From positions 2,121,828 to 2,185,827 of the forward strand of contig OX387195.1 in assembly GCA_947561395.2 (NCBI GenBank): 64,000 nucleotides of DNA. Direction: 5' to 3'. This document shows, piece after piece, positions 1 through 64,000 of this stretch; within the stretch, counting starts at the first letter, position 1; each line of letters starts with the position of its first letter. The DNA comes from Buxus sempervirens. Its lineage: Eukaryota > Streptophyta > Magnoliopsida > Buxales > Buxaceae. The notes under the pieces are model-generated. The model saw nothing but the letters and a program-made list of their open reading frames with translations, was not told the DNA's origin and ran no database searches. The translations under genes and the position numbers were made by a program.

Positions 1-1154
1 TTAGGTGATCCAGCAACTCAGGCCGGATCGCCTATGGCCTGTGTGTATCCGGCAACTAAGGCCGGATACACCCAGAAATGTGTTTTTTTGTATGTTTTGA
101 TGTCTTGCCGAATTTTGGGACCGATTTGAACCAAAACCACTGAACCAGCAGGGTTTCCGGGTCACCCGGAAACCCAACTTGGGACCTGGACCACTGGTCC
201 AACTTGGTACCTTAGTGGGCCTTCCAACGGGGCCCACCAAGCCCGATAAGCTCAAAGGCATGCAAATGAATAAGTTAAGTGAAATGAACCATTTGAACCG
301 GGCGGGCCAAACCCAATGCGGCCCACCCGAGCCTTGATGTGTGGAATGATGTTTAAACTGCGTGGTTTGGCCGAGACCTAGGGCAAGGGCCTATCGGGCC
401 CGCCAAAGCCCACTAACCAAACCAAGTGAAGGGCTCAAACCCTAACTTCATGGAATTTGGGCTTTCAGGCCCAAAACTGGATCACGGGCCCCAAGCCCAG
501 TGACCAGCCCATTCTTGGCAAAACTAAATAAAAATAGTTCCAAAGCACCCTTGGAAACCATCATGGGGGCCCACCCTGGGGCCCGCCAACCAACGCAGTC
601 TAACCCTTTGCATGAAAATCACCTAAAATTTCAAACTTAAACAAATTAAGTAAAATCAACTCATTAACCTAAGCCCAAAGGACCTCCTAGGCTTAGGCAG
701 AGGCCCACCAGGGGCACACGTGGGCTTAGTCAAGCCCACCAAGGGCACCGTGGGCCTTCCAACGGGGCCCACCCAATCAGACTCAGACAATTAAGTTAAG
801 CAAAGATAAAATCAACTAAAGGGACCCACACCACTCAGGCGGTCCCGCCAGACTTAATCAAAATTGCATGCTGGATTAGTAATCGGGTGAGTGAGAGACC
901 AACTGAGTTGACTCAAACCAGGGAAACTTATGGGACCCGTCACTTGACGGGGTGGACTGGGGTGTCTACGGACTTCCCCAGACCGCGACCGAGAACATAC
1001 TTAGAATCTCAAGCCGCAGACCAAGCCTTAGTAGAAGAACTTAGGCACCCAGGTGTCTGCCTGTACCCCATCAGGTAGTGGTGACTCCAAACAATCCCGA
1101 GGCACGCATCGTTTTGCGTGCGCCTCGTCGTGCGACCAAAATCGGGCGCGCACA
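1..1154 (+). repeat. 3' part of an LTR (family A), cut by the window start
   Basis: Matches 14363-15551 and part of 50660-51355 along its length. It shares the run of 'GGGCCCACC'-like segments and the tail with ACCCAGGTGTCTGCCTG and CAGGTAGTGGTGACTCC. The end is placed at the GCGCACA of 1148-1154, because two better-bounded copies stop at the same sequence. It carries two 25-bp inverted repeats (6-30, 45-69) at 39-bp spacing. No coding sequence is seen. Confidence 0.75.
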
Positions 1155-1700
1155 CATTCCCTGTGGGTTTGACACTCTATTTCATCACTTTATTACTTGT
1201 TACGAATTCGTGCACTTGCGAAAAAGTACATCAGGTAGTGCCTCGTTAGGCACAAACCTTGTAGGGCTGTGCACACACCTTTTTGATGTACCTTTCATAT
1301 TCATTTTTTTGATATCGGAATTCTGAATGGTAATATCATTTAGCCTTGGCTTTAATCTTGTACAAGCATTTTCATGCATCAAATGCACGCACTTCAAGAT
1401 CATCTGCATAAGCGTGCCTTATCAAATCGTTTCCAAAGAGAAATTCCTAAGAATTTTCAAGATCAAAATTGCCCCTTAGTGTGCATCAAACTTGCACCGG
1501 GACTAAGAATGGCTCCAATGTCCTGTGCCTTAACCAACTTCAGCCTAATCAAGAAAAGGTGATTCTTAGCAAAGAAAAGAAAATGGGCTGTGACCCAGCC
1601 CAAAATAGTAAGTCAAGAAAAATCAAGGATAAGTCCGACCCTTGCTGCTGGCCATCAGTCAAATTGAAAGGACCAAGAAAAGAAAAAAGAGAGAAAAAAT
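1155..1700 (+). other. Non-coding fragment, possibly retroelement leader
   Basis: This stretch follows the LTR end and stops where the Del-type LTR homology begins at about 1701. It is AT- and purine-rich towards its end, has only short chance ORFs, and has no counterpart elsewhere in the window. It may be untranslated leader of the family A element or flanking DNA. No primer-binding site is visible right after the LTR, so neither reading is secure. Confidence 0.3.
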
Positions 1701-3437
1701 AAATATATCATGTGGACCATGCATTCAGGCATGTCAAGTCTCAAGGGTAGCCCCATGGCCTTACCTAAGTCATTCTTGGGCCAAGCCCTCTTTCATTTCT
1801 CGTGGGTTCTGGGCCACTGCCCTCCATTCAATATATCAGTAATAATGGGCCACTGCCTTCCATCTCGTACTATCAAGTAATGGGCCAACACCCTAAAGGT
1901 CATGCAATTCATGCCTTAGAGTAGGTAGTGTAATAATTCATGCTAGTACACGTGGCATGCTAACGAATGGTCCAATGCCCTAAATAAATCATGTATTCTA
2001 GTGCGGGCCAATGCCCTTCATACTATATGCTAATGCTGGGCCGAAGCCATTCATATCATGTGTGGTTCACTCATAATGAAAGTCAATGATAAAGGATTGG
2101 TCTTCCCAAAAATTTCTACATTTCATGACTCATTTGGGCAGCCTATGCCTCAACTCTTGTGATACTTGTACAACTTGGTTTTGGTTCTTGATTTCCACTT
2201 CTAAGGGTTATTTGGAAGGTGTTCGAAGTGACGGAATCAAATTATCCTACTTCTATAGAAATCTGGAACGGAAACTCTTTGTAAGACCTTCTTTAGTAAA
2301 ACGTACCCAAAATCCTTGTTATTTAGAATTTTGAGATACTTCCAGTTGGAAAACTTCCTAGACACCGACATATCACTTATACATAGGTTGGATTTGAATA
2401 AAAACAATTGGTAGTTCAATCTGGGCTAAAAATCACTTTTTTTGGAAAATCTGGTAAGGGCGCTCGATAGGTCGCTTGAGCTTACTTCGAGCAGTTGGAG
2501 ATTTGCTTTCGGATTCTCTGTTTCAGGTAGGTCGCTAGAGCAATTGTTCGAGCGGCCATGCCTTGGGTCCTTACCTAAAATGGTCGCCCGATGCCGCGCT
2601 CGAGCGGCTGTTCAGGCGACTAGGTTTCTTTGACAGTTCGCGAAATCCGAACTTTTGGGATTTGGGGTTTTTCTCAAATCTCACTTGTTTTGGGTGTTTT
2701 TGGGCTCTAAATTGCTCCTAGCATGTGGGGAAAACTATTTCCTACAAAACCCCTCAAAGAAATCACTCTTAATGGCAAGAATGAACAAATTTGTATTCAA
2801 ACCCTAACTTCCACATTCCATATACGATTTTGGCCGAAAATTTCAATAAGAGTCGGGGTGGTGTTGCTTACCTCTTGCAATCACTTAAGCAAGTCTTCTT
2901 GCTTCCTTTGCAACCCACGAACAACACTTCTTGGTTTCGTGGATGCTTTTCCCCAAATCTCCAAGATTCCACACGAAAATGGCAACTTCCTTCTTTCTCT
3001 TCTTTACTTGCTAAGGTTTGTCAAGTGGATTCAAAGTGCATGCATGGGATGTGATGAGAAGGAAAAGATTAAGGAGAAGATGAAGAAGAAATGAAAGTAG
3101 GAAGGGAGGAGGAAGATGAAGAAGAGAGAAAGAGAGGGGTCGGGTGTGGGGTTTGGTCGAATGGAATTTCTCTCTCTCTCTCTCTCTCCCCCCCCCCCCT
3201 CTTGTTTCTTCACTTAAACAACTTCCACCAAACACCAAATTCACAAGTTTGCCATTCCCTTCAGACACCAAGGTTATTTCACCTTTGCCACTCCACCAAT
3301 TACTCACCTTCATCGGCTACTGACAGACTTGGCTTAGCCACTTTGACTGGCTTTCAACCTTGGGCTTCTCCAACTCCACCTGCACAATAGGTTCGCAAAT
3401 TAGGGTGTGCTAAGGGTCTTGGGACTGATGTTTCACA
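1701..3437 (-). repeat. Truncated 3' LTR of the Del/Tekay element
   Basis: Nearly the same sequence occurs at 16519-17488 plus 19811-20551 in the 5' LTR. On the minus strand it begins TGTGAAACATC. It contains palindromic GCTCGAGC-type segments (about 2455-2630), a CT/C-rich tract near 3170-3200, and shadow ORFs only. About 1.2 kb of the other LTR end is missing at the junction with 1700. Confidence 0.75.
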
Positions 3438-3455
3438 TTCTACCCTCGTAAAAAG
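3438..3455 (-). other. Polypurine tract
   Basis: On the minus strand the bases just before the 3' LTR read TTTTACGAGGGTAGAA, a purine-rich run expected for plus-strand DNA priming next to the LTR start TGTGAAAC. Confidence 0.55.
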
Positions 3456-3467
3456 AAAATGTCGTCC

Positions 3468-3789
3468 TCAAAATTTACGTTGCGATTCACCGAAGAGTAT
3501 AGGATACTTCTTTCTCATTCCGACTTCATTCTCCCATGTAGTTTCTTCTACATTATGATGCTGCCACAAGAATTTCACCAACGGAACGGTCTTGGTGCAG
3601 AGAACTTGCTCTCTTTTATCTAGGATCTGGATAGGACGCTCTTGAAATGTTACATCCTCACAAACCTCTAGTGGCTCAAGGTCTATGATATGGCTAGGAT
3701 CTGGTACATAACGACGAAGCATGGAGACGTGGAATACGTCATGTACACGGGCTAGCTGAGGTGGTAACTCCAATCGATAAGCAACAGGC
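3468..3789 (-). pseudogene. pol: Integrase C-terminus with chromodomain-like tail (fragment)
   Basis: The frame encodes the end of a chromovirus polyprotein. It runs through LARVHDVFHVSMLRRY, typical of the integrase C-terminal domain, to a tail with VEETTWE and MRKKYPILF that resembles the chromodomain-like end of Del/Tekay integrases. It continues the reading broken at 6249 by the solo LTR at 3795-6243, which inserted inside this gene. The stop lies at the polypurine tract as usual. It cannot work alone. Confidence 0.8.
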
Positions 3790-3794
3790 CCAAC

Positions 3795-6243
3795 TGTAAC
3801 GCCCCGGATCCAGGTTTATTTAAACACATAAACCCAAATCTGGTTCGTTAAAGAAAATGGCCCAAAACACTATTTCAGACTTAAACAACTTCATTTATTA
3901 TATTAGAGTGCGGAAATAAAATCATCATTCAGAAGGGCGGAATTAAACTACCAAAGTAATCCTTTTATTTTTCATCTATGAAGTCTGGAAAGGGTTCAAC
4001 TAAATAACATCCACCAAGGTGTGGATTAAAGATACTAATCATCCTTTAAATGACAATCAAAATCCTTAATCAAAATACTGAATATAATCCCTAAGTAAAT
4101 AAATCTAAACGTCTCTCTAATTCCTACATAGGAATAAAATAATCTTCCTCCTGGTATTCACCCGGTGTCTTTACCCTGGCAACGTTCTCTCCAGGAATAT
4201 CTGAAAACAAAACCGACAAAACAATAATGTGAGAAACACTATCTCAGTAAGCAGTCATGCAAATAGTTGACCATAATAAAGTATGCAATGCTTAATCCGA
4301 ATAACCACAATAAGAATCAAGACAACAATGAAATACAATTTGTCCACCTCATGGGACTCATGAAATAGTATACCAGAAAAAGAGAGTAGACATGTGCCAA
4401 TATGCTACCTAACCGAATTACGATGGATCAGCCGCTCTGCTGTCTGGCTATTCAACACCAACGGAAGAACCCAACCATGAGTTAGCGTGTACGGCCAACC
4501 AATCCAGGAGTGGATAACGTAGCGACCGACCAATCCAGGAGCGGTACCATCCCCGAGATGATGGAATGCCTCAAACACAGAATTCAAACCCCTCTAATAC
4601 ACATTTCACTTGCTAGCTATTCTATGGATCCACATAACTGCTAAGCCCACTCAACAATGAGAAAACCAACCAGGGTAATGGACATACTTCTCAATGACAC
4701 CCACCAAATACAGAACCATATTTGTAACCAAATCCGCCCATGCGGGATAAAACAGGCACCATGCCTTGTCACACCATGTGACCCAAAACCAAACAGAATG
4801 TACTAAGTCATATGTCCAAAACTCCAGGTTTCAACAGGTCAATATGTCCCGAATGTGTATCGACTCCATCGATGCACACAATACCTTCATATCACCCAAA
4901 CACAGGTGTATGAACACACAAAACCATCCTTGGTTAAAAATAAAATCTTTTGGAACAATAGAATCATGTAAAAGTTCTTCTTTAGAAACATCTACCCAAA
5001 ATCTTTATAAAATTGAATTTTAAACATCCACCAATGTAAAAACTTCCCAAATACCCCAATCTTGATGGTACATAGGCTAAAATTTAATAGAACCACTTCC
5101 TTAGTGAAAACTAAGTTGAAAAGTCAAGTTTCCCAAAATCTGACAGACTGGTCGCTCGAGCGGCCAAGGGCGCTCGATCGGCCTTTCAAAACAGGTAATT
5201 TCAGGGTAGGTCGCTTGATAGGTCACTCGAGCGACTATTCTAGCGGTAGTACAATCTGGGTAAAATTGCTTTCGGGTTTTCAACTATATACATAGATCGC
5301 TCGAGTTACTGCTCAGGCGGTCCGATACGTGAAAATCTGTAACTTTGCGAAATTTAATAAAAATTCCACAACTCAATACTCAATGCATAAAAAACATTCT
5401 AAATCATTCCAAAATACATTATACGCATGCTAGAACAATTCCGAACACATAAAACATCATAAATAACGAAATCAATGCATCAAACATCGAATAACCATGA
5501 ATATCGTCTAAACGTGAATTTAGAATTTATGTAAGTGTCAAGGGACTACTTACCTAGTTTTTGGAACTTAAATCTCCTCTAAGAGCCTCGAAATATCACC
5601 CCAAGTTTTGTCAAACGATACTAACAAGTCCGATCACGTCTGAGTTAAAAATCACACTTTTAAAATTCTTTAACATACGAAAATCTCCAGAACAGAATTT
5701 GTTATTAACTTGCTCTTACCTGAGTTCTCTAAGCACGAAAATACTCCTCCTTCTTCTCTAAGATGGCTCCCACAATTGTTTAGGGTTTAGGTTTGATCAC
5801 AAGGCAACTAAGAAAGGAAAATAGGAAACAAGAGAACAACTCACGGCTCCTATTTTTGATGTTTTGTGCTCAACGTGAACTCCATGCACAACTAGCTTTA
5901 GTTTAATATTTAATAGCTTTTACTTATTTGCCCTCTTCTCCTTTAAGCCAACTTAAATCAAACCATTAAACCAACTCAATCCCTTGGGTCAACCCACATT
6001 CCTTGGGTTCGACCAACCCCTTTGTATTCTCCTTGATTATAATTAAATTAATTCTTACTAATAATATATTAGCACAATAATTAATATATTAAAATTATAT
6101 TCGGTTTTATAATTAGGTGCTCACCTTATACCAGCTCTCCTATCATATCCGGTTCATCTTGAACTCCTTCGGGTTGAACCAAAATTTCATCTCCTGCATA
6201 TTATTAACCAATTAGTTTAGTTACTAAAATCTGGGATTTTACA
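3795..6243 (-). repeat. Solo LTR (family B) with CCAAC target duplication
   Basis: Plus-strand ends are TGTAACGCCCC and GGGATTTTACA. CCAAC is present on both sides (3790-3794, 6244-6248), giving a clean 5-bp target duplication. The insert lies inside an integrase reading frame. The same family occurs in the opposite orientation at 51429-53835. It contains CGCTCGAGCG-type palindromes (about 5150-5315). No coding capacity; about 2.45 kb. Confidence 0.9.
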
Positions 6244-6248
6244 CCAAC

Positions 6249-7150
6249 TGTCCCAATAATCCTAAATGGACCAATGAATCTGGGGGACAGCTTGCCTTGC
6301 TTGCTAAACCTCAAGATGCCACGGTAAGGAGATATCTTCAAAAACACCATATCTCCTACCTCGAACTTCAACTCTCGCCTTCTTACGTCGGCGTAGCTCT
6401 TTTGTCTATTTTGGGCTGTTTTCAGCCGCTTTCTGATCAAATTCACCTTATCTACACTGTCTTGAATGATCTGCAGTCCCAAATATTGCCTTTCACCTAC
6501 TTCTTTCCAACACAACGGGGATCTACAAGTCCTCCTGTACAAAGCCTCAAATGGAGCCATCTTGATGCTTGCTTGGTAACTGTTGTTATAGGCAAATTCT
6601 ACCAAGTCCAAATACTTACTCCAATGACCTCCAAAGTCTAATACACAACATCTTAACATATCCTCCAAGGTCTGAATCGTATGCTCAGATTGCCCATCTA
6701 TCTGTGGATAGAAGCTAGTACTAAACTTCAGCCGTGTTCCCAAACCCTCTTGCAAACTCCCCCAAAACTTAGAAGTGAACCATGGATCTCGGTCAAATAC
6801 AATAGATACTGGTATACCATGCAACTTGACGATCTCACGTATATACAGCTCGGCAAGTGATTGTAGGGGCTGATCCTTCCGAACAGGTAGAATATGAGCA
6901 AAATTAGTCAGTCAATCCACTATAATCCAATTGGAATCTAGCTGCTTCACTGTCTTAGGCAAATCTGAAACAAAATCCATGGCGATATGCTCCCACTTCC
7001 ATTCCGGAATAGGAAGCGGTTGTAATAACCCAGGTGGTCTCTTGTGCTTGGCCTTCACTTGTTGGCACACCAAGCACTTTGACACATATTCGGCAACTTC
7101 TTTTTTCATTCCAGACCACCAATAAATTTCTCTAAGGTTTCTATACATTT
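6249..7150 (-). pseudogene. pol: Integrase zinc-binding and catalytic core, decayed
   Basis: The minus strand reads an HHCC-type region (SKCLVCQQVKAKHKRPPG), then after a gap with stops the catalytic core with VFDRDPWFTSKFW, STSFYPQIDGQSEHT and the following helix, then the C-terminal domain with GDMVFLKISP. This is the DD35E integrase of a Ty3/gypsy chromovirus. In-frame stops separate the zinc-binding part from the core (about 6825-6911). The gene is further split by the LTR at 3795-6243, so it is inactive. Confidence 0.8.
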
Positions 7151-8155
7151 TGGTGCTTCCGGGGTGTACAACATATCGTGATCTGTGTCATTCCTTTAGG
7201 ATTACCCTCTTGATATCATCATCATTGGGTACTTAAACCCTACCTCTAAATCTTAGTATACCATCATTAATACTGCCTATCTCTAATTCTTCGTACAAGA
7301 TCCGGCTCATCAAGTCCATGAAGACTGCTGGGGCATTCGTCAACCCAAACGACATCACCCGAAACTCAAGTGACCGTACGTCATATGAAACGCCGTTTTC
7401 TCTACATCATCTGGAGCTACTCTCAACTGGTGATAACCTGATCTCAGGTCTATCTTAGAAAACCAGGAGGCTCCCTTCAACTGATCAAAAAGATCGTCTA
7501 TCCTTAGCAACAGATACTTGTTCTTGAAAGTGACTTAATTCAACTGTCTATAGTCTATGCACAACCTCATACTGCCATCCTTCGTTCTTACAATTATCAC
7601 CGGTGCACCCCAAGACGATGCATTATGCCTAATAAATCCCTTAGCTAACAGATCATCAATCTACACCTTCAACTCATCATACTTTGGTCTAGACATCTTG
7701 TACGATTGGTTGTAAACCGGTTGTGTACTAGGCATAAGTTGGATCTTGAATTCCAACTCCCTCTGGGGTGGCAATCCAAGTAAATCATCCAAGAATACAT
7801 CCGCAAACTCACAAACTACTGGCACCTCCCCAATACTCAACTCCTTGCCCTTTGCTGGTTGCACTTCAATCTAAGCAACCAAACTAATACGGGTGTTCAA
7901 ACCTTGGCTCATGAAACAATGGATTGGACTATTAGGTTTACTGACTATGATTGACTTGTTATGACAGTCAATAATCACATGGTGTCTCAACAACCAGTCC
8001 ATGCCTAAGATCACGTCATCTCCACTAAAGTTCAGACTAATCAAGTCTCTAGGCAACTCCATCTTGTCTAATCTAATCATACAATCACTATAGACTGTCT
8101 CCACCTCACTAGTCTCACTCTCAGAATTCAGGTAGGAAGGGACTAACCCAATATG
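7150..8155 (-). pseudogene. pol: Protease end and reverse transcriptase fragment with internal deletion
   Basis: On the minus strand the protease C-terminal segment (DDVILGMDWL) is followed by the RT entry region (CEFADVF, then LPPQRELEF), the [11 protein letters not shown] motif and a [12 protein letters not shown] catalytic-region motif. Near 7300 the reading jumps to sequence that normally precedes the integrase zinc finger (GILRFRGRV). The rest of RT, including the YVDD box, and the RNase H are therefore missing. Several stops are present. It is a remnant of the same Del/Tekay element. Confidence 0.75.
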
Positions 8156-8160
8156 GCATG

Positions 8161-10214
8161 TGTGCGCACCTCGGGCGCGCTGAAAGAGCATGTTACAATC
8201 TGTTATAGAGTCGCCACTACCTGAAATGGTGCAGGTAGACACCTTGTTGATTTTTGGTCTGCACCAGTGATTCCGGATAAGTGACCTGATTACAACCCAG
8301 GGAAGTCCTTGAACAGCCTGGGTTGTCCCACCGAAATGGGTTCCCTTAAATTAGTTGGATATTTAATGGGCTCTCTTATTTATTATTTATTATTTTTTTC
8401 TTTTCTAATTTTTTTATCATTTTAAGTGTACAACAAATATTAATTTATATGTACAAGGCCTCCACAAAATTACATTGAAAGTAAAACCATATGAACAAAA
8501 CAAAACCATACTAAAACAATTTTCAACCACAAGAAAGAATCATCGCTTCAATGCTTGTTTCATTTGCTTTTTCCCTTTCTTATTATTTATTATTTTTTGT
8601 TTTGTTTTGTTTTCTATTGTTTTTATCATGCAAGATTAACTAATTACTAATTTACAAAGTAAGAAAATGAGACCACCTGAACTACTTTTAACCATGGCCT
8701 GATTACTAATTTACAAAGGAAACAAACAAAATGAAACAACCTGAATTACTGCGCTATCCACATTCAAAGATTCATATCTCCCTCAATTCTTAACCAAATT
8801 GTACAAAATTTGATTCCTTAGAATCATGACTTTAAACACTAAAATAACCTATAGTAGCTTTCAAAAATTCATTTTTCATTTAAGAGATATGAAGCTCCAA
8901 AATTTACTGTTATACATTTCCAATTGAAAATCTGAACCAAAGAAAATTAAAAATAAAATACCTACTCATAGTGTAAGGTCTCAAGCATATTTTTAGATTA
9001 AACTAAAATAAAAATACCACAAATCTTATGAAGGACTCCAGACTTGAATCAAACTAGAACTAGGTGAAAAAAATTGGTTTATCTGGAAAACATGTGCAAA
9101 CCTAATGCAGGAAAAAAAATTCAGAACTTTACATCTTTGTCTGTTTTTTTTTTACATGATAAAATTACCCAAAGCCATCAAACATATATACATGTCTCTC
9201 ATCAATCATGTAATCTTATCTCAAAAATTGTAATGAAAGAGAGGTCTCATACAATGTATTAAACAAATGACTCACCTGTTATGGATTGACACTTCAAATC
9301 AAGTCTTGGAGCCTTGGTGTGTCGTGAACAGCAGTTTTCCTTTCTCCCTCCTTGCTAGCGTCCCTCTTCTTTTCTCCACTTCTTCCTACTTGCTGCTTTT
9401 TCTTTCAAAGAACTCTCTTACTTGCTCTTTTTTTTTTCAAAGAACTCTCTTACTTTTTCTCCTCCCCCTTTCCCCCAAACTTCAAGCCCTTTTATAGAGG
9501 ATTCCCACCCCTTCAACTTCTTAACTTCTCCTCTTAAACACCTAAACTCCTAACTCTTCTCTTAAACACCTAAACTCCTCATCTTCCTCTATTAAACTCT
9601 CATTTTCTTAACTTCTCCTCTTAAACACTTAAACTCCTAACTCCTTCTATTCCTCTTTTAAACCCTTCATTCATTTAGGTTTGGTCAAAGTCTATATTGT
9701 CCTACATTTTTATTAGGCTTATATTTCTTAGGCTTAGTTTCAATATCTCAAGAGAATATGAGTTGGACCAATTCGTCCAACTCATTTCTCTTTGTTTATT
9801 TTTTTATTATTATTTTCTTAATCTTAAACTTTTATTAACTTTGTTATTTATTTGCATAAGAAACCCTATTAGGAAACTTACTTATTTACTAAAACAACCC
9901 CACAAATGTTTAATTTCTAATTGGTTACATGGCAGCCACCATGGCGTAAACGTGGCTGCCATGTGGCATCCAATTTCGGTTTTGTAAAAAATCCCCAAAC
10001 TACCCTTTATTTCTTTTATTCATAACTTAGCCATTTGAGATCCGATTTAAGCACGGTTTGGTGCATCGTAATCGGCTCAGAATTCTCTTTATTATGGGCT
10101 TGTTATTTCAAAAAGTCGGGTCCACTATAAAACCTCGATTTACGTGCCCACATATATGCCGGTTTAAGATATGCTTCTTGGGCAATTTTATGCTACAAAA
10201 ATGGGGTGCTGACA
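8161..10214 (-). repeat. Solo LTR (family C), inserted in the gag-protease region
   Basis: On the minus strand it runs from TGTCAGCACCCC to GGTGCGCACA. Flanks GCATG (8156-8160) and GCTTG (10215-10219) differ at one base and fit an aged target duplication. The tail resembles family A (CAGGTAGTGGCGACTC, then GCGCGC and GCACACA). It holds a perfect 11-bp inverted repeat around 9929-9962, a minus-strand TATA-like box near 9490, and short C/T-rich tandem repeats at about 9525-9650. No genes. Confidence 0.75.
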
Positions 10215-10219
10215 GCTTG

Positions 10220-11692
10220 CACAGCTAGGTGTAATAAATGAATGGGTAGCTCCCGAATCAAATAAACTCATAGCAGAATGATCAGAAATAAAGATGGTAC
10301 CTCCTACAATCGCTGGTACATCTGGTTTAGGCTGAATGGATGGGGCATCTGCGAAGGCTCTGGCCTGTAGAGGCTGTGGCTGTAGTGCTACAAGCTGAGA
10401 TCTCTGCTCTGCCTGATATGATCCACCTCTATCGCCGGCTTGCCCTGCTGCCTCGGGCCTCCATGACCTCCACGATAAGGATGTGGCCTCTGATGTCTAG
10501 GTGGGGCTGCAGTGGACGGTACCTCAGTCGCCTGATAGGGTCTGGTCTAGAGTGTCTGATAAGTGGAAGGATGCGGGCACTTGTGGATCTGGTGACCATG
10601 CTGCCCAAAATGGAAACACACTCCTGTCGGCGTAAAACATGGTCCGGGCATGTGGAATCTGCCGCATCTCTGGCAACTGGCACTACCCATCCCCCGGCTC
10701 GGCTCTCCTCTAGCCTAGACCCCTCCACTGGGTCTCCTCTAATCACCAGTAATATATCTCTGCCTGCCATCTCTACCAGAATGCCTCCTTTGCCTACGTG
10801 CTAGCCTAGGTGGCACCCTCTGTGCTCTCGCCTCCTCAGCCCCTCTGAACTGAGCCCTCTCAATCACTGTAGCTCTCCTCAGTAACTTGGAGAAACTACC
10901 ACTTAGGAACATCTCCACTTGGTCCTTGATATCCTGCCTAAGGACTCTTTCGAAATGACGGGCCTTCTTGCCCTCTATACTGATGAGATGTGGGGCAAAC
11001 CTCGATAACTCTATGAATCTCGCCACGTACTGAGCCACAGTCTGGCTCCCCTGAGATATATGGAGGAACTCTGCCTCCTTTTGTAGCCTGACCTCCTCAG
11101 GAAAGTACCGGTCGAAGAGCTAACCTTGGAACTCCTCCCAAGTAAGTGTGACTCCCTCTATAGCCATCTTGGCCATCACTGACCTCCACTAGAAGTCAGC
11201 CTCACCCTCTAGTACATAGGTAGCTAGGCCTACCTTATCCTCATCTCCGCATCCTATGGCTGCTAAGATTTTCTCTATCCTCAACAACCATCTCTCTGCC
11301 TCCATGGGCTCAGGATGCCCATGAAAAGGAGGGGGAGACATCCTCCTAAACTGCCTCATAGCATCTGCTATTTGGTCACCTTTCTCATGACCGGGAGGAT
11401 TCTGCCCATTATGATGGGTCGCAGCAGCATGTTGCTGGAACAACCTGGACATCTCGCCCTACACTCTCCAAATCTGGTCTATCTGTCCCCTAGAAACTGG
11501 GACACCAGGTGGGACAACACTTGCAGCAACCGGAACTCCAACTGGAGCTGCCATAGGATCCTCAATAGGATCAACAACTGGGTCTACAACTGGGTCTACA
11601 ACTAGATCATCTGCTGGTATACCCGCGGGATCATACCCTGGTACATAGGCAGTAGCCGCTCTACAGCCTCTGCCTCTCAGTCTAGGTGCCAT
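10220..11692 (-). pseudogene. gag: gag and protease start of the Del/Tekay element
   Basis: The minus strand starts at an ATG at 11690-11692 with a proline- and valine-rich N-terminus. It continues into a retrotransposon gag domain (ERWLLRIEKILAAIGC; MAQYVARFIELSRFAP) and then a zinc-knuckle-like segment in which the second Cys of the CX2CX4HX4C pattern is Phe. Stops at about 11120, 11190 and 11455 break it into pieces. The family C LTR then interrupts the protease start. Capsid-like assembly would be the ancestral role; this copy is defective. Confidence 0.75.
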
Positions 11693-12221
11693 GGTACTGA
11701 AATTTAACAGATACAATCGACTTATGCAAATTCAACCAAATTAATTTAAACAAGTACAACCAACTACAACAATCTATTTAAAACGAAGAATTTACATGCA
11801 TTCCATAGTTACAAAAGGAGGAAGAAATCTGAAGGAATACTTCATCACTACCACTCCCTTCAGTATATCTGCAGCTATACGAAGGTCGGGGTTCGTCTCA
11901 CAAAAATCCCTTCACTAATTTCTTCATAATAGTATGTAGGTGTATACGGGTTCTTTTAATGCAAGATTTACCTAATAAGCTATCCCACGTGTATAAGGTT
12001 AACCATTTCGGTATATACTCAGCATTGGTCGATGCTTCATAATACCTTAGCATAACTAGATACATATGGCTCATCACACACAATCACATAGGGTACTAGT
12101 AATAATTATTCAATCAAAAATAAGGAACAAATCCCTAGATACAACCTACGGGTTCTAACTAGCATGCACTCACTCCCCAAACCAACCTAAGGCTTCTATT
12201 CTGGGTTGTGGACCTTATTTA
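11693..12221 (-). other. Untranslated leader of the Del/Tekay element
   Basis: AT-rich non-coding sequence between the primer site and gag. I see no conserved ORF or RNA gene in it. Confidence 0.5.
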
Positions 12222-12234
12222 TGCTCTGATACCA
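12222..12234 (-). other. Primer-binding site, initiator-Met tRNA type
   Basis: The minus strand reads TGGTATCAGAGCA five bases after the LTR end. This is the classic site complementary to the 3' end of plant initiator methionine tRNA, used by many Ty1/copia and Del-type elements. It fixes the element's orientation and LTR boundary. Confidence 0.9.
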
Positions 12235-13072
12235 AAAATTGTCACGCCCTAGAACCAGGTCTGCCCCTCCAAGGCACAAACCCATCCCAGACCGTGGTAG
12301 GTGGGTCATTGTACTTGATAAAATGCAGAGAATTTAAAACTTTTTCCTAACAAATGCAAGTGATAAGGCAATTCATACTGTGCATATCAAAAGTGTGTTC
12401 TATATAAAAGAAATGTAACAAGACATGAAAGTTGGTTACAAAATGATGGGTGACTAATCACTCTCAAAATACAAAGTTTTACCAGTTCAAAATGTAAGCA
12501 CCCAAATTTTGATCGAACCAAAAACTGTTGAAAATAAAAACCTAAAAGTCAAACCCCTGAGGGAACAAAAATTTGACTTTTTGATCAAGTGATAAATGGC
12601 CACCTTGCTTTATCTCAGTGGATAGAGAATCTTGACACGATTCCAACGCAACTGAGTTTGCTGAAGTCGGAGTCTGGATAAAGGATTTATAGGCCAGTCA
12701 AACTTGAAGGAGAGCAGAAATTGACTTTCTACCAAAACCCTGAATCAGCTGCTTAATCCTATCCCAATGGATAGAGGACTCCGATACAGCTTTAACGCAA
12801 CTGAGTTTGCTCAAATTGGAGTCCGGATGAAGGAGATATCAGCAGTTGAAGTTCTAAGGGCAGTAATGCTGGAAAACTGCACACGTGGCAAAAGGTTGCA
12901 CACGTGGCGAGAGGCGCAGGAAAATATCTCGGGGGGCAATCCATGAATATCAAAACATACAAAATATCTCAGGGACTAAACCAAAAATGCGCAAGGACCA
13001 AATCCATGAATATCCAAGAGTATCAGGAGAATCTGCGAATATCCAGGGACTAAATCTGTAAATATCCGATTT

Positions 13073-13318
13073 GTATCCGACCATATATGTCGGATACACA
13101 CTTCTCTCTTCATATCCGAACTTGAATGTCGGATAAAAAAGATTTGATTGCTGGGTTCGTGTGGATTCACTGACAGATATGCGCAAAAAATTGAATTTTC
13201 GCAATCATGCTGTTTGTATCCGATATTTTATGTCGGATACAAAGGGAGTTATGTGTATCCGACCTACATGGTCGGATACACATAGGAGTATGTGTATCCG
13301 ACAACTCAGGTCGGATAC
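13073..13318 (+). promoter_or_regulatory. Phased inverted repeats upstream of the family A TATA box
   Basis: Five copies of GTATCCGAC-N7-GTCGGATAC (some degenerate) start at 13073, 13112, 13216, 13255 and 13294. Spacing is 39 bp inside each subgroup. The last ends 12 bp before CTATAAAAG. The arms are the same as those in the second Tat element (56339-56480), although the rest of the LTR is not similar. Confidence 0.85.
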
Positions 13319-13329
13319 ATTAAGTTGGC

Positions 13330-13336
13330 TATAAAA
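13330..13336 (+). promoter_or_regulatory. TATA box of the family A LTR
   Basis: GCTATAAAAGGCC directly follows the inverted-repeat array. The homologous copy has TATAAAA at 49809, also 12 bp after its array, so the distance is kept. Confidence 0.7.
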
Positions 13337-14367
13337 GGCCAACAGCAACTCCTTGCCCAGGGTTGGCTTCATTTGGCTCTTTTCCACTTCTTCTCCCCCA
13401 CGAACCCTCGTGTGAAACCCTGCCCCTTTGACTCCACAGCCTACCTCCACCACCCTAAGACCCTCCAACCTTCTTAGTTCCCTTCCTTTCCTTCTTCTCC
13501 TCCACTCCCACTCAAACCAAAGGAGGGTGCCTGCTGTTTGAGCTTTAGGGAGGGCTTCCAGCTGTTGTTGGGCTTCAAGGAGCTACCTACACTCCACGAA
13601 AAGGTTGTAAAACCATCAGCTGTTCAGATTTGCCTTCTATCATAACTTTCACATGTTTTCTCCCCATTTATGTCACCTGGAGGCTCCCAAAAAGGTAATG
13701 GGAGGTGTTCGTCTAGTTTTAGGGAGAGGATGAGAGGCTTTTCTGCTCATTTTAAGTCATTTTAAGCTACTGTTTTGGGGTTTGTTTTAATTATTTGCGG
13801 GGGAGCATGTTCCCCCAAGCATGATCATCTTTTGTACCCCACGAGTAATCTCCCTCTTTCCCTTCTTTAAATAGTTGTGCTTTGGTGATCTTGCGCTGCA
13901 TTTAAGCATGGAGTTGGTAGTAGGGCATGCTTGTCCAAGGTAGATCATGCATGTATATCCGTTTGAAATGCCTTATGTAAACTCACACACCCTCCACTTC
14001 TCATGCACACAATATGCGGATGTTGATGCATGTTCACCATAGTCTAGAAGCATGTAGGATAGGCTTGATTGTTGATTTCTTGTAACCTTATTTGTTTGTT
14101 GTTGTGCGGACCTGGAAGAACTAAATAGGGACACCTAGGTCCCTGCTCGGCTGCTGGAAGTATCCCGAGAATGAGAGGAGGCAAGACCTTAATCCTCCTC
14201 CCCCTTGCTTGAACCCTTCAAGCCCCCAAAAAGTGACCAAAAGGGGGTCTTCCCCTCTCCCAGAACCACTGTGGGCCCACACAGGGGCCCACCCCACTAC
14301 TGGAACATCATAGAAGACCCAGGAACCCAAGCCCATAGCAGAAATCCGAAAAACCATGTTTTTGAGC

Positions 14368-14470
14368 TGATCCGACAACTCAGGTCGGATTAGCAAAGTT
14401 CCCTTTGTATCCGACGATCATGATCGGATACAAGTAGCTTTGTTTGTAGCCGACAACTAAGGTCGGCTAC
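14368..14470 (+). promoter_or_regulatory. Downstream inverted-repeat group in the family A LTR
   Basis: Three 9-7-9 inverted repeats start at 14368, 14407 and 14446, exactly 39 bp apart. Arms vary (GATCCGAC, GTATCCGAC, GTAGCCGAC) but are matched within each repeat. The equivalent group is at 50670-50772 and partly at 6-69. It lies about 1 kb past the TATA box, so probably in transcribed sequence. Confidence 0.8.
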
Positions 14471-16179
14471 ATGGTTGAAATGTTAGTTTCTATATTTCAT
14501 GGTCTTGTGCAATTTTCATGCTTTGTTTGATCAAACCAGCCAAACCAGAAGGGTTTCCGGATCAACAGGAAACCCAAGATGGGCCATGGACCAACCCGGT
14601 TCAATTTGATTTCCCGTGGGCCTTCCAAAGAGGCCTACTAAGCCCGATAAACTCACTTTTGCTAAATAAATATAATCAAACCGATTGAGTGGGCTATACC
14701 ATTGGAGGCCCACCAAAGCCCAATTTTGAAACATGGTGTATTAAAGTTAGGATTGGTTTGGCCGAGACCAAGGGCAAGGCCTGTCGGACCCACTAAGCCC
14801 ATTGAACCCAACAAAGATTAGGGTTTTCGAACCCTAACTCAGGAAGCCTTGGGCTTTCAAGCCCAAGCCCAGGTAAAGGGCTCCAAGCCCAAAGCCTGGC
14901 CCGCTTTGGTGTAACTAATCAAGATAACCCGAAAATATTTGGCAACCTTCATGGGGGCCCACCCAGGGGCCCGTAAATCAATATAGGCACACTTTTGCAT
15001 ATAAATCACTTAAACCTTCAATTTGAACCTCAAATAAAATCAAATTCATTGAACCAAAGCCCAAAGGGCCTCCCAGGCTAGACTGAGGCCCACCAGGGGA
15101 CATGTGGGCTTAACCAAGCCCACCAAGGAATCCGCGGGCCTTCCAATGGGGCCCGCCCGAACAGCTTCAGATCACTTTAAGCTAAGAAGATAAAATCAAG
15201 TAAAGGGGACCCACACCACTTTGGTGGTCCCGCCAAACTTAACAGACTTAACCTAATTGCATGCTGGATTAGGCATTGGGTGAGAAACCAAATTGACTCA
15301 AACCAGGAAAACCATGGGACCCATCACTGGAAGGGGCGGACCGGGGTGTCTACGGACTTCCCCGAACCATAACCGAGACCTTGCTTAGAATCTCTAGCCG
15401 CAGACCAAGCCTTAATAGACAAACATAGGCACCCAGGTGTCTGCCTGCACCCCATCAGGCAGTGGCGACTCCAAACTTCCCATTTTTACCCATCCGGTGG
15501 CACGCACGAGAACCGCGTGTGCCCCGCTGTGTGCGATCTCACGTGCGCACACAAAGGACTATACATGAACAACAGAAATAAAGCCTAAGGCCTATAGAAG
15601 TCTTCCTCTCTATACCCAATGGCTTTCTCTTTGCCTTTATCCCCAGCCTGGTCCTTCACACCGGACAACGATGGATCTGAAAAATAAGATAATAAACAAC
15701 TGTGAGACGAATGTCTCAGTAAGCAACACATGCATGCCCGGGAAAACACAGTTTAGGCATATATCAATCGGTTAAATCATGTCATACGGTTATTTGAAAT
15801 CATAAATCAAATATCGCAGTTCAGTGCCATACAAGTTGGTGCATGCTTGTGCGTCGATGTACAGTTAATCCATTTAGTACAATCCTTCATTCAATCTCAT
15901 CAATTGGTATTTAGGAGGTTTAGTATTATACTATACATAACCCCCATCTAGCTTCACCGATACACATGGTGGCTAGGCATATACACTGATTACACATGAC
16001 GTATAAGTATCCATGGCTGATTACCCATAGCAAATGGAGTGATATCAATAATATAAATCCAGAATAACAACAACAACACTTAGCCATCTAGCTTCACTGA
16101 TTACACATGGTGGCTAGGCATCTACGCCGATTACCCATGATGTAGGCATCTAACACGCCGATTACACATGACGTTTAGG

Positions 16180-16386
16180 CATCCATTGCTAATTACCCAT
16201 AGCAAATGGGCATCGGCCACCGATGTTGCTTGGTACCGGAATAATACACATCCATTGCTGATTACCTGTAGCAAATGGGCATCAGCCACTGATGTCGCTT
16301 GGTGCCAAAATAATACACATCCATTGCTAATTACCCATAGCAAATGGGCATCGGTCACCGATGTCGCTTGGTGCCGGAATAATACA
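16180..16386 (+). repeat. Three-copy 69-70 bp tandem repeat in an LTR
   Basis: Units starting CATCCATTGCT begin at 16180, 16248 and 16318. Each runs through GCAAATGGGCATC and CGATGTCGCTTGG with a few substitutions. Apparent ORFs across it on both strands are products of the repeat. Confidence 0.85.
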
Positions 16387-19191
16387 CAATATAGCCTGAA
16401 CAATAGCCATGTCACTTGGCCATGGAATATATACATATATATACAATCCTATTTAAGTCTATGGAACCATAACCTAATGGTTCGCTATGTTGATGTATCC
16501 ATTCAGCAATATCACAACAAATATATCATGTGGACCATGCACTCAGGCATGTCAGATCTCAAGGGTAGCCCCATGGCCTTACCCGAGTCATACTTGGGCT
16601 AAGCCCTCTTTCATTTCTCGTGGGTTCTGGGCCACTGCTCTCCATTCAATATATCAGTAATAATGGGCCACTGCCTTCCATCTCGTACTATCAAGTAATG
16701 GGCCAACACCCTAAAGGTCATGCAATTCATGCCTTAGAGTAGGTAGTGTAATAATTCATGCTAGTACACATGGCATGCTAACGAATGGTCCAATGCCCTA
16801 AATAAATCATGTATTATAGTGCGGGCCAATGCCCTTCATACTATATGCTAAGGCTAGGCCGAAGCCATTCATATCATGTGTGGTTCACTCATAATGAAAG
16901 TCAATGATAAAGGATTGGTCTTCCCAGAAATTTCTACATTTCATGACTCATTTGGGCAGCCTATGCCTCAACTCTTGTGATACTTGTACAACTTGGTTTT
17001 GGTTCTTGATTTCCACTTCTAAGGGTTATTTGGAAGGTGCTCGAAGTGACGGAATCAAATTATCCTACTTCTGTAGAAATCTGGGACGGAAACTCTCTGT
17101 AAGACTTTCGTTAGTAAAACGTACCCAAAATCCTTGTTATTTAGAATTTTGAAATACTTCCAGTTGGAACACTTCCTAGACACCTAACGTTCACTTATAC
17201 ATAGGTTGGATTTGAATAAAAACAATTGGTAGTTCAATCTGGGCTAAAAAACACTTTTTTTAGAAAATCTGGTAAAGGCGCTCGATAGGTCGCTCGAGCC
17301 TACTTTGAGCGGCTGGAGATTTGCTCTCAGGTTCTCTGCTTCAAGTAGGTCGCTAGAGCAGTCGCTCGAGCGGCCATGCCTTGGGTCCTTTCCTAAAATG
17401 GTCGCCCGATGCCTGCGCTCGAGCGGCTGTTCAGGCAATTGGGTTTCTTTGACAGTTCACGAAATTCGAACTTTTGGGATTTGGGGTTTGTGAAACATGG
17501 GAAAAAATTAATCGAATGACTTTCCTAAATCATCACACGGGCTCAATAAAAAACATGGAGTTACCACCATTCCTTTTTAAGGTGTGAATGGACACCAAAA
17601 TAATCAAATAAAATAAATAATAAAAGAAAACAAAGTTAGAGTAAAAATAACTCTAATAAAAAAATAAACCAGAGATGGGTAAGGAGATTAGGTTATGAAT
17701 AGGGGAAGGTGTTCAGCACCCCCATTCATCCACACAAGGTGGTTGCCAAGTGTTTTTCATGTTTTAAAAAGGCCTGCTAATAAAAATTAAATAAAAAATA
17801 AAAGAAAAAGTATAAAAAATGTATAGCTTTTTCATATGAATGATCCAATTAATTCTGGATCCTTCTTATGAATATACCATTTCTTGGGCTTCATGATTGG
17901 CTAAAATCAAGATAAAGAAAATAAATCCAAAGTAAAAACTTCAAAAATCTAGCTCTAAATTAAATCCTTGAAATCTAGGAATTACATAATAATAATAAAA
18001 AAAATTATTTTTACAAAATATTGAGGAATTGAATCTGAACAATCTAGGGTACAGATCTGGCCTAGATTTCTCATTAATTAAGAAATCTAATACCAAATAC
18101 ACCCATGTTGATAAAAAAACATCAAAAGGGAAGAGTTTAGACCATGGGGTCTTTTCTCAAAAATTGAAAATAATCCAAAAATCACCTTGTGAAGTTGAAG
18201 AATAAACCCAAACCATCTAGGGTACAGATCTAGTCCAGGTTTATCATTAATTAAGAGATTTGAACCAAATTCACCCATATTGATGAAAAACATAAAAAAA
18301 AGGAGAGTTTAGACCATAGGGTCTTCTCTCAAAAATAAAAAATAACTCAAAAATCACCTCATGAAACCCTTGAGGTTACTTTAAGGTTTCCGATCCCAGA
18401 TCTACCATATTGACAATGGCAGATCCAAGATCTTAGCCTAAATGATTAAAAACATCAAAAAAACATAAAAAGGGAGAAAACAATGTGAAAAATCAAAATC
18501 TAGGAGGAAAATGAGATCTAGTACTATGAACAGCATAAATCCATGGTATTCTTCCATATTTCATCAATAAATCATCACACAACCTAAACAAAGTATTACA
18601 ACTACATATTTCTAAGATTACAGCATATGGGGGTCTGCCCTACCGATCCATTCCTGTCCTCCTTTCCCCTAGAACTCTTTTCACGTTTTACGGCTAGAGA
18701 AGATACTTGAGGTACTTGGATTTAGGTTTAGGGTTTTAATCACACACAGGCCTTATTCTACAGAAAGGGAGAAGATTAGAATAATCCTAGAAATTAAAAC
18801 TAAAAAGTAAAGGGGGAGAGAAGCTTACTTGGACTTGAGAAAGCAAAGAGGCAGGGGTTCTCTTCTTCACTTGGAGCTCTTCCAATCTTCAGTTTTCGGC
18901 ACAATTCTTAGCCACAATTTCCAGCCTTCAATTCTCAACTCTAACTTCCAGTATTCAATTCTCAGCCACAATCTTCAGCCTTAACTTTTCAGCCATTTGC
19001 TTGAAGAGAGGCCTCCTATTTATAAGCAAAAGCAGGGGCAAGGGTGGTCCTAAGAGGTTCTAGAATGTTCCAAATCATTTTTAGAAACAAGAGTTGGAGT
19101 AAAAACAGCCGAACGAAACCCTAGAAAGATATAGAAATAGTAATAATGCTTAAAAAATCGAGCAATTAAAAATTCGCGCAAAACTGCCCGT

Positions 19192-19212
19192 GTCCGCATT
19201 TGGATTGCGGAC
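19192..19212 (-). promoter_or_regulatory. Single 7-7-7 inverted repeat in U3
   Basis: GTCCGCA-N7-TGCGGAC is perfectly matched. It has the same geometry as the 21-bp repeats of the complete Tat element but different arms, and sits at the corresponding distance upstream of the TATA box. Confidence 0.65.
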
Positions 19213-19267
19213 AACATAGGTTTGTTCAATTTTTCACCTTTTTTGACTCTTACCTGCACAGGCAATA

Positions 19268-19349
19268 CTTATTTACATGTAATATCATTTAAGTAAATGT
19301 CCTCGTATTTTTTAATCTCCATTTACTTAAGATATTACATGTAAATAAG
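19268..19349. repeat. Foldback (hairpin) sequence inside the LTR
   Basis: The arm at 19268-19299 (CTTATTTACATGTAATATC...) is nearly the reverse complement of 19319-19349, with a loop of about 20 bases. A homologous LTR fragment elsewhere (48051-48532) ends at the corresponding place. Confidence 0.75.
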
Positions 19350-20551
19350 CAAACACCCCTCCCCCCCTCAATTTGAATCAATTAAAAATAGTTCCAGACC
19401 AAAATTCCAAGTGAATAAAAAGTCAACTTTCCAGTTCAAGGCTAAATTCCGGATTTTCAAGTCTGGTAAAAAGATTCAACATGTTAATACCAAGGTATTC
19501 GATAAGATTTAAAATCTCAAAAAATTCATTTATGCAATAACATGGCTAAAAACCTGATTACTGGGAAAAATTATCTTGAAATCTTGCCTTAAAAAATATT
19601 TCATTTTTTGGGGTCAAAAGTCAACAAAATTCAACCAGAAAAGTTTGACTTTGCGCAAAAGATTGAATTTGGGCCTTTTCCCCTGTGGTTTTGGATTCAA
19701 ATGGGGTTAAGGATCTCAAACCTAATGCTAAGAATTGAAAATTCCAATAAAATATTTCTCTCCTTCAAGATTTATCAAAAATCGTGCAATTTTGGGGTGT
19801 TTACAGGGTTTTTCTCAAATCTCACTTGTTTTTGGTGTTTTTGGGCTCTAAATTGCTCCTAGCATATGGGGAAAACTATTTCCTACAAAACCCCTTAAAG
19901 AAATCACTCCTAATGGCAAGAATGAACAAATTGTAATCAAACCCTAACTTCCACATTCCACATACGATTTTGGCCGAAAATTTAAATAAGGGTTGGGGTG
20001 GTGTTGCTTACCTCTTTCAATCACTTAAGCAAGTCTTCTTGCCTCCTTTGCAACCCACGAACAACACTTCTTGGCTTCGTGGATGCTTTTCCCCAAATCT
20101 CCAAGATTCCACACGAAAATGGCAACTTCCTTCTTTCACTTCTTTACTTGCTAAGGTTCTTCAAGTGGATTCAAAGTGAACGAGATGTGATGAGAAGGAA
20201 AAGATTAAGAAGATGAAGAAGAAATGAAAGTAGGAAGGGAGGAGTAAGATGAGGAAGAGAGAAAGAGAGGGGTCGGGTGTGGGGTTTGGTCGAATGGAAT
20301 TTCTCTCCCTTTTTTTTTGTTTCTTCACTTAAACAACTTCCACCAAACACCAAATTCACAAGTTTGCCATTCCCTTTAGACACCAAGGTTATTTCACCTT
20401 TGCCACTCCACCTATTGCTCACCTTCATTAGCTACTGACAGACTTGGCTTAGCCACTTTGACTGGCTTCAAGCTTGGGCTTCTCCAACTCCACCTGCACA
20501 ATAGGTTCGCAAATTAGGGTGTGCTAAGGGTCTTGGGACTGGGGTTTCACA

Positions 20552-20594
20552 TGTATAGTTATAGGTGACCTATACTACTCAATCAAACACTTGT

Positions 20595-20636
<42 letters not shown>

Positions 20637-21076
20637 TATGTACACTTATACCTCTCTATTAGATGACATGAACATGCTATGTATTGACTTGTACATTTAT
20701 AGGGTGACCTGTACCACTCAACCAAATGACTTGTACAATATTATGTACCGAGTCAATTGATAGAAAATACAAGTCATTTGATTAATTGGCACAAGTCACC
20801 TTATGTACAAGAGGTATTAATCTATATAGGCATTCAAGATAGTATATAGTGTTGTACAAGTCAATTGATAGAAGATACAAGTCGTTTGATTGAATGCTAC
20901 AAATCGCCTTATATTTTTACAAGTTATTACATGATATTCTATAAGTCTATTGATAAAGGGTACAAGTCCTCTTAAGGATTTTACAAGTCATTTGATTAAC
21001 ACCCTCTCTTCCTTCCTCCACCCTCTCTCTTCGTCACTCGTCCTCCCACTCCCCACTTTGTCTCTCCTCTACCTCC
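20552..21076. other. AT-rich non-coding DNA with (AT)n tract
   Basis: Holds an (AT)n run at 20598-20633 and scattered short repeats of ACAAGTC/TTGATTRA type, for example around 20700-20990. No gene is supportable. Its origin is unknown; a decayed non-autonomous element is possible. Confidence 0.4.
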
Positions 21077-21336
21077 TGTTGACACCCCAAATTTGCAGCA
21101 AAATATAAAGATGATTAACATTTTTGAAATTAGAACACATACTTCAAAAACATGTGTTTTAAAATTGAAAATTAAGAAATCATAGAAAACCTTATACATC
21201 ATATAGTTATTTGTCTTTTGTTTTCCCCGTATTATCAATACGAGGATCCCCGGATTGGCCATATAGTTACTTCTTCATGCCTATTTTGTGAGCGCAAGTG
21301 GTTGCTAACGTGTCCTCCAAAAGCTACGGCCATTGT
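21077..21336 (+). repeat. Fragment of a Tat-type LTR start
   Basis: Begins TGTTGACACCCC, close to the TGTAGACACCCC start of Tat LTRs read in the opposite sense elsewhere here. It breaks off after about 260 bp at the next LTR. No coding content. Confidence 0.4.
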
Positions 21337-21785
21337 TGTAACGCCCCAAATCCAAGTCTTTTTTTTTAGGATTTGGATCAAGGCATTAACTTGTAGTAAA
21401 ACACAATCAGCTCAAAAAATAAGACTAAAAGATTTAAGAGTTATCAAAGTGCTAGGAAGGTTAAATTATTCATTAGAATATATATCTTACTATTACATCA
21501 ATTAATCAAATGAAAGGCAACTAAAATTTAATTAACTCTTAAACTCTACTAGATCATCTACTATTATTCTAAGAAAATAAAAAAATCTACATTAATATGC
21601 TACTCTTGACTTCTGAATATTCTAAACTTCAAGCCCACTATCAGACTAATCCAAGACGTCCTCTCCAAGATCACCTGAAAAGAAAACATTTAAAAGCAAG
21701 AATGAGATATAAAATCTCAGCAAGTAGCAACATGCATGAAAGAAAACAGTTTATATATATCCTTTACAAACCTTTCATGAGTTGC
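21337..21785 (-). repeat. Left part of an LTR split by the complete Tat element
   Basis: Begins TGTAACGCCCC like the family B LTRs, preceded by ATTGT. It continues at 42928 after the Tat element and its GTTGC duplication. It reads as the 3' end of a minus-oriented LTR. Confidence 0.55.
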
Positions 21786-23587
21786 TGTGAGACATGGGAA
21801 AAAAATCAAAATCTAATGATTTCCTCTATCATCACACGGGATCAAATTAAACAAAGAGTCGCCACCATTCAATTGAGGTGTGAATGGACACCAAAATATT
21901 AAATAAGCACAAAAGGCAAATTTTAGGGCAAAATATCCCTCCTAAAAAAAACAACCAGAGATGGGTAGGTTATGAACAGGGGAAGGTGTTAGGCACCCCT
22001 ATTCATCCACACAAGGTGGTTGCCAGGTATTGTTCATGTTTAAATAAAGGAAAAAGCTTGCTATAAAAATCACACAAAATCACAAAAAAAACAAAAATAT
22101 ATGGTTTTTTCATATGAATAGTCTGATTGATCCAGAACTATCAAACATGATCATACCATTCCTAGGGTTTCATGATCAAAATAAAATTGAGATAAAATCA
22201 AATAAAATCAATTTAAAGTGAAAAATCCAAAAATCTGGCTTCAAGCTAAATTCTAGAAATCTAGAAAAATATGATTTTTATAAAATATTTCAAAATTGAA
22301 CTTGAATAGTCCAGGATATAGATAAAGCTCAAATTTCACATTAAATTTGAAAATCAAAACCAAAAATACCCACGTTTATGAAAAACACCAAAAGGGGAGA
22401 ATTTAGACCGTAGGGTCTTCTCTCAATAATGAAAAACAATTTAAAAATCATCTCATGAAACCCTAGAATTTATTTTTAGGCTTCTTGATTCAGATCTACC
22501 ATATTGATCATGATAAATCCAAGATCCTAGCCTAAAATCACAAAAATCACGAAAACAGTGCTGTAGGTGCAAATATGTGAAAAATCCAAATTTTATCAAA
22601 AAGTGGGGATCTCATGCTATAAACATCATAGATTCATGTTATTCATTCAGATATATCATAAAAAGCATTAAAACATGATCAGGATATTTAAAACAGCCAT
22701 ATCTCACAAATTAGAGCACATGGGGGTCTACCCTACGGATCCACCTGGTCCCTTTTCCCCTAGTTCTCTCTTCACGTTTTACGGCTAGAGAGACTCTTGA
22801 GGTACTTAGAGATAGGTTTAGTTACACAAACACAATCATAGGCCTTATTCTATGAAAAAAACAAAAAAAACATATATGGGGTTCTATTCTAGGGATCCAC
22901 CTGTTCCCCTTTCCCCTAGTTCTCTCTTCACGTTTTACGGCTAGAGAGACCCTTGAGGTACTTAGAGACAAGTTTAGGGATACAAAAACAGATATGGCCT
23001 TATTCTACAGCAATAGAGATGATCCTATTACTTCTAGAATTGAAGACAAAAAATAAAAAAGGATAGGGGACTTACCTGGATTGAGCAGACAGAGCAGCAG
23101 GGATTCCTTTCCTTCTCTTGTAGCTTCTTAGAATTCCTTGGACTCAAAATTTCGTGGTCTTTTGCTAGAGGAGAGACCCTATATTTATAAGCAGAGCTAG
23201 GGGTATGGTTGGTCCAGAAGGATATATCCTGATTCTCAGGATAGAGTGAAATATAGAGATAATGCCCATCCATAGTGGCTTCAGCGAATAAAATACTTAA
23301 TTCGCTCTTCTAAAGATATATTGGACTTCAAATAAAGCTCGGAAATCGAGAGAAGGACCAAACTTGCACGTGTCTGTAATGCCCGTAAATGATTTACGGT
23401 CCAATGGTGACCGTATTGGTACTACGGGCGCGCCTGCCCGTAGATATTTTGCGGGCGAGATAGGCCCGTGAAGCCAATACGGGCAAAGCCTGTTCTTTCT
23501 ATTTTTAGGCTTTTTTGACCTGTTTTAAGCTCTAATTACATGTTTTTATTATTTTCTCATTTGGCAGTGCAATTTGGGGTGTCTACA
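21786..23587 (-). repeat. 3' LTR of Tat element 1
   Basis: Plus-strand ends are TGTGAGACATGGG and GGTGTCTACA. It is almost identical to 41112-42922; a 9-bp gap lies near 21969. U3 holds four phased 21-bp inverted repeats (23381-23484), and a minus-strand TATA box (23181-23189) lies about 190 bp further. A direct duplication of about 135 bp (22736-23010) repeats the segment with CACGTTTTACGGCTAG. A PBS-like AGAGTCGCCA (21855-21864) lies 69 bp from the LTR end. Confidence 0.95.
23381..23484 (-). promoter_or_regulatory. U3 array of four 21-bp inverted repeats, 28-bp period
   Basis: Repeats start at 23381, 23409, 23436 and 23464 (steps 28, 27, 28). Consensus is GCCCGTA-N7-TACGGGC, with compensating changes in some arms. 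The same array is in the other LTR at 42716-42819. Confidence 0.9.
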
Positions 23588-23606
23588 GCTGCCCCCTCTT
23601 TGCTGG
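23588..23606 (-). other. Polypurine tract of Tat element 1
   Basis: The minus strand reads AGCAAAGAGGGGGCAGC immediately before the LTR start TGTAGACACC. The second Tat element has the matching AAAGAGGGGCAAT. Confidence 0.8.
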
Positions 23607-23941
23607 TAATTGGAACCAATTACAAGCAGAGAGCAAAAAGACCCGCCAATTGCACTTTCTGAGATTCTTGTATAATCAATTGCACTTTGCAATGATTAAA
23701 GGGATGATTTTAAAAAAAAAAAAATAATTGATTGTGGAAGATTTGCTAAGAAATCCCTCAGCTTAAGGGCCAAATCTTCCTCTCTCCTCTCACTGAGCAC
23801 TTGTGGGCTATGAAGTGAGATTTGAGACAAAATTTTTAAACAAAAGTGGGTAAGGTGGCAATCCTTGCAACTTACAACTAATATGTACATTAATCTCTTA
23901 AAAATGTGAGAAAATGATAAAAATATGCAATTTTTGGCTTC

Positions 23942-24045
23942 GCCCGTATGGTGCTTACGGACAGACCCTGCCCGTAGAGGTTTCACGGGTAACTGGGACC
24001 GTAGGGGTTTTACGGACGTCTGAAGCCCGTACTGAGTTTACGGAT
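23942..24045 (+). promoter_or_regulatory. Inverted-repeat array upstream of antisense gene A
   Basis: Four 21-bp repeats start at 23942, 23970, 23997 and 24025 (steps 28, 27, 28), with the same arms as in U3. Gene A's leader follows. A clear TATA box is not seen here, unlike the equivalent site in element 2. Confidence 0.85.
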
Positions 24046-25194
24046 TTTACTCTCTTCTTAAGACTCGCGACCGCGGCCTTTCTTCATTTCTGCTCGTATT
24101 TGGCCCTAATTTCTTCTTGACCGTGCTTTCTTCTCCGGCCTCTTCTCCTTCTTCCTCAATAGTCCCTCCGACGATCACTGTTCTCCGGCGAGCTTCTCAT
24201 TTTTTTCCGGCGATTCTCACTGTTCTCCGGTGACCATTGTTCCTTCGGTGAGCACTGTTCCTTCGGTGACTGTTGCTCTTCTCCCATTATCTGAACATTG
24301 CTTGCTCCCTTGGGTGATCCTTTGAAGCAGTAACCGACAGTGGACGGCTCCTGTGATTGAGCAACTCCTTGCTCTGGTGAGACCAAGCTCACATTCTTTT
24401 TTCGAAATTCAGATAAACAGGTATGTCTCTTTTTAGATTTTTCTGTTCATTAATGAGCTATTCCATTTCCTGTTTTGATTCTCTATCCTTGATTGTAGAA
24501 ATTCTGAACTGTCTCATGATTCAACATCTGATTCTTATGCTAATACCCTTTTTTGAAAATTCTCATGACTATCGGCTAATCTTCAATGCATATTCGATCC
24601 ATACTTGAGCTATTTAAATTGTTGATTTTCTGATTATGGAGAATCCCTGTTTTGATCTTTGAATTGTTGTATTTGCTTCATGATTTAATGCCCAATTGTT
24701 CTGTCCATGATTCACCTAAGGCTTGTTACCTATGTGTTTGCATGATTTTGAATGCCATGTGAGAATGCGTTCCTTTTATGCAATTTCCTGTTCTTGAGCA
24801 TGACGCATATTCCCAAATTTTTGAAGTGCTTTAATATCTGTCTTTTCCGAAACTTGTCGTTTGTATCTGTATGGACTTTGAGAACATATTCCAAATTCCC
24901 ATTTAATTCATAACTGATTATTCTGCAGACAATGAGAACTTGAACTTCTTGTCCTTAATCTATCCAAATGTTGAATCATCCTGGTTAAAGCAGATGCCAC
25001 CAAATAGAACAATAAAATTTCTTAAAATAAACTCCTTTAGGGGATTCATGATTTGATCAGGAGTTGCTGAAACACTTTTCTTTCATTTCCCAATTTTTCC
25101 TTTTTCCTGCCAATCAATTAAACTTGGTTAGAATAAAGATCAAACAATAAAATTTTAACAAGAATAATTAACATCTCCCTGATTTGAACCGTAG
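24046..25194 (+). other. Leader exon and leader intron of antisense gene A
   Basis: The leader carries repeated CCGGCGA/CCGGTGA motifs (24136-24240), as does the leader in element 2 (57342-57508). A consensus donor CAG|GTATGT lies at 24421. The acceptor GTAG ends at 25194, directly before the start codon. Element 2 has the same arrangement (donor 57564, acceptor 58491). The transcription start is not defined. Confidence 0.6.
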
Positions 25195-28040
25195 ATGGCC
25201 CGCCTTAGATCAGCTTCTAGGGATCCTGCGGATGAGCCTTCCTCTTCGAGAGTTAGGCGTGATCCTGCTGATGTGGCCTCGTCTTCGAGGGCAGAGAGGG
25301 ATTCAGATTCTGATGTCCCAGATCTCCCTTCTGGGGATTCGCGTGAGGCGACCCCAGAGGTATTCTCTAATCCTTCTGAATTTAACATTCTTTTACAAAA
25401 AACATCTCCTTGATCCTTTTCTTCTTTCCAATTGTTCCTTTAGCCGACAGTTGAGGCTTCGGGCAGAGATAGAAGCCGTATCAGACGCAGAGCTGGAGGC
25501 AGAGATGGAGGCCATGATGATGGCCATAGAGGAGGCCGCAGAGGGGGCCGTGGCAGAGATGAGGCCAGGACCAGGGTTGAGATCCCTGAGGAGGTGGCTG
25601 CCCAGATTAGGGATACCGATCTTCTGCATGGTTTGAGGACTCATCCCTCAGCATGTGTTAGGGCGGATATCCCTTTGGAGTATCCGATGTCCCATTATAG
25701 GGGGAGCTGGGCCAGCTTCACTAGATTTTTGAGAGCTTGCAGTTCGGCCTATCGTCGGGAGCTAGGATTGTATGGTTTTGGTATGTTTATCACCATCCCG
25801 GACGTACGCTTAGATCGAGCCCTCATTGCTGCATTGTTGGAGAGGTTTTTCCCAGAGACATTGAGCTTCCACTTTCCAGATATTGAGATTGGGATCCGGC
25901 CTTCTGATTTCACACTCATCACCGGGATTAGGATGATCGGTGATGTTATTACTGAGATGACTATGCCAGAGGCTGATGAGATTGCAGCTTATCTTGGATA
26001 TATTGTGCTGCCTCCTGAGGCATGGGATCGGGGGAGAGCTAGATTGTCTCTGACATGGCTGAGAGAGACTTTTAGTAGGAGGCAGTTTGGCCAGCTTGCT
26101 GCCGGTGACCATGTGTTCCCCTTCGCCTTCCGATTTCTTTTTCTGTATATGATGGGATCCTGCTTCTTCCCAGAGGACACGACTTCAGTTAGTCCTCACT
26201 TCTTGAGTCTTCTGGGAGATTTGCAGCGGGCGAGGAGGTACGCCTGGGGCCCACTCATATTTGGTACTATTCTGGCTGGCCTGCGCCGATCAGTGAGTGG
26301 CCTCTCTACTTCCAGAGGGGCTGGAGTTGGGTGCAGGTTCTTCTGGCCCTTCTTGCAGGTGAACCTTATTTCCCTTCTTTTTCTTTATCTCTTTTATTTC
26401 TCATTTTATATTCTTCTGACTATTTTCTTCTTTCTTGCAGTTTTTTGCTAGGGTTTATATTCCCTATTTCCGCCCTACCTCTACGATGCCTGAGGAGACG
26501 TATCCCATGGCACTTAGATGGTGTCATGTAGAGCACGACTCTGAAAAGAGTCGTCCCAGGTCCGCCCGGGCCCACTTAGACAGGTTATACCGGTCTGAGG
26601 TAATCTTCTTTAATTTCTCTACTTTCTTCTTTTCTTTTCTTCCTGGATCGCATATCTGATGTCTTGTTCTGTTTTTCAGCTATTTGTCCCCAGGATGGAG
26701 GACATTCATGAGGTGCTAGCCCTGCAGGCAGCCAGAGATGATGCATTTGTCCCTGACCAGAGACGACAGAGATACCAGTTCTTTATTGGTCAGCTGGGCA
26801 GCATCTGGTATTGCGGCGAGCGCTTCTTCTTTCAGCATGTGGGAGAGCCACGAATTCCTGCCATCCCGCCAGATACTACTCCTCTCTATCCTCCTATGCC
26901 TGTTGATCCTGCCCAGTTCTTAGATTGGACTGAGGCAGAGACATTATTGGAGGAGGGTGACTATGATGCATGGTTCAGGCGATCTTCTGTTGGGTGCCTC
27001 ATGTCACCCATGCCTGTCCGAGGCGGAGTCACGGAGATAGGAGGGGTAGTGATTAGGGCCTACGACACCACGGTATGCTTTCTTCTTTTGTGATCTTCTA
27101 TTTCTATTTCATCTGTCCTTAGCATTTTTCTGACTTCTTTCTTCTCTATTTCAGGAGGCTCAGTTGGCAGAGATCCGGTCTCGCTATGCTGATCTAGAGC
27201 GCCAGCGTGACGCCGCGATCGCCGAGCGGGATGCCCTCTATATTACCATCTCAGATCTCCGGGGGCAGCTAGCCAGAACCCAGGGCCAGGAGGGTCCATC
27301 TGATGTACATGATCAGGCGGGTCCATCTGATGCACAGGACCAGGCGGGTCCATCTGATACTCAGGTTAATTTCTTCTTTTATTTCCATTCCTGCTTTTGT
27401 ATTTGTTTGTCTTGTTCTAACTGAATTTTTCTCTTAGTTTCAGGCGTACACAGCTGGCCCTTCTTCACCTGCTTCACCCGTGCCTATGCATTTCCGGGAT
27501 GAGGTGTTTTCTGTGGCACGGGTGGAGTTCGTGACGTCTCCTAGTCCAGTGGAGGTTCCTGCAGCAGAGCCTGAGGTCGAGGCTGATATTGTACTTGCTG
27601 CTGCTGATGTGCCAGAGTCTGCCCCAGTAGCTGAGACGGCTCCTGCTACATCTGCTGATGTTGATATGGATTCGGCTGTGGACGCCGCTGTGGTAGAGCC
27701 TACCGTGGAGACTGCGGTGATGGCGGAGGCTACAGCTGATCCTGTAGAGCCTGGGGTAGAGATGACTGCTACTGAGCCTGAGACCTCTGCCCTTGCTAGT
27801 CCTACTATGGAGGATATCGAGGAGACGCATGCTGCTGTGGATACGTCAGAGGAGTCTTCCCGTACTGATTCTGATGTAGATACTTCAGGGTATGTCCCTC
27901 CTGATCATCCCACTGCTGGCCTTGTACCTTTATATATGTGGCATGATGTTCAGTCTGTTTTGAGCAGGATGCCGCGTAGCACAGCCCGCAATGTGGTGCG
28001 GCATGTCTTTGAGCGCAGGCGATCTTCAGGCCGAGGATGA
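25195..28040 (+). CDS. Antisense gene A: spliced PMD protein with RGG-rich segments
   Basis: Proposed exons: 25195-25359, 25444-26358, 26441-26599, 26680-27072, 27155-27364, 27438-28040 (acceptor 27444 also possible). All introns are GT-AG and phase 0, giving about 813 residues without a stop. In order: a Ser/Asp-rich N-terminus, an Arg/Gly-rich stretch (about residues 65-90), a plant mobile domain (RALIAALLERFFPET, IEIGIRPSDF, then AWGPLIFGTILAGL), a helical coiled segment (QLAEIRSRYADLERQRDAA), three copies of a QAGPSD-like unit, and a Pro/Glu/Ala-rich tail. The stop TGA (28038-28040) is followed in frame by more Arg/Gly codons, so the tail may be clipped. PMDs occur in transposons and in host MAIN/MAIL proteins that silence transposons. 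Function here is unproven; DNA binding or anti-silencing is inferred. Confidence 0.8.
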
Positions 28041-28295
28041 AGCAGAGGACGAGGCCGTGGCAGTAGGGTCGGACCTGCATGGTCATTAGATTAGGATTAT
28101 TCATATACACTTGTATTTTTTGGTAAAAGTGATGTAAACATTCATGTATATAAAAGAAGTTTGATTTATTTCCATTTGTGTTCTTTCTTCTTTATTTATA
28201 GTATTTATTACCTGATGAATGTTAAAACAGGGACAGGTGAAGCTTAGAAAACTAAGGAAATTAAAAATTCCCATTTTTTTGCATTTTTTCGAAGG
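28041..28295 (+). other. 3' flank of gene A
   Basis: Non-coding, AT-rich, with TTGTATTTTTTGG and TGTATATAAAAG segments that could serve 3'-end formation. No other gene is seen. Confidence 0.35.
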
Positions 28296-28427
28296 AACCG
28301 TATTTATACTACGAGCAAGCCGTGCCCGTAAAATTACTACGGGCGTACCTTGCCCGTGAAGTTTTCACGGTCAGGCGTGTCCGTAACGCCTATACGGGCG
28401 CGCCTTGCCCGTAATATAATTACGGAA
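28296..28427 (+). promoter_or_regulatory. Inverted-repeat array upstream of antisense gene B
   Basis: Five 21-bp repeats start at 28296, 28324, 28352, 28379 and 28407 (steps 28, 28, 27, 28). Arms match the U3 array. It ends 23 bp before a TATA box, which strongly suggests a promoter-proximal element. Confidence 0.9.
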
Positions 28428-28449
28428 TTTACTGCCTTGCGATTTTTTC

Positions 28450-28457
28450 TATATAAA
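28450..28457 (+). promoter_or_regulatory. TATA box of antisense gene B
   Basis: TCTATATAAACTCC lies 23 bp after the array and about 100 bp before the start codon. Element 2 has GCTATAAATGC at the same place (61699-61705). Confidence 0.75.
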
Positions 28458-28548
28458 CTCCTAGGGAACGTCATTGTGACACTTTTATTGATTGGAAAAC
28501 TCTCTGAGCACGTCTTTTCTCGCTTTCCTTGGCTTCTTTGGCGCTTCC

Positions 28549-29349
28549 ATGGCTTCCCCTACGCCGCTTTCTCCTGCCGTTGAATCTCCTCCTGCAAGAC
28601 AACCTGTTAGATCAAAACCTCCTAATCTTACCAGGTACAATATTGTGGATTCCTTTTATGATAGATGGATTAACTCCATGACCCTTGATGAGGAGATTCG
28701 TTGGGATTCCATCCACTTAGGACACATCCTACACCTCCCTAAAATTCCCTTTAAGTGGGAAATCATTGAAGCTTTGATAGGCCATTGGGTACCTGAGCTG
28801 AATCTCTTCCGTTTTGATGATAAAGAGATGACTCCTACCATAGAAGAGATTGAAACCATCCTTGGCCTTAGATTTTCTGAAAAAGTTGTGAACCCACCCC
28901 TAAAGCTTAGTTATAAAAAGGAGGCTTCCACTTTCTTGGGTATAGGGAAGAAGGACTTAGGAAATTCTGATGCACTATTGACCTTGTCCAAGACCTTTTT
29001 GACTGAAAAACTTCTGAGGAGTAATGACAAGGACTCTAGGTTTAATGCATTGACCCTAATAGTGGTCAATCAGCTGTTTTTTCCACGGGGTGATGACCAG
29101 GTTGACTTGGCTCTCATCTCAGTTATCTGTCAGGTTAGGGAACGCGAGAGGTTGGCCCCTATGATCCTAGCAGAGATATATCAGGCTCTTACTGATTGTT
29201 ATTTCAGGAAGAAGAAATGCTTCCTTGCCTGCGCCCCTATCCTACAGGTAAAATATGCATGTATTTTTTTTCTATTTTTTTTCTATTCTTCCTTTCCTTT
29301 CTTTCTTCTCTTTTTTTTTTCTTTTCTTCTTCTTCTCTTTTTTCTTTCT

Positions 29350-29412
<63 letters not shown>

Positions 29413-30339
29413 GGAAATAAATTGAAATACTCCCTTTTCCTGCAGCTTTGGTTGCTTGACCATCTTAGCCAGGTTGAAGAAATAACTCGCCGCTTCTTTC
29501 CAAGATTGAAAGTTCCTGTTCTGATGAGCAATAGGGGATGTCCTAACATCCAAGGTGGCAAGCAAGGCTGGTTCGCTTTCTTGGGTACTCTCCAGGATGA
29601 TCAAGTGAGATGGCCTGGCACTTATCAGCCCACTCCAGAGACAGTGATCAGCTTTAGAGATAAAAACTTTCTGGTCTTAGCAGGCTTGAAATCTGCTATT
29701 CTCTATCTTCCTTTGAGGGTTCTTCGGCAATTTGGAGCGACCCAGGGAATTATGATTCCCACAGGTTATGAGAGCTTTATAGGGCCACTTACTTCAGCCA
29801 CCATGGGGCTAAATGCTCAATTAATGAAAGAGTGGTCCTATGTTTGCTTTCTGCGGGGTCCAGTCTTTTCTGAGTCCCATGTGAAGGACTATCACTTCTG
29901 GATCAAGGAACAGGTGCAGAGTCATGCCCCAGTACCAGAGGATCCTCCTGCAATTTTTCCTCCTACTTATGAGGACATTCTGGAGTCAGAAAGGGCAACC
30001 CATAAGCGGCTTCAACAAATATGGGTACGGGAGGCTCAAGAACTTAGGATAAAAGTCCTTGTTCTGGAGAGGAAGCTTGAAGAGCAGAAGTCTGGCCGCA
30101 TTGCCATGGAGAAGAAACTTGAAGAACAAAGGCAGGCTCGTCGCTTTGAAGTCCGTGTGATGCGGAAGAAGTATCAGGATTCCTTGGCTGACCTTAGGGC
30201 GTTGAAGATCAAACTTTCTTTTTCAGATGAGGTCATCTCCTTTTTGAGTGATCCTGATGCAGAGGGTGCTTCTGGAATCATTGCAACTCAGGCGGCTAGG
30301 ATTAGAGAGCTTGAGGAGCAGTTAGGGAGTAGGGATTAG
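28549..30339 (+). CDS. Antisense gene B: PMD/DUF7745-like protein with C-terminal coiled coil
   Basis: Exons 28549-29247 and 29446-30339 give about 530 residues. The intron (donor CAG|GTAAAA, acceptor TGCAG) is a 198-bp T-rich tract that happens to stay open. The start at 28549 is preferred over 28492 because element 2 aligns from there (RSKPPNLTRYN at residues ~20-30 in both). The core (KWEIIEALIGHWVPELNLF, EMTPTIEEIETILGLR, ALISVICQVRERERLAPMI, LWLLDHL) resembles the PMD-like family that I recall as DUF7745, common in plant mobile elements. The last ~150 residues are heptad-like (RLQQIW...RKLEEQ...IRELEEQLG), so it may oligomerise. Convergent with pol. Role unknown. Confidence 0.85.
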
Positions 30340-30812
30340 ATTCTTTCATCATTTTTTTTTCTTTCATTTTTTCCATACCTTTTTTACAAAAGCAAACTCC
30401 ATTAGTGGAAAGATATTAGATTTAATTCAAAAATAGGTTTTATATTATTGGCCTCAGAATTCTCAGATGCTTATAAAAACAGAAGTTTTATGAAAAAGTA
30501 TTTGATTTCTCATCACTGGCCAAAGTATAGTTTTTTTTTTTTTTTTTTTGAAAGCTGATCCAAAACACTTAATCACATATAATTAAAGGAATTAAAATCA
30601 GGTTGAATAATGAAAAGGGTAGTCCAACCAATAGGGAAAGACCAAATTTGTCTACCCCGTGACCTTTAGAATCATCCCCTAATGATTTTTCCTTCATGAT
30701 TGGCCTTGCTAATCTGCTCAGTTTCCAGTGCTCATGCTGATTTGAAACTTAGACCCCATGATCAACTCAACCCTTGATTCTTTTCTTCTTCTTTTTTTCT
30801 TTTTTTCTTTTT

Positions 30813-30844
<32 letters not shown>

Positions 30845-31339
30845 GCCCTTCTCGCCCCTAGTGCCAATTACGGTTTTCACTAGGGTTGGCCTCTGCATTC
30901 CGTCATCACCAATCCTACTCTGAAAGTTGAATGAATATACTAAAATCACCGAGGTCTTAATAATAGGACGAAACAAAGGCTAGGTTCGGTTTATGAAAGA
31001 AAAGGTATTAAAGGCTCAAAATTTTCTAAGTGTGAAAATGGGTCAACTGGACTTACAGTTATGGTGAATTCAATCCCATTCCCCTTCTTTTGTATTTGGC
31101 ATTTATTTGCCCCTATTTTTTTTCTTTTTCTTTTTTTTTTCAAATTTTTTCTTCTCTTTTTTTTTTTTTCTTTTTGCCCCTCTTGGCCTTGCCCTTATTG
31201 GCTTTGCCCCAGTATAATGCTGTAAGTCCAGTTTGGGTTTAACAAAAAAATACGAACAGGCTCAAATTGGTTTGACTAGGGATTCAAATTTTGGGATATA
31301 AAGAACAATGGCCTCAGATCCTTTCCTAGTAATATTCAT
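30340..31339. other. Convergent 3' region between gene B and pol
   Basis: No ORF is supportable; T-tracts cause lysine-rich shadow ORFs. About 300 bp (30385-30690) is strongly similar to 63515-63850 in element 2, including ATATTATTGGCCTCAGAATT. This is more conserved than expected for non-coding sequence and may hold 3'-end signals for both strands. Confidence 0.55.
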
Positions 31340-32554
31340 TCATGGAAAATATCTCTTTACTGCATCAGAGTTAATTGGCTCAGGAAAATCCTTCCCATCC
31401 ATTTCTGTTAAGATGAGAGCACCCCCTGATAGAACTTTCTTGACCACATAAGGTCCTTCCCAATTTGGTTTGAACTTTCCACGAGGATCTTCCAAAAAGG
31501 GTAAAATCTTCTTTAATACCAAATTTCCTTCTTGGAAAGTTCTGGGCTTCACTTTTTTATTGTAAGCCCTAGCCATCCTCTTCCGATATAATTGGCCATG
31601 ACTAAGTGCCTTCAAACGTTTTTCTTCTATTAAATTAAGTTGATCATGTCTAGACTGTATCCATTCAGCTTCTTCTAATTCTGCTTCCATTAGCACTCTT
31701 AGTGAAGGTATTTCCACTTCCACTGGTAAAACTGCTTCCATTCCATAGACTAAGGAGTATGGGGTTGCCCCTGTAGAAGTCCGGATTGAGGTTCTGTAAG
31801 CATGTAAAGCAAGTGGCAGCATTTCATGCCAATCTTTAAAACTCACTACCATTTTCTGAATAATCTTCTTTATATTCTTATTCGCTGCTTCCACTGCCCC
31901 ATTCATCTTCGGTCTGTAAGGTGCTGACTTGTGGTGGGTAATCTGAAATTGTTCACACATCTTCCTCATGTCTTTGTTCTTAAGGTTTGAAGCATTGTCT
32001 GTTACTATGGCACTTGGCAAACCATAGCGGCAAATGATGTTGTGCTTCAAAAACTTAAGAACATGGCTACTCGTAATGTTTGCATAAGAAGCCGCTTCTA
32101 CCCACTTGGTGAAGTAATCAATTGCTACAAGTATAAACCTGTGTCCATTTGATGCCTTTGGAGAGATCATTCCAATGACATCTATACCCCACATAGAAAA
32201 AGGCCACGGAGATGTCATACTGTGTAATTCACTTGGGGGCGCATGCTTGTTATCCGCGTACACTTGGCATAAATGACACCTTTTAACGTGCATATAGCAA
32301 TCATGCTCCATAGTCGACCAGTAATATCCCAATCGCAGAATCTTCTTGGCAAGCATATGCCCATTCATATGGGGTCCACACACTCCTCCATGTACGGTTT
32401 CAACTATCCTTTCTGACTCAGTTTTTGCAACACATCTAAGTAGTATATCATTGTGTGATCTTTTGTACAACTGCCCACCACTTAGTAAGTCCTGCCAGCC
32501 TCTGTATTGTTCTTTTTTCTGTAGAGGTGACATTTTCTGGTAAACTTCGATCAT
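31340..32554 (-). CDS. pol: Integrase (pol 3' part)
   Basis: Catalyses insertion of the reverse-transcribed DNA. The zinc-binding region shows HGGVCGPHMNGH and CHLCQ. The catalytic core shows WGIDVIG, VTDNASN and NGAVEAANKN, giving the D, D and E of DD35E. A C-terminal domain follows with GNLVLKKI and NWEGPYVVKKV. The stop is at 31340 with no chromodomain, as expected for Tat. This frame differs from the RNase H frame upstream, with the switch at about 32480-32510, so one small indel separates them. The domain itself is intact. Confidence 0.92.
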   Translation of the reverse strand: MIEVYQKMSPLQKKEQYRGWQDLLSGGQLYKRSHNDILLRCVAKTESERIVETVHGGVCGPHMNGHMLAKKILRLGYYWSTMEHDCYMHVKRCHLCQVYADNKHAPPSELHSMTSPWPFSMWGIDVIGMISPKASNGHRFILVAIDYFTKWVEAASYANITSSHVLKFLKHNIICRYGLPSAIVTDNASNLKNKDMRKMCEQFQITHHKSAPYRPKMNGAVEAANKNIKKIIQKMVVSFKDWHEMLPLALHAYRTSIRTSTGATPYSLVYGMEAVLPVEVEIPSLRVLMEAELEEAEWIQSRHDQLNLIEEKRLKALSHGQLYRKRMARAYNKKVKPRTFQEGNLVLKKILPFLEDPRGKFKPNWEGPYVVKKVLSGGALILTEMDGKDFPEPINSDAVKRYFP

Positions 32555-33779
32555 TCAGAAAGTTCTTAATGTCTTGAAACCATGGTACTTCTTCTTCTGG
32601 GGTTTCTTCTAGAACAAGGCAGTAAGCTGGTTCATCCCTGACTTCAATTTCTAATGGTCTAATATCAACCCCTTCTGGCATACTGACCATTGAAGCCAAT
32701 GTTGCTAGAGCATCTGCAAACTGGTTTTTGGCCCTTGGCATATAATTGAAGGAAATTCGAGTAAACTTGGTGCTTATTTCTTCCAAATACTGGTGATAGG
32801 GGATCAATTTGTGATCCTTGGTCTTCCATTCACCAGTTGTTTGGAAGATGATAAGACTCGAATCCCCATATACGTCAAGTTCCTCTACTTCATGATCTAA
32901 GGCTGCTTGTAACCCAATTATGCATGCTTCATACTCTGCTATATTGTTTGTGCATTGGAACCTTAACTTCACTGCGATCGGGATATGTGCCCCATCTGGC
33001 TTGATCAATACAGCCCCTATTCCATTTCCATTCATATTGGCGGCCCCATCAAAAAACATTTGCCATGAGCTTTCACCTTCTTCCTCTTCAGCAAACAGGA
33101 TTGCCTCATCAGGGAAGTTGGTCTTTAAGGGTTGGTATTCTGGTAAAGGGTGTGCGGCTAAGTGATCTGCAATAGCTTGACCCTTAATGGCCTTCTGTGT
33201 GATATAGGTGAGGTCAAATTCAGAGAGTAACAACTGCCACTTTGCTGTTCTGCCAGTTAAAGCCGGTTTCTCAAATAGATACTTCAAAGGGTCCATGCGG
33301 GATATCAATAAGGTGGAATGACTAAGGAAATAGTGCCTTAGTCTCTGAGTTGCCCATACTAAAGCACAACAAGTCTTCTCTAAGGGGGAATACTTTGCTT
33401 CATATTCTGTAAATTTCTTGCTTAGGTAGTAAATCGCCCTCTCCTTTCTGCCTGTATCGTCATGCTGTCCTAAGACACACCCCATTGATGTCTCCAAAAC
33501 AGACAAGTATAGAATTAATGGCCTTCCTGGAGTTGGTGGCACTAGCACAGGTGGGTTCAATAAGTACTCCTTTATTGTGTCAAAGGCTTCTTGGCAATCA
33601 TCATTCCAGACTGTCGGGTTATTCTTTCTTAAAAGTTTGAAAATTGGTTCACAGATAGCGGTGAGCTGTGCTATGAACCGGCTTATGTACTGAATCCTTC
33701 CAAGAAAGCCCCGAACCTCCCTCGGTTCTAGGTGATGGCATTTCAATGATGGCTTTAGCTTTAGCTGGGTCAATCTCAA
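32448..33779 (-). CDS. pol: Two RNase H domains (pol middle part)
   Basis: First, a gypsy-type RNase H region derived from the RT connection: ILYLSVLETSMGCVLGQHD, then RAIYYLSKKFTEYEAKYSPLEK. Then a second, archaeal-like RNase H: MFFDGAANMNGNGIGAVLI, NNIAEYEACIIGLQAA, DVYGDSSLII, with the DGA/E/D acidic set visible. Two RNase H domains are a recognised mark of the Tat lineage. It is joined to RT through a frameshift near 33716 in a G-rich run and to integrase through another near 32490. Confidence 0.88.
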   Translation of the reverse strand: MRLTQLKLKPSLKCHHLEPREVRGFLGRIQYISRFIAQLTAICEPIFKLLRKNNPTVWNDDCQEAFDTIKEYLLNPPVLVPPTPGRPLILYLSVLETSMGCVLGQHDDTGRKERAIYYLSKKFTEYEAKYSPLEKTCCALVWATQRLRHYFLSHSTLLISRMDPLKYLFEKPALTGRTAKWQLLLSEFDLTYITQKAIKGQAIADHLAAHPLPEYQPLKTNFPDEAILFAEEEEGESSWQMFFDGAANMNGNGIGAVLIKPDGAHIPIAVKLRFQCTNNIAEYEACIIGLQAALDHEVEELDVYGDSSLIIFQTTGEWKTKDHKLIPYHQYLEEISTKFTRISFNYMPRAKNQFADALATLASMVSMPEGVDIRPLEIEVRDEPAYCLVLEETPEEEVPWFQDIKNFLNDRSLPENVTSTEKRTIQRLAGLTKWWAVVQKITQ

Positions 33780-34959
33780 TTCCTCTTCTGCTTACTATAA
33801 AACCCAATAATTTTCCTGACGTAGCCCCAAAGACACACTTAGCAGGGTTAAGCCTTAGACTGTATTTCCTAAGCCGGTCAAATACCTTCTTCAAGCTGAT
33901 CAAGTGGTCTTCTTCTTCACATGATTTGGCTATCATATCATCCACATAAACCTCCATCTCCTTATGGATCATATCATGGAATAAGGCTGTCATGGCCCTC
34001 TGGTAGGTTGCCCCAGCGTTCTTAAGTCCAAATGGCATGACAGTGTAGTGGAAGGTACCCCAAGGGGTGATAAAGGCTGTCTTCTCCTGATCTTCCTTAG
34101 CCATCTTAATCTGATTGTACCCAGAAAACCCGTCCATGAATGAGAACAAGCTATGTACAGCGGTGTTATCCACCAAGATGTCAATGTGTGGAAGTGGAAA
34201 ATCATCCTTTGGACTTGCCTTATTTAAATCTCTATAATCTACGCACATTCTGACCTTTCCATCCTTCTTTGGTACTGGCACTATATTTGCAAGCCATTCG
34301 GGGTATGTGGAAACTGCTAAGAATCCAGCTTGGAATTGCTTAACCACTTCATCTTTAACCTTCAATGTCCATTCAGGTTTTAACCTTCTCAGTTTCTGCT
34401 TAACTGGCTTAGAGTCTGGTAGAATGGGTAGCCTGTGCACCACCATATCTGTGTCTAACCCCGGCATATCCCGATATGACCATGCAAACACATCTTCATA
34501 ATCAGCCAAAAATCGTATCATTTCATCCCGCTGTACCTCAGATAGGCATACCCCAATCTTCACTATTTTTGGGTCATCTTCGGTCCCTAGGTTGATTGAT
34601 ATGGTCTCTTCAATATTGGGTTGGACCCCCTTTTCATGACGCTCTAATTGATATGTGATTTCTTTTGGAACGTCGTCTTCTTCGTCCTCGGTCTCTTCTT
34701 CAACCCCCATTAGGTCAAAGTCGAGCTCAAGGTCGAAGTCATACTCATCCTGATCAAATTCCGTTTGTTTATATGGTTCATAAATGGTTTGGACCTTTTT
34801 GAAAACTTTATCTTTTCTAGAAAAAACTGAAAAATCTTTTTGTGTTTTTTGAGAGCCTTCTACAAAATCTTTCCCTGAAGACGAAGGCTCATTAAAACCT
34901 TCAGGAAAAGGGCATTCCACTAATGGAGTTTTTTTTTGGAAGCCATGTCTGTTTGCCAA
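33649..34959 (-). CDS. pol: Reverse transcriptase (pol 5' part)
   Basis: Contains the RT signature blocks: VRMCVDYRDLNKASPKD, SFMDGFSGYNQIKM with the first catalytic Asp, TPWGTFHYTVMPFGLKNAGATYQ, and the YVDD box (EVYVDDMIAKS). An acidic N-terminal segment (about residues 60-100) precedes it. The frame overlaps the end of gag-pro by 40 bp at an A9 run and lies in the -1 frame. The true RT end continues in the next frame: a one-base difference in GAGGGAGG (about 33716-33722) shifts the reading, so full pol cannot be made without correction. Confidence 0.92.
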   Translation of the reverse strand: MANRHGFQKKTPLVECPFPEGFNEPSSSGKDFVEGSQKTQKDFSVFSRKDKVFKKVQTIYEPYKQTEFDQDEYDFDLELDFDLMGVEEETEDEEDDVPKEITYQLERHEKGVQPNIEETISINLGTEDDPKIVKIGVCLSEVQRDEMIRFLADYEDVFAWSYRDMPGLDTDMVVHRLPILPDSKPVKQKLRRLKPEWTLKVKDEVVKQFQAGFLAVSTYPEWLANIVPVPKKDGKVRMCVDYRDLNKASPKDDFPLPHIDILVDNTAVHSLFSFMDGFSGYNQIKMAKEDQEKTAFITPWGTFHYTVMPFGLKNAGATYQRAMTALFHDMIHKEMEVYVDDMIAKSCEEEDHLISLKKVFDRLRKYSLRLNPAKCVFGATSGKLLGFIVSRRGIEIDPAKAKAIIEMPSPRTEGGSGLSWKDSVHKPVHSTAHRYL

Positions 34960-37900
34960 ACAAACGCGGCTTCAAAAGTAAGGGGAGTTTCCTCCCAATT
35001 ATTCAGAATGAAAGAATCTGGGGCAGGGATACAAGCCTGCTCCTCAAGCTCAGGGTTTGCATTTGAGATCACCAGTACTGGGTGAGTTGCATTGCCTGCT
35101 TCTTCGGTAGGGCCAGTTCCAGATGGAACTTCTACTGCAGCCCAGTCAATAAAAGGTAGCTCCTCTGCTACTTTTTCTTGGTTGCCTTCTGTCATGGCAA
35201 AGAATGCCCCTACGTCCTCAGAAAAATCCTGCTTTTGTTCGGCTTGTGGCCCAGGCCCCCCAGATGCTTGTGGAGGTGGAGGTGGAACATATGGTTGTAT
35301 TGTGGAGGGTTTGGGTTTCTGGAATGGGTTGACATTGTAGTATGGAGGTTTAGACTGATCCTCAGGAGGAGACAGCTGAATCATGTGAGACGGCTTAGGA
35401 AAAGTTTCCCTGATGTGTGGGAATTTCATAACTTCTATCTGCCCCTGACTTTTCCATTTCCTTGGCTTGGACCCCAATCCTGCTCTATGAACCATCTTCT
35501 TAACCTGAACTGGTTCTATCCTTCCTTGTAGGTTAATCCCCAGACCTTTTCCAGGGTGAAAATGGTACTTTTCTAATACATTTTTGACCATTTTTTCAGC
35601 ACAGGTCAATTTTCCTTCTTTTTGTTGATACCCCCCAGGTATATAATTCACAGCTTCAAACTGAAAAGAGTGAAATGCCATCTTATCTGCTGTCATTTCC
35701 GTGTTAATACAGGGTACATCAGGGGACCACATGGGGGGAACCAAATTTTCGGCCAGGACGGTAATCACCTTTTGCCCTCTAATATACTTGACTCTTTGGT
35801 GGAGGGTAGATGGTATGGCCCTAGCTGTATGAATCCACGGCCTTCCTAGGAGTAGGTTGAAAGCCGCAGGTATATCCATCACTTCAAATGTGATGTTGAA
35901 AATATACGGTCCAATTGTGACCGGCAGTTCAACCTCCCCTAGGGAGTGTGTCTTAGAGCTGTCAAATGCTCTTATAATTCTTCCATTTTGTTTTATTTTG
36001 TTTCGCTCCAGATTGAGCTTAACAAAGGTTACTAAAGGGCAGACATTGAGGGCTGACCCATTATCAATCAAGACCCGGGCTATCATGCAGCCCTTACTGA
36101 GCACAGCAATGTGCAATGGATCCACATGATGGTATCCTGCTGGACTAATTTCAGTTTCAGAAAAGGTTATGACATTATGGGATAATATTTGACCAACCAT
36201 CCGGCCTAGTTGGTCTGGTTCAATGTTTTTAGGTACATGGGCCCCCTGGAGTATTCTTAACAAGGAGTCCCTATGTTTTTCTGAGTTTAACAATAGGCCC
36301 AGTATTGAGATCTGGGCAGGGACTTTGTTCAACTGTTCGATGACATTGAACTCACTCTTTTTTATTACCTTAATGAGGTCAGCAGCCTCACTGTCAACTA
36401 CCTGGGGGGTATCTTCCCCTACCTTGGCCTTTCCTTTATTTTTTCCTTCTTCTTTATCCTTCTCTGTTTCTTTCTGTTTTTCTTCCACCCCTACACACTT
36501 TCCTGACCTCATCATAAGGTTTACTTCTTCCTTGCTTTCAACTGCAGGGCATGTAGTGGTGAATGCTTCACTGTAGTTCCATGGTACAGCCGATTCAATG
36601 TAGGAAGGCTTAGGGACGTTTACCACCAATGGGGGAAGTTTGGAATTGGCAATGGAAGTCTGAGTAATGGGAACATTAACAACCAATGGAGGAAGTTGTT
36701 TTGGTTGTGGGTTTGCAGAAGTGACTGATGCACTAAGGGGGTCACAATTTATGACCAATGGTGGCTTAGACTGAATGGGCGGAGTAAAAGTGGATGGATT
36801 GTAATTAATGACCAAAGGTGGCTTGGCGATGTTCATTTGGGCCATGAGGGATGAGACCCGGTCCAAAGATGAGCTAATGTTCTTTGCAGCACCATCATTC
36901 CCCTTTGAAATCATGTTTATTTCTTTGCCTTCACTTCTCTTGTCAAAATATACTTTGACTGTTGTCCCTATGGGAGCAATTAATTGAGATGGGTCAAAGG
37001 TTATTTTGTCAGAAGAGATGACTCCTATGACATTAGATGGGCCTGTCCCGCGATGTTGGGGCAGTGGGTTTTGTCCAATATCTGTTCTTGGAGGATTGGA
37101 AGCCCCTGTATTGAAAGACAGGGTATTCTGGTCTAGTAAATCCTGAATGGCATGTTTCAAAGGCCAGCACTTGTCTGTAGGGTGCCCAGGTGCACCCATA
37201 TGGTAATCACAAGTGGTGGAGGGGTCAAAATTTCTCCCCTTAGATGCATTAGGATTAGGTTCTCTTAAGGTGATATACCCTCCTTGCAATAAAGTGGGCA
37301 GCAATTGAGAGGGAGTCATTGGAATAGGGGTAAAAATCCTATTTCTCCTTGCTGCAAAATAGGCATCCTTTTCCTCTTTGGTAAAAACCCTTTTTTGGTC
37401 TGAAGGTGCTGTTGGAACATTAACCCTCATAGGGGCCTGGGTAGGTGGAGATGGAGTAGGAAAATGAGCCGGTACATTGATTTGTATGGGTTTGTTAGGG
37501 CCAGATGGTGGCTGTACCATGTTTACCTCACCCTCCTTCTTGTTCCCATTCTTTTTTGTTCCGCTTCCTTTCTTTAGGTTGGGGTCATGCTGGCTAATCA
37601 TGGCAGAGTGGTCAATTATCTTGCCTGACCTTATTCCATCCTCAATTCGGTCAGCCACCTGAACCAAAGCTGCAAAATTAGTGGTGGTCTGACCCACCAA
37701 GTGGCTGTAGAATGGTTGACCCAAAGTGCTTATGAAGGTAGAAATCATTTCCTGTTCTAGCATGGGTGGCCTGACCTGGGAGGCTGTCTCCCTCCACCTC
37801 TTGGCATATTGCCTTACTGTTTCTTCCCTTCCTTTGCTCATTCTCATGACGTCGTACCTATCTGGCATGATCTCTGAATTGAACCGGTATTGAGCTAGGA

Positions 37901-38612
37901 AGGCATCGGCTAGGTCCTTCCATCTTTTGATCTTCCCATGGTCCAGAGTGGCGAACCATCTTAATGCGGTTCCTGTCAGGCTCCTTTGGAAAAGTTGGAT
38001 CAAGATGCCCTCATCCTGCCCGAACTGGCATAGGGCACCGCAATACAACTTTAGGTGGCTCATGGGGCAACCAGTGCCATCATACTTGTCCAAGTCTGGA
38101 CACTTAAACTTAGCCGGCAGGTTAACATTGGGGTATAGGCACAGGTCTTCAAAATTGGTGCCTCCAAAGTTGTTTACCCCTTTGACTTCCCTAAGTTCAT
38201 CTTGGATCATTTCTAGCTTATGCATGAACTTTCTTTCAACCTCTTCCCTTATCCTTTCCTTTTCCTTAGCCTTGTTTGATTCAGCTGTCTCATCCCTGGT
38301 CAGTATAGGTTCAGGGGTGGGTTCATAGACAGGTTCAGGAGTTGGTTGCACTGGAGGTGGAACATTGACTTGGGGTGGAGGTGCAGGGTTGGATGTGGAT
38401 GCCTGGTTCTGGGCCTGCATTTGTTGGGCCTGCACTTGTTGGGCCTGTACTGACAGTATGTTCTCTAGCATTCGGGCTAGTCCTGCCACTTGTTCTTGGA
38501 GTAGAACGACATCAGGATGAGGAGCATCAACTTCATCTTCAATGGGATTCATGGCTCGAGCTCTTGATCTGGTTACAGGAGCTATGATTGCGAGTGTATT
38601 AGTACCTGGCAA
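34920..38612 (-). CDS. gag-pro: Gag-protease polyprotein with G-patch-like segment
   Basis: 1230 residues. The N-terminus has Gln/Ala-rich and Pro-rich linkers and a charged helix. The gag domain spans about 167-325 (LDKYDGTGCPMSHL, GTALRWF, VRQYAKRWRE). A Cys/His knuckle variant is at about 468-483 (CDYHMGAPGHPTDKC). A long Pro/Val-rich linker with repeated 'PPLVVN' follows. The retroviral-type aspartic protease site is at about 849 (VLIDNGSALNV). A G-patch-like stretch is at about 1000-1045 (PGKGLGINLQGR). The stop follows an A9 run that overlaps pol. The leader lies upstream. Intact in this copy. It should form the particle and process the polyprotein. Confidence 0.93.
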   Translation of the reverse strand: MPGTNTLAIIAPVTRSRARAMNPIEDEVDAPHPDVVLLQEQVAGLARMLENILSVQAQQVQAQQMQAQNQASTSNPAPPPQVNVPPPVQPTPEPVYEPTPEPILTRDETAESNKAKEKERIREEVERKFMHKLEMIQDELREVKGVNNFGGTNFEDLCLYPNVNLPAKFKCPDLDKYDGTGCPMSHLKLYCGALCQFGQDEGILIQLFQRSLTGTALRWFATLDHGKIKRWKDLADAFLAQYRFNSEIMPDRYDVMRMSKGREETVRQYAKRWRETASQVRPPMLEQEMISTFISTLGQPFYSHLVGQTTTNFAALVQVADRIEDGIRSGKIIDHSAMISQHDPNLKKGSGTKKNGNKKEGEVNMVQPPSGPNKPIQINVPAHFPTPSPPTQAPMRVNVPTAPSDQKRVFTKEEKDAYFAARRNRIFTPIPMTPSQLLPTLLQGGYITLREPNPNASKGRNFDPSTTCDYHMGAPGHPTDKCWPLKHAIQDLLDQNTLSFNTGASNPPRTDIGQNPLPQHRGTGPSNVIGVISSDKITFDPSQLIAPIGTTVKVYFDKRSEGKEINMISKGNDGAAKNISSSLDRVSSLMAQMNIAKPPLVINYNPSTFTPPIQSKPPLVINCDPLSASVTSANPQPKQLPPLVVNVPITQTSIANSKLPPLVVNVPKPSYIESAVPWNYSEAFTTTCPAVESKEEVNLMMRSGKCVGVEEKQKETEKDKEEGKNKGKAKVGEDTPQVVDSEAADLIKVIKKSEFNVIEQLNKVPAQISILGLLLNSEKHRDSLLRILQGAHVPKNIEPDQLGRMVGQILSHNVITFSETEISPAGYHHVDPLHIAVLSKGCMIARVLIDNGSALNVCPLVTFVKLNLERNKIKQNGRIIRAFDSSKTHSLGEVELPVTIGPYIFNITFEVMDIPAAFNLLLGRPWIHTARAIPSTLHQRVKYIRGQKVITVLAENLVPPMWSPDVPCINTEMTADKMAFHSFQFEAVNYIPGGYQQKEGKLTCAEKMVKNVLEKYHFHPGKGLGINLQGRIEPVQVKKMVHRAGLGSKPRKWKSQGQIEVMKFPHIRETFPKPSHMIQLSPPEDQSKPPYYNVNPFQKPKPSTIQPYVPPPPPQASGGPGPQAEQKQDFSEDVGAFFAMTEGNQEKVAEELPFIDWAAVEVPSGTGPTEEAGNATHPVLVISNANPELEEQACIPAPDSFILNNWEETPLTFEAAFVWQTDMASKKKLH
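34927..34937 (-). other. A9 run at the gag-pro/pol frame change
   Basis: In the gag-pro frame the minus strand reads AAA AAA AAA before CTC and a stop. The downstream pol frame is -1. A_AAA_AAA is a possible slippery heptamer. A simple homopolymer indel is the alternative. Confidence 0.4.
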
Positions 38613-38828
38613 AATAAAGATAAAATATCAGTGCCAATTTAATCTCATTCACATGTCTAGGTATACTTATGTGCAAGCTGGGTGAACACGAGTTTGGATT
38701 TTTTTTTTATTTATTTATTTATTTGCTTCCTTTTTTTTATTTTTTTATTTTATTTTATTTTATTTTTTTTGAATTGAATTGTTGGAATATTCTAGGGCTT
38801 CCAACAGATCCCACAAAAGAGAGAAAGG

Positions 38829-39588
38829 TCTGAAATTCAAAGGCTTTCAGAGGCCCGGGTTTTTTTTTTTTTTTTTTTAAAAGGTCTGAAATTCAGAGGC
38901 TTTCAGAGGCCCAGGGATATTTTTGGAAAAGGTCTGAAATTCAGAGGCTTTCAGAGGCCCAGGGATGTTTTGATGAAAGTCTGAAATTCAAAGGCTTTCA
39001 GAGGCCCAAAAGGAAAAGGTCTGAAATTCAAAGGCTTTCAGAGGCCCAAAAGTTCTGAAATTCAAAGGCTTTCAGAGGCCCAAAAGATCTGAAATTCGAA
39101 GGCTTTCAGAGGCCCAAAAGTTCTGAAATTCAAAGGCTTTCAGAGGCCCAAAAGAAAAAGGTCTGAAATTCAAAGGCTTTCGGAGGCCCAAAAATTCTGA
39201 AATTCAAAGGCTTTCAGAGGCCCAAAAGAAAAAGGTCTGAAATTCAAAGGCTTTCAGAGGCCCAAAAGATCTGAAATTCAAAGGCTTTCAGAGGCCCAAA
39301 AGAAAAAGGTCTGAAATTCAAAGGCTTTCAGAGGCCCAAAAGTTCTGAAATTCAAAGGCTTTCAGAGGCCCAGAAGATCTGAAATTCAAAGGCTTTCAGA
39401 GGCCCAGGGATTTTTGAGAAAAAGTCTGAAATTCAAAGGCTTTCAGAGGCCCAGGGATTTTTGAGAAAAATCTGAAATTCAAAGGCTTTCAGAGGCCCAG
39501 GATTTTTTTTGAAAAATCTGAAATTCAAAGGCTTTCAGAGGCCCAAGAGTTTTGAAAAAGTCTGAAATTCAAAGGCTTTCAGAAGCCC
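38829..39588. repeat. 19-copy tandem repeat in the leader
   Basis: The 28-bp core TCTGAAATTC/AAAGGCTTTC/AGAGGCCC is repeated 19 times with linkers of about 5-20 bp. Each core contains a dyad, TCTGAAA-N9-TTTCAGA. Cores are nearly identical while linkers vary in length. Confidence 0.95.
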
Positions 39589-39714
39589 AAGGAACCTTTC
39601 TCTCACATTTTTTTTTTGAAGCATTTTATTCAAACTTGTTTCTCTTTATCATTATTTAAAGGTTAAAAGAATATTTTAGTGGGAAAAACTGATTAAAGTT
39701 GAATATTCCGAGAA

Positions 39715-39847
39715 AACCGTATACACAGTACGGTCCAGCCCTGCCCGTATTCAAATTACGAGCAAGCCGTGACCGTATGGAAAACACGGGCGAGCCCAGC
39801 CCGTATAGGTTATACGGGCAAGCCCAGCCCGTGTACTAAATGCGGTT
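39715..39847. promoter_or_regulatory. Leader array of five inverted repeats at exact 28-bp steps
   Basis: 21-bp repeats start at 39715, 39743, 39771, 39799 and 39827. Arms are the CCGTA/TACGG type of this element. The 7-bp spacers are alike (around AAGCCCA). No obvious TATA box lies beside it on either strand, so it could be an enhancer, a leader promoter or an RNA structure. Confidence 0.9.
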
Positions 39848-41090
39848 TTACGGAACTCTGTTATATTTTTCCAGTTTTTACATGGTTTGATCACTTTAAT
39901 TGCTCATCCAAACGTACGGTTCACCCATTGCAGAGCTTCTAAACTGTCCCAAAGTGGACCTTGGCCTATTTGTAAAAACACATGCTTGGGAGGGCACATG
40001 TACCCTCCAAATTGACACCATACTCAAGAATTTGGTACCCTTTTGTTGACTCTTGTATGAACATCGGGTAGGATTGATTCTAAACAGAGTTAGAGACTCT
40101 TCCTATGGGCTGTACCAATTTTAAAAACATGCATATTTTGGGACCAATTTTATCCCGAACCAATGGGTACCATGACACCCCTATGACATGAAAATAATGT
40201 AAAACAATAGGGTTACCTTGTTACCTTGTTTACCTTCAATATAGCATCCGCATTATGCCCTGGTTTGTAAGCCATGCATACGGCCTTCCCACAATCATAC
40301 AAACCCCATATTCCCACGTAATTGTGTAATTTAGCCAAAAACGTGTAACTCCACCTTCAAGCGTAGGGGTTTTGGGTTTTGGCTTAATGGCAACTTAGCA
40401 CTCAAGCCTAATGATGACCAGAATCCCAGATCGACGTTATCATCACATCATTAGCTCAAAGTTCTAAGGTGAATGTTTTCACTTTCGCTTTCCGAAGTAT
40501 CGACCTCGGTGCGCCAAGCTACACACATTCTTGTTCAACTTCCTATAGGTGATAGGTAGGCCGTGTAAAAAAAATAAAAGGTGCACAGTGCATTGTAAAC
40601 ATAGGTCACATTCACAACGTCCCAGACCCTTGCCACTCTTTTCGCAGCCATGCATAAACAAACCAAGGCATAATAGGAAAGCATATTTTAAATAAACAAG
40701 TAAATAAAGCAATCCTATAGCACCCAAAACATGCTCATAAAAAATCATCCAAATCATGTCAACATATGCTCATATTATATATCCAAAATACACCATAGAA
40801 AGCATGCTGAAAATTAGAACATGCATATTAAAATACAGCAAGAAATAAGCATGGTTTATCAAAATAAACCTCCCCTATGCATGTTTCTAGAAACAATCCT
40901 ATGAATCAGAATTAAGCATGTTTCTACCCCCATGGATTCTTAAGCAATAAATCAGATTTACAACCTATCCCACATGCTTAAGAACACCAAACAGCAAGCA
41001 AAACAAAGACATGCTAAAAACACAAAATAGCAAGCAAATCAAAAAAAAATCAAAAACATGAACAAACACCAAAAAGGCTCAAATCCACAA

Positions 41091-41109
41091 GTCCCCAGCA
41101 GAGTCGCCA
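41091..41109 (-). other. Primer-binding site of Tat element 1
   Basis: The minus strand reads TGGCGACTCTGCTGGGGAC two bases after the LTR end. TGG pairs with a tRNA CCA end. From memory this type is used by Ogre/Tat elements and assigned to an arginine tRNA; the tRNA identity was not checked. Confidence 0.8.
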
Positions 41110-41111
41110 GT

Positions 41112-42922
41112 TGTGAGACATGGGAAAAAAATCAAAATCTAATGATTTCCTCTATCATCACACGGGATCAAATTAAACAAAGAGTCGCCACCATTCAATT
41201 GAGGTGTGAATGGACACCAAAATATTAAATAAGCACAAAAGGCAAATTTTAGGGCAAAATATCCCTCCTAAAAAAAACAACCAGAGATGGGTAAGGGGAT
41301 TAGGTTATGAACAGGGGAAGGTGTTAGGCACCCCTATTCATCCACACAAGGTGGTTGCCAGGTATTGTTCATGTTTAAATAAAGGAAAAAGCTTGCTATA
41401 AAAATCACACAAAATCACAAAAAAAACAAAAATATATGGTTTTTTCATATGAATAGTCTGATTGATCCAGAACTATCAAACATGATCATACCATTCCTAG
41501 GGTTTCATGATCAAAATAAAATTGAGATAAAATCAAATAAAATCAATTTAAAGTGAAAAATCCAAAAATCTGGCTTCAAGCTAAATTCTAGAAATCTAGA
41601 AAAATATGATTTTTATAAAATATTTCAAAATTGAACTTGAATAGTCCAGGATATAGATAAAGCTCAAATTTCACATTAAATTTGAAAATCAAAACCAAAA
41701 ATACCCACGTTTATGAAAAACACCAAAAGGGGAGAATTTAGACCGTAGGGTCTTCTCTCAATAATGAAAAACAATTTAAAAATCATCTCATGAAACCCTA
41801 GAATTTATTTTTAGGCTTCTTGATTCAGATCTACCATATTGATCATGATAAATCCAAGATCCTAGCCTAAAATCACAAAAATCACGAAAACAGTGCTGTA
41901 GGTGCAAATATGTGAAAAATCCAAATTTTATCAAAAAGTGGGGATCTCATGCTATAAACATCATAGATTCATGTTATTCATTCAGATATATCATAAAAAG
42001 CATTAAAACATGATCAGGATATTTAAAACAGCCATATCTCACAAATTAGAGCACATGGGGGTCTACCCTACGGATCCACCTGGTCCCTTTTCCCCTAGTT
42101 CTCTCTTCACGTTTTACGGCTAGAGAGACTCTTGAGGTACTTAGAGATAGGTTTAGTTACACAAACACAATCATAGGCCTTATTCTATGAAAAAAACAAA
42201 AAAAACAGATATGGGGTTCTATTCTAGGGATCCACCTGTTCCCCTTTCCCCTAGTTCTCTCTTCACGTTTTACGGCTAGAGAGACCCTTGAGGTACTTAG
42301 AGACAAGTTTAGGGATACAAAAACAGATATGGCCTTATTCTACAGCAATAGAGATGATCCTATTACTTCTAGAATTGAAGACAAAAAATAAAAAAGGATA
42401 GGGGACTTACCTGGATTGAGCAGGCAGAGCAGCAGGGATTCCTTTCCTTCTCTTGTAGCTTCTTAGAATTCCTTGGACTCAAAATTTCGTGGTCTTTTGC
42501 TAGAGGAGAGACCCTCTATTTATAAGCAGAGCTAGGGGTATGGTTGGTCCAGAAGGATATATCCTGATTCTCAGGATAGAGTGAAATATAGAGATAATGC
42601 CCATCCATAGTGGCTTCAGCGAATAAAATACTTAATTCGCTCTTCTAAAGATATATTGGACTTCAAATAAAGCTCGGAAATCGAGAGAAGGACCAAACTT
42701 GCACGTGTCTGTAATGCCCGTAAATGATTTACGGTCCAATGGTGACCGTATTGGTACTACGGGCGCGCCTGCCCGTAGATATTTTGCGGGCGAGATAGGC
42801 CCGTGAAGCCAATACGGGCAAAGCCTGTTCTTTCTATTTTTAGGCTTTTTTGACCTGTTTTAAGCTCTAATTACATGTTTTTATTATTTTCTCATTTGGC
42901 AGTGCAATTTGGGGTGTCTACA
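41112..42922 (-). repeat. 5' LTR of Tat element 1
   Basis: 1811 bp against 1802 bp for the other copy. It differs by the 9-bp segment near 41290 and a few substitutions noted by eye. It carries the same U3 array (42716-42819), TATA box and PBS-like AGAGTCGCCA (41181-41190). Confidence 0.95.
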
Positions 42923-42927
42923 GTTGC

Positions 42928-44678
42928 AAAACAATATCACAAATATCGCTAAAACAATAAGACAAAGCCGTATAAATCAAATCTACAATTTTCCCCAAAT
43001 TAATACAAATAGTTTTTTCCCAAAACAATTCATCATGTTAATCATGTCATTTTAATATTTCTTTCAAAACCATTCTTATCAAAACATGGCTAAACCAATC
43101 AATCAATCTATTTCTTTTTAAAAGAAAACAAATCATATATAATTAGTAATTAAAGCTCACCTTCAGGTAGTAGCCTTCCTCTACCGTAGGATGTAAACAC
43201 ATAGTATCCACACTACCTTCGCAGGAGAATGCACATCTCTAAAGCCGCAAGCACCCCTCGCAGGAGATGGTATAACTCGACCGCAGAATGTGAACACATA
43301 GCACATACATCTCCCCCGCAGGAGATAGCTTCCTCACCCTCACGTGGTAACTCACACACCCATCTCCCATGTAGGATGCAACCACATAGTAATTACATCT
43401 CGCCCACATGAATTATCTCTCCTGTAAGATGCAATCCCATTGGGACTACGTCTCCCCCACAGGAGGTAATACGTCTCTCCCCTGCAGGATGCGATACGTA
43501 CACATCTCCCCTACAGGAGGTAATACGTACACATCTCCCCTGTAGGATGCAATCACATCATGATTCCATCTCCCCCACAGGAGGTCTCTCCCCTGCAGGA
43601 TGCAATAAAATTTGGACTACATCTCCCCCACAGGAGGTAACACATCTCACTTGTAGGTGGTGACACACACACCTCCCCTATGGGATGCAATCACATCATG
43701 ATTACATCTCCCCCACAGGAGGTAACCCATCTCTCCTGCAAGAGGTAATCAAATCTCATCCGCAGATGGTAAACAAATCTCACATTGAAATCATAACATA
43801 TAAATCATTCCATGATACATGGAAGAGCATAAATCTACATTCCAAATTTCGTATATAAATTAGTTTGTCCATGTTCAATCAATTATCCAAAACCTCTTGC
43901 CAATAATTATTATATTTCAAAACATAGGCTCAACATACTAAAATTTGTTATAAAAGTATTTAGATTAATTCCAGAACTTGAATCATGTTTAAAACAATGT
44001 TTTACAGGTGTAGAAATCAATCGAATCAATTTTAAACAAATTCTAGAACCAAAACTCCCTTTCAAGTTAAAACAAGACATATTTCTGTAGAACATACCCA
44101 AAACTTTGTATAATTTTTTATAAAATTAATTGACTACTGAAAACAACTCTTAAACTCCAAAATCTTATTTATATATGTGTTTGATTTGTCTAAAAATCAT
44201 TTTATAATCAAATTCTAAGTATATTTACCAAAATTAGAAAATCTGGGTTGGGCACTCGACAGGGCACTCAAGCGGTCTTGTCTAGCGATCTTTGAAACAA
44301 AACAGAACAAATAGAACAAAACAAGCGCTCAACAGATCGCTTAAGCGATCGTGTTGAGTGGTTAATAATGGAAGTAATACAAGTGAATCGCTTGACATGG
44401 TCGCTCGAGCAACCTGTCAGGCACTCACCCAATTACAACAAAGCCTGCAAATCCAATTTCTGTAATTTTCCTCTTTTAATCTTTTAAATCATGATTCTAA
44501 CAAATAACACTACTTCTAACACATCTAATATTTTCTATAAATCATATTAAATCATTCTAAATAAATCAAGCACAGATTTACTAAAAATCTAAATCAAAAT
44601 TTTAGAAAATCAACACTACAGAACATACGTAACAGATTTCATAAACCCCATCTAAGATCATTCAAACCCATGAAATCT
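42928..44678 (-). repeat. Right part of the LTR split by Tat element 1
   Basis: Continues 21337-21785 across the GTTGC duplication. It holds a diverged minisatellite (43190-43780) of CATCTCCCCCRCAGGAGGTAA-like units alternating with GTAGGATGCAATCACAT-like units, and CTCGAGC-type palindromes at 44240-44430. The true right end is unclear; ATTGT at 44679-44683 matches the left flank at 21332-21336. No genes. Confidence 0.5.
43190..43780. repeat. Diverged minisatellite of about 45-60 bp units
   Basis: Roughly ten alternating CAGGAGGTAA and AGGATGCAAT segments, each preceded by CATCTCCCC. Periodicity is irregular. Confidence 0.7.
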
Positions 44679-44679
44679 A

Positions 44680-45459
44680 TTGTATAAAGTACATGGTTTG
44701 GTATCTCTTGCTGAGTTGTATGTTAGGGAGATTGTGAGACTTCATGGAGTGCTGGTTTCCATAGTATCAGATCGAGATGCTCGATTCACATCTCACTTTT
44801 GGACAGTATTTCAAGAAGCCATGGGTACGAAGCTTAACTTCAGCACTAGTTATCATCCTCAGACAGATGGTCAGTCTGAGCGTACCATACAGACATTGGA
44901 AGATATGCTGAGGTTTTGTGTCATGGATTGGGGAGGCAGTTGGAGTCAGTACTTGCCATTGGTAGAGTTTGCTTATAATAACAGCTATTAGGCGAGTATT
45001 CAGATGGCACCTTTTGAGGCACTGTATGGCAGAGCTTGTAGATCCCTAGTGTGCTGGGTGGAAGTTGGGGAGCAGCAGCTTATTGGGCCACAGATTGTTC
45101 AGGACATTGTGTAAAAGGTAAATCTAATCTAGCAGAGATTGCGTACAGCCCAGAGTCGTAAGAAGAGTTATGCTGATACCAGGAGGAGAGATCTACAGTT
45201 TGAGATTGGTGATCAAGTATTTCTGAAGGGATTAAAAGGTTTGGCAAGAAAGGTAAGTTGGCTCCGAGATACATAGGTCCCTTCGAGATTGTGGATACAG
45301 TGGGACCAGTGTCATACAGATTGGCATTGCCTACATAGTTGGAGGGAGTTCATGACATATTCCATGTATAGATGTTGAGGAAGTACGTGCATGATCCCAC
45401 TCATATCATCCAGCATGAGTCATTGGTAGAGTGAGAGGACTTGTCGTACGAGGAGCATC
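44680..45459 (+). pseudogene. pol: Integrase fragment of a plus-strand Del/Tekay element
   Basis: Reads [41 protein letters not shown] and VEFAYNNSY, the integrase core after its first catalytic Asp, then the C-terminal domain with several in-frame stops. It begins abruptly at 44680 against an LTR and is interrupted at 45460 by another LTR. The C-terminal end resumes near 47371. Inactive. Confidence 0.8.
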
Positions 45460-47370
45460 TGTAAAACCCCGAATTTTCCTTAAATAATAAATTAAATTAA
45501 TAAATAATATTCTTGAGAGTTATAATTGATGGAAATATTTTATTATTGTAGGGGACGATCTAAATAGTGGAGATCCAGAGTTAGACGCAGATCTGACGAT
45601 TTGATCATGAGATATCGAGGCACGTGTTTTTATTGGGCAGTGTGTATAGGAAAGATTGTATGTGCGCTACATGGGATCAATGAGTATAAATATTAGTTTA
45701 ATAACCTAAATCATACACGTTTAGTATTTCACTTGTATTCGACAGCCGCAAGCGACAATCGTGAACGACCGTGAACGACTGAGGAGGAAGAGAAGAAGAG
45801 GAAGAAGGAAGGGTGTTGGCTTCGTTTTTCATCACCTAGGGAGTACTCGCGATCGTGAGTATCACTGTTTAGAGAAGAGAAGGAGAAGCAACCGTAGAAG
45901 AGGTAGGTGACACCATTTACATTCGTTTTGGTATTTTACGTTCGTTTAATCGCAAGAGCATGTTTTTATATGATCTATTGATGTATTTAGTTTAGTATCA
46001 ATGTTATATGTATGATAGAATGAGGTTAGACGAGAAAAATCACGATTTAGAACTATTTCTGTTCGTTTTTAGATGACCGCTGACCTCGACTGTACTCGGC
46101 GATCATCAGCGATCCTCGATGCTAGTTAAAAATATTAGACCACCGAAGACGGCTAGAAGACGTATCATCAGCGTTCTGATTTGAACTACCGTCGACCACA
46201 GACTGCCGGGGCGATCCTAGGTGCTCTGTTAAGATTTTGCAGATTTTCGTAATTTCAAACCCTGATTCAATTCCAAACTATTTTTAGACAATTTTAACGA
46301 TTAAATAAGATGTTTTAAGACCAAAATAAATTATCTAATTCCCTGTTTTACAGAAAAATAAATTAGGAAGATATTTAGGACATTAGTTGCCAAACTTTGA
46401 AAGAAATGGAGAAACTTAGTTTTTGGAAAACCTAACTACTATCTAATTACTAGAACATCTTTTAAATTACACTATAAATCAGAAAACTTTATAAAGAGAA
46501 TTCAGAACTCAGATGACCGAATATTGAAGTAATTGACAGATTTAACTTTTATATGCCGCTAGGCACCAACCCTTATAGAAATATTATATTTTAGGGAATT
46601 TTGGAGTCTAGTGGGCATAGCTGGTTATGGATCCATAGTTGTTGCTAGATAGCTGAGGGATATGTCATTTGGGTTGAGTTTCTCTCTTGTGCGACGCGCT
46701 TCCTTTGCAAGTTAGTTTGTCTGGGAAGGTCTTATGTCTGGAGGGACACCCCGGTGAGCCGTTGGTGATTCCCTGTACACGTGGATAAGCGACCATCTCC
46801 ATGTATTGATTCTAGTGCTTCATGCTAGTGGTACATGCCAACTCTGATGTGTACGTGTGCAATAGGTCAGTGACTACGGCTCTTGTCTAAGCTGCGTTGC
46901 ATGGGACTTGAGTATCATTAGTAGCATTGCTCCTAAGCAGCACGGTGGTATAGCAATTGGTTAAGAATCATCTCAAAAGGTTTATCTATCTTTGTGAGTC
47001 CTACAATGACACTGAAATCACAAGCACTTGTTATTATTATTGTATACATGCTGGAAGCATGTGATTGAGATATTGATCGGATGTGACTGTTTAGTGCATC
47101 CTAGCAAAGTATGAATTATGTTATTGATTTTGATATTAGATTCTTATAATAGAACTTGCTGAAATTCATCTCTAGAACTGTTTATCATACTGTTTTGTAT
47201 TCATGAATGATACGAATGATTATATGAGCCTGATTAGTCGATATTGCTTAATCATGCATGAACTGTTACTTTACTTATATTAACTGTTTAATCATTCATG
47301 TGTTACCTACTGGGATATTCGTACCTCACCCTACTTTCATTTCATTTATCAGCTGATACACGAGTGAAAT
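45460..47370 (+). repeat. LTR inserted in the integrase end
   Basis: Begins TGTAAAACCCCGAATTTTCC; the right boundary near 47371 is inferred from where polyprotein sequence resumes. No clear target duplication was found. Its start resembles the LTR at 47501, so both belong to one family. Confidence 0.6.
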
Positions 47371-47500
47371 ATGTCAAAGCCACACAGTAGAGGAGCCCAC
47401 ATGGGAATTGGAGTCGAAGTTGCAGAAGAAGTATCATCATCTTTTTCCAGAGTTGCAAGGTAAATTTCGAGGACGAAAATTTTCTTTTAGGAGGGGAGGA
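47371..47500 (+). pseudogene. pol: Polyprotein C-terminal tail and polypurine tract
   Basis: Encodes SHTVEEPTWE and KKYHHLFPELQ, the chromodomain-like tail, then KFRGRKF and a purine-rich GGAGGGGAGGA run just before the LTR start. It belongs with 44680-45459. Confidence 0.75.
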
Positions 47501-48050
47501 TTTAAGACCCCGAAAATTTCTTAAATAATAAAATAAATTAATAATTAATATTTCTTGAGGACTTTATTGATAGAATTGATTGGTTATCGTAGGTGATATC
47601 ATTGATAGCGGAGATCATGAGTTTGGCGCAGATCAGGCCGTTGGATTGTGAGATATCGAGGTAAGAATTTAATTTTAATGCTGCTGTGTTCTGATTGGTT
47701 GGGTGTATGACGTATGAGATAGCTGTGTTGTGTAAGATCATAAGGGGGAGACAAAGGGTCTTATACCCTAGTTGAATACGATGTGTATTCTACACATCGT
47801 ATTCTGTTTTGGTTTTGGCGTTTCGGCGGCTGAGAGAGGAAACGAAGAAGATAAAAACCGAAGAGAAGAAGAAGGAGAAGGGTGTCTCTAACCCATGTTT
47901 TCTCATCGTCCTAGAGTGGTTTTGCATCTGTGAAGAGGTGTAATCTTTGCTGTTTAGAGGAAGAAGAAGGAGTCGCACGAATAGGTAGGTAGCACACCCG
48001 TTTTGTCTTTCGATCACTGTTTTTCATGTTGTTCAATCGCAATGCAAGAT
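47501..48050 (+). repeat. 3' LTR start of the plus-strand Del/Tekay element
   Basis: Begins TTTAAGACCCCG (first G of TG mutated). It continues after a nested Tat LTR fragment at about 48533-48960. No coding content; minus-strand ORFs here are shadows. Confidence 0.6.
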
Positions 48051-48532
48051 TGTAGACACCCCAAAATTGCACGATTTTTTGATAAACCTTGAAGGAGAGA
48101 AATATTTTATTGTAATTTTCAATTCTTAGCATCAGGTTTGAGATCCTTAACCCATTTGAATCCAAAACCGTAAAGGAAAAGGTCCAAATTCAATATTTTG
48201 CGCAAAGTCAAACTTTTTCCGATTGAATTTTGTTGACTTTTGACCCAAAAAATTGAAATATTTTTTAAGGCAAGATTTCAAGATAATTTTTCCTGGTAAT
48301 TAGGTTTTTAGCAATGTTATTGCATAAATGAATTTTTTGAGCCTTTAAATCTTGACAAATACCTTGGTATTAACATGTTGAATCTTTTTATCGGACCTGA
48401 AAAACCGGAATTTTGCCTTGAGCTGAAAAGTTGACTTTTTGTTCACTTGGAATTTGGGTCTGGAACTATTTTTAATGGATTCAAATGGGAGGGGGGTGTT
48501 TTCTTATTTACATGTAATATCTTAAGTAAATA
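48051..48532 (+). repeat. Truncated Tat LTR fragment
   Basis: Starts TGTAGACACCCC. It is close to the reverse complement of the region 19330-19805 of the solo LTR at 17489-19805, and ends near the foldback of that LTR. It lies inside the Del-type LTR. Confidence 0.75.
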
Positions 48533-48960
48533 GATTTTTTAATTCTGGGTGATCTCAACAGAAAAATGTGAATTTTCATAATCTGATTTTTTAATTCAAA
48601 ATAAAATGATTTTAAATAGATATTATCAATTAAATTAGATGATTTGAGATGAATTTAGCTAATCAAATAATCTGTTTTCAACATAAACACTAGGGAATTT
48701 ATTTTAGGCTTATAGTTGCCTACTTTGAAAATAATTAGGGATTTTTGAGATTTTAGACTTTGAATCTATTTGATTGAGATATTTATTTAGGAAATTTTAT
48801 TTCCACACATCATGATTCTGATTTCCACAGATAGAGACTTCATATTAGAAACCTAACCTCGTTAAATTAACTTTGTTAAATTTTAAGAATCATGACTACT
48901 AAACTTCACTGGAAAAACTTGACACCAAAAACTACCTTATAGATTTTTGGATAAAGAATC
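48533..48960 (+). repeat. Remaining part of the Del-type 3' LTR
   Basis: AT-rich non-coding DNA between the Tat LTR fragment and the family A LTR. Assigned by position; no independent copy is in the window. Confidence 0.35.
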
Positions 48961-51355
48961 TATAAGCACCCAAATTTTGATCAAACCAAAAAGAAAAAGA
49001 AGAAGAAGAAGAAAACAAAAAAAAATGTGCTAAAAGACAGTAGAAAAGTCAAACCTTGAGGGGACAAAAGTTGACTTTTTGATCAAGTGCAATTTGGCCA
49101 CCATACTTCTTCCTAATGATTAGGAAATTCCGACACGATTCTAACGCAACTGAGTTTGCTCAGATCGGGGTTCGGATGAAGAAGATATGGGTCGGTCAAA
49201 CTTGAGGGGAGCCGAAAGTTGACTTTCTGCTAAACCCCGAATCAATTGCTTAATCCTATCCCAATGGATAGAGGACTCTCATACGGTTCTAAGGCAATTG
49301 AGTTTGCCCAAATCGGAGTCCAGATGAAGAAGATATGAGCTGTCGAAGTTTCCGAGCAGCAAACCCAGAAACTGCACACGTGGCGACAAACGCAGCAAAA
49401 TATCTCAGGGGGCAATCTCTAAATATCCAAAACTTGCCAAATATCTTAGAGACTAAACCAAAATTCGCAGGGGGCAATCTGCAGATATCCAAAAGTGTCA
49501 AATCGGTCGAATCGGTCAAGTCGAGGGGCAAATTTGTAATTTTTCCGATTTGTATCCAACCAAATATGTCGGATACACATACTTTTGTGTGTATCCGACA
49601 CTATTCATCGGATACAATGAGAACCGCCCGCGAGATTCACGCGGATTTGCCAACAGATTCGCTCAGAAAATTGAATTTTTGAAATGATTGTGTTTGTATC
49701 CGACATTTTATGTCGGATACAAAGGAAGCTTAGTGTATCCGACATTTTATGTCGGATACAAGGAGGTATAGTGTATCCGACATTAAATGCCAGATACAAA
49801 AAATTGTCTATAAAAAGGCAACAGCAGCCCTATTTCGGGAGTTGGCTCCTCTTGGCTTGCTTCCACCTCTCTTCCCCCTCTGTTCCAGCTCCGAAACCCC
49901 CTCTTCTTACCCCTCTTTGACTCCCCAAACCATCCAAGCCTTACTCTTAGGCTCTCCAACCCTTCTTTCCCCTCTTCTTCTCCATTTCCTCACAAGCAAG
50001 AGGAAGTACAGCTGCTGTTGGTGGCCAAAGGGGGTGCTCTACCCTCGGTTCTCACTCCAAGGAAGCTCATACGCTCACAAAAGGGTGCCTAATCCCCAAG
50101 GTAATGTTTCCTACGATCTTTTGTTCAATATAAGTCAAGATGAGCATATTTCAAGCATATTCGGGCATTTTCTATGTGTAGTGCCTCTTCTCTTTATTTA
50201 GCCTTCTTTTGTACCCCATGTAAACCCCCCATATTCCCTTCTCGTGGTTGCTGTCCTCTCTCCCCATTACTACTTTTCGGTTGTCCTGGTGGTGGTCATG
50301 AGACTTCCCTCTCGCAAGATCTAAAAGCCAAGGTTTGTGAAAGTGTGTGCGTGTGTAAGCACCCATTTTCGTTTATTTTGCATCACTTTTTGTGCTTACT
50401 ATGTTGGGTGAGATTAGAAACCAGAACAGGGACTCCTTGGTCCCTGTCCAATCATTGCATGGGATCCAAAATGGAAGAGGTAAAAACAATGCCTCTTCCC
50501 TCCCCTTTTCCATGTTATAAAAATCACTAAAAGTGACCAAATTGGGGCATTCCCTCACTCCCTAGACCAATGTGGGCTCATACAGGAGCCCACACAACCC
50601 CTGGAACATCCCAAGAAGCCTAAGAATCCAACCCCAATGGAAAAATCCGAAAAACAAGCTTCTATGTGTTGATCCGGCAACTCAGGTTGGATCAACAGAG
50701 GCTTATTCGTAGCCAGCCAAAGATGCCGGATACACTGATCCTTGTGTGTAACCAGCACATCAGGCCGGCTACACTGCCAGAGTGCCCTTTTTGCTATTTT
50801 TTATGATCTTGTGCTATTTTCTTGATGTGTTTGATCAATCTGGATGAACTAGAAGGGTTTCCAGGTCACCCGGAAACCCAAGATGGGACATGGACCGACC
50901 CAGGTTAATTGAGTGGGCCAAACTCATTGAGGCCCACCAAAGCCCATTTTGGAAGCATGATGGTTAGATTTAGGCTTGGTTTGGCCGAGACCACGGGTAG
51001 GGCCTATCGGGCCCGCTAAAGCCCATTAAACCTAGCTAACTTAGGGTTTCCAAACCCTAACTCGAGAAGCCTTGGGCTTTCAAGTCCAAGCCCAGGTAAA
51101 GGGCCCCAAGCCCAAAGCGTGGTCCATTTTGGCACAGTTAATCAAGATAATCTCAAAATCATTTGGCAACCAACTGTGTGGCCCGCTCAGGGGCCCACAA
51201 AGCAATCCCGACCCACATTGGCATGAAAATCAACTTAATAATCAAACTTGGACCATTAAATAAAATCAATTCATTTGAACCAAGCCCAAAGGGCCTCCCA
51301 GGCTAGACTGAGGCCCACCAGGGAACATGTGGGCTTAACCAAACCCACAAAGGGA
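48961..51355 (+). repeat. Family A LTR, truncated at its right end
   Basis: Starts TATAAGCACCC (TG changed to TA) and follows 12493 onwards with substitutions. Eight 9-7-9 inverted repeats start at 49552, 49591, 49696, 49735, 49773, 50670, 50709 and 50748. TATAAAA at 49809 lies 12 bp after one group. It is cut at 51355 by the next element. Confidence 0.8.
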
Positions 51356-51428
51356 TGTAACCTATATCGAGTTACAGGGTCTTTTTGGGTATCTTTGTAG
51401 TGGATACACCCTGTTTTCTACAGAAAAA

Positions 51429-53835
51429 TGTAAAAACCCAGATTTTAGTAATAAAATAATTATACTTAATAAATAAACTAACTGAGTTATTAATAATATG
51501 CAGTAGTTGAGGACTTGGTTCCACCCAAAGAAGACCAAGGTGAACTGGAGGAGAACTCGGAAAGCTAACCTAAGGTGAGATTTTAAACTTTAATTAGGGG
51601 GAAAGTTTAGTTATAATTATTCAGATTATTATGGTGTAGAACTAATTAAAAATAAAATAATAAGGGAGATGGTCGAACCCAAAGAGAATGGGTTGACCCA
51701 AAGGGTTATTTGGTTTGAGGCTTCATGGTTTAATTGGTTTGACTTAGTGAAGGGGATATTATGGTAAAGTACCTTAAATAATTAAATAACCTAGACATGC
51801 ATGGAGTTGTTCACGTTAAGAACAAAACACAAAATAGAAGTAGCTGCAAGACCACTTCAATTCCCTCTACACTTCTCTCTTTTTTTTCCCTAAATTAAAA
51901 CCCTAGTATTCAAGACTTGTGGAAGCCGTCTTAGGGAAGGAGGAAGGAGTATTTTCGTGCACAAAAACCCAGGTAAGATCAAACCAAGATGAAAGCTCTG
52001 TTTTAGAAAGTTTAGACTTGTTGTAGGGTTCCTAAAGTTATGATTTTCTTAACCCAGAAGTGATCGAGGCTTGTTGAGATCGTTTGGTGTTCTTAGGAGT
52101 GATCTTGTGTTGCTTTTAGGAGAGGTTTTAGTTTCCAAAACCAAGTAAGTAGTCCCTTGACGCTTGCATAAAATCTAAATTTGTGTTTAGACAATATACA
52201 TGGTTATTCGGTGTTTTGATGCGTTGTTTTTGTTATTTATGATGTTTTATTTGTTAGGAATTGTTCTAGCATGTGTATAAAGTATTTTAGAATGGTTTTG
52301 ATGCATTGAATATTGAGTTGTGGAATTTTTATTGAATTTCGCAAAGTTACGGATTTTTCATGTATTGGGCCGCTTGAGCAGTCACTCGAGTGCCCTATGT
52401 ATATATTCAAAACCCGAGAGCAATTTTACCCAGATTGAACTACCGCTAGAGCAGTCACTCGAGCTACCTATCGAGCGACCAACCCTAAATTAACCTATTT
52501 TGTTAGGCCATTTGAGTGCCCGACTGCCGCTCGAGTGCCCTGTCTGTCAAATTTTGGAAAATTTGTCTTTCAACCTAGTTTTTCACTACGGAAGTGTTTT
52601 TTTATACAATTTTAACCCATGTACCATTAAGTTTAGGGTATCTGGGGATTGTTTGCATTGGCAGATGTTTAAAATTCAATTTTATAAAGATTTTGGGTAG
52701 ATGTTTTGAAATAAGCACTTTTACTTAATACCATTGTTCCAAATGTTTCTATTTTTAACCAAAGATGATTTTAAGAGTTCCTACCCCTGTATTTGGACTA
52801 TCTGATCATGTTTTGAGTTCTGAATGATTGTACATACACCCGGATTATTTTGCCCATTGAAACTGTGAGTTTGAGATATATATTTGATTCCACTTGTGTG
52901 GGTTTTTGGGTCACAGTTGTGGCAAAGCAAGTGCCTAGATTATTGTTTTCCGCATGGCGGATTTGGTTATTGGTATTTATATCCTCAGTCCGTGTACTCG
53001 GCGGGATACTTCCTCAATTCGTGTACTTGGTGGGAAGCTAGTTACTTTTGTTTATCCTCAGTCCGTGTACTTGGCGGGATACTTCCTCAATCCGTGTACT
53101 CGGTGGGAAGCTGGTTACTTTTGTTTATCCTCAGTCCGTGTACTCAGTGGGATACTTCCTCAATCTGTGTGCTCAGTGGGAAGCTTGTTATTGGTATATA
53201 CTTCCTCAATCCGTGTACACGGTGGGAAGATGGTTATTTGGTGGCTGTTGCCTTTTATCTTCAGTCCGTGTATTCGGCGGGATACTTCAATATGGTTGTA
53301 GTTATATTTCACAGTGTTTGAGTTTATCGTGTTTAGTCTGATTAAACGCTGCATATGTTTTATTGTTGTCAACTATTTGCATGACTACTTACTAAGATGT
53401 TATTTCTCACATTATCATTTTATCGGTTTTGTTTTCAGATATTCCCGATGAGGACATTGCGGGGATAGACACTTCTGGGGATTTTACTGAGTACCAGGAT
53501 GAAAATTACTTTATTCCTGTATAGGTTTAGGGATTCACATTAATAAAGTTGACTTGGTATTGGAAAAATTGTTTTAGATTACTTTTATTTAGATGACATG
53601 GGTGATGTTCATTTTATTCTAGTTAACCCATTTCAGACTTAGTTAAGGAATTGGTGTTGAAGGTTTCCGTTTGTATTTCGCGCTTCTTGAAAGAAAAATA
53701 AATTTTATGTTATTTCTGCACTCTGATTATATTAAATGAAATTGTGTAAGTTTGGATTAGTCATTTTGGGCCATTACCCTAACGTTCTAGGGTCGGGTTT
53801 ATGTTCTTAAATAAACCTGGATCCGGGGCGTTACA
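51429..53835 (+). repeat. Solo LTR (family B), AAAAA target duplication
   Basis: Ends TGTAAAAACCCAG and GGGGCGTTACA, the reverse of the LTR at 3795-6243. Flanked by AAAAA (51424-51428, 53836-53840). It contains TCGCTCGAG-type palindromes (52370-52560) and a tandem repeat at 52975-53290. Confidence 0.85.
52975..53290. repeat. Tandem repeat with GTGTACTCGG units
   Basis: Four to five units of about 60-75 bp built from CTCAGTCCGTGTACTCGG, CGGGATACTTCCTCAATC and GTGGGAAGCT. Several overlapping ORFs in different frames are products of this repeat. Confidence 0.8.
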
Positions 53836-54151
53836 AAAAATGTCTTGGGTTCACTTTGTTTGAGTAGCATGTAACCTGCATCAGGTTACAACTAAAGTTC
53901 TGGGTAACCTCTTGCAGCTACACATGTGAGAAGTATATAAGGGCATTAGAGTTCAACTTTTCTCAAATCGATTAAGTGTCTTAAAAAAACAAAAAGGAAA
54001 GAAACCAGTTGAAGGTGCTGTCGTGCTTCACTCTTGGGGGTTTTGAAACTCTCCTGACTGCTTGTATCTCGAAGCTTCATTTTTGGGGATTTGTGCTTCA
54101 TGAAAGATTGAAGATATGGTTAATTTTTTTATTAGGTTTTCGTTTTAGGAT

Positions 54152-56582
54152 TGTGAGACACGGAAAAAATCACCGGAATGATCATCCCTCCGTCAACACA
54201 CGGGGATCGACGTAAAAATTGGGAGATTCGCCACCATTCATGTTTTGGGTGTGAATGGACACCAAAGTCTTCAAAAATAATCAAAAAGTGCAAAAAGGCA
54301 AATTCTAGGGTAAAAATAACCCTACTTGAAAATCAAATCTAGAGATGGGTAAGGGGATTAGATTATGAATGGGGGAAGGTGTTAGGCACCCCCATTCATC
54401 CACTCAAGGTGGTTGCCAAGTGTTTGTTCATGCAAAAATAAGAAAGCTTGCTAAAAATCATAGAAAACCTTGAAAAAGGACAATGTATGATATCTTCACA
54501 TGAAGATCTAAATGGATTCTAGATCCCCTTTTATGTCAATATCATTTCTGGAGTATCACAAAAAGATGGAAATCAAAGCAAAAGTTGCTCAAAACCCAGT
54601 TGAATCAAATTCGGAAAATTCGGTGAAAGTAATTCCATTTGTCTTGAAATCATTCAAATCCAATTCTAAATCAAATCAAACCAAATCCATTTGAAAGATT
54701 ATGGTAAATAATAGTCTCATGCAAAATTTCAAGCCATTCCGATTGAAAACCTAGGAGTTATGCTCCTTGTAAAGTTGCTGCTGGGGAAAATCAAAAGTGG
54801 CAAGTGGGCAACTTTGGAAAATTATCTAGAAAAATACACTCCATAAAAATCCACGAAATTTGGTGTGATTGAAGTTTGTATGGCCATATTTCAAAAGAAA
54901 CTAGCCTCATACAAAAATTCCTTCGGATGTGTCTTGGGTGGTCTCCCGAACAGGCCCCAAAGATCACAAATTTACCCAGAAAAGTACTGATGAACAGTTC
55001 TGAGTAAATCTGTTACCCATAATTCAAATGGAGTCAAAAAATTATGAAACTAATTGGATTTGAAAATAGACTCATAAAGGAGTGCCCAAAAACAAATATC
55101 ATTCAAATCAGACTTAAAACGAACACATGGCGCTCCGTCGAAGTGACACGTTCCGTATTTAAACCTGAACTGTCCAATCAACTTCGACAGAGAGGTGTCA
55201 AAAATCTGCCTGATAGAAATTAATGAAATTTGGTGGACATAAACTAGACAGCCTCACCTTTCCCATGGTTCTAGAATTGCTCCAAAATTCATCCGGACGA
55301 TGAAGTTATGAGTGTCCGAAGTAAGGGTACAGTTGCTATCAAGCTAAGCCACTTTGAGTAAAACCAATGCAAAACTGTGACCAAGTATGTGTAATTCGTG
55401 CAAAATGAACACAAAACCTTTAAAAATCATTTGAAAACATTCCAGAATTGATTGAGGCCATTTATTTGAGATTTATCACAATGAATGTAATAAATCCCCA
55501 AATGTGAGCCTATCCCGCAAAAATAGTGCCATGTATGTGCAAGTGTGAAAAATCATACAAGATCAATATAACAATATAGCATGCATACATATTCATCAAA
55601 ATAAGGTTCTAAAACAACCTAGGGTTCCGTTCCATTATCGTTTCCCTTTGTTCTCTCTCCCCGTTAAACACGGTTCTTCAAGATAATCATGGGGTACTTT
55701 GAATATGGAAGGGTTTTCAAAGAATCACAAGGCTCATAGCATGCATTCAGATTAGTAAAAAAAAAAGGGATCTAGAACACCATAGGATTCTGTTCTATTA
55801 TCGTTTCCCTTTGTTCTCTCTTCCCGTTAAACACGGTTCTTCAAGATAATCATGGCGTACTTTGAATATGGAACGGTTTACAAAGATTCAAAAGGCTTAT
55901 AGCAAAGGGGTTCTAGCACTAGGATCAATCCCCAGTCTCGTTTCTCCTAGATCTCGCCTTCACGTTTTACGGCTAGGGGGAGTCTCGAGATACTTTGAGC
56001 CGGGGAAGGGTTTTCACACACATAGAAAGGCCTTATTCTACAGAAAGGTAGAAGAATTGTTCTTGGAAGCACTTCTACAGCGGCTTCCCTCTTCTCTTGG
56101 AGTTCTTCTTGGAAAGAATTGTTGGCAAGAGAGTTTGTGGCCATTTGCTTAAGGAGGAGCCTCCTATTTATAGGCAAAGGCTAGGGTTAGGGTTGGTGAG
56201 AATGGTAGACACAACATAATGTCTATAGCCCACCAACCTTAACCCTAAGGCTGTTTCCGAGATTTCCCTTCATTTAATGAAGGACATGATGGTAAAAGTG
56301 AAAAACTCTCGAAAACCCTAATTTTGAGCAAAACTTATGTATCCGACATGTCAGGTCGGATACATAGGCATTTTAATGTATCCGACATATGATGTCGGAT
56401 ACACTAAAGGCTGCATGTATCCGACACCTTAGGTCGGATACGAAGAGAAGTGCTTGTATCCGACCTGAGTTGTCGGATACAAGGAAAAAACCTGTTTTCT
56501 CAAATTCTGTGCTGGCTTCAAAGGAGATAATTGTTTTTGATGATTATTGATCATTTTGACTGTGCAATTTGGGGTGTCTACA
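54152..56582 (-). repeat. 3' LTR of Tat element 2
   Basis: Ends TGTGAGACACGG and GGTGTCTACA; 2431 bp. It shares GTGTGAATGGACACC, AGAGATGGGTAAGGGG and CACGTTTTACGGCTAG with the other Tat LTRs. A segment with CGTTTCCCTTTGTTCTCTC is directly duplicated (about 55640-55740 and 55795-55900). U3 carries four 25-bp inverted repeats; a minus-strand TATA box lies at 56166-56172. Confidence 0.92.
56339..56480 (-). promoter_or_regulatory. U3 array of four 25-bp inverted repeats, 39-bp period
   Basis: GTATCCGAC-N7-GTCGGATAC starts at 56339, 56378, 56417 and 56456, exactly 39 bp apart. It lies about 100-240 bp from the LTR start, as in element 1. Confidence 0.92.
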
Positions 56583-56600
56583 ATTGCCCCTCTTTGCGGG
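56583..56600 (-). other. Polypurine tract of Tat element 2
   Basis: The minus strand reads CCGCAAAGAGGGGCAAT directly before the LTR start. Confidence 0.75.
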
Positions 56601-57134
56601 AGTTGCGAAGCAATGAGCTGCAAAGATTTAGACAAACCCAAATTGCACTCCCTTAACCTTGATTTGCTTGGTTCAATTCAATTTTTGTAAAAAATAATTT
56701 TTGGATGAAGATTTGCCAAAAAGCCCTAATCTTAAGGGGGCATTTCTCCAAGAATTCTTAAATTCCACTGAGCTCTCGTGGCTATGAAGTGGATTTTAAG
56801 CCCAAAAAATAGGATTTTTTGAAAACTGATTTTTTATCAAACCGAGTTGAAAATTTGAGAGAACATTTTCCTTTTTGACCAGCACATCTCCCAAAATTGT
56901 CCCAAGTTCCATTGAGCTATCGTGGCTGTGATGTGGATTTCAAGACAAAAATAGGATTTTTGTGAAAACAGCTGAATTTGCAGTCCATTTTTGCTCCTTT
57001 TTTTCTTTCTTTCTTTTTTTTCTCTTCTCTTTTTTTTCTTCTTTTTCTCTTTTTTTTTCTTCTTTTTTTCCTCTTTTTTTTCTTCTTTTCCTTCTTCTTC
57101 TTTTTTTTTTTTTTCTTTTTTTTCTTTTTTGTGT
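56601..57134. other. Spacer with long pyrimidine tract
   Basis: Non-coding between polypurine tract and gene A promoter. A C/T-rich run at about 56996-57130 produces lysine-rich and phenylalanine-rich shadow ORFs. 'CATTGAGCTATCGTGGCTGTGA'-like text occurs twice (about 56768 and 56912), a short direct repeat. Confidence 0.45.
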
Positions 57135-57198
57135 GTATCCGACGTAGCATGTCGGATAAGAGAGGGCTCCTGTGTATCCGACATACTTCGTCGGCTAC
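57135..57198 (+). promoter_or_regulatory. Two inverted repeats upstream of gene A (element 2)
   Basis: 9-7-9 repeats at 57135 and 57174, 39 bp apart. The second ends 7 bp before TATAAAA. Confidence 0.85.
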
Positions 57199-57205
57199 AC
57201 CTGCT

Positions 57206-57212
57206 TATAAAA
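57206..57212 (+). promoter_or_regulatory. TATA box of gene A (element 2)
   Basis: GCTTATAAAAGTC follows the array and precedes a leader with repeated CCGGCGA motifs (57342-57508). The leader intron runs 57564-58491. Confidence 0.7.
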
Positions 57213-58491
57213 GTCGTGAGCGAGCGCGACTTTTCCTCTTCTTTCCTCCTTCTCCGTTTGCAAACCCCGGCTACATCTCCTTCCTTCTTCGACGACCGAC
57301 GATCCTCCTTCCTTCTTCGACGAACCCCGCCAGCTTCGGCGACTTCCGGCGACTCTCTGAGCTCCGGCGATTCCCCATTCACAGCAGTGGCCGAGCCTTA
57401 TCTTGGCATCTGATTTCCAACGAGCTCGTCACTTGGCATCGGTGTACCATCCTCCGGCGATTGCCTTCCCATTCCGGCGACTCTTCAATCGATTTCCGGC
57501 GATTCCTTCTTGCTCCTGGCCGATCCTTTTTTCAACCTTGCACTCCATTGTTCGGCACTATTGGTAAGCAAAAAATTTTTTCATTGGCCGATTGCACGTT
57601 TGCAGCAAACTTGGGTTGTGGCATTTACAAATTTTGCATATTGTCCTCAAACTGACAGCAACTTTGAATTACCCTCCAATGGTAATTTCTGACTGATTTT
57701 TGGTTTGTGCATAAACTGGATTGTTGCTTTCACAGCAGTTGCAAACTTCCATTCTTGCCTTAACAGAAATTTTTGTCTCAACCGAAGCTGCATAACTTAG
57801 GATTTGATTGTGATTGTTGTGATTGCTTGCTTTGGATTGCTGATTTTTGGATTGTATGTTGAGAACATGATATAATCTTGATCCTGCATTCTAGATGTTC
57901 CTGATTCTTCATTGCTGATACTGCTGTCTTTTTTGCTTGGATTTTTCGATTTATCTGATCAGACTTTAATTCATCCGATTGCCTGCTGGTGATTATTGGT
58001 CGAATGAGTTTTTTCCCTTTTTTTGCGATAATCTCCAATTGATGGTAGAAACCATATTGCATCGCTCAAAACCAATTCTTGATCCAAATTTTGCGATTCT
58101 GATTGATTTGCCTGATATGTATGTTAGACTTTTTTATTTGCACAAACCTTGATCTCCAATTTGCTGCAATTCTTTGGCTTGTTGGAGATATTTTTCCCCT
58201 GAAATCACTGATTACATGTTTCCGAAGGCCTGCCCATCTGTTGTGAAAATTCCTCCTGACTTTCTGACATGCCATGTCAAATTCGAATTTCTGTTGCCTT
58301 GCCTACAACTCTTGTTTTTGATCCTTTGGCCTTCACTTTTCCCATATCTTCCCAAAACTTTGTAGATGACACAAATGAGATAAAATCCCCTCGAGACATA
58401 ATTTACGGTAATTTTGAAAAATAATCCTGTGAACCTAAACCAAAAGCAAGGTAAATTTTCTGATAAATTCATAAAACACTTCCCTGTGTAG

Positions 58492-61345
58492 ATGGCTAGG
58501 GTCGTTCCCGAGTTAGAGAGGAGGCGGACTCGGCTGATCAGCCCTCCACCTCGCGGGCTCGGACAGAGGCGAGTTCTAGCGCCACCCTGTCAAAGCCGTT
58601 AGATGTCTCCAGAGAGAGCTCTGCTGAGGTAGACTTTCAAGTTCTTCTCTTCTCTCTTTCTATTTCCTTCCTACACAACTTTTATATTTTCCTTTTGGAT
58701 TTTAGCCCGTGATTGCTCCTGCTCGTGGTCGGGGCAGAGGCCGAGGACGTGGCAGAGCCAGAGGCGCGGCCCAGGATCCGATTATTGGAGGCGATGCTAG
58801 AGGGTTCCGCTTGTCCTTTCCCGCGGATTTGATGGCATCTGTTCAGGACACCGAGCTTCTCATTGGGTTGGATCATCATCCATAGATGTGTGTCCGAGCA
58901 GATCTTCCGCTTCAGTATCCCCCCTCTCACCTGAGAGGTAGTTGGGGGAAGTTTTGTGAGCTGTACCAGACCCTATCTCCCGGACTCAGACGGAAGTTCT
59001 GCAGATGCCGCTTCGACCATTTTCTACTCATTCCATCCTTCCGAGCTGATCGGCCTCTTATCTTTGCCATGCTGGAGTGGTACTTTCCCGATACACAGAC
59101 TTTCCATCTGCCAGAGGTTGAGCTGGGGATTCGTCCGTCAGATTTTGTTATGCTCACCGGCATCCCTTTGACGGGTAGGACCATAGAGATGGAGCGTCCT
59201 CCCGTTGCGGACATTGGCACCCTGCATGGGTATGAGGACCTTCCTGCGGCTACCTGGGATGACAGGAGTGGTCGGATATCTATTAGTTGGTTGCGCAGTA
59301 GCATCACTGATCACCCTGACCGGAGGCATACAACTGTTGCTGAGGCTGATGGCGAGTTCCTCCCTCTATTCCGACGAGTATTCCTGCTGATGCTGGGCAG
59401 CTGCTTTTTTCAGGAGGACACGACGTCAGTCAGTCCTGTTTTCTTGGATGCCTTGAGGGATCTTAGGCAGACCCGACGACTAGCTTGGGGTCGGTTGATA
59501 TACGGGACCATATTAGCCGGACTAAGTCGAGTCGTTCGAGGTATGACCGCTCCGAGGGGAGATGGTATCAGCTGCCGATTTTTCTGGCAGATTCTACAGG
59601 TACGGAACATTTGGACTTAATCCCTTGAATTTCTTTTATCTCCTTGTGACTTGTTTTCTTTCTTTGTCAGGTATTTAGGTATTCATACATGACCTACTTC
59701 CGCCCTTCTCCCGTGCCTGGCGTTGCAGAGTTTCCTGTAGCCGTACGGTGGTCCGTTCTTGAGAGGGATGCGGATAGGAGCCAGCTCCGATCTGCCCGGG
59801 CGCATTTGGACCGTTCTCGCCAGTCTGAGGTAACTTTCTCTTCCTTCAATACTTTCCTTTCTCTTATACTGTCTTGTACTTGACACTTTTCCTTGTGATT
59901 GCAGCTGATACTAGCCCGCTTTGAGGATGTGGATGACGAGGTTGCTCGTCAGGAGATGGTACAGGACGCTTTTGAGCGGGATGTACGGCGCCAGTCCTAC
60001 CAGTGTTTCATTGGGAGACTTGGTAGGATTGTATATCTAGGCGAGCGCCTGTACTTCCAGCACACTGGCGCTCCTTGTATCCCAGTTCCTCCACCACCTT
60101 TTGACCTTGCCATCCTCCTGCTCGGATTTGACGTGGCCTAGTTTGATCAGTGGGAGGATGCAGAGTTACTCACCGTGGCTGGTGATTATGACGAGTGGAT
60201 CCAGAGAGTGTCCATTGGATGCTTGATGGATCGACCCACTCGTGCTGGGGTGACTGAGATCGGCGGGATCTGTATCCGAGTCCATGATGACACGGTATGT
60301 TCCCTGACTTTCATTTTCCATATCCTTTCCTTCCCTTCTGTATTTTTGACCCCAATTCTGTTCTTATTGGCAGGTACACGAGCTGAATACTATCCGGTTC
60401 GAGAGCCAGCGGGCTGCGATTGATGATATGATCACCGAGCATGACGCGATTGTGGCCCAAAGGGATGCCCGGATCAGAGAGTTGGAGACCCTAGTTGCCG
60501 ATCTTCAGGCTAGACAGGTATTTGATCCCTTATAATTTTTTCTCTTTCATTTCCATGTTTTTGCTATTCTGATATGCCTGTTTGACTTTTGCAGGGCCCA
60601 GTCCCAGATCAGGATGCTGCCTTTGAGCCTAATTTTCTGGTTTCTGATCCATCTCCAGCTTGGGCTACTGATCCTATGGACGTCCCAGCTGCTGATCCGG
60701 TGATATCTGCTCCTGCAGATCCCGTGGCCGACACTCCTAGTAAATTTAGCTTTACTTCTTTGGTTCATCTTCATATCTCAATTTCTGACTTTTTCTATTG
60801 ATCAAGATATTTCAATTCCTAGTCCTTCTGCTACTGCTGCCGAGCCTTCTGAGGCTGCAGGAGTTGAGACTGTCGTGGCTGAGGATTCGGCTGTACCGGA
60901 GGTAGCTCTCCTACCTGCTGAGCCTGTTTCTGCTGGCCCTTCATCCCCTGTGGTGGTTCATGATCCCGCTCCTGAGGTCCTTGGTAAGTTGCTTTTAGTT
61001 TCATCTCTTTGGTTCGTTTGGATACCTCTATTTCTGATTTTTTCTGTTGATCCAGATGCTTCTGTTCCGGGTCCCTCTTCTACTGCTGCTGGGCCTTCTG
61101 GATCTGCAGGTCCAGCCGAGCCTGCACGTGCTGAGCCCGAGGTCTCTTCTCCAGACTCTGCTCCGGATCCGCCTCCAGACCTTGAGGATTATTGCTTGGA
61201 GTATCAGATCCAGCAGGTGGTCGGTTGGCTTCCTCACCATGCTGCCGAGCGTATCCTGGCATATTCTAGGGGCCGATCACTTCGAGGGAGAGGCCGTAGA
61301 GGAGGACGCGGCCGAGGATGCGGGGATGATCCTGCACAGGAGTAG
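58492..61345 (+). pseudogene. Antisense gene A of element 2 (PMD protein), broken
   Basis: Exons by homology: 58492-58628, 58706-59599, 59671-59829, 59905-60294, 60374-60517, 60595-60739, 60807-60983, 61056-61345. Exon 3 (159 bp) has the same length as in element 1 and the junctions correspond. The PMD shows RPLIFAMLEWYFPDT, VELGIRPSDF and AWGRLIYGTILAGL. An Arg/Gly run (RGRGRGRGRGRARG) precedes it and another (RGRGRRGGRGRG) ends the protein. Breaks: the first coding exon is one base short of frame, TAG at 58883-58885, and TAG at 60139-60141 where element 1 has CAG. The last intron and exon arose by tandem duplication. Confidence 0.8.
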
Positions 61346-61543
61346 AGTATTTAGGATTTTCTTGTATTTTTCGTCATCCTTTGTACAAACACAATTTACA
61401 TATATGAAAGGGAATTTTTGTTCATTTTCTCTTATCTAGCCCTCTTTTCTTTTCAATTTCATGCCATTATGACTTGTATACAGGTAAAACAGGTAAAAAT
61501 TTCGGATTTTTCTCCATTTTCTCTTTTTTTGCAATTTTTCTTT
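61346..61543 (+). other. 3' flank of gene A (element 2)
   Basis: Non-coding. It resembles the flank after gene A in element 1 in position and AT-richness (TTGTATTTTTCG, ATATATGAAAGG). No gene is seen. Confidence 0.3.
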
Positions 61544-61686
61544 GTATCCGGCATATCAGACCGGCTACATTGATTGTTCTTTGTATCCGGCATCACATGT
61601 CGGATATGCATTGTTCTCTTTGTTATCCGACATGCTTCACCGGATATGAATATAACCTTTTGTATCCGATCTGAGTTGTCGGATAC
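61544..61686 (+). promoter_or_regulatory. Four inverted repeats upstream of gene B (element 2)
   Basis: 9-7-9 repeats start at 61544, 61583, 61623 and 61662 (steps 39, 40, 39). Some are degenerate but matched arm to arm. The last ends 12 bp before the TATA box. Confidence 0.88.
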
Positions 61687-61698
61687 ATTAAAAGATGC

Positions 61699-61705
61699 TA
61701 TAAAT
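61699..61705 (+). promoter_or_regulatory. TATA box of gene B (element 2)
   Basis: GCTATAAATGC between the array and the start codon at 61818, matching the arrangement in element 1. Confidence 0.7.
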
Positions 61706-61817
61706 GCAACCAGCCTCGGGATTTGCGTATTTTTTTTTCGAGTTTTTGAGTTTAGAAAACCCCATTTTCGCCTTTTTTGTCCTCCCATTGAGTTCTAGCT
61801 TGCTCCCATCAAGTCCA

Positions 61818-63483
61818 ATGGAATCCGGATCATCTTCTGCCCCATTATTGTCTGTCCACACTGCCTTCCCTGCAAAACAGCCTTTTAGATCAAAACCCCC
61901 AAATCTCACTAGGTACAACCCTGTGGATTCCTTCTACACTATATGGGTTAATTCTATGACCCTTGATGAGGAGAGGAGATGGGATTCCACCAATCTAGGC
62001 CATACCCTGCTTATCCCGAAGGTTCCCTTCAAATGGGAGATTATAGAGGCCATGATTGGTCATTGGGTGCCCGACCTCAACTTATTCCGTTTTGGGAACC
62101 ACGAGATGACCCCGACCATTGAGGATGTAGAAACCATCCTGGGCTTGAGGTTTGATGAGAAGGTAGTGAACACGCCCCTTAGGCCCAGCTACAAGAAGGA
62201 GGCTTCTACATTCTTGGGCATAGGGAAGAAGGACTTAGGGGACTCTGACACCCTTTTGACCTTGTCCAAGTCTTTTTTGACTGAGAAGCTTTTGAGGGGG
62301 GAGAACAAGGAAGCCAGATTCAATGCCTTGACCCTGATAGTGGTCAACCAGCTACTTTTCCCCCGAGATGATGATGAGGTAGACTTGGCCTTGATTTCAG
62401 TGATATGCCAGGTTAGGGAGCGGGAGAGGTTGGCCCCTATGATTTTGGCCGGGATGTATCAGGCATTGACTGACTGCTACAATAGGAAGTAAAAACGCTT
62501 CTTAGCATGTGCCCAGATCCTGCAGGTAAATTTTTGCTTTTTTTTTTTTTTTTTTTACAATGTGCTGATATATTTCTCTTCCTTTGCAGCTTTGGCTACT
62601 TGATCATCTGAGTCAGATTGAGGAAATCAATCGACACTTCTTCCCGAGCTTGAAAGTCCCCATCTTGATGAGCAACCGGGGGTGTCCCGACATTCCAGGA
62701 GGCAAACAGGGCTGGTTCACTTTCTTGGGTTCACTCCAGGATGACCAGGTGAGGTGGCCTGGCACTTATCAACCCAATGCAGAGACCGTGATTAGCTTCC
62801 GTGACCGCAACGTTCTGGTTCTAGCTGACCTGAGACATGCAGTGCTGTATCTTCCTTTGCAGGTCCTTCGTCAGTTTAGAGCGACCCAGGGGATTATAAT
62901 CCCAAGTGGGTATGAGGATCATCTTGGGCCACTTTCTCCGGCTACCATGAAGCTGAATGCCTGGTTGATGAGGGAGTGGTCCTATGTTCGCTTCATGCGT
63001 GGCCCAGTCTTCTCAGAAGCCCATGTGAAGGATTATCTCTTCTGGATCAAGGAGCAGATACAGAGTCAAGCACCAGTACCTGAAGATCCTCCTGCAGTCT
63101 TAGCTCCTACTTATGAGGACATTCTGGAGTCTGAGAGGGCTTCTCATAAGCGACTTCAGCAAATATGGATACGAAAGGCCCAGGAGCTTAGGATACGAGG
63201 CCTTGACATGGAGAGGCAGCTTGCAGAGCAGGTATCTCACCGTCTGGCCATGGAGAAGCAACTTGAGGAGCATAGGCAGGTCCAATGCCTTGAAGTCCGA
63301 GTCTTGAGGCAGAAGTACCAGGGTGCTCTAGCCGACCTTAGGAGCATGAGGATTAGGCAGACTCTTTCAGATGAGGTCATTTCCTTCTTGAGTGATCCTG
63401 CTGCAGAGGGGGCTTCTGGAGTTGTTGCAGCTCAGGCAGCTCAGATTCGGGAGCTTGAGGAGCGGCTAGGAGACAGAGACTAG
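61818..63483 (+). pseudogene. Antisense gene B of element 2, one nonsense codon
   Basis: Exons 61818-62525 and 62590-63483; the second is the same length (894 bp) as in element 1. Similarity to the element 1 protein is high throughout: RSKPPNLTRYN, KWEIIEAMIGHWVPDLNLF, ALISVICQVRERERLAPMI, LWLLDHLSQIEEI, and the C-terminal heptad region ending IRELEERLGDRD. TAA at 62490-62492, twelve codons before the splice donor, breaks the first exon. Element 1 has a Lys codon there. The intron is short (64 bp) and T-rich, with donor CAG|GTAAAT and acceptor TTGCAG. Confidence 0.85.
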
Positions 63484-64000
63484 CTTTATTTCCTGCACAT
63501 TTTTTTTTTCATACCTTTGTACGAAAGCAAACTCCAATAGTGGAAAGACAAATGATTTAATTCAAAGTAAATTTTTATATTATTGGCCTCAGAATTCTCA
63601 GATGCTTGTAAAAACAAAGGTTTTATGAAAAGTATTTGATTTATCATCACTGGTCAAAGTACAGTTTTTCCTTTTTTTTATTTTTTATTTTTTATTTTTT
63701 GTTTGAAATTTGGTCCATACACTTAATCACCCATAATTAAATGAATTAAAACCAGGTTAAATAATGAAAGTGGTAGTCCAAGTAATAATGAGGGATCAAA
63801 ACCGTCCATCTTAGGACATTTAGAGTCATCCCCAAATGCCCTTTTTTTCCCAGAATTGACCGTATTACCCAATCTGCTCAGTCTCAGTACTTGTGCTGAT
63901 TTCTCTTCAAGCTTAGATCTCATGATCAACTCAACCTTTGATTTTTCCTTTTTTATTTTTGTTCTTTCTTTTCTTCTTGCCAATATTGCCCCTAGTGCTA
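63484..64000. other. Conserved 3' region after gene B (element 2)
   Basis: Non-coding. About 63515-63850 aligns closely with 30385-30690 of element 1. The pol gene is expected further right on the minus strand. Confidence 0.55.

Follow-up and report, generated by a model that had tools for sequence, protein, structure and literature searches.

Rows of short inverted repeats (dyads) stand at several places in a retrotransposon of Buxus sempervirens, and we asked what could read them and if the reader might be encoded by the element itself. The window, i.e., the whole 64-kb stretch that was analysed, contains this element (E1) and a second Tat element (E2). Our preferred reading, to which we give a probability of about one half, is that a rigid dimeric regulator binds the arrays and is probably the antisense plant mobile domain (PMD) protein that the element itself encodes, working in a manner like that of VANC/VANDAL.

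Results

Structure of E1 and its antisense genes

E1 is a complete Ogre/Tat-like element on the minus strand (21786..42922), flanked by the 5-bp duplication GTTGC at 21781-21785 and 42923-42927. Its 5' LTR (41112..42922, minus strand; the LTR TATA, TATAAATAG, is at 42524) and 3' LTR (21786..23587, minus strand) are identical in 1803 of 1816 aligned columns, with 4 mismatches and one 9-bp gap. Gag-pol (31340..38627, minus strand) occupies four overlapping frames with gag, G-patch, RT, two RNase H-type domains and integrase; the Pfam matches (gag, RT, RT_RNaseH and RVT_3, then integrase) follow the order of Ty3/gypsy elements, with an additional RNase H. A primer-binding-site-like sequence, TGGCGACTCTGCTGGGGA (41092..41109, minus strand), lies just internal to the 5' LTR; it was matched with a query motif itself taken from the window sequence and may be of the Ogre/tRNA-Arg type.

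As in Ogre/Tat elements, an extra PMD reading frame lies antisense between pol and the 3' LTR. Gene A (25195..28040, plus strand; start and exon limits placed by eye) has several exons and a PMD (PF10536) in the 25444-26448 frame. Gene B (28549..30339, plus strand; start likewise placed by eye) combines DUF7745 (PF24924) with a PMD, and its T-rich stretch at about 29227-29449 is probably an intron. Amino acid identity between E1 and E2 was 49–50% for A, 60–68% for gag and 75–79% for B; between E1 and the copy at C1:12.19 Mb it was 96–100% for A, 95% for gag and 96–98% for B. Within the E1 family, A changes no faster than gag or B, and its PMD has a dN/dS of 0.06. There were 4,059 candidates for gene A; the best 150 were all at least 97% identical, and 141 of these were without an internal stop; an in-frame stop is present in gene A of E2 and another in gene B of the C1:12.19 Mb copy.

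A tblastn search with A matched E1, E2 and the E1 copy only, and no match established an element-borne gene A for two further families, F and G. A PMD frame was also seen at locus L022, without assignment to an element. In a large protein database gene A had one homologue, a soybean MAIN-like 2 protein, and a PDB sequence search with A and B returned nothing up to E 1. The structure predicted for the gene A PMD was unusable (mean pLDDT 43.7), and a DNA-binding fold was not shown by the model.

Position and spacing of the arrays

E1 carries dyads of the form GCCCGTA-N7-TACGGGC in the U3 of the 5' LTR (42716..42819, 4 dyads) and of the 3' LTR (23381..23484, 4 dyads), before gene A (23942..24045, 4 dyads, the last with the core CTGAGTT), before gene B (28296..28427, 5 dyads) and in the gag leader (39715..39847, 5 dyads). 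All five ranges agree with the initial annotation, and its count of 22 is exact because a half-site scan adds the fifth leader dyad (39827-39847). Scanning the window for the full motif with up to 3 mismatches gave 23 matches, compared with 0.59 expected from shuffles; 21 were inside E1 and the remaining two at 469 and 21225. The step of 28 bp with an occasional 27, also claimed there, was borne out by 110 E1-type steps from the window and 21 other genomic loci: 28 bp (89 steps), 27 bp (14), 110/111 bp (6) and 59 bp (1). Within the U3 and pre-A arrays of E1, half-sites alternate at 14-bp intervals with a single 13 per array.

It had further been claimed that the gene B array ends 23 bp before a TATA box and that arrays mark every promoter-like site. 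As for the former, the last dyad finishes at 28427 and TATATAAA begins at 28450, leaving 22 bases between. The latter needs correction, since a recognisable core promoter does not accompany every E1 array; TATAWA is missing within 75 bp of the pre-A and leader arrays, and about 190 bp separate the U3 array from the LTR TATA downstream of it. Over all 50 arrays, 34 (E1 U3, pre-A and leader among them) were without TATAWA within 75 bp; 12 of the 16 having one showed it 24–26 bp from the centre of the closest dyad (0.44 expected across the 50 arrays), most of these 12 being copies of two LTR families.

E2 bears a different dyad, TGTATCCGAC-N7-GTCGGATACA, in 39-bp steps, at the same four kinds of place: U3 (56338..56481, 4 dyads), before gene A (57134..57199, 2 dyads; TATAAAAG at 57206), before gene B (61543..61687, 4 dyads; TATAAATG at 61699) and the leader. 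E1 served to predict the position of the leader array, which lies beyond the window and was then found in the second neighbouring segment examined, a segment placed by homology of the first, array-less one. Families F and G have dyad arrays too. The F array at 13072..13319 holds 5 dyads of E2 type and is TATA-proximal, with the TATA 24 bp from the last dyad centre, and a second copy at 49551..49798 has the same layout; the sequence is taken to be an LTR with ends unmapped. Absence of the arrays from other copies had been named in advance as grounds for giving up a binding-site interpretation. The one other E1 copy examined in which the two LTRs and the two antisense genes are all present (C1:12.194-12.214 Mb) has all five arrays at the same places, and U3 and leader arrays were seen in two shorter relatives (L030-L031 and L031-L032).

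Half-site geometry

E1-type and E2-type dyads are built on a common rigid CCG-N11-CGG frame. Across the genome, 47,405 E1-type dyads had a 7-bp core, versus 1,982, the level expected by chance, for an 8-bp core, the mirrored controls giving 495 and 2,321, respectively; the E2-type counts were 23,050 versus 36, with 0 and 0 for the mirrored controls. CCG-N11-CGG occurred 47 times in the window versus 1–7 times for 14 other gap lengths, and 137 times versus 4–32 for 21 other gap lengths in 200 kb of contig C1, a region selected around E1-type matches. The two halves of a dyad match above chance (20 of 30 distinct dyads, 11.4 expected, p 0.0002, among the first 56 plus-strand places listed). No dyad arrays of E1 or E2 type were found in viral contigs.

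Substitution rates

If the geometry of binding sites is under selection, as the initial annotation proposed, arms should change more slowly than spacers. In seven E1-family U3 copies the differences per pair-site were 0.112 for arms (128/1140), 0.396 for cores (216/546), 0.455 for spacers (191/420) and about 0.20 for flanks. At site level the arms differed from spacers with p 1.7e-6 and from flanks with only p 0.010, and cores and spacers were faster than flanks (p 1.2e-7). Inner arms were slower than cores and spacers in 6/6 alignment sets and outer arms in 5/6, the exception being the G distal set, where outer arms (0.348) were no slower than cores (0.328). Together with the arrays in other copies, these rates support selection on geometry, in a small sample.

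Differences in the inner dinucleotide made inner arms faster than flanks in two sets, E2-like (0.279) and F (0.280). Among E2-like LTRs this is AC in 8/8 halves of E2 and 7/8 of L035, and GT or GC in all 16 halves of L026 and L037; the inner bases thus vary coherently between copies on both arms, and the outer arms are kept (16/240 differences). Decay of methyl-cytosine was considered as a source of the AC, GC and GT differences and is possible, all being transitions, yet most half-sites retain their CpG. CpG retention pooled over four sets was 121/132 in arms, 208/283 in flanks and 23/34 in cores and spacers; the E2-like set alone gave no arm advantage (24/27 vs 35/39). Inverted cores were seen between copies.

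Discussion

Dimeric binding at the dyads is well supported by their sequence pattern. Each array would be a row of candidate sites for a protein that binds specific DNA sequences as a dimer and reads two half-sites, with CCG/CGG triplets exactly 11 bp apart and the sequence of the 7-bp core largely free; specificity would come from the family-specific bases around the triplet. Sites in U3, upstream of A and B and in the leader, several at a fixed TATA distance, suggest that the promoters of the element are regulated through these sites. Most likely they are bound by the antisense PMD protein that the element encodes, gene A being a better candidate than B, and this would close a self-targeting regulatory loop in which the protein and its sites would co-diverge from one family to the next, as two element families lead us to infer. 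A different dyad at corresponding places, with unchanged internal spacing, would fit a dedicated switch protein and cognate switch sites in each family. By analogy with VANC, the effect would most probably be activation or anti-silencing, i.e., expression of the element's own copies would be kept or restored; among the proposed steps this is the weakest.

The arrays might instead be sites of a dimeric host transcription factor exploited by the element, with different host paralogues accounting for family differences. We consider this unlikely, while granting that such a factor would give an equal dimer frame and TATA distance, and that arrays occur in F and G, two families without an established gene A. 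The coherent two-arm differences between E2-like copies with unchanged outer arms, which call for a matching change in the reader, speak against it, as does the fact that E1 and E2 each use a single dyad type in all four locations. A host silencing factor as reader is quite improbable: CG and CHG methylation is possible at the CCG half-sites, and TE silencing involves host PMD proteins according to the accessible text of PMC7156037, but an element would be expected to lose such sites, and E1, complete and with near-identical LTRs, retains its arms, as arm CpGs are retained in the pooled sets. That tandem duplication and gene conversion alone produced functionless arrays is more improbable still; array turnover would make cores and spacers faster than flanks, as seen in E1 U3, and would give core inversions, but duplication should preserve spacers along with arms. 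It is disfavoured because the spacers are not kept; only arms, core length and period are, and the pattern recurs at several locations and across families whose arms differ. Dyads acting as RNA hairpins (in packaging, stability or siRNA) we think hardly credible, for while 7-bp stems with 7-nt loops are foldable and the U3 and leader arrays lie within full-length RNA, changes in E1-type inner arms are uncompensated (157 dyads: A/A 120, A/G 14, G/A 13, G/G 3), the side bias that G-U pairing would produce is missing with element strands pooled, the pre-B arrays precede the TATA box of gene B, and a loop of exactly 7 genome-wide would be unexpected.

Binding by the element's own PMD protein has partial parallels. 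The subterminal motifs of En/Spm bound by TnpA are repeated short sites of an element-encoded regulator, and the HTLV-1 U3 21-bp repeats with antisense HBZ add an antisense gene to that arrangement; both differ from E1 in element class, protein and site architecture. The nearest parallel is the Arabidopsis VANDAL protein VANC, for which, in the accessible text, binding and demethylation are proven and the motifs are YAGTATTAY and AGTTGTCC/AGTTGTAC (PMC5735166, PMC10398659). There a TE-encoded protein has short target motifs as tandem arrays in non-coding regions of the TE, the motifs differ between related families, and the sites are proposed to evolve with the protein (same sources); E1 and E2 likewise carry tandem, family-differing candidate motifs in non-coding regions. 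VANDAL, however, is a Mutator-like DNA transposon without LTRs, whereas E1 has gag-pol between LTRs and is flanked by a 5-bp duplication; the accessible text does not describe VANC motifs as fixed-core dyads (PMC5735166, PMC10398659), and the E1 dyads are candidate sites.

For the antisense extra ORFs of Tat/Ogre/Retand elements, the accessible portions of four papers (PMC11963269, PMC7264820, PMC6317226, PMC9289625) give a PMD in 57% of Ogre elements, suggest a regulatory role while calling the function unknown, and note family-specific tandem repeats in Retand; target sites, promoter dyads and matched arrays are not described in those portions. The host PMD proteins MAIN/MAIL1 are stated, in the part of PMC7156037 available, to be required for genes with a common promoter DNA motif (25/26). 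This DOWN promoter motif resembles the present case in tying PMD proteins to genes with a shared promoter motif, and differs in that host genes are concerned and motif recognition is merely suggested (PMC7156037, PMC9899485, accessible text). We recognised no description of such dyads in the literature searched, mostly outside subscription journals.

We would tentatively go further, at somewhat less than even odds, and propose that LTR retrotransposons possess self-encoded anti-silencing control of their promoters, in which antisense PMD proteins act as rigid dimers on family-specific dyads, protein and sites switch specificity jointly, and tens of thousands of sites are scattered genome-wide. 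The antisense genes of Tat/Ogre/Retand are an old puzzle, and family-specific promoter sites of fixed geometry make their function directly testable. If the antisense proteins are the readers, the PMD becomes a DNA-recognition domain with a code decipherable from the natural AC, GC and GT differences, and TE-encoded anti-silencing would extend from DNA transposons to LTR retrotransposons.

Dyad arrays of the two Tat elements

E1, the first Ogre/Tat-like element of the window, lies on the minus strand between LTRs at 21786–23587 and 41112–42922 that differ by 4 mismatches and one 9-bp gap, with GTTGC as target duplication. A PBS-like sequence just inside its 5′ LTR (query motif read from the window) is presumably of the Ogre type. 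Gag-pol occupies four overlapping minus-strand frames (gag, G-patch, RT, two RNase H types, integrase); the plus strand carries two antisense genes, A encoding a plant mobile domain (PMD) and B encoding DUF7745 and PMD, which are distantly related to each other (24.8% identity, E 2.6e-7). All 22 copies of the dyad GCCCGTA-N7-TACGGGC that the initial annotation had counted in E1 were recovered; at 3 mismatches the window holds 23 matches versus 0.59 expected. In the U3 and pre-A (before gene A) arrays the half-sites alternate in direction at intervals of 14 bp, one interval per array being 13, and each dyad step of 28 or 27 bp therefore spans two half-site steps. Near the gag start (38872–39593), tandemly repeated units of 34/40/46 bp each have their own inverted pair, TCTGAAA ... 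TTTCAGA, and repeats with CTCCCCCACAGGAG-like units lie to the right of E1 (43358–43754).

De novo search of the window also turned up a dyad unlike that of E1, TGTATCCGAC-N7-GTCGGATACA, whose copies usually follow each other in 39-bp steps. It occupies the U3, pre-A and pre-B (before gene B) positions of E2, the second Tat element, and is also present in family F, taken to be an LTR. Since E1 has a gag leader array, one was expected beforehand in E2; it was absent from the first stretch examined, and four E2-type dyads in 39-bp steps were found in the second, the E2 leader outside the window, placed by homology. Arms and period differ between E1 and E2 arrays; CCG-N11-CGG is common to both, occurring 47 times in the window (1–7 for each of 14 other gaps tried) and 137 times in a 200-kb sample of contig C1 picked around E1-type matches rather than at random (4–32 for 21 other gaps). 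Single dyads with other arms were also seen: GTCCGCA-N7-TGCGGAC at 19192–19212 within a lone Tat LTR (17488–19807), and CCCCGTA-N7-TACGAGG at 21225–21245, beside an LTR-start-like sequence at 21077.

Array positions and TATA boxes

The window and 21 loci fetched from the same genome (L numbers below) hold 216 dyads in 68 groups, 50 of them of two or more; mirrored sequence gave 28 dyads. TATAWA occurred within 75 bp of 16 of these 50 arrays and was absent within that distance from 34, including the E1 U3, pre-A and leader arrays. Its start lay 24–26 bp from the nearest dyad centre in 12 of the 16 (the rest at 20, 33/35 (twice) and 62 bp), namely seven arrays of family G, three of F, and the E2 pre-B and leader arrays; four array classes thus have TATA at this distance versus 0.11 expected, over 12 analyst-defined classes. 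Family G, presumably an LTR, carries a pair of E1-type arrays separated by about 1 kb, and one of the pair has TATA at 25–26 bp (L021, L024, L026, L028, L034, L036). In L021 a DUF7745/PMD frame lies on the TATA-box strand between two G stretches 75% alike, which may belong to one element.

Constraint on the arms

The U3 of seven E1-family elements was compared using one LTR each, leaving out partner LTRs (the window left LTR, L020, L031 1183, L032) and the U3-less fragment L033 9280–9924. The expectation that arms change more slowly than spacers, put forward with a claim of selection on binding-site geometry, was borne out: differences numbered 128/1140 in arms and 191/420 in spacers (by site, p 1.7e-6), with 216/546 in cores (p 7.8e-6 against arms) and rates of 0.199 and 0.213 in flanks (p 0.010 against arms). 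Cores and spacers together changed faster than flanks (p 1.2e-7). For inner arm, outer arm, core, spacer and flank in that order, four E1 leader copies gave 9/300, 0/120, 41/210, 17/168 and 92/1562; six G proximal copies 17/400, 4/160, 65/280, 40/175 and 2224/8513; eight G distal copies 160/1120, 156/448, 257/784, 251/568 and 2336/6308; four E2-like U3 copies 67/240, 16/240, 74/168, 83/216 and 295/1642; and three F copies 42/150, 10/150, 52/105, 127/333 and 165/621. Inner arms were slower than cores and spacers in 6/6 alignment sets, and outer arms were slower with one exception, against cores in G distal. CpG was retained in 121/132 comparisons in arms, 208/283 in flanks and 23/34 in cores plus spacers; the E2-like set by itself showed no difference (24/27 vs 35/39).

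The high inner-arm values of the E2-like U3 and F sets arise because copies differ coherently in a dinucleotide, GTATCC outside it being mostly unchanged. In the E2-like U3 it is AC in 8/8 halves of E2 and 7/8 of L035, and L026 and L037 have GT or GC in 16/16 halves. In F, AC predominates in the two copies of the window, and GC or GT in L037. Both halves match in 36/59 E2-type dyads of the window and fetched loci, and in 20 of 30 distinct dyads (11.4 expected) from the first 56 plus-strand places among the genome matches listed.

Core length, core inversion and array ends

The core is fixed in length and widely variable in sequence. Across the 676.5-Mb genome, where counts are lower bounds and copies are kin by descent and so not independent events, the E1 dyad (up to 2 mismatches) occurs at least 47,405 times (mirrored control 495) and with an 8-bp core at least 1,982 times (control 2,321); for the E2 dyad the figures are at least 23,050 and at least 36, and exact GTATCCGRY-N7-RYCGGATAC occurs at least 24,495 times (controls all 0). 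An 8-bp-core dyad recurs 1.7–1.8 kb upstream of gene A copies (contig positions C1:22726600, C4:42726703, C8:8801396 and others), apparently as part of the pre-A array in one E1 subfamily.

Core orientation was flipped between copies at two homologous dyads, with arms unchanged (window 42746 vs L030 1742; window 39801 vs L030 8323), making 6/123 homologous pair comparisons versus 0/404 non-homologous ones; a third such inversion separates window 13298 from L037 939. The core CTGAGTT or its complement (up to 1 mismatch) occurs in 22/216 dyads (0.58 expected), for example window 24027, 56460, 61666 and 13298 and L039 710. These dyads, many of them related copies, are first or last of their group in 22/22 cases and in both dyad types, the end position being automatic for three (groups of one or two). 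Together with hybrid dyads having one half of each type, CCGGC-CTGAGTT-TACGG (L026 2278, L034 5320), this suggests that both dyad codes derive from one array.

Antisense proteins

Between E1 and E2, amino acid identity was 48.7–50% for A, 60–68% for gag and 75–79% for B, the E2 RT being outside the pieces compared. Within the E1 family, against the copy at C1:12.19 Mb, gag (95%) and B (96–98%) changed at least as fast as A (96–100%); dN/dS was 0.06 at dS 0.21 in the PMD of A and 0.64, from few sites, in its C-terminal part. A is thus conserved within the dyad-sharing family and has diverged further than gag or B between families with different dyads, which, for these two families, points to A as reader of the dyads. 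A first look gave 4,059 gene A candidates in the genome; identity over the domain was 97% or more in each of the best 150, the set that was scored, and 9 of these had an internal stop. The E2 gene A has an in-frame stop, as has gene B of a fetched E1 copy.

Discussion

Sequence evidence from this one genome supports a rigid symmetric site with constrained arms, arms specific to each family at matching places, symmetric coherent differences, and a fixed TATA distance in several contexts. A dimeric reader, A or B, would occupy the dyads, and the outcome would be activation or anti-silencing of the element. The VANC/VANDAL papers describe proteins encoded by transposable elements with tandem, family-specific target motifs (PMC5735166, PMC10398659), and two others link host PMD proteins to a promoter motif (PMC7156037, PMC9899485). 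By analogy, VANC/VANDAL is a working precedent for tandem target sites with an element-encoded reader. E1, unlike VANDAL, has LTRs and gag-pol and so stands outside that system, but it may work in a like manner.
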